Assembly: GCA_018389105.1 (NCBI GenBank)
Contig: JACATO010000052.1
Coordinates: 124,001-188,000, forward strand
DNA from: Nautilus pompilius
Taxonomy: Eukaryota; Mollusca; Cephalopoda; Nautilida; Nautilidae
Length of the DNA: 64,000 nucleotides
Direction of reading: 5' to 3'
In this document: one piece after another, positions 1-64,000 of the stretch
Numbering within the stretch: the stretch's first letter is position 1
Layout of the letters: each line of letters opens with the position of its first letter
The notes under the pieces: model-generated
The model's input: the letters and a program-made list of their open reading frames with translations, nothing else
What the model was told of the DNA's origin: nothing
The model's database searches: none
Translations under genes and position numbers: made by a program

Positions 1-1
1 G

Positions 2-234
2 ATTCGTACAAAAATCTTTGATGATCCTCTATTACACCATCAGATGGAGCGAAATAAAGAGGACAAAATCATTCTGAGATGTGCCACTGGCATCAACTTT
101 TCTGACAAAGATCTTGAACAATTTAGGTTGCCTCCCCTTCCATTGAATCCTAGAGGAAGACATGGCACAGAATGTAAGACATGGCTGGCCATGCCTTTTG
201 ACAACATAGAAAGCACTCCACGAGTAGCTAGCAG
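2..234 (+). CDS. Penultimate coding exon of an unidentified upstream gene (partial, 5' end outside window)
   Basis: The frame is open from base 2 and ends at an AG|GTGTGT donor with two bases carried over. It encodes about 77 residues, mixed charged at first and then proline-rich (RLPPLPLNPRGRHG), with normal codon use. It joins in phase to the exon at 1686. I do not recognise the family: there is no catalytic or metal-binding motif and no membrane segment. It could be the tail of any larger cytosolic or nuclear protein. Confidence 0.7.
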
Positions 235-1685
235 GTGTGTATTAGTGCTGAAAGGCAGTTTATGTGTATATTTTTCTATAACATCATAGCCAAAGATCAG
301 ATCACTTAACACAGTAAGATTGGTTGTCATTTGGGTGGGTTTATCCTTCAAATGTTGTAAAGAAAATGATATGGTTATGTTTCAGACAACCAAGTCTGGG
401 TGCATATAAAGCAAAGCTGGATAAACTACAATCATCTTCCCTTACTTTTGTAATGTGGTTGGTTGTCTTAGTTTCAGAACAATTATAACTTAACTCAGAC
501 TATTTTCTGGTATCTTGGCTGTCAAATGGTTTAAATGGTTATGAATTCATTCATCCTACTAGATATAACTAAAAGTCCATCAATGAAGCATGTTTCTGCT
601 AATTAAAAGCAACCTAGGAGATTCAGCTATTTTTGACTGAAAAAAATCAGGTGCTATCCTGAGATCTTTGGTTTTATAGTAATTTTTTTGCTTATTGTTT
701 TTCATCTTTTTTTTAACTATTTATCTGTCTGGTAGTGGCATAATTTTAGGTGCAGTTTGCATAGGATTTATCTTGTATATGGCAGCAATTTAGTAATTCA
801 TTTGGCATGGTAAAAAAAAAAAGGAAGTTGCATTGTGGGCATTTTATTTCAAGAGGGAAGCCTAATTTATAAAACTATTTTTATTGGGGCCCTTATAAGT
901 ATGGCACTGTGTGCAAAAATATTCCAAATGTACTTACAAAACATAAAACATTGGCATATATAGCACATGCAATCTTATAGAGTTAAATATCAAAAACAAT
1001 TATTAAGTGATTTAAATTAGTAATTAGGTGAAAAGAGATTTATGATATAATGCTGATTCATTATACTATGGCAACAAATTCAACTGTTTATTCTGGTATT
1101 CAGTACATATGACATTTGCAACCAGATTACATTAGATAGTGCCTCATTGACCATTTTTTCTAACATTTTAAAGTAATTTTCAGCCATATGCATTATAATT
1201 AAAAAAACATATTTTCTATTTATTTTTATGCAGTCTCTTTTATATAGTGTTTTTTGTATGAATATATATATACATATATATTGCAGATATCAATACTTAC
1301 CTAGTCTGATAAAGGATGTCAACAAGACACCATGATGTTTTTAAAACTGGAAACTTTGTATTGTTATACTTTCATTGTCTAGTACAGTCAGTATTTCTAG
1401 ATTATATATAGAGTGAATTCTGGCTACTTTATTTTGAAACCATAAAGGCTGTAAAATCTAATTTTACTAACACGTCATCCACAAGATTATTATACTGTAT
1501 TTTAATTTTTTGTTTTTTTATTAGATAGATAGGAATTAATAAGTTGTTGAGATCCTCAGTGTTGCATACTTACAGTATAATCTTCAAAGGGAACTAAAAC
1601 ACTAAATTATGGAAATAACCTAGCTTTCTATTCACCTTCATCGAAAAATATTTTTAAGAATTCTTTTAAATATATTTATACACAG
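235..1685 (+). other. Intron of the upstream gene
   Basis: A GT-AG intron of about 1.45 kb, AT-rich with short poly(A) and poly(T) runs and a short AT repeat near 1262. I see no coding potential or recognisable transposon. Confidence 0.65.
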
Positions 1686-1893
1686 ACGTCGTGCTGATCG
1701 AAATCGCAACCAGAGTCAGTTGAGCAGCAAAGCAGAAACAAGTCAGCCAATTGAAGATATAGTTAACGAAGAAATGGCAGTACAGAAGAAGAGTCGGTGG
1801 TTGTTTCAAAACAAAGGTGACAGACAACATCCTCACACTGGACGACTGACTAGTTTGTTGAAACCTCCCGCAGCCCCACCTTTAAGATACTGA
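1686..1893 (+). CDS. Last coding exon of the unidentified upstream gene
   Basis: The acceptor TATACACAG is followed by a frame that accepts the two bases carried from the exon ending at 234. It encodes about 69 residues: arginine/asparagine-rich at first (RRRADRNRNQSQ), then acidic, then basic, ending in LLKPPAAPPLRY and a TGA stop at 1891-1893. The low-complexity, probably disordered C-terminus gives no functional clue. An ATTAAA at about 1932 could serve as a poly(A) signal. Confidence 0.7.
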
Positions 1894-4200
1894 TGAAGAA
1901 TGTACAGCTGATAATTGTACTGATTATCTTAATTAAAGTCTTAAAATAACAAAAAAACATTGAGCACCATTCTTCAAAAAAACAACAAGCATCAGCAAAT
2001 GCACAACAGTAAAACTGATTAAAGTCTATTTTAAAGCAAAAATCATTTATCAAGCTACATCGATTTTTCTGGACACTTCAAAGGGTACAGATTTTTAATC
2101 AGAAAACACAAAATCATTAATATGAGTAAAACTATTACTATGAATAATAAAAGAAGAATTAAAACATTTTTTAAAATTAAAATTCTGTTTATCTGAGAAT
2201 GACTATTGCCTAATCTAATTTTTAAAAGGTGATTATTTTCAGTTTCAGTCTAATTTCTGTGGCAAAGAGAGGAATTTTTTCCATTTGCTTATTTTATTTA
2301 AAAGCTTGAAATAGGCAGAAGAACTTATTTGTAGTAGATGGCAAATTAATTAAATATTTGTTAAAAAAAAAAACAGGTATAGCATTTCTAAAACCAGTAA
2401 ACTTACTAAAATTCTACCTCCTTAGTATTGTATTTGTTGGTTTTGTGGTTGTCTGGTTTGTGAGAGACAAATGGAAAATCTTCAGCTTAGGAAATTGTTG
2501 GTGAAAACTAGCAAGCATTTCAATAACTAAATATATTAAATTCAAAAAAATAAAAGTAGACTGTTACAAACATGTTGCTGGATAATGAAATAAAATAACA
2601 GTAAAAACTAAAAGAAATAAAGAGAGTTATGTAAGGAATCTTAAGTTTTAATCCACTGATAATTAAGAAAACAATCCTGTGTATACTGTCCAGATCTAGG
2701 AAAACTATAGTGGAGTTTATGATGCAAATTGTGGACACCATGGTTGCAGTTTTAAATTAAAATGCAAAATAAATGGTAAGAACAACTCAATAATTGCTGG
2801 CAACCATGTATCTACTTTATTTTCTAATGACTTAACATATGTGAATAGACACCCTTCAACAGGCCATTCCAGTCACATGGTAAATCACAAGAATTGGTGG
2901 ACTTTGAGAGAATGTGCACTGTTGGGAAATGGAGTAGCAGCAGGCTCAATGAGAGAGGAAAGCCATTTGAGCCTCAGGCTTAGAGTAGGCCTAAAAATTT
3001 TCACTTGTTTATCTTATGCTATGTTTATATTAAACTTATTAAATATCTCTTTTTTTAATTATTTATTTGCAGAGTAAACAAAAATCATACCAACTTTTTA
3101 ATATTTTAAAGCACCAAATAAACCCTATGAAGAGGAGATTTGAAAGTAGAGCAAGCAAGAGACACAGAAAACAATTAATATAAACACAGCATCATTTCCA
3201 TTTGTAAATATGTACCTACCTAAATTAAAATAAGTTCAGACAAATACCTATGCAAACACAAAAGATACAACTAAACTATGAAAAGGCATGGTCGAAAGGT
3301 CTTACTTATCCTCTCAGAAGGCCTGGGCATTGGTAGAATCCAGTGGAAAATCAAGGCATTAAATATTCTACTGACAATTTCTAACAGGGTAACTGCCTTC
3401 TCATGCAATGTAAAGTGTCACAACTCTGCCATGACTTGGCTAATCACCAGACATGAACCCCAATGGGCACATATCCTTCAGCAGTCCCTAATGCAGACTT
3501 GGGCTAAGCTCCTGCAGACAAGGATCACTGATCTATTTTACACAGTGCCTTGCATAAGGCAAAGGGCTGCACCACAAAATATTCCCTCCCCTACACACAC
3601 ACACACACATTTTGTCAGCGCTATGCATGTTCAAACTTAGGTTTCTCTTAATTGTTTCTGCACATGTCCCAAGGGAAGTAACTCATATTGTTCTACCATT
3701 CAACGGCTTTTGCTCACGTTTATTAATGCTGGTGTTTTGCAGGGAATGTTTCCTTATTAATGAGTGAAGAGAACCTTGTTTTCGGTTATATTTACTCCTG
3801 CGTTAAACCGACTATCAATAATTTATTGGTAGCAGAAACGTCTCTTACTGTGTTCGTGTCAGCTAGTACTTTCGTTATCCACACACGACATGACAAAAGG
3901 ACAGTTTTAATAAATGCCAGACGAACACAAGCAGTCCATGCTCGCTTTCTGTAAACGACCCCTGGGGTTGGAGGAGAGAGCGGTTCTCGAAAATTTCGAG
4001 TAACAATGAACATTTAAAAAGTAAACTAAATAAACTTGCTTCTTACCGACAGCAATTAAGTTCTATATATTGTTGCATTATTCTCCGGCTTAACTACACA
4101 ATTAAATGCTTTTTTTAATTTTTTTTACTAATTTATCATCTTAATTGTTCAGTTGTTTTTTTTTTATTGTTTGTTTTTCTCCCCCTCTCCTTGTTAAATA
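1894..4200. other. Intergenic region and probable 3' UTR of the upstream gene
   Basis: The first few hundred bases are probably the 3' UTR of the upstream gene. Short open frames at 2841-3077 and 3278-3640 are unlike any family I know. The stretch 3280-3590 is less AT-rich than its surroundings and ends in a CA repeat near 3597, so it may be an old mobile element. No RNA gene was recognised. Confidence 0.5.
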
Positions 4201-4329
4201 AAAAGTGACGAGGCTTCAGCAGTCATTCGTCGTCACGTAGGAACCTCATTCACATTAGAATAATGGGAGATAACTCGCAATGAGTTCCCGAGAGTGAACT
4301 TTTCCTTGCAGAAACAATAGCGAAGCTTT

Positions 4330-4338
4330 CGCCATATT
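4330..4338 (-). promoter_or_regulatory. Candidate YY1-type site (AATATGGCG on the minus strand)
   Basis: The 9-mer matches the core AAnATGGCG bound by YY1 proteins. It lies 52 bases before the ATG inside the CpG-rich segment. YY1 sites just downstream of the start site are common in TATA-less animal promoters. Binding in this organism is inferred. Confidence 0.4.
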
Positions 4339-4389
4339 GGATTTACGCAGCGTTTATGGTCTGATCGTCGTCGTCGTCGTCGGATCGGA

Positions 4390-4922
4390 ATGGCTGACAA
4401 AAAGGACCCCCCCGTTACTTCGGTGAAAGAAGAAGGGGAGATATCGGACGACGAAGAAGCGGAAGACCTGCACAACGAAAACGTGCCGCTGGAGTGCGGC
4501 TACCGTCGGAACGACGAAAGGGAAAGGATATGCTTCCTCGTGAATTTGCCGAGCTCCATTCGCAACCACCACCACCACCACCAGCAGCAGCAGCAGCAGC
4601 AGCAGCAGTACGGCCACCCGAGAAACCACCACAGACACCGAGAAACGGCGAAAAGGGAAGCAGAATGTTTTTCCCGGCGGGGGTTACTGGAGTCCCCCTC
4701 CCCCTCCTCCTCCTCCTCCCCCCACGTCTCACCGGCAGAGCGTCTCCCAAAGGTCCGTTCCCGGGTCCGCCGAGTATCTGTGGGATCACCAGCAGAGGCA
4801 CGAGAGGGGCAGGCCCTTGGCCGCGTGGCAGGACGTTCGCAGATCCTGCTCCACAATCTCGCCAAAGTCCCATTTCCGCTGTATCCTTTTTTCCCGATTA
4901 CGAACCGTTTTTTCCTTTCCAA
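4390..4922 (+). CDS. ZFC3H1: ZFC3H1 exon 1 (start codon; 3' end and frame uncertain)
   Basis: The ATG in the CpG island starts MADKKDPP and then KEEGEISDDEE, like the human N-terminus. A run of 5 His and 9 Gln follows. From about 4640 another frame looks more protein-like (YWSPPPPPPPPP, then EYLWDHQQ). Only that frame carries one base at the candidate donors CCAA|GTATTG (4922), CGCT|GTATCC (4880) and 4865, as exon 2 requires. A one-base excess between about 4560 and 4680 is therefore inferred. The donor choice is weak. Confidence 0.6.
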
Positions 4923-5756
4923 GTATTGTGTGTGTGTGTGTGTGGGTGTGGGTGGGGGGTCCCCCGTTATGGTGGAATTCTTACTGCTAGCGTCTTGCGG
5001 CAATTCCCTTCCAATCCCGAACGTATGGTGTACGTACGTACGTAGGTGAACCCCTAGAAAATGTCTGTCTTGTTTGTTTGTTTGTTTTAAATTTAAAACA
5101 GAACGAGAGAGAGGGAGGGGAAGAATCGCCGCCGCTCTCGTCCTTGATCGTGTAATGGGGGGGGTCCACGACAAACGCACGGCCAACTCCCGGAAGGAAG
5201 CCCGTGTATACGACCAGCGGGATGAGCTCGTTAACTGTCTGACACCGTGAAGCCGTTCGAACCATTATCAACGAGCGCAGGACATCCGTTGAAAAGTCTT
5301 TCAGATTAACCTTCTTAAGAAGAAATTTTTAAAGGGGAGGGGGGGACTCTTATCGAGAGTTGGAAAAGCAGCAGCAGAGGGATGGTCGGGCGGCCAGAAA
5401 CTTAAACCATTTTTAATTACTACTGTGCTGAATAACGAACGATAAGCTTGCCGTCTCGTGTATGCTTGTCTAACTTGATTGTCGTGTAAGTGAGCCGTGC
5501 TGTGATTCATTCATAGCGATCCCGGCTCCTCGTATGGTAGGTAATGCGGCTGTCGTGCAGGAGGAGATGTTACTGATGGAGTGAGCCCGCCCTCCTCTCA
5601 GATCGTCCGTGATGACCACACGTTTGGTTAAAATTAAGCAAACGGCCGATTGAACCAGAAGCAAAACTGAAGTTGCTCTTTGGCATCCCCATGTGTATAT
5701 ATATATGTATAATTTCTGCGAGTCTCAAAGCACTGCCGTAATGCTGGCGATTATTA

Positions 5757-5795
<39 letters not shown>

Positions 5796-8700
5796 GAATA
5801 CCTTTGAGTTCCTTACGTTGTAATCAGGCATTTAAAAAAAAAAACCCAGTAAAATCAAGACATTCAATGCAATACAAATACTCACAGAAACCATAAAGTA
5901 ACTGTAATTTACGATAATACCAGCAATACTAATGAAACGCTCGATTTTAAATGAATGACTTAACGTTTGAGCTTAGAAATGAGGTGAATAACCTTAAATA
6001 TCCATACTTATTTTTTTGTTGTTGTTGGTTAGTCAGTAAAATTCTATTTTCTCTCTGCGTCGTTTAATTTTGTATTCTGAAATTACTTTTAGCTAGTTGG
6101 CAGTATAACCTGAACTTGAAAAAAAGCTGCGTGAAATTTAAATTTTGATCATTTGAATTTTAATTTGTCTGTTTTTGTAATACTGCACAATGGTAATCAT
6201 TGACCAATAATTTGACCAATTCTTTCAAATTAATAATTTGTTATATTATTAAAAATGCTACAATATTTATCTTCTAATAGTAGTTTCCCTGGTAAGTAAT
6301 ATATTAAGTGGTTATGAGTAAATTCTATTGGTGGTTATTAATATAATGTGAAATTTGAAAATATTTTATAAAAATGAGAAGTTTAAGTTATTTGTTGCAT
6401 TTTTATACTATAATTAATCCAAAAATATGTTTAAGAATGTAAATGGAAACAGGCAGTTTACCATATGCATCTGTCTTGAGGTGTTATGACTCTTGAATCT
6501 TGCTGCAAGTAATTATAAGAATTTCTCTGTAGAGTGATTGGATAGAATACTCTGGTTTGGCATTTTGCTTTTTAAAGCTTAGAGATTATTGTAGTCAGAC
6601 CTTTATATATCTTTGAAAATAATGCTATAATAAATTCTGTTCTCAATGACTATTTTCAGTTAAACTAAAGTATACTACTACAAATGAAGTATAATAAGCA
6701 TTTTTTTTACTCCTTAGAAATCCTGAGATCCAGTCTAATTATTCTGTGTTATCTGATTGAGTTTAGTTTTAATTACAAGTAGGCTAAAAACTTGTCATGA
6801 CTTATGTTTATTTATATATTTTTTTAATTTCTAATGTTGTTAATTATTATTGCCACCAATTTAATTCTCATACTATTAAAATACTTTTTAATATTAATCT
6901 ATACTGAAACTTCACCTAATTTTTTATTTGCTTACTGTCTTTTTCTCATGTCTGGATTGTCTACTGATCATTATATAAGGAAGATGTTGAACCCTCAGCT
7001 ATTTCATTAATATTATTACCAGTCATCGTTTTCTTATACACCTAGTGTTGACATACAATGTAAAAAAAAATGTCTATTTAGTATTATAACAATATTTTTA
7101 ATGTCCTTCATGTACCACTTGATTGCATTGCAATATGATTTCAGATTTGAAAAGAAATCCTTGATTGCAACTCTTGAATCAGTGCAGTCCATGTAGATGC
7201 TAGCCTGCTTTTCTTTTCCATTAAGAACTTGTCCATGTTTTCTTTCATCTTTTTTAAGGGTTTAAAAATATAGTTCTGTCCTTAATGAGTAACAGTTTGG
7301 GAAAGAAGACGTCAGAAAAATCAGCGACCACAACCTGCTAAGCCAGAAAAAGAAGAAGGCAGCTTTCATGATTTGTTAAAAAAATATCGACATATTCAAG
7401 AACAGTTGGCAAGTATAAAAGAGGAAGAAGACACTGCCACACGACAGCTGCTTCGAAGCTCAGAATCTTCTGAAGTAGAAAAGTTCTACATTGAGAGAAA
7501 AAATGTTTATGAAGAAAACCTTACACTGGACAATAGCTGCAGGCCTACAAGTCAAAGTCATTGTGTAGAAACTGAAAGTCAAGTTAGCAGAATCAGCACC
7601 AGCACCAAAGGTTCAGAAAAAATGCTAGATTGTGTAGATATTAAACAAGTAAATATTTTCATTTGTTTTTTTTTAGAAAGTAAAAAGGTGGCATGCAGAA
7701 TTTATTATAAATCCACTTGGTTTATAATTACTACTGTTTATTGGGATAATTTCTAATGCTGAGCGTTCAATTTAAATTTGCTTTTTGTTTTTTGTGCATA
7801 AATTAATATTTCTTGAAATCTTTAGCCTTAATTCATCTGAGCCATCAATACCAAATTATTGTCAAATTAATAATGTTTGTTATATTATTAAAAATGAAAC
7901 TTTTTGTAGCATATTATCTTCCAATAATGGCTTCTCTGGTAAGTAATATATAAAGTGGCTATGATGGTAATACTGGTGAATTGTAAAACTATAAAAGTTG
8001 CATAAATAATTACTATACAGATTAAGTCAGTCAAAAATGTTGGAGCTTTTTAATTGCTAGAACTTTTATTATTTATGATAAGTTAAAGGCTTGGCTTTTT
8101 GTTTTTTTAACTTGCTATCTTTAAAAAAAATTTTTTTTTTTTACTTACATTTGGCTTGTTGTTTACAGTGATGCATGTTCTATTATAGAAAAATGAAGAG
8201 GATGAGGATTTGGAGCTGATGGAATTGCGCCGTATTGCTTTAGAATCAGCAGCTGTGAAAACTGAATCCAAATCAGCAAAAGTCCTGTCAGCAGTGAAAG
8301 CAGGTAGCTTAAATAAGATCCCACAAAAAAAAGTGTCCTCAGGTAAGAGAACTCAAATCTGTCAGTAACTAATACACCTTTCAGTCCAAATGTAAAGTTT
8401 AGTTTCTTGCTCACTACAGAATATTTTAATGTTAGTGGTATATTTACTAAAATCAAGTTTATAATGGATATGGAAACCTTCAGTTGTCTTTTAGTTTAAA
8501 ACATTTTGAAAAAATTTACTCCCTAGTTGTCTGTCACAGCTAAGCTCCATTAAATAAAACTACATTCTAGAGCGGTCTTCGAATTTAAACCCCAGTGCAT
8601 AATTTACTCTAATTTAATGACATTTTTTTTACTTGCCTTTTACCCTGGTCCTGCCAGTAGTCACTATATTGATCTCCAGCAGCAATTTCTCAGCATGCTG

Positions 8701-11700
8701 GTTGTCAGTAATGAGACCCCCAAAGTGCTTTATACACAGTACTGGTCATTAATATATCAACTTTGGATAGTACCATTACAAATGGTGATTTTAACTAATG
8801 AAAAAATAGGAAATTAATTTTGCCCAAGACTGCTATGATGTCAGAGATATTTTCCCAGCTATTTCTCATTTCATTGCACTGTAGGCAGGATTATGGTTAA
8901 GACAAAAACACAATAACCTGTGACATCATACCTTCCTTTATGAGTGACCATGCCATTTGCTTTAGGATAGCCTTCCTTCCTTTTCTGGCTAGCTAGTTCT
9001 TTACACAAGTTAGAGCTATTTAATATTAATGTCTTTCTGAAACCAGAATGGACTCAGATTTGTCTGTTTCACCAGATATCCATTATGACTTCTATTTTCT
9101 TCAAATTTTCAATCATCTTGGCACATATACTACTACATACTTTTTATCATTGACACCACTAATCTGAGCTGCTTTTTTATCCAATTTACAATTATCGAGA
9201 GACTTAAGTTGTCACATCTTATTGATTGCAACAGCTTAGTTTAGTTTACTAGATGCAACAGGTATGAATCCATTATGGCTTAAGCAAGGGCCCCACAATG
9301 AAGAACAGTTTACTATCAGTATGATTCATATTGATTAATACTGTCACTATTAGCTATCCTTACTGGTAATTCTACTATTAATAAAAAATATTTCCTGACA
9401 TTTGATAATGGCTAATTTGTAAAATTGTATCCTAGTGTTAGTAACTGTAAATAGGAAAAACAATGTCCACATGTTGAAACAACTATTAAGTCTCTTTTTT
9501 ATGTTTAAAATACAAACTTCATGAATCTAATATTTTTAGTTGTTCAGCTTATGTCAAATATTTAAGACTTGGAAAACTAATAGATCTATAATGAATTCTA
9601 AAGAATCAAATAAAGACTGTCTGCACAGCATGTTTAAAATGTGGATGAATCAAGAATTTATACAACATAACTAGCATTCTATTAGCTTTGTTCACAGCTG
9701 AAACATACTACTATTCACATTTCAGATTTTGGTTAACAATTACTGCCTTGGAACTACATTTTCCAGTTTACTACTACCCTTATTATAATGCTTCTAATTA
9801 TTTTTGTTGCCTTTTTTGATAATTTTGCATAGCATAGGGAGGGATAGCTTGCCTGTATACAAATTCTACAATAGTTTTTTTTTTAAGTCCTATTTAAAAA
9901 GTATCTTTATAGAATTTTATATGGTGATGTACTTTTGTAAACAGGTTTACTGTGATTTTTAGGTTTTATTTAGTTATTCAGAAATTATTCATTTAAAATC
10001 ATTTTTTAAAAACTTTTATTAGAGAAAACTGAGAAAAGAGGAATGAAAAGAAAACTAAGTCACCCATCTCGATACCAATCTGACTATTCTCGGCGATTAC
10101 GTTTAAATAATAATGAACGTTACTTTGAGAGAAAAAACCAAGAAGAGATTGAGACACAGCGAAGAGAAATTCAGAAGATTTTGACCTTAGATGATCCACA
10201 AGAACAAGCAGACCGGTTTCTGAGGTTTCTGAAAGACAGAAATAAAAGTGGTGCATCTGTTATACAAAATAGAAAGGACAAGGGCAGGGTGAGTAAGGCA
10301 TGAGAAGTCTCCATTTTTTTGTTGTTTTGACAGCATATTTTTAACATTTGCCTAACTGTTTCTAGCTGGTAGATAGCTGAAATGTTGTTTGAGGTGTTAA
10401 AATACTACTAGATGGATTTTGTGGGATAAGTGGTTTGTTTAATATTTAGATGTAGTAAACCTGTACATTAGTGAAACTGTTCAGGTACATGAAATGATGA
10501 AAATTCAAGTGTTGCTAAAGGGCCAGAATTCATAAGAATTCCCAATTTAGAACAGTTTTCACTTTTATTCATACATGTAATAACTTAAAAGATGGTTTGG
10601 GGTTTTCTTTTAAGAAATCTTACTGATTATAAGTTTTAATGTTCGAAAATAACTGGTAAGACAGGTTTATTGTTTAATTTTTTATTGATTCTTAAAATAA
10701 GTAAAGCATTTTTTTAGAATTCTCATTTTTTATTCTGCATCAGTTCTATTCATTAAATCAGCATAGTATACACAAAAAGGCAGTTTACAGATTTGCACAT
10801 TGTGCATTCATCTAAGATTAATCCTAAGTATTTCTGATTGAATGGCTGTTTGATTAAGCAAGCTAATCAGAGAATTTCTATACTGGTAGGTTCATTGATC
10901 TGGAAATTACATGTACTCTCTTTTAACATTAAGTGTAAATTCTTTGAACAAGAAACAGACAGAGTGGTGACCCCTAAAATCTCCCACTGACAGCTAAAAA
11001 ATAACATTTTTACAAACAGAAATATCACTTTAAATTATAGGTGTGGAGGGGTGCAAGTAAATTTATCAACATTTTCTGTGATAAATTTGTTGTTTTTTAA
11101 ACATGGAATTGTAAAAAAAAAAGGTTGAAAAACAAGGAGAAAGGAGAAATTTTAATTTGGAGGGGCATCATTAAAAGAAAAGAATATTTAGTAAAAATAC
11201 TTTATTTCTGAGGAAAACTATTTAAGTAAACATAGAACATAAAATATACATGCAGTTGAACCTCACTGTAGCAAACTTCCATGGGCGAAAGTTTGCTATA
11301 TCAGGGTGTTCATTATTACTGGATTAATTAATTTGTTGCATCAAAACAAGAAGGCTATGCATTGTCATGACTATTAGAAATATGTATTTTAAGATAAAAT
11401 TAGACAGATTTAATGGTAGTAATAATAATAAACAAACTTGGTGATTATACAAGTTTTTTAGAGAAACTATCCAAAGTGGACTACGTCAAATTTTGCACAC
11501 TTTCAGTACATGTGGTTTCAGTTGCATTGATTGGTCCAAAATGTTTTTCAGTCCCAGGCAAAGACTATGAAAATGTGCACAATTCCTATTGATTTCTTAG
11601 TCCTTCAAGGAAAGGATCACTTGTTTAGTAGTTTCATCATCTCCATCATAAGTTTTGTCCAGTTCTTTACTTTCTTGCTATATAGTCAATTTTGTTGTTA

Positions 11701-14700
11701 TTTTTTCCCATGTTGGCATCTGTTTTTCTTGTGATGTGATTTCATTAAACTTTGCTTCTGGTATACCCATTCTTTTATACTCTATTATAACGGGCATCTT
11801 ATTCAAATCTTCTACCAAAATCAATCCAACGCACATGTTTGATGAAACAGTTTCTCATTATCTATTTTGAGTTCCTTGTAAAGTGCATGGCTTGCAGAAT
11901 ATTCACTTGAAGTAGATTTTCATCGTCTATACTTTCCAATACCACCTTAAGTACACTGTTACAGCCTTCTAATCAACAATTTTGGGATGCACCAGGCAGT
12001 TAACTGTCAATGAAAAGGAGAACCTTTTTATGTTATGACTACATCATTTTGTCAAAAATTCTTGAGTCCTTCAGTCAAGATGTCATGTCATCCATACTTT
12101 TTTTTTTTTGTTTTTTTGATAAGTGACAGGCAGTGGTTTCACGTTTTAAAAGCATCTAGGGTTTGCTTTCTGTTTGTTTAGCAATAAGGAGGGCAGACGG
12201 TTTGTTCTATCCATTTTTCTTCCAAGCAGAAAAATTATTTTTGCTCTTAGTTCCAGCACAATCATCGTCTGTGGTGGGGAGTGTTTTGCTGGGCAGAAGT
12301 TTGTAAAATGGCCAAGTTTCATTGACCTAAATATCGTTTGGGCTGCAGTTTGGTACAAGCTTAGGCTATGTATTCTCTAACTACATGCTGACCATGTTGG
12401 TGTCCATTTCATTTTTAACAGTCCTAAATTTCAAGTTGTCTGTCTCCATGCCTGAAGATGTACATTTTTTGGCTTTTGCTCATAGAAGATCAACTGATAC
12501 AGGCATGTTTTTTCTGTTGCTGCTTTAAACCAGCAGTATGGTGTTATCAAGATATTCACTCTACAAATCATTGCTTGAGATTTTCTTTTGTTGTAGACCA
12601 TCAAGAATTTGCAGTTTCCATTTTAGTGACAGATTGTTTGTACTTGCCATTCTCAAATTTTAAACTGCACTAGTTCATTGATCACCATTTATGCTACATG
12701 TTCTGTGATTGGATTTTTTTGCTTAGCCAATCATCTTTGTTTTGAGACAGTAGTGCACAACTTACACAAGTGAATTAAAAATCAGTGAAGCCAGCAATCC
12801 TTATATCTGGGTTGACCCTAATAGATCATTTAATTTGGGTAATAGGAAGATTCCATTTTAGCTCAGATAATTACATTTGGGTGCTTTGTAAAAAAAAAAA
12901 ACAGTTTGTTATGATGACTAATAAAAATATATACTTTTTTATAAGAATATTTAGGAAATGCTATAACACCTGCTTGATTAAAGAAAATAATTGAAGATTA
13001 GGAAAATATTAAAACTGCAGCTGAAACTAAATTTGAATATTAATAGTGTGCTTGTAGCAATGACACTGCTTTAAGTCAAGCATTATAATTTGTAAATCTG
13101 AAGATTTCCCTGTTTTTTTTTTTGAGTTTCTTTAATTGGTCAACCCATAGATGTTTAATCTTTTTAAACTTGCTATTTCCTCATTTGTTGTGCAAATTAT
13201 AATGGTTTCCTATCCTTTTTTATAACAACTGTATTTGATCAAATTTTATAATAAGGATATAAAGTTATAAGAAAAAATTGTACCAAAATATTTTTAAAAT
13301 AATTACTTTGTTTTTCATAGTCCCCTCATAACAGGTTCAAAGGTGGCAGTGGTAGTCAGTTGAAATCTGACAAAATACAGCTGCTGCATGATAATTATGA
13401 ACAGGTTGCCATGGAAATAGACAGTGCAGGCAGTTCTTCAGGTGAGTATGTGAACTGTTTCAGTCAGGTTTTAATACATCATTTAGAAAGGAATTAAGGT
13501 ATTAGTCATGATTTATGTAATTGGAAAAAAAAGCTCTAAATTTTAAATTGTTTAAAACTTAAAATTTAAATATATTTTGTATAATAAATTTAACTTAACA
13601 TTGAAAGAAATAACTAAATAAAGAACAATTTTATTTTACATTTTTCATCTCTTAAATGCAAAGTATTAAGATTACCATAATTAGACTCAAATTTCTCTGA
13701 AAAAGTGAAGGCTATTACATGAATAATATACCGATTAAGTAAACATGTTAGGCTATGATTACAAAAAAAAAATAGGATTTGTTCATTTTATTTGGTAAAT
13801 CAGATGTTGAGAATACAATTAGCAACAACTACATTGATGTTAAAATATTTGAAATTGTTCTATCTTTTCTGGCTAATTTATTAAGTGCCATCTTGCATTT
13901 TTACATTTCATAGAGCAAGCAGCTGAAATTGAAGAGCTGAAGTTAAATTTGCCGCAGGTTATTACAACAAATACTTCATCATTTATGGTATGTTAGCGCT
14001 GTTCTTCTTTAATATGTCTCCTTGTTTCATACTTTACATGGCATTGCATTAGTTTATTATATAGGTAGGTTTTGCAGAAATGTACTGAAGAACCTGTTTT
14101 TCTCAAAAAAAAAAGACAAATTTGTTGGGTTGTCACAAGTTCACTGTTTACAGAAAGAGCGAAATTAAGTATCTTAAAAAAAAAGAAAACTTAATTAAAA
14201 ATATTATTTTAAAAGAAATGCTGCAAGAATGTAGTCTAAATTTTTTCCTGTTGATAATTTAGAATTTTTCAAGAAAAAGAAACTTGCAAAAATTAAATGT
14301 AGATGAGAATTTAAAAATTATCAATAAGTTTTACAACCCCCAAACACCTGTTAATAAATCTGAAATAAACTGATGCTGAAGGAAATTACTTTCACTGTGT
14401 AGTGCTGTTCACACAGTAATGTTTAGCCATGAGAATGACAACAGCCTAAACTCTGACACTTCCATACAGAAAGAAAGCAAGTAGTAAATTGAGATTTAAA
14501 AAAAGAGAGAAAGAAATTCTTAAAATTTATGCATGATATGATTCTACCAATAGTCTGGTTTAAACTGGTCTCTTACACTACTCAAATAGTTTTATTTGAA
14601 TATTGCTGTCTGTGCACATTAAGCATTAAAATAACAAGCTGACAAGTATAAACAATGTGCAAATCAAAATTTAGGAATTCCTTAAATCGGTACTGAATAA

Positions 14701-17700
14701 ATAATTTGATGATAGAGCCTTTTTCTAATTGCGCTATTTACCTACTCTTTGAATTTAGTATTTAAAGATCAAGGTACATAATTAATTTGTATAGTACATT
14801 ATCACCCCCACTTACAGAAAAAAAAACTTCATAAAGTTCATTAAAAACAAAATATTGTTCACTTCTCTGTTGCCCATTCTGTTAGCTGGTCTATCTATAC
14901 CTAGTGGTTTGTTGGGTTTTTTAAAATTCTTTTTACTAATTATTAAATTACCTGTTTAGAATGTGATAGTAAATAAGCAAATACAGTATATTAAAATTAT
15001 AGTTAATGAAAAAAGTAAAAAATACAAAAATGACAAAAAATTAAAACATTTAAATTACAAATTCTGAACTGTCAATAAGTTTAAGCATGATGTATTTAAA
15101 AAGAGGTCGGTATTTTAAAAAAAAACGTAAAAGAGGGATATCATACATAAAATTGATTCATTTTATAACAGTTTTTTTTCCTCTTTTTTTTTTAAAAACA
15201 ATGTAGGATTATTATCTTGAAGAAAGTTCATCTTTGCCAGATATACCATTTCAAGAATATAATGATGATTGGTTGGATCAAAAGTCTGAGATTTGGCTAC
15301 ATGAAAACCCTCTGGCTTTATGTCCTTCTCTGCATCTGCCTCCGCCACCCCGCCACCCACCGCCCCCTCCACCCCCACCCCCTCCAGACAGCCAGCCTAT
15401 ACCACCCCCTCCCCCACCACCCTTAGAACCTCCACCAGCTCCCCCTTTACCAGATGAGCCTTATCCAGAAGACACAGAGAAACCACCAGAACCTCCAGAT
15501 GTAGATGATGAGGAGGAGGAGAAACTTCTTCGAGCTCAGCTGCTTCAGTCTCTTGCTGTTCGGAGACAAGAGAACAAAGCTGCCCTTGAAGTAAGTTCTT
15601 ACATAGTTTATTGGTTATGTATTTTTTGCTGTATAAACAATAATTGTCTGTTGTTTTGAATTCATTAAGTTGTAACTCACTTAACTAATTTTGCTTGTCT
15701 GTCTTTGGGAAACTTAACACTCATGATGGTGTTATTTAGAAAAAAATTTTTATCTGATGGGAAGTTGTTCCAGTATAAAAGCTTTGTTTTTTCCTAAAAA
15801 AATTTTTTTTCTTACAAATTGCATGTCTGCCTTTTGAAAATCAGTTTATGAAAATGAGAGTACAAAATTTATTTGCTGGTATATATGATGTTTTTTTAAG
15901 GCTAAATCAAGCAGAGAAACTTCTCCATCATCTTCAAGAAGTCAGTCTCCACTTCAGAAATCGCTTCATCACGAAAAACAGAATAAACGTATCATCTGTA
16001 TGCCAAAGGTAAGATAACTATAGGAAATTTTATGACTGGAGTAAAAAAAAAAAAAAAAGTTCATTTGTACAACAAAAAGTTTCCAGCTTTACTGCCAAAA
16101 TTATAGAAGATAAACCATAGTACTGTACATCTATATTTGGTTTGGTAGGTATGTCAAATCTTTGGATAATTTAGAATACATTTAATAGTCATAAAAATAA
16201 ATATGAACTTGTGAGTATAGATTACTTAAGTCTTCTATAATTTGTCTGTGCCAGTTTGTTGAATGTTTTATCAGTTTTTATATCTGCTGGTCTGATGAAA
16301 TATAAAATGTATTTACTTTTTTAAAATTATTATTTAATACTTTTGGCCCATTACTTTCTGTTATGCATTAGCTTCTGAAAGCTGCTCATCCTTGGTACTG
16401 AAGTTCGTGGAGAATGTGGTGCATTGTTCTTCAACAAATTTTTTTATTATTCTTACTCCTGTCATGGGTTGGTACTGACTGAGTTTGCATGATGTTATTC
16501 ACACAACCTTTTGATAATAGTCTCGCACATTGACCACATGAACAAACACCCATTTATAATCTCATGGTAAAATATTTTACGCAGCAGCTCTCCTCAGCAT
16601 CTATACATCTATCTCGACACCTTGATGGGTTTCTATGTAAAATTGGGTATTCCATTATTTTAAGAGAGGCTTTTTAATAAGACGGCATTTAATGCCACTT
16701 GAAAGATTTTTTAACATCTTTCACTGTCAGTGTTCTAACTTATTCAGTGCTCGATATATATATATATATATTTTTTGAATAACAAATAACTAAAAGCCGC
16801 ATTTAGATTTGATTCTCCTGTTTCCAAATTTAAAAAAAAAAAATTTAACTAAATAACTTTTAGCTTCAGTTCATTTTTTTTTAGCTTGAAGTTTAATGGT
16901 AACCAAAATGAAATTTTAAATCTTGTCTGCTGCTGCTTTAACTTATATGAAGTATTTTTCTCAAGTTTAATGAAAGCTAATGTAAAATATCTCAACTTAA
17001 AATGTTCTTAGTTGTTTTTTTTTTTTTTTTAGATAAAATTCATTTAAAAAATTGGCATGCAGCTGGAGGTATAACTATTGATTTATCACAAGAAGTTAAA
17101 ATCTAGAAGGAAAGTTTAGATTGGGAAATTTTGGAATTATAGTTTGTTTTGTTTGTTTTATTCTAACACTAGTTTGGCTAAATATTTAGCAGTGTCTTGT
17201 TTTCTGATCATATTGAAACTTACAAAACTAAATTGTTTCCAGTTTTATTTGATACAAGCCCTGGCTGGTAGGTTTGTTTTTTCTATGACAAGTTTAAAAT
17301 ATATTTGATAATTGAGTGGATGAAACTAGCCATTGTATATTGTTTGACTAAAACTTTGCACCACTGTTTATTTGTTTAGCTTCCAAAGCATGCTCCAGTT
17401 GTTATAAATCTGGGAGAAGACTCATCAGATAGTGGAGCAGAAGGTGCAGGGTTTGAGCCTCAAGCATCACAAGAACCTCTGCTCAGTGAGCTGGACCAAT
17501 TTATTAAGGAAGCAAGGAAAGAAGCTGAGGTAATTTGGCTGCAGTCTTGTCTGTGCTATGCATTTGTCGGTGTCTTGTATGAAATGATATATACTATTTA
17601 TTGTTAATCCTTTCCAGAGCAGGCTAATCTGTATTTTACATGCTTAAAAGGACAACATTTCCAAGATGACTGTGCAAAATGCACCCAACTGATTAAAATT

Positions 17701-20700
17701 ATTTCAAAAACATGCTAAGATATGTAATGTAAAAACATGCTGAGATATGTAATGACTCAATTTAATCCAAATGAGAAGGAAATCAATTTATAGTGCAGAA
17801 AGCCAAAAACGTGATGTAAATCAATCACTTTCAGGAAGTGATCAGTCGATTTTTTGTTCACATGATGAAACATCTCACCCTGTACAGGAGAATGGTACAG
17901 AGCTGGCAATAGCACGTTAGGTCATTCCTCACCCCCATCCTTGCCAGCATGTGATGGCCGTGGTGGTTGTGGTCCATCTGACTGTCAATTTTTCTCTTGG
18001 TATGCTTCAGTTTTCTGGAGCAAAAGCCACACCTCACACCTCCCCATCAACATCCAGGCAGGAATCTCTTTGGCTGTAGTCACATCAAGTAAAGGTCTAA
18101 TTTTGAACAATTGGTGTCTGTTAAGATCATCAGGCAAGTGCCTGACTTTGTCAAAGAGATGCCAATACTAATTCATTTTCTGTAATCTCTTTAGTTTCAT
18201 GATTTTTGACCCCTTGCCACATTCATTCTGTCGTTCATATTCTAAAAATTGTTGATGGATGGAATGGAATGAAAGCCCATGGCAATGGTGTCCATCCAGG
18301 TGTTGTCTGGTGTGGCTGCCGCCTGCCTTTGTGCAGCATACCAGTTGTTTGTCTTTACCATGTGGTGAAAAAAAAAAAACTCCAGGATGAGTTAATGAGA
18401 AAACCACATGACTTAGTATTATTATGACGTTAATCTCCAGACCAACAGACTGAAAATGTTGGCACTTTGGCTGGAGACATCTACTTAGATAGTGCTGTGA
18501 ATGTTTTCTTAAGTTTACACAATTGGTACGTTATATTTTATTAGCACTGAAATGTGGTTGTACAACGATTAGCATTCTCTTTCTACTGCTATCACAGATT
18601 AATACCCAGAATTCAGATACTAATGCTGTAAATTTAAACAAGTTTTGAAAACTCTTTCTGCAGGTGAAGGCAGAAAAAGAGAAAAATATAACTGATCGAG
18701 CAAATCAGACAGATTGCTCTGTTCTTGTTAAAGAAGAAAAAAACATTCTGCAGAAATCTGATCCACAGATATTAGAACAGCAGTTGAGGATAATGGAAGA
18801 AAAGTATGTCAATCAAAGGTAACGTGTAAGCTTTCCTCTAAATTGTTTTTACTCAGTAGAATGAGTGGGGAAGAAACAAAAGTTGGTTTGTTTTTAAATT
18901 GCCTTTGATAAAAAAATAAATATATATTTAATTTACATAAAATCAAATGAAAAAATTCAGTCATTCATGGATATCTTATTAAACAATTTTAAAGAATTAA
19001 GATAATAAAATAAAATTATTTATAGAATTTTACTTTCCAGATGCATTTGTAAAATACCAAATTTTGTCTTGTGGAGACCTCAATTATTTCACTAATTTCC
19101 ACTTTTTACCTCTCTCCAACAGTCACCAGTATTTTGGGACTTGTTTGAATGAAAAAAAAATTTTTTTAAGGTATTCTTTAAAATATTCATCATCAGTTTA
19201 CTTAATCAGCTTGACATTTATTACAGTGGTTCCCAACCTTTTTGGACTCATGGACCTTTTTCTAATACTCAAAAGACCTGTGACTCCCTGCTACACTTCC
19301 ATAATTGAAATTTAAAACTACAAAAAAGTTTAATCAATACAAATTCGAATGAATATTATTGGAGAAAAATCAGTGTAAATGTTCCCTGAACTAAAAATCA
19401 ACAGTAACAATATATTGTATATTATATCAGAAAAAAGAATTTTAGTGATTTTTCAGGGAACAACATATGCACATATAGTAAATTCACAACAACTAAACAG
19501 AAATCTACTGGGATCAGTGAACTCTATCTCTGATCAGAACAGCTGTGTGGTGTGTCATGTTGGTGCCAAAGTTTGCCTAAAATCAAGCTGGCTAGTGTGT
19601 GTCTGGCCAAATTCACAGTCTAGTCCTTGTAGTGTGCTCTACCCCAGGTGTCGTGGTCCAAGTCTAGCTGCAGGCCCCAATGGCCAATGACATTAGCCAA
19701 TGGGGGTGCAGCTTGATTGAGTCAGTCCTACTGTGGTAACAGTTCGAGTTCCGGCCTTTATCGCCATCTATTGTCCATGTTTCTATGAGGGTGCCAGAGC
19801 AACAGAAAGCTGCGGAGATGCAAGTGTGTTACTGCAGAGGCCTGTGGTGGAGCCATAAGCGCCTGCCATGGGAGACAAGCCTTACCCCTTTGGTGCTCGG
19901 CCTCCCATCGGTGATAATACCGGCATATTGGACGCATGGTAATTTTTGTCTACTTTTTTCTGGGAAAAAAGTGCATCTCATAAGCTGGCAAACACGGAAC
20001 ATATAAACAAAACAAAAAAAATTGAAACTTCCAGGGTTTTGCAACCTACTGGTTGGGAACCACTGATTTATTATAAATGCACAGTAATAGGAAACAGAAT
20101 TATCTCCCTTAGATCGCTTACTAATGGGTAATCTGGGGTCAAGTGTTTTTTTGTTTTTACTGTTTGCATTGCATCATCAGTGTGCTAAAATTGCTGTTTG
20201 GGGTTTAAATGCATTGGATTTCACTTATTTCTATACAGATCAATAAATATAGTTATTTCTCTGTAATTAATCAAAATTAGCTCGATATTAATACTGTAAA
20301 GAATTTTATATAAAACATCTTAAAATTTGTATTTTTAATCTTTTACTTTTTTGCATTACTTTTCTTGCATTAAATAGTTATTCTGATTATGGTAGGTGGT
20401 ACACAAATATACCAAAAAAAAATGCAAACATTTAAAAAAACTTTTAATAAAAATCAAACCTGATCTTAACTGTAAACTTGATGCTACAATCTGATGATAT
20501 TGCCGCTTCTAAGGGAATTACAGCATCATTTCCATACAACATTGCATCGTTCTTCAACTTTTTCAGGCTGAACATACAAGGTTTTGTTAGTCTTATCTTG
20601 TACTGAAACTGACCAAACATCGAGTGGCACAGCGAACGTATCCCTTGTGGTGCTAATCCTGGTTTTAAAAATGTTAAGAGTTATTAAAATAAATTTTAAA

Positions 20701-23700
20701 ATTAACTTTTTCCACTGCATTTATTTTTTTAAAAATAAAAAATACAAAACTGTTTTCTTTCTATTGCAAGTACCAATTAATAAAATTAGTCATATAAAAT
20801 TTTAGTTTTAATTAAGATAGCATTTAATAACATCCATTTGTTTTTTTTTACCTAATTTATGCATCATTTTACATGCAAAGTTTAAGGAATTTTCTTTGAG
20901 CTCCCAGTTTCTCTTGGATGACCCTGATCCACCTCCATGGTGGTGCACTGACTCCTGCTTTTTTTGAATTGGTGGTACAAAAATAAAAAAAGGTTGGGAA
21001 AATCTGTTAAGCTGTTTCTTCTGAAATAATATCCATTTTTTTTTTTCAATCATGAAATAATGACATAAATTTATAATTGATATATTGTTTGCCATGCTCC
21101 ATTGTTTTGAGTTAAATTTATTCACTTTTGCAACGAAAATAACAGATAAACAATAAGATGTATGTTTGGTTTTTAATACTTGTTTGTACCAGTAGGGAGG
21201 GAAATACTAAGTGTTAATATTTGTATGGTAATGAATGCTTTAAGTTTCAAATTGTTTTTTCTGAAGTTTAAAACATTTGCTTGCTTTTTTTTTTTTCAGG
21301 AAGCAAATGTTAAAAGACCAAAGAATTTTGAAGGCATTGGTGCTACAAGCCTCCAAGTCTCTCACAAGTCTTAAAAGTGCTGAGCAGAAACTGGCAACAT
21401 TACACACACAGCTGAGACCAGCAGAAAAGTTGGTTATGGCAAACAAGCAACAGGTGGAAAAGGCAAAGACTCAGGTAACTCTTAGCAGCTAAATAATGAA
21501 GTGCTGTACACCCAACTGTTCCACCTTATGAAAGAAAGTGGTTAAAATTTCTTTCATGTAAGTCTGTTGCTTAGCATTTTATAGTTTTGGATGTCGGTAA
21601 TACATTTGAGTAATGGTTTCATTAAGGCAGATCATTGGAATTTTTTTAATGAAAAATCACAAAAAAAAATGTTGCAGTCTGGTGTTGTTGGTCTGTGTTA
21701 GTAAATATTTTTGACTAGACATAAAGTATCCAGTATAAGTACTTTATATTTGCTTGCTAATAATTTAAAATTGTCACAGGAGCCAAATTTATAGAGTGTA
21801 TGTGTTTTACTTTAGTTCAAATATTTTCTTTGTCTAATTTTTTTAGATTATTAAAACCAGTACTGATTAAAAATCTGAAATAAAATGCATAACTATAGTT
21901 TTTGTTAGTGCACAAGAAAAAGAATAGCAGCAAGTTTGCAATTGAGAAAAAAAATTTATATAAAAGCAAAAGTATTTCATGCAAAATTAATATTCTTGTG
22001 TAAAATGATTCTTCCTGTTGTGGTGACTTGCTGTTATTTTTTTCCCTAGATTCGTGTTGTAAAAACAAGACTGGTTAAAAAGGAACAGAATGTTGAAGCT
22101 TTTGAAAAACGCCTTCTGCAACTTGGCTTCCAGTTATATGGAGAGGTGTATAAACCAAAACTCTTGCTGTCAGACAGAGCTGGAAATATGAAAATGTTGC
22201 CTTTAACATGTCATAATGATGTAAGTTTTTTGTTGTTTGTTTTTTTTTAATACATGTTACAGGACACAGTAACCTTTTGGTTTTTTTTAAAAAATTTATT
22301 AATTTATGATTGTCCTTCATTTCATTTACTGAAAACTAGGTGTTTATATACAGGAATACATTCACTGATATAGTTCATCTGGACTATTATAAAATGTTAA
22401 CATTGTTAAGTGCATGTGTTAAGTAAATAACCACATCTTCTTGTCGCTTCCAAGAACATTTGTAAAATAGCTAAATTTTTAACTCTCAACATTATACTAT
22501 ATTTTTAGACCAAAAAAATGCTGATATATTGTTGATGAATAATTTAATTCAAAATTGTTAAAACAACAAAAAGAAATAAACAAAAATTTGATACCTTTTT
22601 ATAGTTTTTATTGCAAAGAATATTTAAGAATAACTAATTAGTTTTAAGGGTACAAATAAGAATTTCATTAAGTTGGTTAGGAGTGTAAAGCTTTACTAAA
22701 GTTGTACTAAATGCTTTCCATGCCACTATAAATATGAGTTGACAATGTTGCATTTAACAGGACCTTAGGCGCCAACTTATTTCTTGAAAATACTGTTAGA
22801 ATTTAGTACTGCTAATACATCTTGTCTGAAAGTTGCGATTTCATCTGCAGCTGGCTGCAAACTTTTAATAGCTGATTGAAGTGTCACCTAACATAAACCT
22901 CATATATATATATATATACAGCTCCATACAGAGAAACTTACTTACCTGGCATCCATTTTTCTGACATTCCGGGTTATTTGACTAGCCTCGATAAGTAATG
23001 CACACATGCATGCATGCATGAGAACACTGCAATGTGTATAAGATGCCATTCTGTTTCCATTTCAGCTAGAGGGAGTGGGCACCACATCCAGAACACATTT
23101 AAACTGTTTACAGTTTTACCAATGATCATGATGTTCCTGAACAGCTGAAGTAAAGGAAAATGGTAGCTGTATTCTGCAGAAACAAATTGGGGGCCCTGGA
23201 GAGATTGAATGATTTTACTTTATTTTAACTGTATTTTGATCTTTACTGCACAGACACCATGTTTCCAGACAAAAATGCTTATAATCATTTTTTTTTTAAG
23301 GTGGTGAGCATGGAGAAATGAGATTTTACTGTATGTATGTGTCTATATGTATGTATATATATATATAATATCTTGGCAAATTTATTTATTCTAAATTGAA
23401 TATTTGCAGATTAAACTTGGAAAAAAGAAACGACTTGTATTATCTCAAAAGCTAGGTAGTGGGTCACCCAATGCTAGAACCCAGGAAACAGTGCAATACA
23501 TATCTCAGGAAAAGTTACGGTTAGAGAGACTGCAGAAGGAATATGCTGAAAAGCTTCGTGTACTGCAGGAAGCAGCCACTGCCAAAGAACGAACTATTAT
23601 GCTCAGCAGCAAACCTAAATCTGTCCCTCGTTTAGAAAAGATTGATCTAGACACTGCAGAAGACTCTGATGGCAGCCAGTCAAAACGGGCTGTAAACAGG

Positions 23701-26700
23701 AGGCGGTCACTAATTGAAATAAACTCCAGCACAAAGCCAAATATTCAGCAAGAAAAGGATGCTGCTGGTCAATCTGGCCATCAAGCTAAAAGTGGACAAT
23801 TTGGAGACACTGCAACTATGCAGCAGCATTTCAAGATACCCAGTGGCCAGCAACTACAACATCTTAGTCAATTGCAGGTATTACCTAAAATAAATTTTTC
23901 TTTCTGTGCTCCACTTAGTATCTTCCTTCTCCCACAACAGTGATCTGAAAACAGGCTTTGCAGAAACCACAGTGCACGAGTTCTTACTGCAATTGAAACT
24001 ATTATGAGCATGTTGATTGGTATGAGTCTGTTGCATAGATAGCATCTATTTATTTACCAAATGAATTTTTCTTCCAAGCAGGCTATTAGTTATTTTTGGT
24101 GTATGCTTTAATAATACATTAATGTTATAGTAAAACTCTTGTCCTATTACTGTATTTTTTCTATCATGTATTGTAAATTTTCTTTAATGAGAAAATTATC
24201 TTTCTAGTAGTTTTTCTTAGGAATCTTATTTAAAATTCTAGATACTTTGGAAAGTCTCTTATTTTTTTAAAACATGTTTTGACAAATTTTTTTCTAATTT
24301 GGTAACACAATGTGATTTTATTTCAATAAGTTTAGTTTTTATCTAAATGCATGTTTATATTTTAGGAGGAAAAGGTCAAAAAAGTGTTAAAGACCTCATT
24401 AGATCCATCATCTTTTCAATATAGGTATAGCATACTGTCTCCACTGCCAGATAAGGTAAGTTCAGATCAGTTTTTGTTTGTAATATTTACAAAAATGAGT
24501 ATTTTACTTGTTTTACTCCATCATAAAGATCAAACAACAGAGATTAATTAGCTTGATGTGCAATGTGTTTTGTAGGTTCCATGGGCCTTGGATTTAATGT
24601 TGTCGGACTTGCATTTTTCCATAAAGTACTGGGGTTTTAATTTTATTGGAATCTAAACTGGTGTTTTATCAGAAGCAGCTGTTTGGTCTGACATAACTAG
24701 TCTGTAGTGGAAGATTGTTCCTTTAGTAGCCTAAAATATACTGAAGTGTTAATGCATATAGTAGAAAAAGATTCTTCACTTCTATTTTAGTTTCCTGGTT
24801 GAGTCTCCTTTATAATATTTCTAAAGTCCAGTTAGAGTATTGTGAAGCACTAAGCTTCTTTTTTGTTGTTGTTGTTGTTAGCATCTTGTGTTCAATACAC
24901 ATGAAATTAAACAAAAAATTAAAATTATATTGTAGATGGCAAGTTGGACTATCTATTCTAAAATATTTCAGAAAGCCTTAACTTTCATTAACCTAATTTA
25001 GAACAAGTTATAATTTTTTTTTTTGACATGTGTGTGTGTTTAGAATTTAAGCCTTAAGTAATAGATATACTAACATGTACCTGATCACAATTAGCTTTGG
25101 CCCTTTTTCATTTTTAGATACATGGATTAGAGGCTGATACAAAGGCGATTAGACCAGCTGAACAGTTTGTTCCACTCAAACCATACACAAGTCCATTACT
25201 ACATTTTAGGTCTTACAGGTAATTTTGTTTTTTTACATAATATTAATAACTTTTTCTTGTCAGGGCTTCAGTTAATTCTAAAAAGAAAATCATTTTAAAA
25301 AATGTATTTGATAACATTTTCATGTACTGTGCAGTACTTACTAGTTTCTGTTTTTATATGGTGTTTTTCCAATAGTATAAGATGTTGGAATTTACTCCAT
25401 TTGTTTCTTAGAGTAGAATACACATTTATCACCTATTACTTAATTAGACATTTTTTGTTTTTAACACAACACAAACCCAGTCCTAATTGATGAACGTTTA
25501 AGGATTGACAAGCAGCGTACCTTAGTTAATTTCTTATTGACCAGTTATATTAAAATACTACTATTTATGTATGATTTTGAATTATTAATTTATTTCAACA
25601 TTGCAATTTCAGAAGGAAAAAAAAAAATAACCAGAAATTGAATTTTATGATTCTTATTCTCTGGTAATTTTTAAATGTGCATCATTTGTTTTTGCACAAG
25701 CAGTATTTGCTTAGTACCTGCATTCAGTCAAGGACTTTTTTTTGCTTTCAAAACCGTATTTTTCAGGTTATAAGTTGGAGTATAAGTCGAATAGGTCAAC
25801 TTTCTCGTTTGCCAATCCTTTTCATTCACATATAAGTTGAAGTGGTGGAGAAGTCAATAGTACTTTTGTACAGTAATAACAGTATAAATTTTCTGTCAGG
25901 GTTATAAAACAGCGGTGTATATCGAATGTTAAAGGAACTTAATCCATATTTATTATATTGGTTACGTTAATGGCACTTTCTTCAATCTCATTTCATATGA
26001 ATTTACAAAAATGTCCAAGCTTTTCCTCAATATCTGCTGGTTGTTTTTGCACTGTGGTTGTGCGTCGTTATGCTAAGTCCTTTTCTTTTCATAAAACGAA
26101 AACGCCATGACGAATTCCCTTTAAAATTTGGTATTCCAAGTTCTTTGGCAACTTGTTGGGCTTTCATTCATAACTGGATTGTATTTAGTCCATGGTATGC
26201 AGCACGTTGTGTCAAAACAAAGTCTTCAAGCTGATCTCCAACATTGGTCCATCTAGCTTTGCAACCACAGTTTGCATTCTTGCTTTTTTCAGTCTGTCAT
26301 AATGAATCTTTCGCTTTTCACCGATTGCGAACACACTTCTCACTAACGCCATACTGCTGTTCTGCTGCCATATTTCCATCATTGTTTTCAGCAGAATCCA
26401 CCACTTCCAGTTTAAAAGAAAGCATATGCTTTCCTTTTCTTTATAGCAGGCATTTTTCCCCTAACACAATGATATCTGTGCCCCCTAAGCACTAAATAAA
26501 AGGGAGGTAACTGAATCTGAGTCAGCATGCACTCACACACATGCGTACAATCATACATAAATTTATCCGTGTTCCTGGTATCATGATTTCATCCATATAT
26601 AAGTCGGGGTAGAGTATAGTCAATGGTCAGACCCTTGCAGAAAAAAGTATTGAGTTATGCACCAAAAATGTGGTAATTGACGTTTTTGAACAAGAAATTG

Positions 26701-29700
26701 GAATTTAGTCTCTGTAGATTTCAAAATGTTTGAAATTGTTACACTTCCTGATCGTAAAAACATTGATATAAAATTCTGGTTACTGAAGCCACAGTTGACA
26801 TGCTTGGGATGTTACAATGCATATTGCACATACTGCTGCTATTTTTTTTTTTTTTGACAGAAAGTGGGGTCACATGATGCTACATTAGAGGACAGGATTT
26901 GGTTGGTGACAAGTTTGAAGTTATTTTCATTTCTACTTTGAATAATTTGTGAAGCTATAAAAAAATTTTTTTAAAAATAATTTTAATTAGAAGTTTTTTT
27001 AAAAAATATATTAAAAATTTTATGGAATCTACTGCTGCTTTGCATTTTCTTGTCAAATAAAAACTTCCTGTATTTTCTGAGTCAGGGGTGCAATAAAAGG
27101 GACTCTCATTAGTCATAATCTGCTGCATGGGTTCTGAAATTTACAATTTTTTTGAATGCCAGATAGCATCAACATGTCAAAATTCAATGACTGATTGCTG
27201 ACATTGCAGGATCTAAAACCCGCAGGATCTAACGCAACTATTTTATTCAAAGAAAATAACATATTGTGCCTGAAGTAAAAAAAAAAAAAAAAAAAAAAAG
27301 ATAAGATCATGGTAATTTTGCTTTTATAATTTCTGTCAAAATCTGATAAGCTGGTCATTTTCTGGAAATTTTTACTGAATTTATTCATTTTTACTTTATT
27401 GTATTTTCTTATTTTTTTAAAATTAGAATTATCTCTGTAGCACTTTAAAAAGAAATTATAATCCATTGACAAGGTTTTTAGTCAGGTTTTCACTTTTTCT
27501 TTATCTTCACTACACTAATATTAATTCAAGCAACAGCATTGACAGTAATTACTGTGGACTGAAGTTTCTTTTTCCACAGTTTTACATCTATATGTATTTT
27601 TGTTATGATGCTTGTTTCTTCACTTATTAGTTCATCATATAAATTTATATTTTGTTTATTTTTCTCTATCTAATACAGCTTGACAGTCCCTCACAGACTT
27701 CCAAAGGACCTAAAAGAAAGTTCAACAATAAAGCAGTAAAGCTGCTATGTTCAAATAAACAAAATGTTGGTGCACAAACTGATTTTTTTAAGACATTAAT
27801 CATAAAACTGACAAGTGTAACAAGTTTAAGTATCTGCATAATAGAATTCGAATAAAATACTGATTTAATCTCTCTCTTTGAAAGAGTAAAAATTATTTAA
27901 TTTAGAAAACTTCAAATATTAATTATATACATAGAAAATTTATCATTAAGAGTTTGATAAAAAATATATTTATAATTTTTATTGTTTCTTATGTTTTCTA
28001 TTTTTTAAAAATACTTTTACTTTTGGTTTTTGGTGAGTTTAATGATACATTTGAATTGTCAGTGGGATGAATTTAATAATGAGGAAATCAGTGAGGTGAT
28101 AGATTGCAACAGTACAGTATTTTGAACTGAAGCCCTGTTTTTATATGATGTGCTTTATTTTTTGTTTTTAATTATTCCATACTTAATGAAAGTTATAAAT
28201 CCTTCAGAGGTGTAATTTTTTAAATCTTGGCATTTGAGCTGTCTTATGTTTGAGAATATCCAATTTTCATAATTAAATGCTAGTTTGTTGAGATTCTTTT
28301 GGCTTCAACTTTTTCCCTGCTGAGGTTTTCGATGTCATTTCCATTAATGGATTCACTCCATTGACATGATTTGGAATTCCCCAGGAGCATTCACCAACAC
28401 TTAAACTAACAATATCTGGTGCTACTGACCAGCCATCTATCAAGTGTTATAAAAACTGTTAGATTGGTGATCTCTGACTTTGACAGGGAAATGGTTAATT
28501 GTAGCATCGCAAGCTCTAGGCATACAGATATCTTAAATGGTATGTAAATTCTTCCAATTTGTCAGATTTATGACTTAGTATATAGTCAGTTTTTTGTCAT
28601 GCCAAATAAAAATGCCCTCCTATCCTTCAAACCCAAAATATAATCCAAGTTGTTAAAGATTAGTAGGAACAGGCTCCTGAGCTGCAGCAGGTTTGGTCTG
28701 TTTTCTAAGTTAGTACAAGACAACTAGATCATTGTTTTCTACATAAATCACTTAGTAGCATCAGAATAGCTACAGGGGAGGAACTTCTATACCAACACAC
28801 TATTTTACAAAATTATCCAATTGAATGCCTATAATTATGCCAAAGATAAATGTAATAAATCTAGTATTTCCAATATAAATTTTTTATACAAATTCAATTT
28901 TTTTTTTTTTTTTGTTTTTTTTTTTTTTTTTTTTTTTACAGATTTAGTCCATTTTATAGAACAAAAGAAAAACATTGCCTTGTCGTCTGTGAGCTTTTCC
29001 CATAAGCTGAACCCAAAGAAAATTTTCTGCCGCTTTGATTTACAAGGAACATGCAATGATGAGCTATGCAAATGGTAAATGTTATCAAGATGCTAACTGC
29101 TTATGTTGTTTATAGAAGTGAGCTGATTGGTTCAGGCCTTCTCATTGCTCTTTGGAAAAGCCCTAACTAACTCCCTACCTCCAGTAAATGCACTAATTTC
29201 ATTTTTCCTGGTGACACAACATTCATTTAAATGCTTGACCTTTTCATTCATTTTCAGTAAACATTACAAAAACATTTACTTTCAGTTTTAGAATAAGTCC
29301 TCACTAAATACAAACAAAACATAAGATTTCTAGTTAAAATATTTATTTTGTATAAATTAGATTTTAATTGAGGAATAATTCTCATTACTGAGAGATGTAA
29401 ATGACTTGTTTAAATAAGTGATGATGATAATGACAGTATAGATTTGGTTTTTGTGATTTTTTTTTAAATGGCAAGAAAAATTGAAATTTATTTTTAAGAA
29501 GTTTCTGAAGATTATTTTTTTGTTAAAAGTTAAAAGCCATTACAATTTTAAAGCATCAGTAAGGAATAAAATGATTTAAATTTGCGAGTGTGTGTTTGTG
29601 TGCATAAAATGAACTATCTTCAGATAACATTCAAAACCAACATTCCTGAGAAAAACACTGGTATAGTGTAGTACTAGCTGTTGGATATCCTAATCTGATG

Positions 29701-32700
29701 GCTGAAAATTTTTTTAATGATGTATATAAAATTCTATTTTTTTTGTATATTAACTTTATTGCTATATACTGGGTGGACTAGAATTTTAATGAGTTTCAAA
29801 TCAGTTATAATAACCACATGAAATTTACATTAAAACTAGATATTACTCTATTCTATGAAAATTTTCTGATGCTGTACCAACAAGTTATAGAATGTGATTC
29901 AGTAATTATTTATTTAAAATGTTTTGCCCTTAGTAGTTTTCATTTTATTATTTAACTAAATATAGGCATTTAAGATGTTGAAACATTTTTAACTTGAATT
30001 TATTTTTCTGTGATGGATATGTACATGGAATTGCATCAAGGATTTGTGTAAGACATTTTCATGTTGGCTTCTCAGATCTTTGTATTACCAGAGACTACTG
30101 AAACAGCAAATGTCTTTAATATTATCATTGTTCCAGGCAACATACCAAACACTACATCCTTACACAGAAAGAACTTCTCCAGGATATAGTTTCATATTCT
30201 CCTGGCTTAGCTGGCATAAAAGAAAATGCATCTGGTGGTGATCCATCGAGCCAAATTGGTGAGTGAATAAATTTTAAAATTCAACTAAACATTTGTTTTG
30301 GAAAATAAAAAGTTTTAAAACTGAATTGACTTGTTTCTTTTCTAACTGCTTTTTTTTTTTTTTAATTTAATAAATTCAATCTGTTTTAATTTTCCAGAGC
30401 AGTATGTAGATAATGTGCTGAAACAAAATCAGGGACGAATGACCAGTGATGAACTTTGCTTATTGCTTGTCAGTCGTGTCAACGAACATGAAGATCATGG
30501 TAAGTATTATACAATGTTGTGGTTGAAATAATGTTCCTCTAGCCATCAGAGTATTTCCATTTGCTATTTTAACATATATTTATTAGTGCCCTCTCTCTGA
30601 CTATGAAAAACTTTAGTGAGATTGATGAAATAGCCTATTCAAGTTTTGGGAAAACTAATTTTGGTAGTGTGCTTGTGTTGCATTTCGAGAGAAAATATTT
30701 TTGTAAAGATTCAGATATTTAAAAAATAATAGCAATGTTTTCTTAAAGCTTTGAATTTAGTCTTAACTGAATGTTACTAGCTTTTGTTTTAACAGTAGAT
30801 TCTAATTAAATTATTAAAAAACATTTTATTTAATCCATTAATTTTGGAAGTGTTTCGGGAGAGAGTTAACAAAAATGGGATTTTTAGTAGGTTTTTGATG
30901 GACTAATTTGCTACTTAAAAATTTGAGATTTTTTTATGTTGCACAGATTTTGGTGCTGAATATGTTGAATACAAAAATACTGAACCTAATTTGCTGGATT
31001 CTGGAAACTGACGACAAAATTTTGTCTTAGTTTAATGCTACTGTGTAGTTGTTTATTGCCACATGTTATACATGGTCAGTTTTGATAAACTCTGAATGAA
31101 TTTTCTCTATATATTTTAACTACTTGTAGCCTCACCATTTACCACCACCTTTAGACCTAGAAGTTGGAAGCCTTCACAGGAAGAAAAATCAAGTGATACA
31201 CAAGTGTCTATATCTGATCACAACACCAATAAAAGTAAAGTGAGGTTCTTGAAGTTAGGTAAGTCATTTTATCTCAACGTGTTTTGGTTTAATTAATGAA
31301 CGCCTCATTTGTCCTTTAAATTGATTTGTTTTTGATTAGATCTAGATTTTATAAACAGTTCCTTGCAACAAACATTATTTAGTAGTGCTACAGCATTCCA
31401 TTATTATTCTTTCACTTTTGACTAAAAAATGCAGAGTATTGACATTTAAATCATAGACCTGTAACATGAATATGCTTCGTGCAAAGTCCCTTCTGTAAAT
31501 GCTCTGCAATGTTATTCAATACTTTCATTTATACAATAGATAATACATTTAGAAAGTTGCTGGTCCACATCACTTTCTCTGGCTATTTATTTTGCTTTTT
31601 CTTATTAAAGTGATTTTACTAGTGTGAACCACATGTATTACCCAGTTAAAATTTTTGCTATGTGATGCAATCCAAAAGTGAATCCTTCCTCCTAATGTTG
31701 TGGAGATCCTGATTGTTCATACCTCAGATTTCTCATTTAGCTGGTCAAAGACTGATACAGAAACATTGAGAAATGTGTCAGATGGAGAGAAACAACAGTG
31801 GCAAGAAGGTTGTGAAGTTTCCAGCCATCTGCAGTTGATAAACATGCTGGCATTTTTGCATTCTGTTGGGTTGGCCTGAAGAGTGATGATGCAAAGCCAT
31901 TGGATTTCTTCTGTGAGCTGGTACCAGAAGTTATCTTCCACTATCTGACTTAGGAGACTAACTGTTATGCCATACAGATCCTGGAAAAAGTTGACACCAC
32001 CTGGGAAGAGTTGAAAACTTTCTTGGTAGTGAAGATAATTATGAGTCACCATTCTGTCTTGTTCATTGAGAATATTTGAAGTGAGAACAACATCCTTAGT
32101 ATTGCAATGGTGTCAAAGGTAATGACACTAATGAGATTCATGAAACTACTACTACATCAAACCAATCAAGTGGGGCCTGAAAGTGTGGGCAAAAAATGAT
32201 GCTCATAATGGCTACATGCTGAACTTCAGCAGGTGTTAGATACAATTGTGAGGGGGGGCCTTTTTGAACACTTGCAGAAGTAAGAACACTTCTACTTTGG
32301 CAACTTCGGCTATTTTGAATTGTTGGAAAGGTTGGAGATGGGAAGGTTTCGTGTCTAGTTTGTTGATCACAAGAACAGCAGGGATTTGCCTGTTGACTTC
32401 AACAAGCACCAGCTACAACAAGGAGAGCAAGATCTAGTAGAAGGGTGATTCCTGGCCATTGAGTGGCATAATAAGCGGGTTGTCATGCTTCTAAATACCA
32501 ACTGCAACCCTTAGTCACCATCCAAAGGTGATTCAAAAATACTGCTACATCGTTTGAAATCCCCTGTTTGTGAAGCTCTATAAACAGTACGTGTGTGGGG
32601 TATATCTTGCAGATCAGCATAAGTTGTATCCTCTTGGAGGGTATGAAGTATTGGATGTACTTAGCATGGTTTGTGTTCAACACAGCTATTGCCAATACTT

Positions 32701-35700
32701 TTTTTTTTTACTGATCTCTGAATCTCCTCAAAGCTAGATGTTGATCAAAGTGAGGAGGAGCAAGTGCTGCACCCATAAAGACTTTAAGTTGGATGTTGAA
32801 GTGGTTTGATGCTCCAGGAAACAAAAGGTAACCAAGAGGCAGAGTGACAGCTGGATGGAGACCTGTGTGCTATGCTTCAAGAATAGTCAGCAGTGGAAAC
32901 CACTGCTGCTGCCAGCTTTGCACCTTTGTAAGCAGACTGGGATGTGTTTTACTGACCATGTGAATGGACAGTGACGGATTTCACTGTTGTTGACTTCCAG
33001 ACACATTTTCTTTTTCACTAGGATTACTGAACTGTGTTGTAGGCCATTTGTGCTAGTTGAGTCGTTTCATAACTTTTTTTTTTTTGTATCATTTAATCAA
33101 GTATGTGCATTTTAAGCAGCCTTATATATTGTCTGAACTTTTGTGCATGAAATATTGCATTTCCTGAATGGGAAAGTTAAAGCAACAAACCATAACTTCC
33201 ATTTTGCTCATTACATGATATCGTGTAACAACATAATTTTATCACTGTTTTCAGCTAAAATTGGGTATGGTAAAAAAGTATTGGTGGAGGTACTGAAATA
33301 TAGTTGTAACCATTATATTTCATAATCATTTGAGCAAACTATGAGCTGGCCGAGTAGGGTTTTTTGTACTTGTCATGAGTATCTCGACGACAAAACAGTT
33401 TTTGTTGCTTTAAACATGGTGCATGAAAAATGAGTCAGAAAGTACAAAAAAAAACATCAGGTTAAATTTATGTTGCTGTGACCGACAATTTGCTGCACTA
33501 AGTTTCTATGGCACTTTTTCACTAATAGTGTGTGAAATTATTGATCTTTCAAAGCTTGTAGAGCCAAGTCAATGCCTGTCATAATTTTGCCACCTGTTGT
33601 TATAGCATGTTAGTCTTTATTTTCTGCGACAAACTAACAGTTGTCATATTCTTTGTTAGTACTTGGTTGAGCCATCTTTTGAATCATACTAAGGTTCCTC
33701 CATATTCATGTAAAAGCTTTCTTAATTATATCTTATTGCTGGGATGTGAGCAAGTTGTTCTCAGTTCATGAGATCCAAGTGCTGCTTCATATTCATATTA
33801 GGCTTTGTGGTACCCAGGAAAGAAGTTGAATCTTTTGATTCTTTTTTTCAGGATGTGATATATAATGATATTCTCTTGATGAATATGGTCTCAAATCTCA
33901 TTATTCCTTCTTAGTACAATGTACAAGATGTTTTTTAAATGGCAATTCGCCCAAAAAAATTGAGTTGCTTTTCAACAAACCATTCGTCTTTCCAACAAGC
34001 CAGATTGCAGCCTATATCATGACACTGCCTTCTTGTTTGACCATAGGCTAAAGGCTTTGAATTTGAAGATCTTTTGTTAGGTCTTCTCTAAACTTGGGTA
34101 CAGCAACCTCCAAACGTGACTTGCTGCTAATACTTGAGGATCTTCCCAGACATTCTCTCACCAGACCTTTTTTGAAGTGTTTTATTGGACAAGTTGGCTT
34201 TCTTATATTCTGCACAGCTGTGTAGCTAAGTTGGTGGTTGATTTTTGTTGTTGTTTTTCTATGAGTGATATCAGCAAGAGTTTTGTAAGTACAGAATGGG
34301 CAACCAATGACACCTTGTTGACATGTCATTGTTGAAGGCCTTCTGGTTCCCTTTGTCACATCAGGATCATTTACTTTGGTGAACTTCACAATAATATTTT
34401 CAAAGATCCACAAGAAATGTCATGACTCTGGCCATACACTGAATGGCCTATAATACAGTCTCAGGTAAATGGAGAAATACTTAGTGGTTTATCTGTTTTC
34501 ATTATCATAAAAGTGCATTGGTTATCTGCCTACCTGAGTATCCATCATACATATGTATATAATCACACAAAAAATGTTTCATTTATAGGATTGACAATGT
34601 AAAATCATTGGGTAATGCTCAGGTTTTGTTTGCATTGGCTCAGATATTCTTTCTCTTTACAGAAAGTGAGCAACTATCATTTTTTCCGGAATGGGAAAAC
34701 ACAATAGATGAGCAGGATGTGCGCTATTTCACATCAAATATCCAGGACATGGAGTCTGCTGTTCTTGAAAGTCCCCACAATGAACAACTTTGGCTGAAAT
34801 TAGCATACAAGAAATTCAACAGTTTAAAAAGGTTATTAATTTTACATCAGTAATTTAATTGGAAATTTTATTTGTTTAATAACTCACGTAGTACAAAACT
34901 GCATGAGGATAAGTTCAGGGCAAAAGTAAAAAAAAAAAAAAAAGTTTGAATAATAATATATTATTTCAATTTATTTCAGAAAACAGTCAAGAAAAGTATT
35001 TACCTAGCATGCTTGCTCCAAAAATATTAATAAAAACCTTAAAATGAGTGTTGTTTTTTTTTTTGTTTTTTTTACCTAGCCTTACAATTTAAAATGTTAT
35101 AGTTTTTAATTTTGAAGATAAAAATGGTTGTTTTCTCACAATAGTAGTATGATGTATTATAAGATCAATGGAAAGAATCTTATGATTATGTAGCGTGAAA
35201 TGCATTTATATTTGTAAACAGACTGGGGTGGGTAAGATTTAAATACAGCCTTTGTTCACTTCCAGTTTTACTGTAGTCGTCATTCCGTGTTGAGAAAAAA
35301 AATTAAGGAGAAATTTTAATTAATTTGGATGGTCCCACCATGTGGCATAAATTTAAAGGAAGACAAAAAAAAATGAGGTAGGAAGCCAAAGATTATTGTG
35401 ACCTATGTTACGTATCAGACTCCATCTCTGACCCAGTAGTGTTCATGGCTTTAGCTAGCACTTCATTGGAGCTTCCTACTAAAACAGCAAAACTAACAGC
35501 AAGATTACTGAAGAAAAGTAGATCACATTATTGCAGAATCTAATGATGCAGGAAAAAAGATCTGTGAATTTACATTTTTTATAGTATGTTATTAACTGGG
35601 ACTTTATTTTCACTCTGAAAAGGATTGAATGCTTGTTGAATTATGATCTTTAATTGGTATCTTAGCTAAAGCTAAATTATATTGCAATTATTGCCATATC

Positions 35701-38700
35701 CAGAGCACCTACTTCAGCAGCTCCAGGCTGGAGGGCTGTCATTTAACTAAGAAACCTTTTAATATCAATAAATGGGTTGTTTGTGAGCAGAGAGGTTTGA
35801 ATTGATGGAGAGTTTAAATAAATTTTGTGCTATATTGAATGTAGAGGGATATATATATATATAACGCAAAAGTAACACAGCATTTGGTGTGCATTTTCTG
35901 AAACTGACAAATGCACAAAACTGCTGCAGATATCATAGTTTTATGAAGACATTTTCATTGCTGATTTAAACGGCAGTCAGTTAATGACATTGAAATGACA
36001 CAAGATTTAACTTGGCAAAAACATAGCTTTACCTTCAGTTATGGCCTGGGGATTAGTTATATTTTCTAACTAGACTTGATCTTGATTATGCTGGTTGGCA
36101 AAAAGCTGACTAAATTACTGCATTGACCTCAGTATGACAAAACCTTGCATGGTTCTTCATCAGCCATGGAACTTGAAGAAAGCCAGAATGATGTGGATGT
36201 GGTCAGTAGAAAAATGAAGATTTAGATACATTTTGGAATCCCCATCAAGCAAGTTTTGTATGTGCATCCAAGAGACCCAGATTTATATAAAAATGAAAAT
36301 TTAATAATAGAATATGTAAATAGTATTCAGAAAAGTGTTTTCTGGCTTGGAAAAAAAAACTGAGTATCCAAATGAATGGCCTTGCAAAATCTAGAATGAA
36401 AAGATGGTAACTTTATTATAGAAATGCAGTAAAAAAAAATAATGGCTGTGGTATGAAGAAATTTCATAGCATGGGTCTAGAAGTGCAACACCAGAACCAA
36501 TGTGGAACTGGTGCTACCTAAAAGAAGCAAAAGGACACTGAAGAAATAGAAGAGAGAAAAAAACAGGCCTTCCAAAGAAGATAGCAGAAAACTAATTCTC
36601 CCTTTTCTTTTTAGAAACTTACAGCTGAAATCTTGCAATAGAACAGAGAGAGAAATTGTGCATGTTACTTAAAAAACACTAGAAGCTGGTATCTTAAGCT
36701 GCCAATGAATTTTAAAAGGCGTAGAATCAACACTATGTGAAGATCTGGCTTGATGCAAAAAAAAAAAAATCAGATTTTGTAACTTCAGTGGGTTGGGTGT
36801 GCTAAGGAACTACAAATATGTCAAGACAAAAGCAAAAGAAAAAAAAAAGATGCTGTTTTCACTGACTGACTGTGTTCACAAGTAAAACAAGACTGAAAAA
36901 TGTTTTCAAAAGATTTTTCTGAAACTTGCCTGATGCTAAAAACAAAGAACACGTAAAAAAATTTTTGCAATTCTTTGTTTGTTTGTTTTACCTTTGCATA
37001 ATAAAGATGGATAAACTACACAGATTTTTTGTTTTAAAGTTGTATCAAAATTATGTAATTTAAGACCATTTTGTTTTCTGTATGTAATAATACTAAAAAA
37101 AACGTTTTAGTCATTGTAAAAACCTTTTAATGGTTGATGTACCTATATTTTTTTTTATATTGAATATTATAATATAGATGCGCTTGTTTCCTTATTTTTA
37201 ATCATTCATCCTGATTGTCCAGAATGTAAAATTTTGAATATCTTATTTGAAGGGGAATGTTAAGTAAAATATGTGGGAAGAGTATCCTGAGTTTGTGTAA
37301 TATTTAATAACATGTTGATTTTAGATTTCATAGAGATGAAATAAATTGTTTGTTTGCAAATTTTTAAAATTTCATTTAAATGCAGTTTTTAAATTTTGGA
37401 TGTGTAAAAATGATCAGCCTCAGAAAGTCTGTTATATTTTGTACATTTTTTCATTCTGTTTAACTAGTTTTTCGTTAATAAAAAGAAGCATTTGCATGCC
37501 TCCGAATCCTGCTGATGGTTTCATATGTATTATTTTTGCAGTGATGGTGAGACATGCCTTAATCATGCATTGAATGTGCTGGCCCGTGGCCTTGAAGCTA
37601 ACAAGGAGAGTACAGATCTCTGGCTACATTATTTGCAACTATACAAACGGCACAAAGACAGTCAAAAGGATCTGTACAACATGTGTCAGACAGGTTTACA
37701 GCATGCTCCCAGTTATGATATGTGGTGGCAGGTATGTAGATGAGAACCAATTGAAACCTTGTTTGCCATCTTATAGGTTTGTTCAAATATAACTCTCTTG
37801 AAGTTGTACCTAACACTATATATATGATTTTTTTTAAATATAGTTTTACTTATTTAATTGCTAAATAAAATATTAACTTCAACACGAAGCTATGCAAAAC
37901 AGCTTTTTCCTAGACTAAATCTGAACCTATATTTATATTTCAGTATTTGAGTGCTGCACCAAACTATACTGAAAAAAATGAGATCTGTGATAAGATCTTG
38001 GCATGGTTGGTTGGACAGCCCACCGCTGAACATCTTTCTCACCAGTTAACTGAGATTGTTTTGTACAAAGTTGCCTTCAGTGTGATAACAGGAAGATACA
38101 AGACTGGCTGCACTTTTTTACAGGTAAATGCTGCACTTTATCTAACAAAAAAAAATATATTTAAAGCAGCTTACATGAAAAACATTTTTGTTGATTGATA
38201 AATTATAAGAGAAGAAAGCTCAACGGTTCACTTTGTATCGTGCCAATCTTTAGCCAATTTTGATGTATTGATTATGTTGTTAGTAATTTCCTAACATTTT
38301 TTCTCTTGAAATTTGAAAATGTTAACATTATTTAATAGCCACAAAAGGACATTTTAACAGATTATTCTTTCCTTTTTTGGTCATTTTAGTTCAAAAGTAT
38401 TTCCTAAAATCCATTAGAGAAGAAAAACGGAGGCATTTTTAAGAATTGCTCTGAAATGTAATTTACTGGAAACTACAGCTGTTCTTCTGTTATTTGATAA
38501 CATTGCACAAGAATGTATAAATACTTTTTGAAATATAATTGAAGCTTAAATTACAAAAATAACTTATTAGATAAAACTAAACTCAAATATATAAAACATT
38601 GTTTAATGTTGTGAAGTTATAATGAAAGGTGATGAACCTCTGGTATGTAGACATTCCGTGTAGAAATTTGGATGAAAAACTAGGCAAGATATAAAATAAC

Positions 38701-40969
38701 ATGTGGTTCTGGGTATACTTCGAAGTTTGTATTGAGTGTCATTACATGGCTTTTGCACAAACAGTTAATAAAAGTTTTTCTAAAGCGGTTCAACAAAGAT
38801 GTTAAAAAGAAGGGTGGGGGTACAGGTTGTCTTAAAAAGAGCATATTGATTTATGACTTGATTTGTTTTCTCTCTCAGGATAGTATTTCAGTATTCTAGA
38901 TAGCCCACCAGTTTTTTTTTCTTTTTTTTACATCTCTGCAAACAAGTCTGCGGCTTATATCAAAGCACTTAGCACAGCTGATCAAAGAAAAATGAACAAG
39001 TTTGAGAGGAGCATTGTAGACCTGCTTTGTTTTGCTTTGTTCATAGCTCAGCAAGAGACGGTAGGATGTGATACAGCAGAATTCATCCACTTTATATCAT
39101 CGATGCTCAGCCAGTTGGTGGGCTGGCTCTCCTATGCAATAAGTCACTTGCCCGGTGGAGAAGAAAGTACATAATGAGAGTAATTTGTAGTTGAACAAGA
39201 TTTTACAGTTGATAGATTAAGCAGTAGGGTGGCACAGTGGTTCTTTGTTAGTTGGGATTATTCAATTAATTAAAAGATATGGCCTGTGGCCATGCACTAA
39301 ACAGCATAATATCTTCAGCTCCTGTACTTGGGAAGTTTTTTTTTTTTTTAACTGCACCAAAAATCTATATTTATGTATATATTTCATTTAAACCTGAAAA
39401 TGTTGTTTCATTGGAGCTAGCAATATTATTTTAGATCCCATAATGTTTGATACTAAAATAAAGTACATTATAATGTTTTTTTGTTTTGTCTTTTTCCAGA
39501 AGTTAGAAAGTTTGATCAAATTCTTCTTAAAAAAAGATAAAACTCACTTTTCACACTATAATTGCAGAATACAATTTTGCAAATTATTTTTGCATCTGTA
39601 TTATCTTTAGAAAAAAGTTGTTAATGAGAGATCTGTCATCCATCCATAGTCTATTTCTCCTTACCACTATCTCTCTCTCCTAAGGAAATTTGAAGGAAAG
39701 TGTTGTAATCTTATAAAAAGTATTGATAACCAAGTGTATTTCAGGGTTTATTTTGATTTTTATAGTAAACCAGGCAGCCAGGTGTGGGAGATCACTTTCG
39801 TGTTTTGTTGCCAGTTTTTTTGTACATGGATGAACATTAAGTTAATGTTCTTGTTGACTCAGTTATTTAAAAAAATTATCATTGGTATGTCTTTTGACAT
39901 ATGTTAATCCATGCAGAATAATATGAAAATATCTTGTTGATAAATGCTGTTACAAAATCCCAGCTGAATTTAATGTCTGGAGGCTAGAAGTTTTTGCTTT
40001 GTTTTTAATAAAAAAATATGCTTTTTTATTTTTTTTTTCTATGTAGCAGTTTGTGTTTTTTTTGGAAGATGGGAAAAAAGAAAGACATGCACTTTCAGTA
40101 TTATCCAGAGACTTCTCTTATAAATTGCAGTGTAATCAACTCTGACAGAAATTGATTTTTACCTCTATTTCCAAACCAATTTTTAAAAAGTCTGAAAAGA
40201 TTTTTAATGTATTGTTCTGAATGACAAATATAAAATTTTAATTTTACCAAATTAGACTCGGATGAATTTGTCTGTCGTGGCTACAGGATTCATAACATTA
40301 ACTTTTGTCAACTGCAAGAATGGAAATTCTCAACGATTTTCTGTGGTTTAATGAAAATCAGTTGTACTTTGATTTTTAGAGATTTTTTTTTAAACAAATA
40401 CTTGGATTCTGCCATTTTTTTAACTTTTTGTTCCTGGTTCTATGCTGATGGGTAATTGATCAATTTTTAGAATGGGATGATGCCAATTCGCCATAACTTC
40501 TACTGCTGACCATTTTGCCAGCGATGCGCGTACTTCTGTTGTATTGGTACTTAATTCTAATCTTGCCAATGTTAATCTATAAATTGGAGAAAACTAATGA
40601 AAATATTTCATATGTTGAAACAGTTGAGGAGACTTGCTGACCTATTAATTTAGTATGAGATTCTCTTAATGTTAAAACCAGGCAGTGACACCGCATGTGA
40701 TTTTTTTTTTTTTTTAAACCCCCTCAGCATCCACACATGTGATGTGTCACTCACTACCTGCTGTAAATGATTTTTATTCTGATTCATTGGACTGACATGC
40801 AGATATTTAAAAAAACAGGTCACATCTTAAGAAAATAGGTGTAACTTATGACCTTTTTTGGGGGGTAGGGGGTGGTGTGGTGTAATTGTTATGGCCTTTA
40901 GTTGATATGTTACATTAGAAGTAATCTTCCTCCTCCACAGTCGACCATCTCTGATGCAATTAATTTTAT

Positions 40970-41005
<36 letters not shown>

Positions 41006-44000
41006 GACAGGCAGTAAGCAATCTGTTATTTTTAATACATAAAGGGTGACCTGTAAGTTCCTTCACTCCTACTTTATACACATCCAGTGGATTATGTGGG
41101 CATCTTAGTTATTGGTGCACCTTGAGACATTCTCCTAAGCTGGGCTGTATTGTTATGACACATTCACCTTTATGTAGCTCCACAGTGGTTAGATATGGAC
41201 TTTATGGATGCTACTTTAGTGGTGCTAATGATATATCAGATCCTCAGTCTATCCACCAGTTCAGAAAGGTGTCATTTAATCCTTTCCCCAGCTGGGAAAA
41301 CTGGCTGAGTGAGCACTGGTGAGTAATTTAGCAATCACTTTAGCTTGTATCACACACTGGTCCACATTATCATTTTCTCTGTATATTATATATATATATA
41401 TAGAGAGAGAGAGAGTTTTGTTTTCTTGTGAAACTGACTTATGTGACCAAGTTGGATTTATCTAGTGCGTTATCTACCTACATGATGAAATCTGACACTG
41501 AATCCTTCTGGTGATATGGAAGTCTCAAGTATTCATCTCTTGGATCGCTCATCATTTAGTTGGTCAGACAATGATGGAGAGACATTGGATGGAGAGAGTG
41601 ATAACAAGTTTGTCATCTGCAGCTGATCAACAGTGCCCACATTTTTCTCAATCTGTCAACTTGAAGATTTATGTCCCTAATGATCCAGCCCAGTAGATTT
41701 CTTCATGAGTTGATACCAGAAGAGTTCTTCCACCACATGGCTAAGGAAACTAACTGCTACATTGGACAGACCTTGAGGGAGGCAGGCAGAGCTGACAATA
41801 CCTGGACAGACCACCACTACCAGAGAGATGAGAGCTTTTCCTGGCAGTAAATATCATCCTGGTTGGGTTGCCATTCTACAGCATCCATTGAGGATTTTGA
41901 AGAATGATAGACTTAGTGTTAGAAGTAATGACATCGGGGAGATTGAAGAAATTGAATCAGTATTGACACATCTGTGACAACAATCGGGTTATCTAGCTTT
42001 ACATTTTTGAGTTTCTGCACTATAGATCAAATTTTTTCTTTTATTTTCTGGACACCATGTTTTTTGGCATATATGCAAATAGGTTAATTTTCCCATTTTT
42101 CTTTTCTTTATTCATAGATAAGTTGATTTGTAGTATAACAGAAGTCTAGATCAACTGTGGTGGTTAGCCAAATTTTCAACCTGTCAGAACATTGTGTCAA
42201 ATCATCCTTGACCATATCACATTGCTGTCTATGGTACTTCCAGGCTTGTGAATATTAGTGAGCTGTTTATGCATATCGTTGAACTATTTTGTGGGCCAAT
42301 CTTTTGGATAAATGGGGTATTTTCAACTGTTGTTATCAGTCCTGGTATTGAAAGTCTGGTGACTATTTCTAGTCTCTGCATGACATCAGTGATCATCAGG
42401 TGATCCCATGTCATTTGCGTTCTCTTGAATTGCCTTTTTTAAAAAGCCAAATATGTCAGTTTTATCTATATTCAACATTTATTTAATTTTGAAATATTAC
42501 AGCACAATAAAATTCAGAAATTCATCTTCAGCTTAGTCTCAAGTTATGTGACAATTGGAGTTCACAACTACTGGAAGGTCAAAAGTTTGGCTGTTCTCTG
42601 ATTGTATAACACTACACACCTTCCGATTGGGAAACCACCATGATGAATACTGTATACCAGTGAATAAAGATGAATGTAAAGACCAACAGTAAGGCAGAAA
42701 ATGATTTTATTTCTCAAATTTTCCTATTATATATATGAAACACTATATCAAATTTAAACAAACAATTCCATAAAACTGGCTTAATCAGCTCTGGTAATTA
42801 TATTTACTTAAATTAGTTTTGTTTACACTGCATCATAATAAGAGTTTGGTTATGAATAAAAGCAGATGTTAATGCTAAACTGATTGGCAGAAATTTAATT
42901 TTTGAAAGAACTAATTATCGAGCACTGTCTCATAACACATTAAATCTGGTTACAGTTCACTGCCCCTCAATCGTTCAGCATATGAGAAACTGCCAAATTT
43001 TTCATCTTTATCTGAATGGAAGAGCAGCAAGCTCTGTGGTCATACCAGGTGAGATGTTATCATTCTCAGCCTTCATGTCATTGCCTCCCTCGAGCTTTAC
43101 TGGCCTGCTGGTGATCTCTGCTTTAAGAAAGCCATTCACAAAGACCAACTGAGGTGCACTGTTCCATGCATCCTTAATCCATTGTGCAACCTCAACATAG
43201 GATGCATACTGCATACATCCCTTGGTGAAACTTTTCTGGGTTCAGCCTTGAAATGACTATTAATAGAAATGCCCAGTGGCTGCACAGTTTAATCTCTCCC
43301 CCCCCCCCAGGTATGATGCCTAACAACTTCTGGTAGTTTTCACTTTAGCCTTAGTCTAATCACTTAATGGGTGTGTGTAGAATCTGTGATAAGCATTGAT
43401 TTCTTGATGAGGAAAAATTTACCAGACTGATGCATCCCATTATCTTATTGTCCATTTAAAATCATCACTGTGGCAACTTCTCACCATCAGCAAAACAACC
43501 ACAGACTTTGACCAATGCTCCTAAATGTAACAGTCTCTTCTTTGGTCTCAACAGTTTATTTCATTGGGATGTTAACAGCACTTTATCCATATTGATCACA
43601 TTCAAATGTTCCTCCTGGATCTTTGTCTGCACAAACTCTTAGAAATTGTCTTAACTTCTCCTGTCCACATGAACTTGAAGCAACATGATGAATCACCTCT
43701 GAAACTGTCAACTTCCAAATTAGTGTGGTTTGTTTGGTCTTTGGTCTCAGCTGTGCAGCACCAAGTGTTGGATTAGTACATATTCATCCAACTTATTGAG
43801 TTGCAGCTGCGATTTTCCTTCTTAGTTTTCTTTGTAGTTCATACACCAGTCCCTAAAACATTTGTTGATATTGTATTTCCTGTGCTTGGCCATATTACCA
43901 CTATTTTCTTCAGCGAACTTAACCTTCAGTTTAAAAGCTGTCATGTACAATTGCATGACTTTACAGGAGAAATTTTGGGATGAGGCAGAGGATTTGTTGT

Positions 44001-44012
44001 GGGTATTTATAT

Positions 44013-44044
<32 letters not shown>

Positions 44045-47000
44045 ATTATAGTTTAAAAGGATAGATAGAATAGAACACAATTGGTGAGCACACACACACA
44101 CGTTATATTGGATAATTTTGCATGCTTCACCTAATTGGTAAATGTTCTGGGCAGTAATTTTTGTTGCCTTTTATAAATTAAAAAAGAACAGTTTATTACA
44201 GAAAAAAGTCATTTTTTATTCTTTGTTAAAGCAATTTCAGTTACACTATTCATAGATAAGTCAATTTGGAGTATAAGTTGAAGTCTAGACTTTTGGTTTG
44301 GGGGGATGGGTATTTACTTATATTGCGAAAAATATGGTATTTCCTTTTCGTTTGGATTACTGAACTGTGTGCCAAGCCTTGTGCTATTTGAGTTATTCTA
44401 TGACTAAATGTTTTTTAATCAGGTAAGTACATTTTGTGTGGCCATTCTAGAAATTCTCTGAATTTGCACATATGAAATTTGATGACCAGGAAAGGGTTAA
44501 CAGGCTGTAGATCGCTGATGCATAATGTGCTAGTGCATAGCACTTTTCCATTGGAAGGTATGTCATGTGCAGTCTGGCATACTGACAAATTCTTCTTCCT
44601 GTGATGTTGTATTGTGGTACAAGGGACAGACAGACAATGTTCAGCTGATCTTTTCAGCACTGACTTTTGGGTGGCTAAATAATAGTGGCTGCACATGTGA
44701 TAAAGCATACTGTCTTTCTTCCAGATCAAGGAAGCTCCTTAATGAAACCTACGATGATTTTCTTTTCCCAGACACTAACAGATGTTTTAGTGTTGTGGCT
44801 TGTGAAATCTTTGTGAATTTCAATTGAATATCTGTAATTGTTTCACTAGTGTTGGTTCTTTCGTGAACATGGGAGCTCCAATTATCCTTTGTTAACTGAA
44901 ATAAGAGAACCAATATTAGATAGTGGTGAAGGGACATATAGTCACTCTTCTTCACTACTTTTTGAAAGCTGTTCATTGTGTTGGTTTTTTTTTCTAGGAA
45001 ATTCTAAAACCATCAAATGAAAGCGGAAGCATTGACCAATCAGTTTTATCATTATTGACCTCACTGGACCGCTGTGTGCTGTGGCTGTCATTAATTAGCA
45101 TGCAAGCATTTCACCAGCTTCCTGAGCAGCTATATGATCCAGAAAATTCAATTCCAGACAAAATAGTCTGTAAGGTTTGTATCTGTGGCCAGTAGCAAGG
45201 CTGGAAATCAAGTGGCTTCTTAAGCCGAATAAATATTAGTTTAAATTGTGCTGTCATTATTTGAAAAGAAAATATGCATTTTATTACTTTTTTTTTTTTT
45301 AATATTCTCAACTAATTTGTTTCAGAGACTTGATATAAAGATGTTTTTTATAACTTTTTCTTGCAGTAACCTTTTTTTTTGTTTGTTTTCCATGTGCAAT
45401 ATCTTTTTATTTAATGCTAATTAAAACTTAGGCAAATCAGGCTTTTTAATTGAGTCTGAAATCAGTCCAAATATGCTTTTAATATTCAAAAGAATTATTA
45501 CTTTTAGAACTTAAATTTTCAGCAGAGTAAACTGATACATTCCTTATCAGATTTAAAAAAAAAAAAAAAAAAAACCTTTAACGTCTCACTACTGTGTGTG
45601 TGTTTGTGCTTGGTATGTTTTCAGACCAAAGTCAAAATTCTTTGGTTCGGGCAGGAACCAGTATTGAATTATGATGGATTGTTGAGACTTTTTAAAGAAG
45701 CTCTGAAATGTTGTGTGACAGACCAAGAAGAAAATGACCAGACTGGGGTTGAACTTTTGTACCACAACATGATAGATTTTTTGAAAAGCCAGACCAGGTG
45801 AATTTTACCTACCAATTCTTGCAAGACATTAACTTTGATTTGTGTATTCAAATCAGATGCTGCAGAAGAAATGTTAACATGACAAATAAATCATTACTTC
45901 TGCATTTTAAAACTAGACTTTAGTTTTTTATCCTACTTTGTGCACGTTACATTTATGATTTATAATAACTTATTAAGTTTAATAATAACATGTTGACTTG
46001 GAACATAAAATAACATTCGCTACTCATATACTAGTGGTTTGGACATCAGTTTTGCCTATGTAAGTTTAATGATTAAAAAAATCTTGATTCTGGCTAATAT
46101 AAAGCCTCAAAGCTATTAAAGTTTATAAGTTTTCAGGAAATTGTCATTGCATTGTGATTTTCACTTGTATAGATTTAAATTCTGATTTGTGATTGTCCTG
46201 TTTTGTTAATTTTATATTTAGTATCATAATGAATGATTTTTTTTTAACCAAATAAATAAGAACAGCTGAAAAGATTGTAACAAAACATTGAATGTAAAAA
46301 TATATGTACTGAATTCATCCATGTATTAATGATATTTCAAAACCCAACTTTTTGTAATAGGGATATCCCTTAGATTTCTTCTTAAAATTAAAAGAATTAA
46401 CTTTATCGATAGTATATTGATTGTCAGGGTTTTGAAATGTATAAGTTTAGTTAGCATTGTTTAATTATATAGACCATTCTCTATTGGTTTTCTTAAAATC
46501 AATTTGGTCTTTTTCATAGTTGGGAAGAAGCACTAAATCTATGCCGAGAAGTTTTAGAAACCAAGCCAATGTTTATAGATATGTGGCTATCTGCTGCTGA
46601 ACTGTACATTGAATGTGGAGCCCCTGATATTGCTCGTCAGGTAAACCTAGCAAATCTTGCTTGTTCTGTATGCTTGATGTTTTTTTCTTTTCTTTAATTA
46701 CAACGTTTTCCCAACTGATCCGTTTTGATTATGTGATGATTAATAACTCTTCACAGCTAGTTACTGCTGTTAGAACTTTGAAAAACAAATGAAATAAATA
46801 TCCTTGTTACAAATTTTATCCCATACTTGGTAGTTGATTTCTTTCATTATAAATCCTTATAAAAAAAATATGGTTTAATTTGTTTGTTCATTTAATTAAA
46901 ATCGTTTAATTATTCTGATTTCAGGTGTTTAAAGATGCTTTCAACAGCGAATTTTATTCAGCTAAATTATATTTTCGTGCTGCTAGTGCAGAGCTCTGCT

Positions 47001-50000
47001 GGGTAAGTTTTATCATTCTGATTTATGGCTTGGACAAAAATGTATAGCTTAATGGCAGAACACATACACTTCGCTCACAAATGTTGTACTCTACTTTTAT
47101 TGTCCACACCATTGCAGCCAGCCAATTAGTAACAGTGTGCAGTAACAGAATTTAACTTGAAAAAAAAAACTTGCTTTTAATATCTTGATTAATGTCAATA
47201 TTAAATATTATTATTTCCAGAACCTGGGTGGGATAAGAAAAAACCTCTACAGAAGTTTGTGCTCATTCATCCCTCATTTTATGTAAACTAATATCATTTT
47301 TGGGGGTAATTAGTATTTTTTTGGAAATGGGTCCCCTAAATAAGCTGTTAAAATAAACAAAAGTGTATGCCTGTCATTACCTAGAATAACTGGTTTACAC
47401 TTAATGTGGCTGTTTTAACTTCCGAAATTGAAATAGATATAGACCCATGCTGATACACTGAATATTGTAAACAATGGGTCATATTTTGTTACTACTAGGA
47501 GACTGTTCACAGAGCAGCAGCATGTAAATTTCTTGACTGATATAAAGGAGAATAAAAATTTCTAGGTTAGTGTGGAGAACAATTTATATATTTGAATTCC
47601 AAACTTTTGATAAATGCCAAATGCTTGCACTGTTTTAAAAAAAAGGAGAAAGAAAATAGTTTTTGTTGCTTAGACATGTACAACTTGTCGTAAGTTTGTG
47701 TTGTGTAAATTAAGCGAATAGAGAGAACTGTGTGTGAAGGGATGGGGTACTGGACCAATGTCATGCAATATTGTAGTGCATGGCAGGAAAAGTCAGTCAG
47801 GTTTCTCTCTACATGAATGAATCTTTCCAGATTACAAAAAAAAAAAGAAGAGCATTTTTCAAAAGTGATAAGAGAAAAACAAAATAAAAAGAAATTTGTA
47901 CAGATAAAAAATATTTGTAAGCTTCTTTTTTTTTAAATATTTGATTGAAAGAAAAGAAAGTTCAGTATTTTTTTTTTTCTTTTTCAATTTGAAAATTTAC
48001 CACTGGGAAGCAAAAGAAAAATAATACTTTTCCAATTTAGATTCATTTTCTGAAATAAAACTTACAACAAACTTTTTATTAATATGAAAATTTGTATATG
48101 GTATGTTTTAACTTTCAGGATATTGTATAGAAAAATAGTAGTAAATTACTACTTTTGTTCAGTTTAATTTCATGATTAGGAAAAAAACAGCACCAATGTT
48201 CTCAAATCTCCAAAAATTCTGTATATATAAATGCATGTAAATATTGTTTGCTATTTGCATATTTATAAAGTGCTAATTTGATGTATATCCAGAGAGACAC
48301 AATACTTTCTCACTGTGATTCTCTTTATAAAAAATAATTTTTTGTACCTCCCGTATAACAAGATAATCTCTCTCGTTGTCAGCATGACTTTGATAAAGCA
48401 CTGGAATACATGGAGCAGAGTGCAATAGCTTGTTTTGATTTGGACAAACAAGATCTCGATTTAGATCCCAATCTCCTCTACAGGCAAGTCTGACTTATCC
48501 TTTACCCATTTGACTGGCATATGATATGATAACTGAGTACATGGCTGCTATAGGAAGCAAGTTTAGTATTCTTTTTAGTAATTGGCTTTATTCTGATTCA
48601 TGATATAGAAGAAATTAGATTTGTAATGGATTAAAATACATTTAATTGGATGGATTTGAGCATAAAAGACTTCACTGCTGAATCAGCATTGATCTTATGT
48701 TGTACATAAATGAGAATTTTTGAATACATAGAAAAAGTAGGCTAACTGTAATCTTTAGGAATATATGTTAGAATGTTGTCTGGGTTAGTGTTATAGACGT
48801 TCAGTGAGAAATTTTTGTCTCTCTCTAGTGTTCTTCTGGACCAAACGTTGCCATTAGGTTACAAAGTACCCAGCTTTAAATCAGGAGTCACTAAAGAAAT
48901 GCTAAAGGAGCAGCAGCATGTTGTCTATCTGTGGCTTAATTACAGGTAAAATATCGCTTGAAATATTTCAGCTAAATTCATGATAGATTTTTAATTTGTT
49001 TAAAAAAATATTTTAAAATTTGAATGCTGCTTGGTGAGCTGTCTTGCCTGTGACATTTCTGCACAGGTGTAATTCAAAATGTTAATCGTAGGATTCTTGT
49101 CGTCTTGCATTTTTTGCATATTAGATTAGCGAATAAGTTGGTCAAATTAAATTCCTTAAAACTTCTGAATCTTTTAAATTAATTACCAGTGTCTGGTAGA
49201 AAAAAAAATTTTTTTTTAAAGCATTTGTATAAAAAGCAGGCAGGTAGATAAAAACTTAGAGCAAGTAGATGTAGCTGATTTTGGGTGGGGTGGAATAAGT
49301 CATTGAAAGAAATTAGCTGACAAGCTAATACTAAACAAGAGAATATTTATTTAGGAAAACATTGCAATGAGGAGCTTAAATGTCAAATTTGGAAGTAAGT
49401 CACACTAACTGAAAGTTTAGTGCACAAATTTGGGATGCATTTTCTCAAAAATATGGTCTCTGCATAGCTAATTTGATTTGTATTGAATCTGTGACTAATA
49501 ATTTAAAAAAAACTGCTGGCTAACTGCTAAAAATATTTTCATCTGTACATACATCAAAACTATATAAGCATCCGTACTAGAATAATTTGAGAACCATGTG
49601 AAATAGTGAAACAACCCAAAATACTCATCGGCATTGCAACCAAAACTGTCCAAAGAGGACTTGTAGCTAGCACCACTCAATTCTGTGATTAAAAGTTCCA
49701 TTATTATTTTTTTTTTGTCAGTTGTGGTGGTTAGATGATGAGGGAGCAAAGGAAGAGACAAAGATCTTGGTTTTATTAAAATTGATATTGTATACCATAT
49801 TACTTTGCAATTTCATGAAACTATTGCACAGTATTAACATTGAAGACATCTCTCGCACATTTTTTGTTTGGCTGACATTTGCAGAAATTGATAATACTTT
49901 GAAGCATTGTAATGCTCAATGGATTCTTCATAGGTCAAGTGGCTCAAAAGAAACCTCATTACAGATATCAGTAAAGGCTACAGAAGGTTAAGAAGCTGCA

Positions 50001-53000
50001 TGAGTGGCAGTCTCTGACAGGCTGAAATGACTAGTGACTATGAAATGAGAAATTGGCCTACTCTTCAATTTTGTTGATTATCACTTAGTTGGATACAAAA
50101 TTCCACAAATCTCCCCAGAATAACTCCGACTTCCAGCCAAATACTGACCATAAAAAAAATGAATATTTGGGTTTGTGCTTCAGCCAGTACAACAGCCAGC
50201 TGCTCAATGTAACCTTGTTATGCACTTAACAGGGATCATCTCTATTTGTTTTACTGGTCCCTGCAGTAGTCATTACAAGCAGAGTTTGAATGATAACGCA
50301 CCAACATTATACTTTCAGTCCTTTTCTTAACAGTTTTGCTTAGTCCACGAATATATATTTCTTTCTTGTCATTTGGTCCCCACTTGTATTTTTTTATATG
50401 GAGCATTGTCTTGGATGAACGTTGATCTATGAGCCTTACATAACACCATTCAGAAATCTGGCATAAGCCTATTGGTCATCTGGAGCATGCATTTCATTTT
50501 GATTGGATTGATAAAGAACTGAATGTACTTGTTAGATTGGTCATTGTGTCTGGTCAGTCATTTTATTGGTCAGCTCAGATGAATCTAAAATATGTATGGC
50601 TAAATCATCATTAGCCATAATTTGCATATCAACAAACAAAATAATTAAGAGAAACTGCTTCAGATGAAAAACCTGAATTCATATGCGGTATTTTACAAAT
50701 TAAATTAATGTTAAAAGAATTGTTTTTAAGTAACTTTATATTTCACTTGGAAGTGGAACAAACCTTAAAAGAACAATCTAATACAATAATCATTGCAAAA
50801 TTATTTTGAATAAATGTAAATTAGTTAATCCTATAAGGCCTTATAATATTTTTTCCAAGAATACTAAAAGAAACTGCAGTTCATTTGTAAATCTCCAGCT
50901 ATTATCTTTAATTCATTATTAGAAAAGGGTTTTTTTTTTTTTATTAAGGGAAAGCTGTGAATTAACATCTGTTTTTAAAAAGAATTGTAAAAGTGGTCTT
51001 TATAATTATAAGCCAATTAGTTTAATCCCAACAGTGTGAGGGTTTTAGTCTTTTTATTAAGGCTAGTTTACAAAATCTTCTAATGAAAAATATTATTTTG
51101 AGGGATTCTCAGCATCTTCTGGTAAGTTTAGGAGACTAAGTTAGTCTATGGCAAAAATCAGGTCTATGTTGCTTATTTAGATTTTAGTAAATATTTTGAT
51201 AAATCTACTAGAAAAATTAAGGGAACAGGTGTGTACCTTTGACTGTGGTTAGTTAGCATTAACTGGAGTATTATTGTCATAATAACAAGTATTTAGTGTG
51301 CCATATGATTTAGTTTTAGATCCAGGATAAATGAAATTTCTAGTGGTAATATCAAAATGGATAAAAAATTATTTTCAGAGTAGATTGGTCAGTTGTGGAA
51401 AATGGAATTTCTTGCTAAAAATATTAAATAATCAAACAGGAAATAAAGGAAATTGTAATTGTTGTCATTTGGATGACATTAAACAGGATCATATAGTTTC
51501 AGAAAATGATATAGGGGTAATTGTTAAATAAAGTCTCAAATGCAATGAGCTATGCATTTCATCTGCAAACAAACTTGGTTTGTCCATGTCTTCCATATGC
51601 CATGCAGGTGTGGAGTCTTTATTTGAGAAAGGATCTTTATTTATTAGAGAGAAAGAGCAGCATATATTTACTAGAATGTTTCTATGTCATAAGCTTATGA
51701 GTTACATATGTTTAATCTACTAAGTTTGAATTTTGGATGCTTAAGAGAAGACCTGATGAGGATTTTCAATGTGGACAGATTCATATTTTTTCAGTTATCT
51801 ATAATTACTAATACCAGGGCGGTTATATTATAAATTAGCTAAGGCTTTGGTACAGTAAGATATCAGAAAATACTTCTTTTGGTAATAAAATTGTTAATGA
51901 GTGGAATACATTACCAGCAAATATAGTTAGTGGTGATCAATTTACAAATTGCATTGGTGACTCTGTCTTGTAACTACTAAACTAAATTAAACTGTAGCAG
52001 TTTGCTTTTGCCAAATTTTTCCCTATTTGATACAGTCACCATGTTTACAACCAACAGTCAGATGTGGCACAATACAGTGATATTATCTCAAATAATCTGC
52101 CATTTTTCACCAAATTTTACCTTAAATTCAGGACACATTATACAGGAAGAGGATTTGTCATACTGTGAAAAATTACAGAACCTGGACTTGAACATACTTG
52201 GGAATATCTTAACAGAAAACTGCAAATAAAATGCCCACATCCACTTAATGTGAATGAAGTGAAGGCTGCAGTTATTTATCTATGACATACTCCAAACTAT
52301 TCAGTGCTTTTAAAAAAAAATCATCTCGTTTAATCAAGTCCAGGCACCATAAGATGCTCTTGGTGGTCCTCTCAAGTCCTAGCCTGTTTCATTGCTTTGT
52401 TATAATAAACAAGTTCACTAAAATTCCTGGGGGTCAGGTGCCCCAACTGGTTTGGTTTGTTTTCTCATTGACTGGGGAGAATATCTTCTTGGCTAGAAAT
52501 GGAGTCATTCTCCACATTGAAAATTAGATCATTTAAGCTAGTTATTAAATTTTGATGACAACTGATTTATGCTTAAAATATTATTATTATTATTATTATT
52601 ATTATCTGTCAAATATGTATTTTTAAATAGCTGTATGTTTGAGAGATCTTGTAACTACTATTTTTATAATATGGTTTGAAATTTGTCCCCTGTGTTTATG
52701 GAGGTTTCATACTTTAGACATTCTCAAGCTACTAGTAATTAGAGTAAAATGTCTCATAAAACAAAACAAAAAAACATTGGTATGTTGTTGTTTTTCTTTC
52801 TTTTTCTTGTGTATTAAGTTTACTGCTGGAATTGCAAGGAGAAAGTGCTCAAGCAGTGGAGTCTTATGAAACAGCTTTGTCAACATTTCAATCTGCAGAA
52901 GATGTTTTCAAAATCTGGCTTAGGTATGTTACTGTTGACGGTGTTTACATGTGTTCAGATAGCATTACCCAAATGATGATAGATTAGCCACTCAAGTCCT

Positions 53001-56000
53001 GTGGAATTATTGCCAGGAATGTGAATTCTTTTTAAGTAATCTGCTATTAGTTCCCATGTAAAGAACATGGAGTCTTTCAAAATATTTCAGTTTATTATAT
53101 ATTTGTATGTTGTAGAATTTTGTTATTTTTGTTTGTTTTTAAAATATGCAGAATGGATGTGCTATTTGATAATACTTTTTTTTTTAATTTGTACATTTTT
53201 ACTTTTACATTTATCAGTTACTATTATGAAATATACCACTATATATTATATTTAGGGTATCTGAAACCTGAATTTATTCGTATAACAATGAACCTGCCTA
53301 CCTTTAGTCAACAGTATAAAAAGTTAATAAAAAAAATTTTAATGCTTTCTAAAGCTTCATTATTATAGTGTTCAGATTAATTCACTTTAACTATAAAGAC
53401 TATAAACATCATTTCTTATGCTGTTTGTATGGCTACAACTATGCATAGTCTGACTAGTTCTAGAAAGTTCTGGTAAAAATTTGGTTTTGCATGGAACTTG
53501 TAGATTGATTCTTTTTTTAAAAAAAATGCCAGACTTTGATTTTAGAGTATATAGTAGTAACTGTGTTGTCTTTCAGTTACATTAGGCTTCAACACAGACA
53601 AATTGTCCAGGAAAATCATAAAGCTATTTCTGCATTTAGCAGCCTTATCATGCGATGTGTGACTTCCATGCCATCCAGACTTGAAATCCCATACAGAAGT
53701 GGTCAGTACTGGAATGATTTTACTCACCACAATGAAATTATTGAATTTTATTTAGCATGTGTAAACAGTGATCTGCAGGTGGCAGCCATTGGAAAGTTTC
53801 TGTCTTTAATGCCAAATAACATCAAGCTGATAAACAGGTTCGTACCTTTTCACATTTGATAAAATAAAAAAGTATTTATATTTAAATAGTATCTCTGATG
53901 CATCACAAAGAAGAGTAAATGAATTTTTCAACTATACAAGCTGTTTTTGTTGCTTAAATTTTTTTAAGGGTTTTAGTAAAAAAAATTTTTCAGATGCTGA
54001 ATTTGTCAGTTTCAAGATCTTGTTACTTAAGCTAATAACACTGCTTCTGTATCTCTAGTTTTTCTCAACCTCATTAGTTGGTTGTCCATTTGTTAATTGT
54101 GATTTGGGACTCCTGAGATTCAAACCATCAATTAGCCAGTATTGTCAGTCAGCTTTTTTTTATTAATGATCAGAATAAAATCCAAAAGAGTTGTGGGTTA
54201 CAATATTTCCAAAGTTTGACATAGATATACTTAATTAACATTTAAAAAAAAAAAAAACACAAAACAGTATGGAATAAAATCTTTTCGTACTTGAAGAATT
54301 ATGCAGGATGTCAGTTTGTTTGCTTGCTTTGTCTCCTAAATGCATCATTCCTTTCAAACAAAATTATCATTGCAGATTTATTTTTGCAGTTTTGGTCAGC
54401 TTATATATCTTCTATTACTTGTACTACTATAAAGTGCATAGCTGTTTCCAGGATGGATTGTCATTTAACTTCGCTGAATGGTTTGTCATGTCAAAGCTGT
54501 TGTGAAGTTATAGCAAGAATTCTATAACTGCAACATTTCTCTGACTGGGAGATCTGCCTGTTAATAATACATCTTTGATGACTTCCTGTTGACCAGACTG
54601 ATACCTGGAGTAAAAACCCATGTACTTGATCACTTTTGAAGGATGAAACACACTCACCTAACCAACTCAATCTCTGAACACAGCTTATCACTGTCCTGTT
54701 AACATACATCACCCAAGTTTTTGTTTAATTGACATTTGTATTTTATTTACTTCCTAGGGCCTGTGAATTAGCGCTGACACACAATGACATGTGGCAAGGA
54801 CGTATCTTTTGCCAGACAGGAATACATGAAAAACTGGCCAACATTTCTTTTTGGAAGAAGTATGTATGTCACCAAAATCGTCTTAAGATTGAAGTTCTAA
54901 CAAAATGTCCTGCAATTCGTAAGCGTTAATTAAAAGGGTAGTGTGTTAAAAACTGCATCTCCTTGTTTGTTAACAGTTGGTGATTTATGTCTGATAAAGG
55001 GTACGTTGACACGTGTGCTGCTGGCTGGCTGTCTGCCCAATATTAACAACTTTTTTGGTGGCGGTGACACTATTTGTCATTTTCATAAATGCTCTCCCTC
55101 CCTATTTTTAAATCTGCAGTTGATTCATTTAGATTTATTATGTCTATTGCTTTAAATGGATTATCATAACAAAGGTTGTTCTTTAGTAGGCTTCTGATAT
55201 TTTCTTTTTGTAAAGGTAATTTTTGACTTGATCTATCCTATGAAAATATCAGGTGATCAGAAAAATAGCAATTTGGTGTATAAAATCTGCTGTCCTCTTA
55301 CATAAATTTTATATGTAAAGCCTGTTGAATGAAAAATAGAATTTTAAAAACAATTGAAGGTTGATGAATCAATTATTAATCAAGAACAAAGGCATATACA
55401 TAAGTTGACAAATGTGTTCACAAACATTTGTAATCTTATGTAAGCCTACAAATATTTAAAAAGTTTATCTTGATGGAATTAACCAACTCTAAAAGAGTGG
55501 CCATGGCTACTTTGTGTTATTGTAAAAGTAAACTAAGCAAAGATTTAATATCTGCCTTTTGTAAAACTGAGATTAAGCATTTCATCATTAATATTTTCAT
55601 GGCATCTCTAGAATATAAAAAGAAACATTGTAAATATTACAATTTTTTATGGATTTGTCTGGTTGGGCTCTGATTGCTAACTTCAATTGTCCAATATTGG
55701 TTTTCTCTTATCCCAAGCAATATTTCTTGAGAATTTTAAAGATTAGATAGCAAGCTTACAGAAATATTATCTGTTTCTAATATCTTTGAGTAAATCAAAA
55801 ATAAAATGGAATTCCTGAAATTCCCAAGCTTGCAAATACTATATAGGTTAGATTTTTTTGCTTTTTTTTAAAAAAAAATATTATTAAATACTAGTATTTT
55901 CATTGCACAATAATTTTTACTGCATCACAGTTTAAAGGTCCATGGCAACATAAAATACATTTTTGGAGTATTAAAATTGACTGTCTGTTTGCAAATTATT

Positions 56001-59000
56001 GTGAGAAGAATTTTAAAAAATACATTTTTTGTAGATGTGAACCTCTTATTCATTTCTCTTTGGAAAGAAAACTGAACCTGATGTTTTCGCAGAGGCACAT
56101 ATCAGCAAATGAGCTATGCTAACATCCTACTGTAAATTAGGGTTAAGTGTCTGAATATCTGCAAGATGTGGAAACTCTGTAAGATGTACTGTGTTCTATA
56201 TCTGTCTACTGCTCTGTATAATTACCTGCCTTCACATCTCGCTTGCTCTCATAGCCAATTGATGTGTAAAACTAATTGTATTAGTCAGTCAAAGATTTTT
56301 GTTTACTATTACCTTTTGAATACACTAAATTTGTAAAAAAAAAAATAGTACATTTTTCATCCAGCCAAAAAGATTTCATTTTTTTTTTTAAAAGAATTTA
56401 AATAAGTCTATAAAAGTAATAAACAAGAAGAACAGTAAAGTTAATTTGTAATGTCTAATGCATTCACTGCTATTGGGTGGCTTGTTGGCCCTGTTTTGCC
56501 TGTTTCTTGTGTGTATCATCATCTTCAGCATTAATACTCCATTCAAACCAAATCTCACTGGATCCATTACAAAAACAGCAACCCTGCTGCTGAGCAAAAT
56601 AAAGTTTCCTGCTTGTGTGTCACACATTTTGTGCCAGAAGTTGGTCTTCATCCAGCCTCTCTCAAATACCAATGCATTGAATATCTTAAGAAATGCCATG
56701 AACCTTTAACTCTGAATTTAGTTAACATTTTAATAAATGAATTGTACTCTATCTGCAATAGAGCTCTTCCGAAATCTCCAGTTGTGTGATGTTCACTTTC
56801 AGAGTGACTGCACTGGCAATCCACCACGGATCAGACAACCAGGTCAGTTTGCTCACTAACACCCACACCTAACTGTTTGTGATCTCCTTTAGTGCAGTGG
56901 TTTTCTAATGAATAATGTTTGTCTAGCTTTTATGGACTTTTTAGTGTAGAATCTCATAAAATCTGTCTTTTCTAAATCTAAATCTACTTTAATGTTTTTA
57001 TGTAGATATATCATTTTAACATGACTTCAGCGGGTTGGCACAGTCACTCAAATCGCGTGCACAAATTTTGCCTGGCTAATCTGTTTACACCTTGTTTTTC
57101 AAGGAATATGACAAAGATGCTAATTTCTACTTCCCTAACGTTGAAAGTTTATAAATGTTTTCGTGATTATAATTGATTAGTTTTGAAGTATTTAACAATA
57201 GACACTAACCTAACTTATTTAATATGCAGCTTTTTTTATTATAGCTGAGGTCTCCAGAGTTGCTGTATGATGTCGAGTGAGACTAATTGAACATCTAAAG
57301 GAGAACTATTGAGTCCTTTATGATGATAGAGTTTATCTAAAAACAGAAACCAAAATTACAATTAATTTAGAATTACTGAGCCAATCTAGAGGCTGATGAC
57401 ATCTTGTTGTCAAGCAAGTTATTGATTACTTTTATTGTTTTTTTTATTTTTTAAATTTACAATGCAAACTTGTTGTTACTGAAAATAATGCTATTGCATT
57501 TTCTTGATGAACTCAGTTACTTTCATGTAGATATATTTTTTCATTCGCTCTGCTTTAGACACTTTTGCTGATGAAAAGTTGCTTTTTTCTGGTTAACATG
57601 AATTCTTAGTAATGAACTTGAATGTAAGTTAATTGGAAAATTTCAACCTTTTACAATAGTTGCTAAAATCTGGTTTAAATTATTTTTTTTGTTTGTTTGT
57701 TTGAAATGGTTTTTAATTACATAAAATTGCTGATAATCTAATCTCCATTGGTATCTCTCAACACTTTTTAAGATAGTTATACCTACCATTTATAAATAAT
57801 ACCTAATTGACATGCTCAGTACATTGTACTTTTTAGATTTCAATATGGTTTATTCTTTCCTCCAAGTATAATAACATCAATGAACACATTCTTTAAGCCA
57901 ATATTCTGCCTTTAATTTCAGATCCGCAAGTTGTTCACCACAGCTGTCCAAGTCCTTCCATTTGCAGTTACCTTGTGGAAAGATGTAAAACAAACTTTGT
58001 TTTTAATAATAGTATATTGCATAACATCTGGTGTCATTTTAGTATAGGTTTTATAAACATTTTAAATATAACCAATAGTTCTTTATATAGGGATAAATTG
58101 GTAAATGAAAGGATAAATTTAAACAAATCCATCTGATTTTACTTAGCATTTAGTCATTTATCTTTCTGTTTGTTTTGCTGTGTTTCCCAGCCTTGGTTGT
58201 AGGTCGATTTTTTTTGTATAACACATTTATACTAAAGGTTAAAAAAGATAGGATTGGCTGTACTGGTAATTTACTAAATATATCATAAGGTAAGTTGAAA
58301 AACTAATTGTTTTATTTGCTTATGTACAAAACCAACATAACCAATGTCAGCTTGATGCTTCCATCTTCAAATATATGGCCCTGCTGTCTTGAAAAAAATT
58401 GGTAAAATAATGATCAAAGCATTGCCAGGAGATCATGTGGTAGTTTTAAATAATGGATCCACAGACGACAGTTTCCTGCTTAGAGGCAGTGATGCCATTC
58501 TCTTCTGTACTGATAGTAGAAGTGAAACTCTGCAAATGCACTGCTAAACTGCGAGTCACACTTCCTGCAGATGAATCTTCAGTGGACTCCAGCACACACA
58601 AACCTCCTTCAGAAAGAGACTGTAGAAGCCAAAACAGCAAAATACATAAACGTTTTCATTTCCAAAGAGGACATGGTTGTCTAATGTCAAGATGGCTTGG
58701 GAGTAAAAACTAATTAATCCTGTGGTGTCCGTGGTTTTCTCTTCACCCTGAATCATTTATTTCTTTGTGGCAAACATCCAGAGCCAAAAGTTCCTGGTAG
58801 CCTATGCTCTTAAGGACCTTTTGACTCTTGTTCTAAAAACTATGGCTCCTTGAGTGACAAGATTTGTTTATATTTCTATATTTAAATTTACCTATTTTTT
58901 TTCATGTATGTATTTCTGAAATGTATTACATACAAAATCTGTAATTTAATTATTGAAAATGTTATTTAGGAAAAGGCCTGCCTCTCCTTTTAATTTCCAC

Positions 59001-60098
59001 ACACCTGTAAACATTAGCAATTATTTAACACCTTTTCTTTTTTTTTTGAGTGCTTAACTAGGAATTAAATTCAAAACTCTAAATATTAAGAGAAAACATT
59101 ATTATTGTGGATGTGACTGACTGATTGCTTGTTCTACTAGTCTTTGTTAATAAGAAAACAATAGGAATTCTTATAGTTGATTTGGATAACTTTTTATAGT
59201 TAAGTTCTGATGTTTTCTTCATTAAGCAAATAAAATATAGTAACTTTTAACAATATAAACAGTTCTATCAGATCTCATATATAGGTTAGCATTTGTCATT
59301 TCTTAATGTACTCTACATTTGTATGGTATATTCTTGATGAGGTTACATTTCACATAATAGTACCAGCATTTGGTTTTTCATTTCTAGCACCCTGTTGGTT
59401 TTATTACCAGCTAAAATAAATTTTCACATCTCACTGTTGAGTTCCAGCTTCTGTTTGGCAGATCAATCAAGTAACTCATTTAACTGAACCATCTGTTATT
59501 AACTATTGTATGTTAGTCAGTCATTTTTTTCACAAATAGAAGTCTACTTTACCTATTTAATGTTTTAAGTTTTTCACCATTCTGGCAGACTAAACAGCTT
59601 AAATGTTTTTTACCTTATCTCAACTGTAGCTGTCAAAGTATTCAATTACCTGACTTTGATTAACACACTTGATGTCATTGTTCAACCATTGTTAATTAGA
59701 TAGGACAGTTGGACATTTAATTCTGTTCCGAGATTTGTTACTTTTGGATTTTGTATATAGAACTAAACTAAACTTCTTTTTTTTTTAATTTAGACAGAAT
59801 GATGACAAATTGTATCATTTACTATTGTTATAGTCTTGGTGATTTCAAGAAAATTGTTGAAATAATAAGTTTACAACAGCTATTTCACCTTGCTGTTTGG
59901 GTGCATGTATGTAAATTAATATTATTGCTATGTCATATGTACTCAGTAACAGGAGTTCCTTTTTTGTTGTTTTATGTTTTGCAGTTCCTGTTATTTGAAG
60001 TAACCAGAAGCAACCTAGACAACTGTGAGCAATTGATTAGACGCTGTAAAGAACTAGGGCTGAACATCTCTGGTTTCATCCACACCATCTCCAAGTAA
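4390..60098 (+). CDS. ZFC3H1: ZFC3H1-like zinc finger C3H1 protein, PAXT complex scaffold (34 joined coding exons)
   Basis: Known role of the family: a nuclear scaffold that joins the MTR4 helicase and the exosome to polyadenylated nuclear RNAs for decay or retention. The joined exons give about 1925 codons, against about 1990 residues in human. Order seen: acidic N-terminal EEGEISDD; His/Gln and Pro tracts; charged coiled coil (about 300-435); NYEQVAMEID (about 465); Pro-rich then acidic block (501-628); coiled coil (about 715-930); RRRSLIEINSSTKPN (about 990); SYRFSPFYRTKE just before a zinc finger with Cys1130, Cys1138, Cys1143, His1147 (C-x7-C-x4-C-x3-H); HAT/TPR-like helices from about 1290 to the end. 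Introns are GT-AG except one GC-AG. Frame needs one base skipped in exon 1 and one in exon 16. Residue numbers may shift by up to about 20 because the end of exon 1 is uncertain. Confidence 0.93.
5754..5795. repeat. ATT trinucleotide microsatellite (intron 1)
   Basis: About 13 ATT units at the downstream edge of the CpG-rich region. Confidence 0.9.
6225..6325 (+). repeat. About 100-bp dispersed repeat, copy 1 (intron 1)
   Basis: Shares the order AAATTAATAA, TTGTTATATTATTAAAAATG, ATTATCTTC-like, then CTCTGGTAAGTAATAT-like with the segment at 7862-7960 on the other side of exon 2, with small indels. Probably an old repeat family or local duplication. Confidence 0.6.
7296..7648 (+). CDS. ZFC3H1: ZFC3H1 exon 2
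   Basis: Acceptor AGTAACAG, donor CAA|GTAAAT, phase 1 in and 0 out. Encodes a basic start (ERRRQKNQRPQ), then SFHDLLKKYRHIQEQL, which matches the position of the human EDLLLKYKQIQ helix, and a Ser/Thr-rich tail. The polypyrimidine tract before the acceptor is weak, so the start could differ by a few codons. Confidence 0.82.
7862..7960 (+). repeat. About 100-bp dispersed repeat, copy 2 (intron 2)
   Basis: Partner of 6225-6325 in the same orientation. Similarity fades on both sides, so limits are approximate. Confidence 0.6.
8189..8342 (+). CDS. ZFC3H1: ZFC3H1 exon 3
   Basis: Acceptor TTATAG, donor CAG|GTAAGA. Encodes NEEDEDLELMELRRIALESA, corresponding to the human EDEEELSELQLRLLALQSA helix, followed by a Lys/Ser-rich linker. 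Confidence 0.9.
8343..10022 (+). other. ZFC3H1 intron 3
   Basis: About 1.7 kb of AT-rich intron. I see no transposon ends, RNA gene or coding similarity in it. Confidence 0.5.
10023..10288 (+). CDS. ZFC3H1: ZFC3H1 exon 4, charged coiled coil
   Basis: Acceptor TTTTATTAG, donor AGG|GTGAGT. The middle (ERKNQEEIETQRREIQKIL, then DDPQEQADRFLRFLKD) matches the human Glu/Arg-rich helix ending in NQEEQYNRFMKLV. Confidence 0.92.
11253..12830 (-). mobile_element. Pogo/Tigger-type (Tc1/mariner superfamily) DNA transposon remnant A, intron 4
   Basis: The left end, CAGTTGAACCTCACTGTAGC, is of the kind that caps Tigger elements. On the minus strand, decayed transposase pieces appear in the right order for a DDE_1 (pogo) transposase: a block ending KANPRCF (12150-12360, cf. 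the family GKSKNPRCF), LPVTY-like (about 12120), then ESIDDENLLQV-like and a C-terminal block (about 11830-11950). Stops and frameshifts are frequent. The right end near 12830 is approximate. Confidence 0.75.
13321..13441 (+). CDS. ZFC3H1: ZFC3H1 exon 5
   Basis: Acceptor TTTCATAG, donor CAG|GTGAGT. Encodes DNYEQVAMEIDSAGSSS, a close match to the human DNYEEVAMDTDSETSS segment and one of the clearest family markers in the N-terminal half. Confidence 0.93.
13914..13987 (+). CDS. ZFC3H1: ZFC3H1 exon 6
   Basis: A 74-base exon between acceptor TTCATAG and donor ATG|GTATGT, phase 1 in and 0 out. It codes a short acidic and Thr/Ser-rich linker with no motif of its own. It is supported by phase agreement with exons 5 and 7. 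Confidence 0.82.
13988..15206 (+). other. ZFC3H1 intron 6
   Basis: About 1.2 kb, very AT-rich with repeated A runs. Nothing coding or transposon-like was recognised. Confidence 0.5.
15207..15590 (+). CDS. ZFC3H1: ZFC3H1 exon 7, proline-rich and acidic block
   Basis: Acceptor AATGTAG, donor GAA|GTAAGT, exactly 128 codons. It carries runs of up to ten prolines, then PPEPPDVDDEEEEKLLRAQL. The human protein has the same order: proline runs, an acidic stretch, then LLREELLKSLA. This links it firmly to the family despite low complexity. Confidence 0.94.
15901..16008 (+). CDS. ZFC3H1: ZFC3H1 exon 8
   Basis: Acceptor TTTTTTAAG, donor AAG|GTAAGA, 36 codons in phase 0. Serine-rich (SSRETSPSSSRSQSP) with SP dipeptides that may be phosphorylated, then a basic tail leading into the conserved LPKH of exon 9. 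Confidence 0.88.
17380..17529 (+). CDS. ZFC3H1: ZFC3H1 exon 9
   Basis: Acceptor TTGTTTAG, donor GAG|GTAATT, 50 codons. LPKHAPVVINLGEDSSDSGAE matches human LPKHKSVVVTLNDSDDSESD; LDQFIKEARKEAE matches LESMIKEARRTAE. Confidence 0.94.
17706..17755 (+). repeat. Tandem duplication, 25-bp unit, two copies (intron 9)
   Basis: Two adjacent copies of AAAACATGCTRAGATATGTA-containing units differ at one position. Confidence 0.75.
17940..18400 (-). mobile_element. piggyBac-like transposase fragment, copy 3, intron 9
   Basis: Read on the minus strand with frame changes, it gives AMGFHSIPSINNF, then HQLFKIRPLLDV, resembling the piggyBac family pieces IMGIHRLPSIRDYW and DRLYKIRPLLD in the right order. Frames are broken and no terminal repeats were found, so limits are approximate. 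The block is less AT-rich than the flanking intron. Confidence 0.55.
18664..18818 (+). CDS. ZFC3H1: ZFC3H1 exon 10, coiled-coil start
   Basis: Acceptor TTTCTGCAG, donor AAG|GTAACG, two bases carried out. Encodes a Lys/Glu-rich segment ending in QQLRIMEEKYVNQR, at the place where human ZFC3H1 has EYRLLKEEIANREKQR. Confidence 0.9.
19216..20073. mobile_element. hAT-type MITE with perfect terminal repeats and 8-bp target duplication, intron 10
   Basis: The element spans 19224-20065 (842 bp). Its ends are an exact 15-bp inverted repeat, CAGTGGTTCCCAACC, flanked on both sides by the same 8 bases ATTTATTA (19216-19223 and 20066-20073). CAGTGGTTC ends with 8-bp duplications define hAT elements. There is no transposase similarity inside, so it is non-autonomous. 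The interior around 19540-19960 is much richer in G+C than the host intron. Confidence 0.93.
20074..21299 (+). other. ZFC3H1 intron 10, distal part
   Basis: AT-rich intron sequence after the hAT element. Small open frames at 20526-21125 on both strands show no family similarity. Confidence 0.45.
21300..21474 (+). CDS. ZFC3H1: ZFC3H1 exon 11, coiled coil
   Basis: A strong pyrimidine tract and CAG acceptor, donor CAG|GTAACT. A long predicted helix (SLKSAEQKLATLHTQLRPAE, then VMANKQQVEKAKTQ) in register with the human coiled coil around ATEKILNVNRMFLKKLQEQ. Confidence 0.92.
22050..22220 (+). CDS. ZFC3H1: ZFC3H1 exon 12, coiled coil
   Basis: Acceptor TTCCCTAG, donor GAT|GTAAGT, 57 codons in phase 0. 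IRVVKTRLVKKEQNVEAFEK continues the helix; the second half (YKPKLLLSDRAGNMKML) is a more hydrophobic linker. Confidence 0.9.
22927..23333. mobile_element. Small pogo/Tc1-mariner-like MITE with TA-flanked imperfect inverted ends, intron 12
   Basis: The left end TACAGAGAAACTTACTTACC and the reverse complement of the right end TACAGTAAAATCTCATTTCT align imperfectly and both begin at a TA, the usual target of this superfamily. About 407 bp with no transposase similarity. A CATG repeat near 23008 lies inside. Confidence 0.5.
23410..23877 (+). CDS. ZFC3H1: ZFC3H1 exon 13, longest internal exon
   Basis: Acceptor TTTGCAG, donor CAG|GTATTA, 156 codons. LRLERLQKEYAEKLRVLQEA matches the human RLQKLEYEYALKIQKLKEA helix; NRRRSLIEINSSTKPNIQ matches RERRRSFLESNYFTKPNLK. 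The rest is Gln/Ser-rich. Confidence 0.95.
24366..24455 (+). CDS. ZFC3H1: ZFC3H1 exon 14
   Basis: Acceptor ATTTTAG, donor AAG|GTAAGT, 30 codons. It encodes a short linker (EEKVKKVLKTSLD, then YSILSPLPDK) with no motif; position and phase support it. Confidence 0.88.
25118..25218 (+). CDS. ZFC3H1: ZFC3H1 exon 15
   Basis: Acceptor ATTTTTAG, donor CAG|GTAATT, two bases carried out. FVPLKPYTSPLLHFRSYR matches human CPFRPYHSPLLVFKSYR just before the zinc finger. Confidence 0.95.
25753..26651 (-). mobile_element. Pogo/Tigger-type transposon remnant B (internally deleted), intron 15
   Basis: The ends carry the CCGTATTTTTC and TATAAGT motifs typical of a pogo group. On the minus strand, 26060-26370 encodes a decayed N-terminal DNA-binding region: AAEQQYGVSEKCVRN, then QQVAKELGIPNFKG, as in CENP-B/pogo helix-turn-helix domains. 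The catalytic DDE region is missing, so this copy is a deletion derivative. It belongs to the same family as element C at 42090-44340. Confidence 0.75.
26652..28897 (+). other. ZFC3H1 intron 15, distal part
   Basis: AT-rich, with a 24-base poly(A) run at about 27277. No transposon termini or coding similarity were recognised. Confidence 0.45.
28898..28937 (+). repeat. Nearly pure 40-base T tract at the exon 16 acceptor
   Basis: T run interrupted by one G, directly before ACAG. It acts as the polypyrimidine tract of the zinc-finger exon and is far longer than at other introns here. Confidence 0.85.
28942..29074 (+). CDS. ZFC3H1: ZFC3H1 exon 16, C3H zinc finger exon with a +1 frame break
   Basis: Acceptor TTTTACAG after a very long T tract, donor ATG|GTAAAT. 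It begins FSPFYRTKE in the frame set by exon 15, as in human RFSPYYRTKE. NIALSSVSFS and the finger FCRFDLQGTCNDELCKW lie in the next frame. The length of 133 is one base too long for its phases (1 in, 2 out). The spare base lies in the five-A run at 28968-28972. Read unshifted, a TAA comes before the finger. Confidence 0.93.
29075..30136 (+). other. ZFC3H1 intron 16
   Basis: About 1.1 kb of AT-rich intron splitting the zinc-finger coding sequence between its Trp codon bases. Nothing else was recognised. Confidence 0.5.
30137..30258 (+). CDS. ZFC3H1: ZFC3H1 exon 17, zinc finger histidine
   Basis: Acceptor TTCCAG, donor TTG|GTGAGT. The split Trp codon is followed by QH, supplying the fourth zinc ligand (His). 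YILTQKELLQDIVSYSPGL matches human YTLSRKQLFQDILSYNLSL. Confidence 0.94.
30398..30499 (+). CDS. ZFC3H1: ZFC3H1 exon 18
   Basis: Acceptor TTTTCCAG, donor ATG|GTAAGT. EQYVDNVLKQNQGRMTSDEL, then LLLVSRVNE, matches the human KYVEKLFGVNKDRMSMDQM and LLVSNINE. Confidence 0.94.
31130..31258 (+). CDS. ZFC3H1: ZFC3H1 exon 19
   Basis: Acceptor CTTGTAG, donor TAG|GTAAGT. SPFTTTFRPRSWKP matches the human TPPFTTYKDKRKWKPKFW; the remainder is a Ser/Asp-rich linker. Confidence 0.92.
31560..33160 (+). mobile_element. piggyBac-like transposon remnant, copy 1, intron 19
   Basis: On the + strand with several frameshifts and stops, 31740-32760 reads as an ordered piggyBac transposase: FFCELVPEVIFHYL with ETNCYA (family FF.DELL..I..ETNRYA), TWEELKTFLVVKIIM, VGPESVG-type spacer, MLNFS (cf. 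GYVLNF), and later VFNTAIANT. The start TGGTCCACAT and the 3' segment around GGATTACTGAACTGTGT are shared with copy 2, which sets the approximate limits. No intact frame remains. Confidence 0.75.
33340..34450. other. Unclassified sequence of intron 19, possible old repeat
   Basis: Less AT-rich than typical introns here. A 121-codon minus-strand frame (34048-34413) contains QQGVIGCPFCTYKTL but matches no family I know. It may be part of the same inserted element as copy 1 or a separate one. Confidence 0.3.
34663..34831 (+). CDS. ZFC3H1: ZFC3H1 exon 20, start of the HAT-repeat region
   Basis: Acceptor TCTTTACAG, donor AAG|GTTATT. DVRYFTSNIQDMESAVLESP, then LWLKLAYKKFN, matches human DVRYFTNETDDIANLEASVLENP and LWLKLAYKYLN, the first helical repeat. 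Confidence 0.95.
35200..36950. other. Unclassified degenerate block in intron 20
   Basis: Several stretches look like decayed coding sequence on the + strand (for example HFGIPIKQVLYVHPRDPDLY near 36230), broken by stops. I cannot assign a family; an old transposon or processed pseudogene is possible. Confidence 0.3.
37542..37731 (+). CDS. ZFC3H1: ZFC3H1 exon 21, HAT repeats
   Basis: Acceptor TTTTGCAG, donor CAG|GTATGT. LNHALNVLARGLEANKES, then LWLHYLQLYKR, matches the human LDSALNVLARALENNKDN and IWCHYLRLFSK, a typical HAT helix pair. Confidence 0.96.
37944..38123 (+). CDS. ZFC3H1: ZFC3H1 exon 22, HAT repeats
   Basis: Acceptor ATTTCAG, donor CAG|GTAAAT, 60 codons. LTEIVLYKVAFSVITGRYKT corresponds to human LLEALLFRVQLHIFTGRCQS. 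Confidence 0.94.
38930..39180 (+). other. Unclassified GC-richer block with short open frame, intron 22
   Basis: A 60-codon frame (38992-39174) with a hydrophobic middle has no splice partners in phase and no family similarity. It is likely part of an old repeat. Confidence 0.25.
39230..39240 (+). repeat. tRNA box A-like motif, possible SINE head
   Basis: TGGCACAGTGG fits the RNA polymerase III box A consensus, but no convincing box B follows at the usual distance. A related GGTTGGCACAGT lies at about 57033. Evidence for a SINE is weak. Confidence 0.2.
40972..41003. repeat. AT dinucleotide microsatellite (intron 22)
   Basis: Uninterrupted alternating A and T over about 32 bases. Confidence 0.9.
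41357..42089 (+). mobile_element. piggyBac-like transposon remnant, copy 2, 5' part, intron 22
   Basis: Starts with the same CTGGTCCACAT as copy 1 and follows it through the WIAHHLVGQTMMERHW-like region, a PVDFF-type motif, ETNCYIGQ-like (cf. ETNRYA) and NTWTD, with many stops. Similarity to copy 1 is lost near 41990. Element C interrupts it, and its 3' part reappears after 44340. Confidence 0.7.
42090..44340 (-). mobile_element. Pogo/Tigger-type transposon remnant C, nested in piggyBac copy 2
   Basis: The ends near 42110 and 44250-44340 match those of remnant B (TAAGTTG, GAGTATAA, AAAAATAYGGT). On the minus strand the transposase runs in order: N-terminal AFKLKVKFAEE, then KCFRDW (about 43850-43960), NMDKVLLTSQ, a DDE_1 block with QPLGISINSHFKAEPRK-like residues (about 43230-43290), and a C-terminal QWIKDAWNSAPQLVFVNGF (43040-43200). 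Frames are broken by stops and indels, so it is inactive. Confidence 0.8.
44006..44049. repeat. AT microsatellite inside transposon C
   Basis: Alternating AT run with one phase break over about 44 bases. Confidence 0.85.
44341..44480 (+). mobile_element. piggyBac-like copy 2, 3' part
   Basis: GGATTACTGAACTGTGT and the following TTTTAATCA-rich stretch match 33018-33130 at the 3' end of copy 1, showing that the pogo element split this copy. Confidence 0.65.
44998..45174 (+). CDS. ZFC3H1: ZFC3H1 exon 23, HAT repeats
   Basis: Acceptor TTTCTAG, donor AAG|GTTTGT, 59 codons. LDRCVLWLSLISMQAFHQLP, then LYDPENSIPDKIV, matches human SDRCLAWLAYIHLIEFNILP and FYDPSNDNPSRIV. It follows the longest intron (6.9 kb). 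Confidence 0.94.
45625..45797 (+). CDS. ZFC3H1: ZFC3H1 exon 24, HAT repeats
   Basis: Acceptor TTTTCAG, donor CAG|GTGAAT. LLRLFKEALKCCVTDQEEND, then LYHNMIDFL, corresponds to human LLAVFEDAVKACTDESL and LYTNMIAL. Confidence 0.93.
46520..46640 (+). CDS. ZFC3H1: ZFC3H1 exon 25, HAT repeats
   Basis: Acceptor TTCATAG, donor CAG|GTAAAC. SWEEALNLCREVLETKP, then AAELYIECGAPDIARQ, corresponds to the human YEAAMELCKSLLESCP helix pair. Confidence 0.93.
46925..47002 (+). CDS. ZFC3H1: ZFC3H1 exon 26, HAT repeats
   Basis: Acceptor GATTTCAG, donor TGG|GTAAGT, 26 codons. VFKDAFNSEFYSAKLYFRAA matches the human VWLTAFEKNPQNAEVFYHM helix turn. Confidence 0.92.
47003..48382 (+). other. ZFC3H1 intron 26
   Basis: About 1.4 kb of AT-rich intron with many A runs; no coding similarity or transposon ends were seen. 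Confidence 0.5.
48383..48483 (+). CDS. ZFC3H1: ZFC3H1 exon 27, followed by a GC-AG intron
   Basis: Acceptor GTTGTCAG. The donor is CAG|GCAAGT, the standard GC-type donor context. Phase (two bases out) fits exon 28. FDKALEYMEQSAIACFDLD, then DPNLLYR, aligns to the human segment ending NLDLFRYLL. Confidence 0.9.
48484..48828 (+). other. ZFC3H1 intron 27, GC-AG type
   Basis: Begins GCAAGT after CAG and ends CTCTCTAG. The only other way to join exons 27 and 28 would break the phase. GC-AG introns are a small minority in animal genes and need a near-perfect match to U1, which this donor has. Confidence 0.85.
48829..48945 (+). CDS. ZFC3H1: ZFC3H1 exon 28
   Basis: Acceptor CTCTCTAG, donor CAG|GTAAAA. 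Encodes SVLLDQTLPLGYKVPSFKSG and QQHVVYLWLNYR, matching the human LLNIPGPIDIPSRL and HQVPYLWLIYC. Confidence 0.92.
49700..50600. other. Unclassified degenerate repeat block, intron 28
   Basis: Less AT-rich than its surroundings, with an 89-codon frame (49722-49991) lacking family similarity and a KMNIWVCASAS stretch faintly like piggyBac KVWVLADS. The assignment is too weak to name. Confidence 0.25.
50980..51990 (+). mobile_element. 3' half of a CR1/Jockey-like LINE (non-LTR retrotransposon), decayed
   Basis: The + strand, with frameshifts, follows a LINE reverse transcriptase in order: YKPISLIPTV (about 51007), YVAYLDFSKYFDK (51165-51205, the motif A region holding the first catalytic Asp), SENDIGVIVNK-like (cf. 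EKDLGVIVDDNLK, about 51495), LREDL and TNTRAV (51740-51820), and NEWNTLPANIVSGDQF near the C-terminus (51890-51945). The YADD motif and an intact frame are lost. The same DNA strand is used as for the host gene. Confidence 0.8.
52579..52605. repeat. ATT trinucleotide microsatellite (intron 28)
   Basis: About nine uninterrupted ATT units. Confidence 0.9.
52819..52923 (+). CDS. ZFC3H1: ZFC3H1 exon 29, HAT repeats
   Basis: Acceptor GTATTAAG, donor TAG|GTATGT. AQAVESYETALSTFQSAEDV, then FKIWLR, matches human ETVEAYEAALGVAMRCDIV and QKIWMDY. Confidence 0.92.
53577..53837 (+). CDS. ZFC3H1: ZFC3H1 exon 30, HAT repeats
   Basis: Acceptor GTCTTTCAG, donor CAG|GTTCGT, 261 bases. LIMRCVTSMPSRLEIPYRSG, QYWNDFTHHNEIIEFYLACV and LSLMPNN match human LVNRCLVTVPARYPIPFSS, YWSNYEFHNRVIFFYLSCV and CSVMPAN. 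Confidence 0.96.
53838..54757 (+). other. ZFC3H1 intron 30
   Basis: About 0.9 kb of AT-rich intron; short frames near 54291-54712 on both strands are unsupported. Confidence 0.5.
54758..54859 (+). CDS. ZFC3H1: ZFC3H1 exon 31
   Basis: Acceptor TTCCTAG, donor GAA|GTATGT, two bases carried out. ACELALTHNDMWQGRIFCQT, then LANISFWKK, aligns with human ILKLQAKMFTY and LATWKIA. The frame stays open to 54929, but that extension has no family similarity. Confidence 0.88.
54860..56802 (+). other. ZFC3H1 intron 31
   Basis: About 1.9 kb. A 300-base stretch at 56390-56700 is open on both strands but shows no family similarity or splice support. The rest is AT-rich with nothing recognised. Confidence 0.5.
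56803..56842 (+). CDS. ZFC3H1: ZFC3H1 exon 32, micro-exon of 40 bases
   Basis: Acceptor CACTTTCAG, donor CAG|GTCAGT. It completes the Lys codon from exon 31 and reads VTALAIHHGSDNQ, filling exactly the gap where human has IAIAAEIVLKGQ. Without it exons 31 and 33 do not join in frame. Confidence 0.85.
57922..57984 (+). CDS. ZFC3H1: ZFC3H1 exon 33
   Basis: Acceptor AATTTCAG, donor GAT|GTAAAA, 21 codons. IRKLFTTAVQVLPFAVTLWK corresponds to human VHRLYQRALQKLPLCASLWK, the last HAT helix pair. Confidence 0.94.
57985..59984 (+). other. ZFC3H1 intron 33
   Basis: About 2 kb. Bases 58440-58760 are less AT-rich and open on both strands for 60-90 codons, without family similarity; an old repeat is possible. 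Nothing else was recognised. Confidence 0.45.
59985..60098 (+). CDS. ZFC3H1: ZFC3H1 exon 34 (last coding exon)
   Basis: Acceptor GTTTTGCAG; ends with TAA at 60096-60098. FLLFEVTRSNLDNCEQLIRR, then CKELGLNISGF, matches human QLLFEASEGGKTDNLRKLV and CQEIGVSLNEL. The C-terminal position agrees with human. Confidence 0.95.
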   Translation, partial: FLLFEVTRSNLDNCEQLIRRCKELGLNISGFIHTISK

Positions 60099-60902
60099 TA
60101 GCCTAGCATTGTGGAGTGTAACTTTCAAGAGCTGATTTCTTTACAACTACAAGATATTTATATTTGTGCACCTGTTATCTACCAACAGACAGACTGATGT
60201 CTAAGCCAGTGTGGTGCATACATTTCCTGAGCATTCCACCTGGTCACAGTCAGGTGACTGGGTCAACACAGTAAGTATACAGTCTTCTCTCAGAATTGAC
60301 GAGGAAACAAAATATGCATATATGTATATTATTTATTTATATATATATATATATTGCATGTGTGTGTGCGTGTGTATTACATAAGGCTGTGTGTAAAGTT
60401 CTCTAATTTATAACATATAGGGGAAAAATTCAGATTTTCTCCTGATCGTCTTTCATGTCTGGTGGGAAGACCTGGCCCTAGTGTATTACTCACCAGATTA
60501 TGTGTAGATTGTTTAACACCTAATTCCTTTTTTAGCCTATTTGAGATTTGCTTGCTTCAGCAAAGCAGATGGCATTCAGCAGGACTAATAGAAGTACAGG
60601 TGTGCTTAAGAAGAACATATTGGAAAAGCTGTAGGACTTCTGGATGTGCTTCTAATTGAGCAAGATGATCGAAAATCTGCTGCTCGGAATCTAGCAGTTT
60701 TCTGGGGACAATGAAAGAAACGGCTTCTTCAATACACCAATTTTTTAGTTTTTAGACTGACCAAGTACAACAGCTACTGATAATCACTTTGTAAACCATT
60801 TGTTCCTCAGATCACACACTTGGTGCATGCTGCTTTTTTTTTTCCTATAGAATTTCAATATATTTGACATTTGTACATACATATATATTAAACATTGGCT
60901 TT

Positions 60903-60908
60903 AATAAA
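60903..60908 (+). terminator. Candidate poly(A) signal AATAAA
   Basis: First canonical hexamer after the stop codon that lies in a T-rich context, about 800 bases into the 3' UTR. Confidence 0.45.
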
Positions 60909-61030
60909 TATTCTGTTTTATTTATATACATATATATATATATATATATAATATTAAATGTGATAAAAAGGATCAATACTAAAGTCTTTCCTAATTTTCT
61001 TGAAAAGTTGTTTTCTTTTTTCAAGATTTA

Positions 61031-61036
61031 AATAAA
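61031..61036 (+). terminator. Second candidate poly(A) signal AATAAA
   Basis: Second canonical hexamer 128 bases further on, preceded by T-rich sequence and followed by GT/T-rich sequence. It may give a slightly longer transcript. Confidence 0.4.
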
Positions 61037-61060
61037 GTTTACATTAGTGTTTTTTGAAAA

Positions 61061-64000
61061 AGTTTCACTAACATTATAAATTTAACAAATTTTCAGCTTT
61101 TGTATTCAAAAGTATGTTGAGTTCTAGATTATTTACCTTTAATTCTTGTATACATTTTGATTAGTGTTCATGAAAATCATAAACAGTTGACATGCATGTC
61201 AGTGTTAAACCAAATCAAAAGAGAAAAGGTATAGTTCATTTTACTTACGCGTTAAAGTAACAATTTTTAAATTAGTTTCTAAAGCACTAATTCATTTTGT
61301 AATGTACCTATCTGTTTATCTAAATGGCCACCAGCTCTTAGGAACCCTTGAAGTTTGTACAGAACATGCCAAACCTACAATTTTAATACTCTATTCTTTG
61401 GCAGATTTGTTCACCATCTAAAGTAGTATATTAAAATGATTTTGAAATTTTTGTTTTTCTATGAAATAATATGCTAAGTAACAAGATTAGATCAGTTTGG
61501 GATCTTAACAAGGAAGAAAATGGAAAAATACTAGCAATTTTATTTAATACGTAACACTTCTCAAGACTGATTAACATTTTTTAAGATAAAATATTTGCAA
61601 GTGCATGTTTTGCAGAGTAGGAAATAACTTGTATCCTATGAACTAAAGTAAGTTGACAAGTTGTGGCAAATCTTGCTTCCTGGGGCTTCTTCAGGCAAAG
61701 TGAAAGAAAACATTTTTAATTTTCACAATTGGTAACTTAAAAAAATTGTGGCTGAATGTGTATTAGTCCTTAAAGTTCTGATTGGTTTAAAAGATCTGGG
61801 AGAGTTCACTTTAGAGCATCATGCTAAAGTTGTCTAAACAAGCCTCACTTCTGTTATAACAGCTTTAGAGGAATATGCAGCCTATGTGTTCAGTATGTTA
61901 GGTGTTAGAACACTAAAAAAACAAACGAAGTCTTAATGTTAGTAGCTTTAGCTTAAATTGAAAGTATTCATTGTTTTATTTTTGCCTCCTTTTTTCTTTA
62001 AATAAGATTTGATTGGTTCAATAGCTGAATGTGAAATGTTTTTAATTGAGAAAAGCTGTTATAGTACCTCTGGCCAAAAGCAGGCTTGAAGATTGTATTT
62101 ATTCAGACAGGTGCAGGCAAATCACTTACTTCCTCATTCAACAATGAAATGTTAATTTTCCCCCCGATTATTATTTATAGATGGTGATGTGTTTAAAGAT
62201 TGTGGTAAAAGGCACCGTGTTTAGTCTGGACAATAGTTTAGGTTTGCATAGAAGGAAATAAATGTAGTTGTTCTCTGCAGTAATTAAAACAGATCATAAA
62301 CATGACGTTAGATCTTTTGTTTTGTTTTTTTCCTGAAATTCACAGAAACAAACAAACAAACAAACCCAAAAAAAAAAAAATTTCTTAAATATGCTGAAAA
62401 ATCTTCAAAAACTTGAATTAGTGACCAGTTTGTATGTCCAAATAGTTCTGGGACACTCCAGACTGTAAATGCAGTGATGGGATCTGCAAGGAACAATGGT
62501 TGCTGATGATAACCATCCAGTCTATACTCAAAGTATTTTATATATATTACAAAACTGTTGCATTTGTATCTTTTTTTTCCCTCATTAAATTTTTTAAAAT
62601 ACTTTTTTGTTTTCTGTTGTGTTTTTTTAATCGGCTCAATAAACAAAATGAATTATAACAAATTAGTATTTTATATTATATTAGTATTAAAGGTCAATCA
62701 GAAAAGAGAACAATGTCTAAGTATAGTATACTATAAAGTATGGCCTATTCCGCTGAGACTAACAGATTCGTAAAGAAACTTATTTTAAGTGACTGGGAGT
62801 TTCTTTGTTTGTGACAACAAGACAAATTTTAGGAATGCAGCTACTTTTATTAGACTTCTATTTTAATGTTATTGGATTTATTAGTTATATTGTTGGTAAA
62901 GTTGCTTGCTACAGTTCATTTTATGGTTATATTTGTTTAATTAAGGCAAACTGCTTCAGTAGCAATTTACATACTGCTTTACAACACTAGTACTAATTTA
63001 AGATTGGCCCTAAAAGTTACGGCAGTTCTACACACTAGTGGCATTAAAAAAAAAGTTTTCAATGAACATTGTCAAGAATTCATGTGATTGAAGTATTGAT
63101 GATAATCCAAAGTTCTTGACCTGTAGTGAACACAAGTTGACCATAATTTTTTTCATTTTGGTGAATGTTTTACAAGCAGTATTAATTAAGTCATTCTTCC
63201 CTATTAGAATCAAACTGCTCATCAACTAAATTGTTTTTGTCAAAGTTTCACATGCAATAATCTGGATTCCTTCCAGAATATACTTGGAAGAAATCAATTT
63301 TAAACTGGAAGTAAAAGTCACAAATTAACTGAGTATTGTCTGAAAGTGATATTACTGAACTTAAAAGGTTTCACCTTGCTTTAGTATTAATATTGAAATG
63401 CACTTATTTTTTTAAACTTTATAGAAATCTGTTGTTTTTTTTTTTTTTTGTTACTCTAAAGGACTAACAGTAAAATGACAACCTCTGGTATAATAGCAGT
63501 TTATAGACTCTCTATACAATTCAGATAGATTAAGTTGCTTTTTCATTACTAAGTTTACCACCAATCCCTTCAGTTGGTAACAAACTACCAATTTTTTCTC
63601 CTGTAAAAATGCAACAAAAATAATAGCCTAATTTCATTTCCACTTTATAAAAAGGGGGGAAGAAAAGAAAATTGAGAGTGAAGATTGGGCAGTGATAACT
63701 TCAAATTAAAAAATATATATACCATTTGTTCATATCCTAAACTTCATTTGCCATAGTTTTTGAGGTGGTGAATTCTGAATGTTTTAAAAAGAAAGTATAT
63801 GCTGTTTCTAAAACGTGAATGTTAAATTTGGTGTGAAGATAATATATTTTTACCAAAAAAAAAAAAAATACAAGTCCCAAAAAATTAATTTGTGCCCGGT
63901 TGGTAGTTAGTTTGGGAAGCATTGGTAACTTCAAACATCTTAAATCGAGGTAGAGAAAAATCTCTTGAAATTATTTACTGGTTATCAGGATATTCACAAG
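61061..64000. other. Downstream intergenic DNA, nothing recognised
   Basis: About 2.9 kb of AT-rich sequence. The open frames are short, low-complexity and unlike known proteins on both strands. No transposon termini or RNA gene were seen. Confidence 0.5.

Follow-up and report, generated by a model that had tools for sequence, protein, structure and literature searches.

A one-base frame break before the zinc finger of a cephalopod-like ZFC3H1 gene, most probably an assembly slip

ZFC3H1 is described as a core MTR4 partner in the PAXT connection, which directs the exosome to polyadenylated RNA in the nucleus (PMC7049725). Among the matches listed in our database search, its relatives occur across molluscs and vertebrates. 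The known proteins and the gene in the window (the whole stretch of 64,000 nucleotides analyzed here) have in common a start motif of the KEEGELSDDE type, a proline-rich and acidic middle, an RFSPYYRTKE segment, a C-x7-C-x4-C-x3-H finger (PF10650), and a C-terminal repeat region. The window protein is 49% identical to P0001 (876 aligned columns) and 48% to Octopus (851 columns); it differs from the known proteins by a surplus base before the finger, so that the frame is broken as assembled.

As in a ZFC3H1 orthologue, all C-x7-C-x4-C-x3-H ligands are present and PF10650 is matched above its cut-off. In a tree of 14 rows, the window is sister to Octopus, Argonauta, P0001, and P0002 (support 100/99); the nautiloids are the sole surviving sisters of the coleoids, which makes Nautilus the likely source of the DNA and a mollusc class outside the tree a less likely one. 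P0001 and P0002 cluster with octopods and probably represent coleoid transcripts. A scan for same-species sequence in the contig collection, which consists of bacteria and archaea and where little was expected, found no relative; a shorter query matched only a Pecten fragment; and a PDB search with the joined HAT pieces gave weak matches only (best E 0.039).

A human ZFC3H1 protein and four mollusc proteins from the database search, P0001, Octopus P0003, Argonauta P0004, and Gigantopelta P0006, were each aligned separately to the window with a frameshift penalty of 30, the molluscs also with a penalty of 18. All five match colinearly over the full length, from start to stop, and define the following extent:

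4390..60098, forward strand: whole ZFC3H1 coding span (spliced alignments)
30137..60098, forward strand: 18 downstream exons with the HAT repeat region, 781 codons with an open frame as far as the natural stop

Upstream of 17380, conservation is weak and the exon model rough. Zero-length exons at 43049-44422 were dropped by hand from the automatic models before counting; 12534-12535 and three pieces lying in 17948-18364 were removed likewise, from the human model alone. The model contains a GC-AG intron at 48484 (CAG/GCAAGT). At the left end of the window, positions 2-286 hold a 95-codon open frame without a Pfam match, perhaps a piece of another gene.

The break lies in one exon of this gene, for which the relevant features are:

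25118..25218, forward strand: preceding exon, ending in ...SPLLHFRSY plus AG (spliced alignments)
28942..29074, forward strand: ZFC3H1 exon of 133 nt that carries the frame break, with phase 2 at either end (sequence, spliced alignments)
28968..28972, forward strand: five-A run, the best site of the surplus base (RTKEN in cephalopod relatives, break calls)
29003..29005, forward strand: TAA reached by the assembled frame (read from the sequence)
29028..29074, forward strand: first part of the zinc finger with three Cys, C-x7-C-x4-C, in the +1 frame (Pfam, frame reading, alignments)
30137..30258, forward strand: next exon, which opens with the finger His and stays in frame (spliced alignments)

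As read from the sequence, the preceding exon ends with ...TCT TAC AG/GTAATT at 25218, carrying two bases over, and the acceptor TTTTTTACAG finishes at 28941. The exon itself ends with TG/GTAAAT, and the following one starts with G CAA CAT at 30137. Hence, the exon is one base over (133 - 1 - 2 = 130), 132 nt being expected from the flanking phases. RFSPFYRTKE stands in the spliced frame and NIALSSVSFSHKLNPKKIFCRFDLQGTCNDELCK one base further on; the finger, NIALSSVSFSHKLNPKKIFC, sits right behind RFSPFYRTKE in the next frame. As assembled, the exon translates to RFSPFYRTKEKHCLVVCELFP followed by the TAA, and the finger is not in frame with the N-terminal part of the protein. The finger Cys codons begin at 29028, 29052, and 29067, while the His is in the next exon; the piece behind the break matches PF10650 (zf-C3H1) with 33.3 bits at a cut-off of 20.9. 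Splice scores, built on general consensus frequencies, are high for the acceptor at 28942 (13.4) and 2.2 for the donor ATG/GTAAAT. A one-base break ahead of the finger had been claimed in the first-pass annotation, and the phases, the TAA, and the alignments with all five queries bear this out; its gene name, phases, finger with Cys spacings of 8 and 5, and the alternative it posed between an assembly insertion and a real frameshift were likewise right.

At penalty 30, all five query proteins call a one-base break at 28963-28972: at 28972 for human, at 28969 for P0001, P0003, and P0004, and at 28963 for P0006. P0001 calls an additional break at 4629, in exon 1. At penalty 18, the break in exon 28942-29074 is called by 4/4 mollusc proteins; extra calls by single queries (10013, 4683, 4518, 4661, 13346, 13428, and 15240) are in no case common to queries. 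Of 24 planted insertions, the aligner called 16, hence, where an exon is weakly conserved, a small break could escape. If frameshifts are forbidden, the best model takes a 5-nt exon, 28691-28695, and lacks the S, P, and R residues of the conserved RFSP..R.K; it scores lower than the one-break model after penalty 30, by 25 for P0001 and by 19 for Octopus. The frame is broken at this place, in a gene that otherwise looks intact and matches its family on both sides of the break.

Downstream of the break, all phases are consistent across the 18 exons, and there is neither a stop nor another frame break, at the aligner sensitivity given above. Invariant columns were defined from 13 relatives chosen among 120 listed (the best 120 of 186 found). 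The window keeps 53/56 of them downstream, 20/20 upstream (from 17380), and 11/11 in the exon itself after read-through, a loss of 3/87 in total. Over the downstream part, the window is identical to Gigantopelta at 311/768 positions, P0001 at 291/760, and Octopus at 277/762; with Mytilus, the values are 324/764, 316/759, and 304/761, respectively. As the identity of the window to these outgroups is not below that of the coleoids, change has not been faster beyond the break. A neutral simulation with 2000 runs per divergence level (0.12 indels per substitution assumed) puts the probability that the downstream part stays free of stops and frameshifts and retains every splice dinucleotide at 0.126 for 0.5% divergence and 0.017 for 1%. 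Given the 781 open codons, the 53/56 invariant residues, and this simulation, ZFC3H1 was intact and under selection until very recently, or is intact still.

Exon 1 aside, there is no sign of relaxed constraint in the gene. Exon 1 (4390-4880) has an apparent +1 frame change between MADKK...KEEGEISDDEE and GGGYWSPPPP...AWQDVRRSCSTISPKSHF, which reflects either a weakly delimited intron of 91-103 nt (from 4493) or a further break of one base. The best-fitting donor of this exon, at 4880, is weak (GCT/GTATCC, -10.3).

The segment at the break is gapless end to end in 120/121 relatives, the remaining one being a partial Pecten protein. When each of the 133 bases of the exon was removed in turn and the result scored against the human piece, 61 removals left an open frame; the scores are 174 for the A run and up to 181 elsewhere, and judged by the human sequence alone, the A run does not stand out. 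With two bases lost in place of one surplus base, the score is at most 168 (gapped). The mollusc proteins are more telling: P0001–P0004, including Octopus and Argonauta, read RTKEN, and this is the reading of the window if the five-A run is one too long. N at this position is seen in 6/120 relatives, P0001–P0006, which are molluscs or group with molluscs, and RTKEK in 76 + 28 of the 120. The A run is favored as the surplus site because the cephalopod relatives read RTKEN; the stronger claim, that a spare base could lie only there, does not hold against the human protein, for which other positions score equally or higher.

Most probably, the break is an assembly error. A length error of the assembled sequence would then fall in the A run 28968-28972, and a T tract about 30 bases upstream of this run may hinder both long and short reads:

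28898..28937, forward strand: tract of 16 T, G, and 23 T upstream of the acceptor, ending 4 bases before the exon; probably hard to read or polish

Other long runs in the window are A23 at 27277 and A20 at 45555. Five A make a short run, and accurate modern reads rarely miscall such runs, which counts against an error of this kind. We infer that the surplus base is absent from the DNA of the animal; its exon is probably one base shorter, the protein would run through RTKEN into the finger, and the window would hold a working ZFC3H1 of a cephalopod-like mollusc. If exon 1 does hold a second break, this fits an error-prone assembly but also a decaying gene. The published Nautilus pompilius genome is described as a hybrid assembly of PacBio RS II (112.5x) and Illumina (81.8x) reads with Pilon polishing in a paper that also describes RNA-seq data for the species (PMC8257504), and residual homopolymer-length errors and frameshifts are reported in long-read assemblies of small genomes (PMC8812927, PMC12007338).

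The fate of the transcript bears on the alternatives. The TAA at 29003-29005 lies 69 nt upstream of the exon end at 29074, with 18 exons to follow; nonsense-mediated decay generally acts on stops more than about 50–55 nt before the last exon junction. Therefore, the plain transcript as assembled should be degraded instead of yielding a stable short protein, and the truncated protein proposed earlier is not the likely outcome.

The main rival, which we consider unlikely, is a real and very recent one-base insertion allele, most likely heterozygous, whose message would stop at 29003 and be cleared by nonsense-mediated decay while the other allele supplies ZFC3H1. The sequence as given does carry the surplus base, a short A run is also a natural site of replication slips, and a recent origin would leave the rest of the gene intact, as observed; against this, loss alleles should be rare for a core MTR4 partner (PMC7049725) that is found across molluscs and vertebrates. 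The evidence favors an assembly error over a real allele, a choice left open in the first-pass annotation.

Much less probable still is a real break that the cell bypasses, either by skipping exon 28942-29074 or by using an acceptor within it:

28992..28993, forward strand: in-exon AG (acceptor 28994), restores the finger frame with five A, loses 17 residues (score -4.1 vs 13.4)

Both routes give an open frame. Skipping links two phase-2 junctions, so that frame and repeats are preserved, at the cost of 44 residues and three finger Cys, hence, the loss of all HAT repeats, as claimed before, is not forced. From 28600 up to the first Cys of the finger there are 27 AGs, of which three (28781, 28865, and 28994) open the finger frame, as does one (25190) of 12 GT/GC sites over 25130-25300; acceptors 28781 and 28865 read the T tract as poly-Phe. 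Thus, it is not the case that every acceptor and donor leaves the break, and a candidate acceptor retaining the finger with five A does exist, at 28994, albeit with loss of conserved residues. What does stand is that none of the 27 acceptors or 12 donors, nor the frameshift-free alignment with its 5-nt exon, keeps both RFSPFYRTKE and the finger, and splicing escapes were rejected on these grounds. Acceptor 28994 is weak, not impossible: its score is just under -3.9, the lowest of 25 modeled acceptors from 18664 on, yet within the range of all modeled acceptors, since two in the rougher upstream model score -6.1 and -6.3. However, the main acceptor at 28942 would win with its 13.4; the residues dropped via 28994 include RFSP and R.K, invariant in 13 relatives; and the segment is neither missing nor gapped in any of the 120 relatives having it.

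Two further routes were considered and rejected. For programmed frameshifting, inspection by eye showed no canonical site in the proper frame, and in the relatives a single frame runs through. A-to-I RNA editing, which occurs in coleoids, leaves the length unchanged; it could create a new AG, and nothing supports that.

The least probable explanation, a very improbable one, is a dying copy, either a pseudogene or one member of a paralogue pair, in which exon 1 carries another break. The possible +1 frame change in exon 1 speaks for it, though this may be a small intron; against it, introns are kept, phases are consistent, 8 spliced alignments show no in-frame stop, and all but 3/87 invariant columns are retained.

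If the surplus base is an error, the matter is one of annotation only: gene callers would split ZFC3H1 or leave the exon out, and a reader could wrongly report the finger as lost. If it is real, the window would hold an allele that loses a core factor of nuclear RNA decay, or would offer a way to test the need for the finger. That the break is both real and fixed, leaving the lineage with a ZFC3H1 without the three finger cysteines, with a shortened lead-in (28994), or with a translational frame shift, is very improbable; in that case, PAXT would function in the absence of the conserved finger or of the segment leading to it. A slip in sequencing or assembly, rather than damage to the gene itself, is the most probable origin of the surplus base; this is an ordinary matter, and nothing new on ZFC3H1 function follows from the frame break.

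Two known systems resemble this locus. Natural frameshift alleles removed by nonsense-mediated decay are alike in having a stop well before the exon end, here by 69 nt, with many exons downstream; the present case differs in being known from the assembled sequence alone. Homopolymer indel errors of long-read assemblies differ from it in that the run here is only five long and, again, is judged from the assembly itself; they are alike in the single base, the A run, the adjoining long T tract, and a gene otherwise intact.
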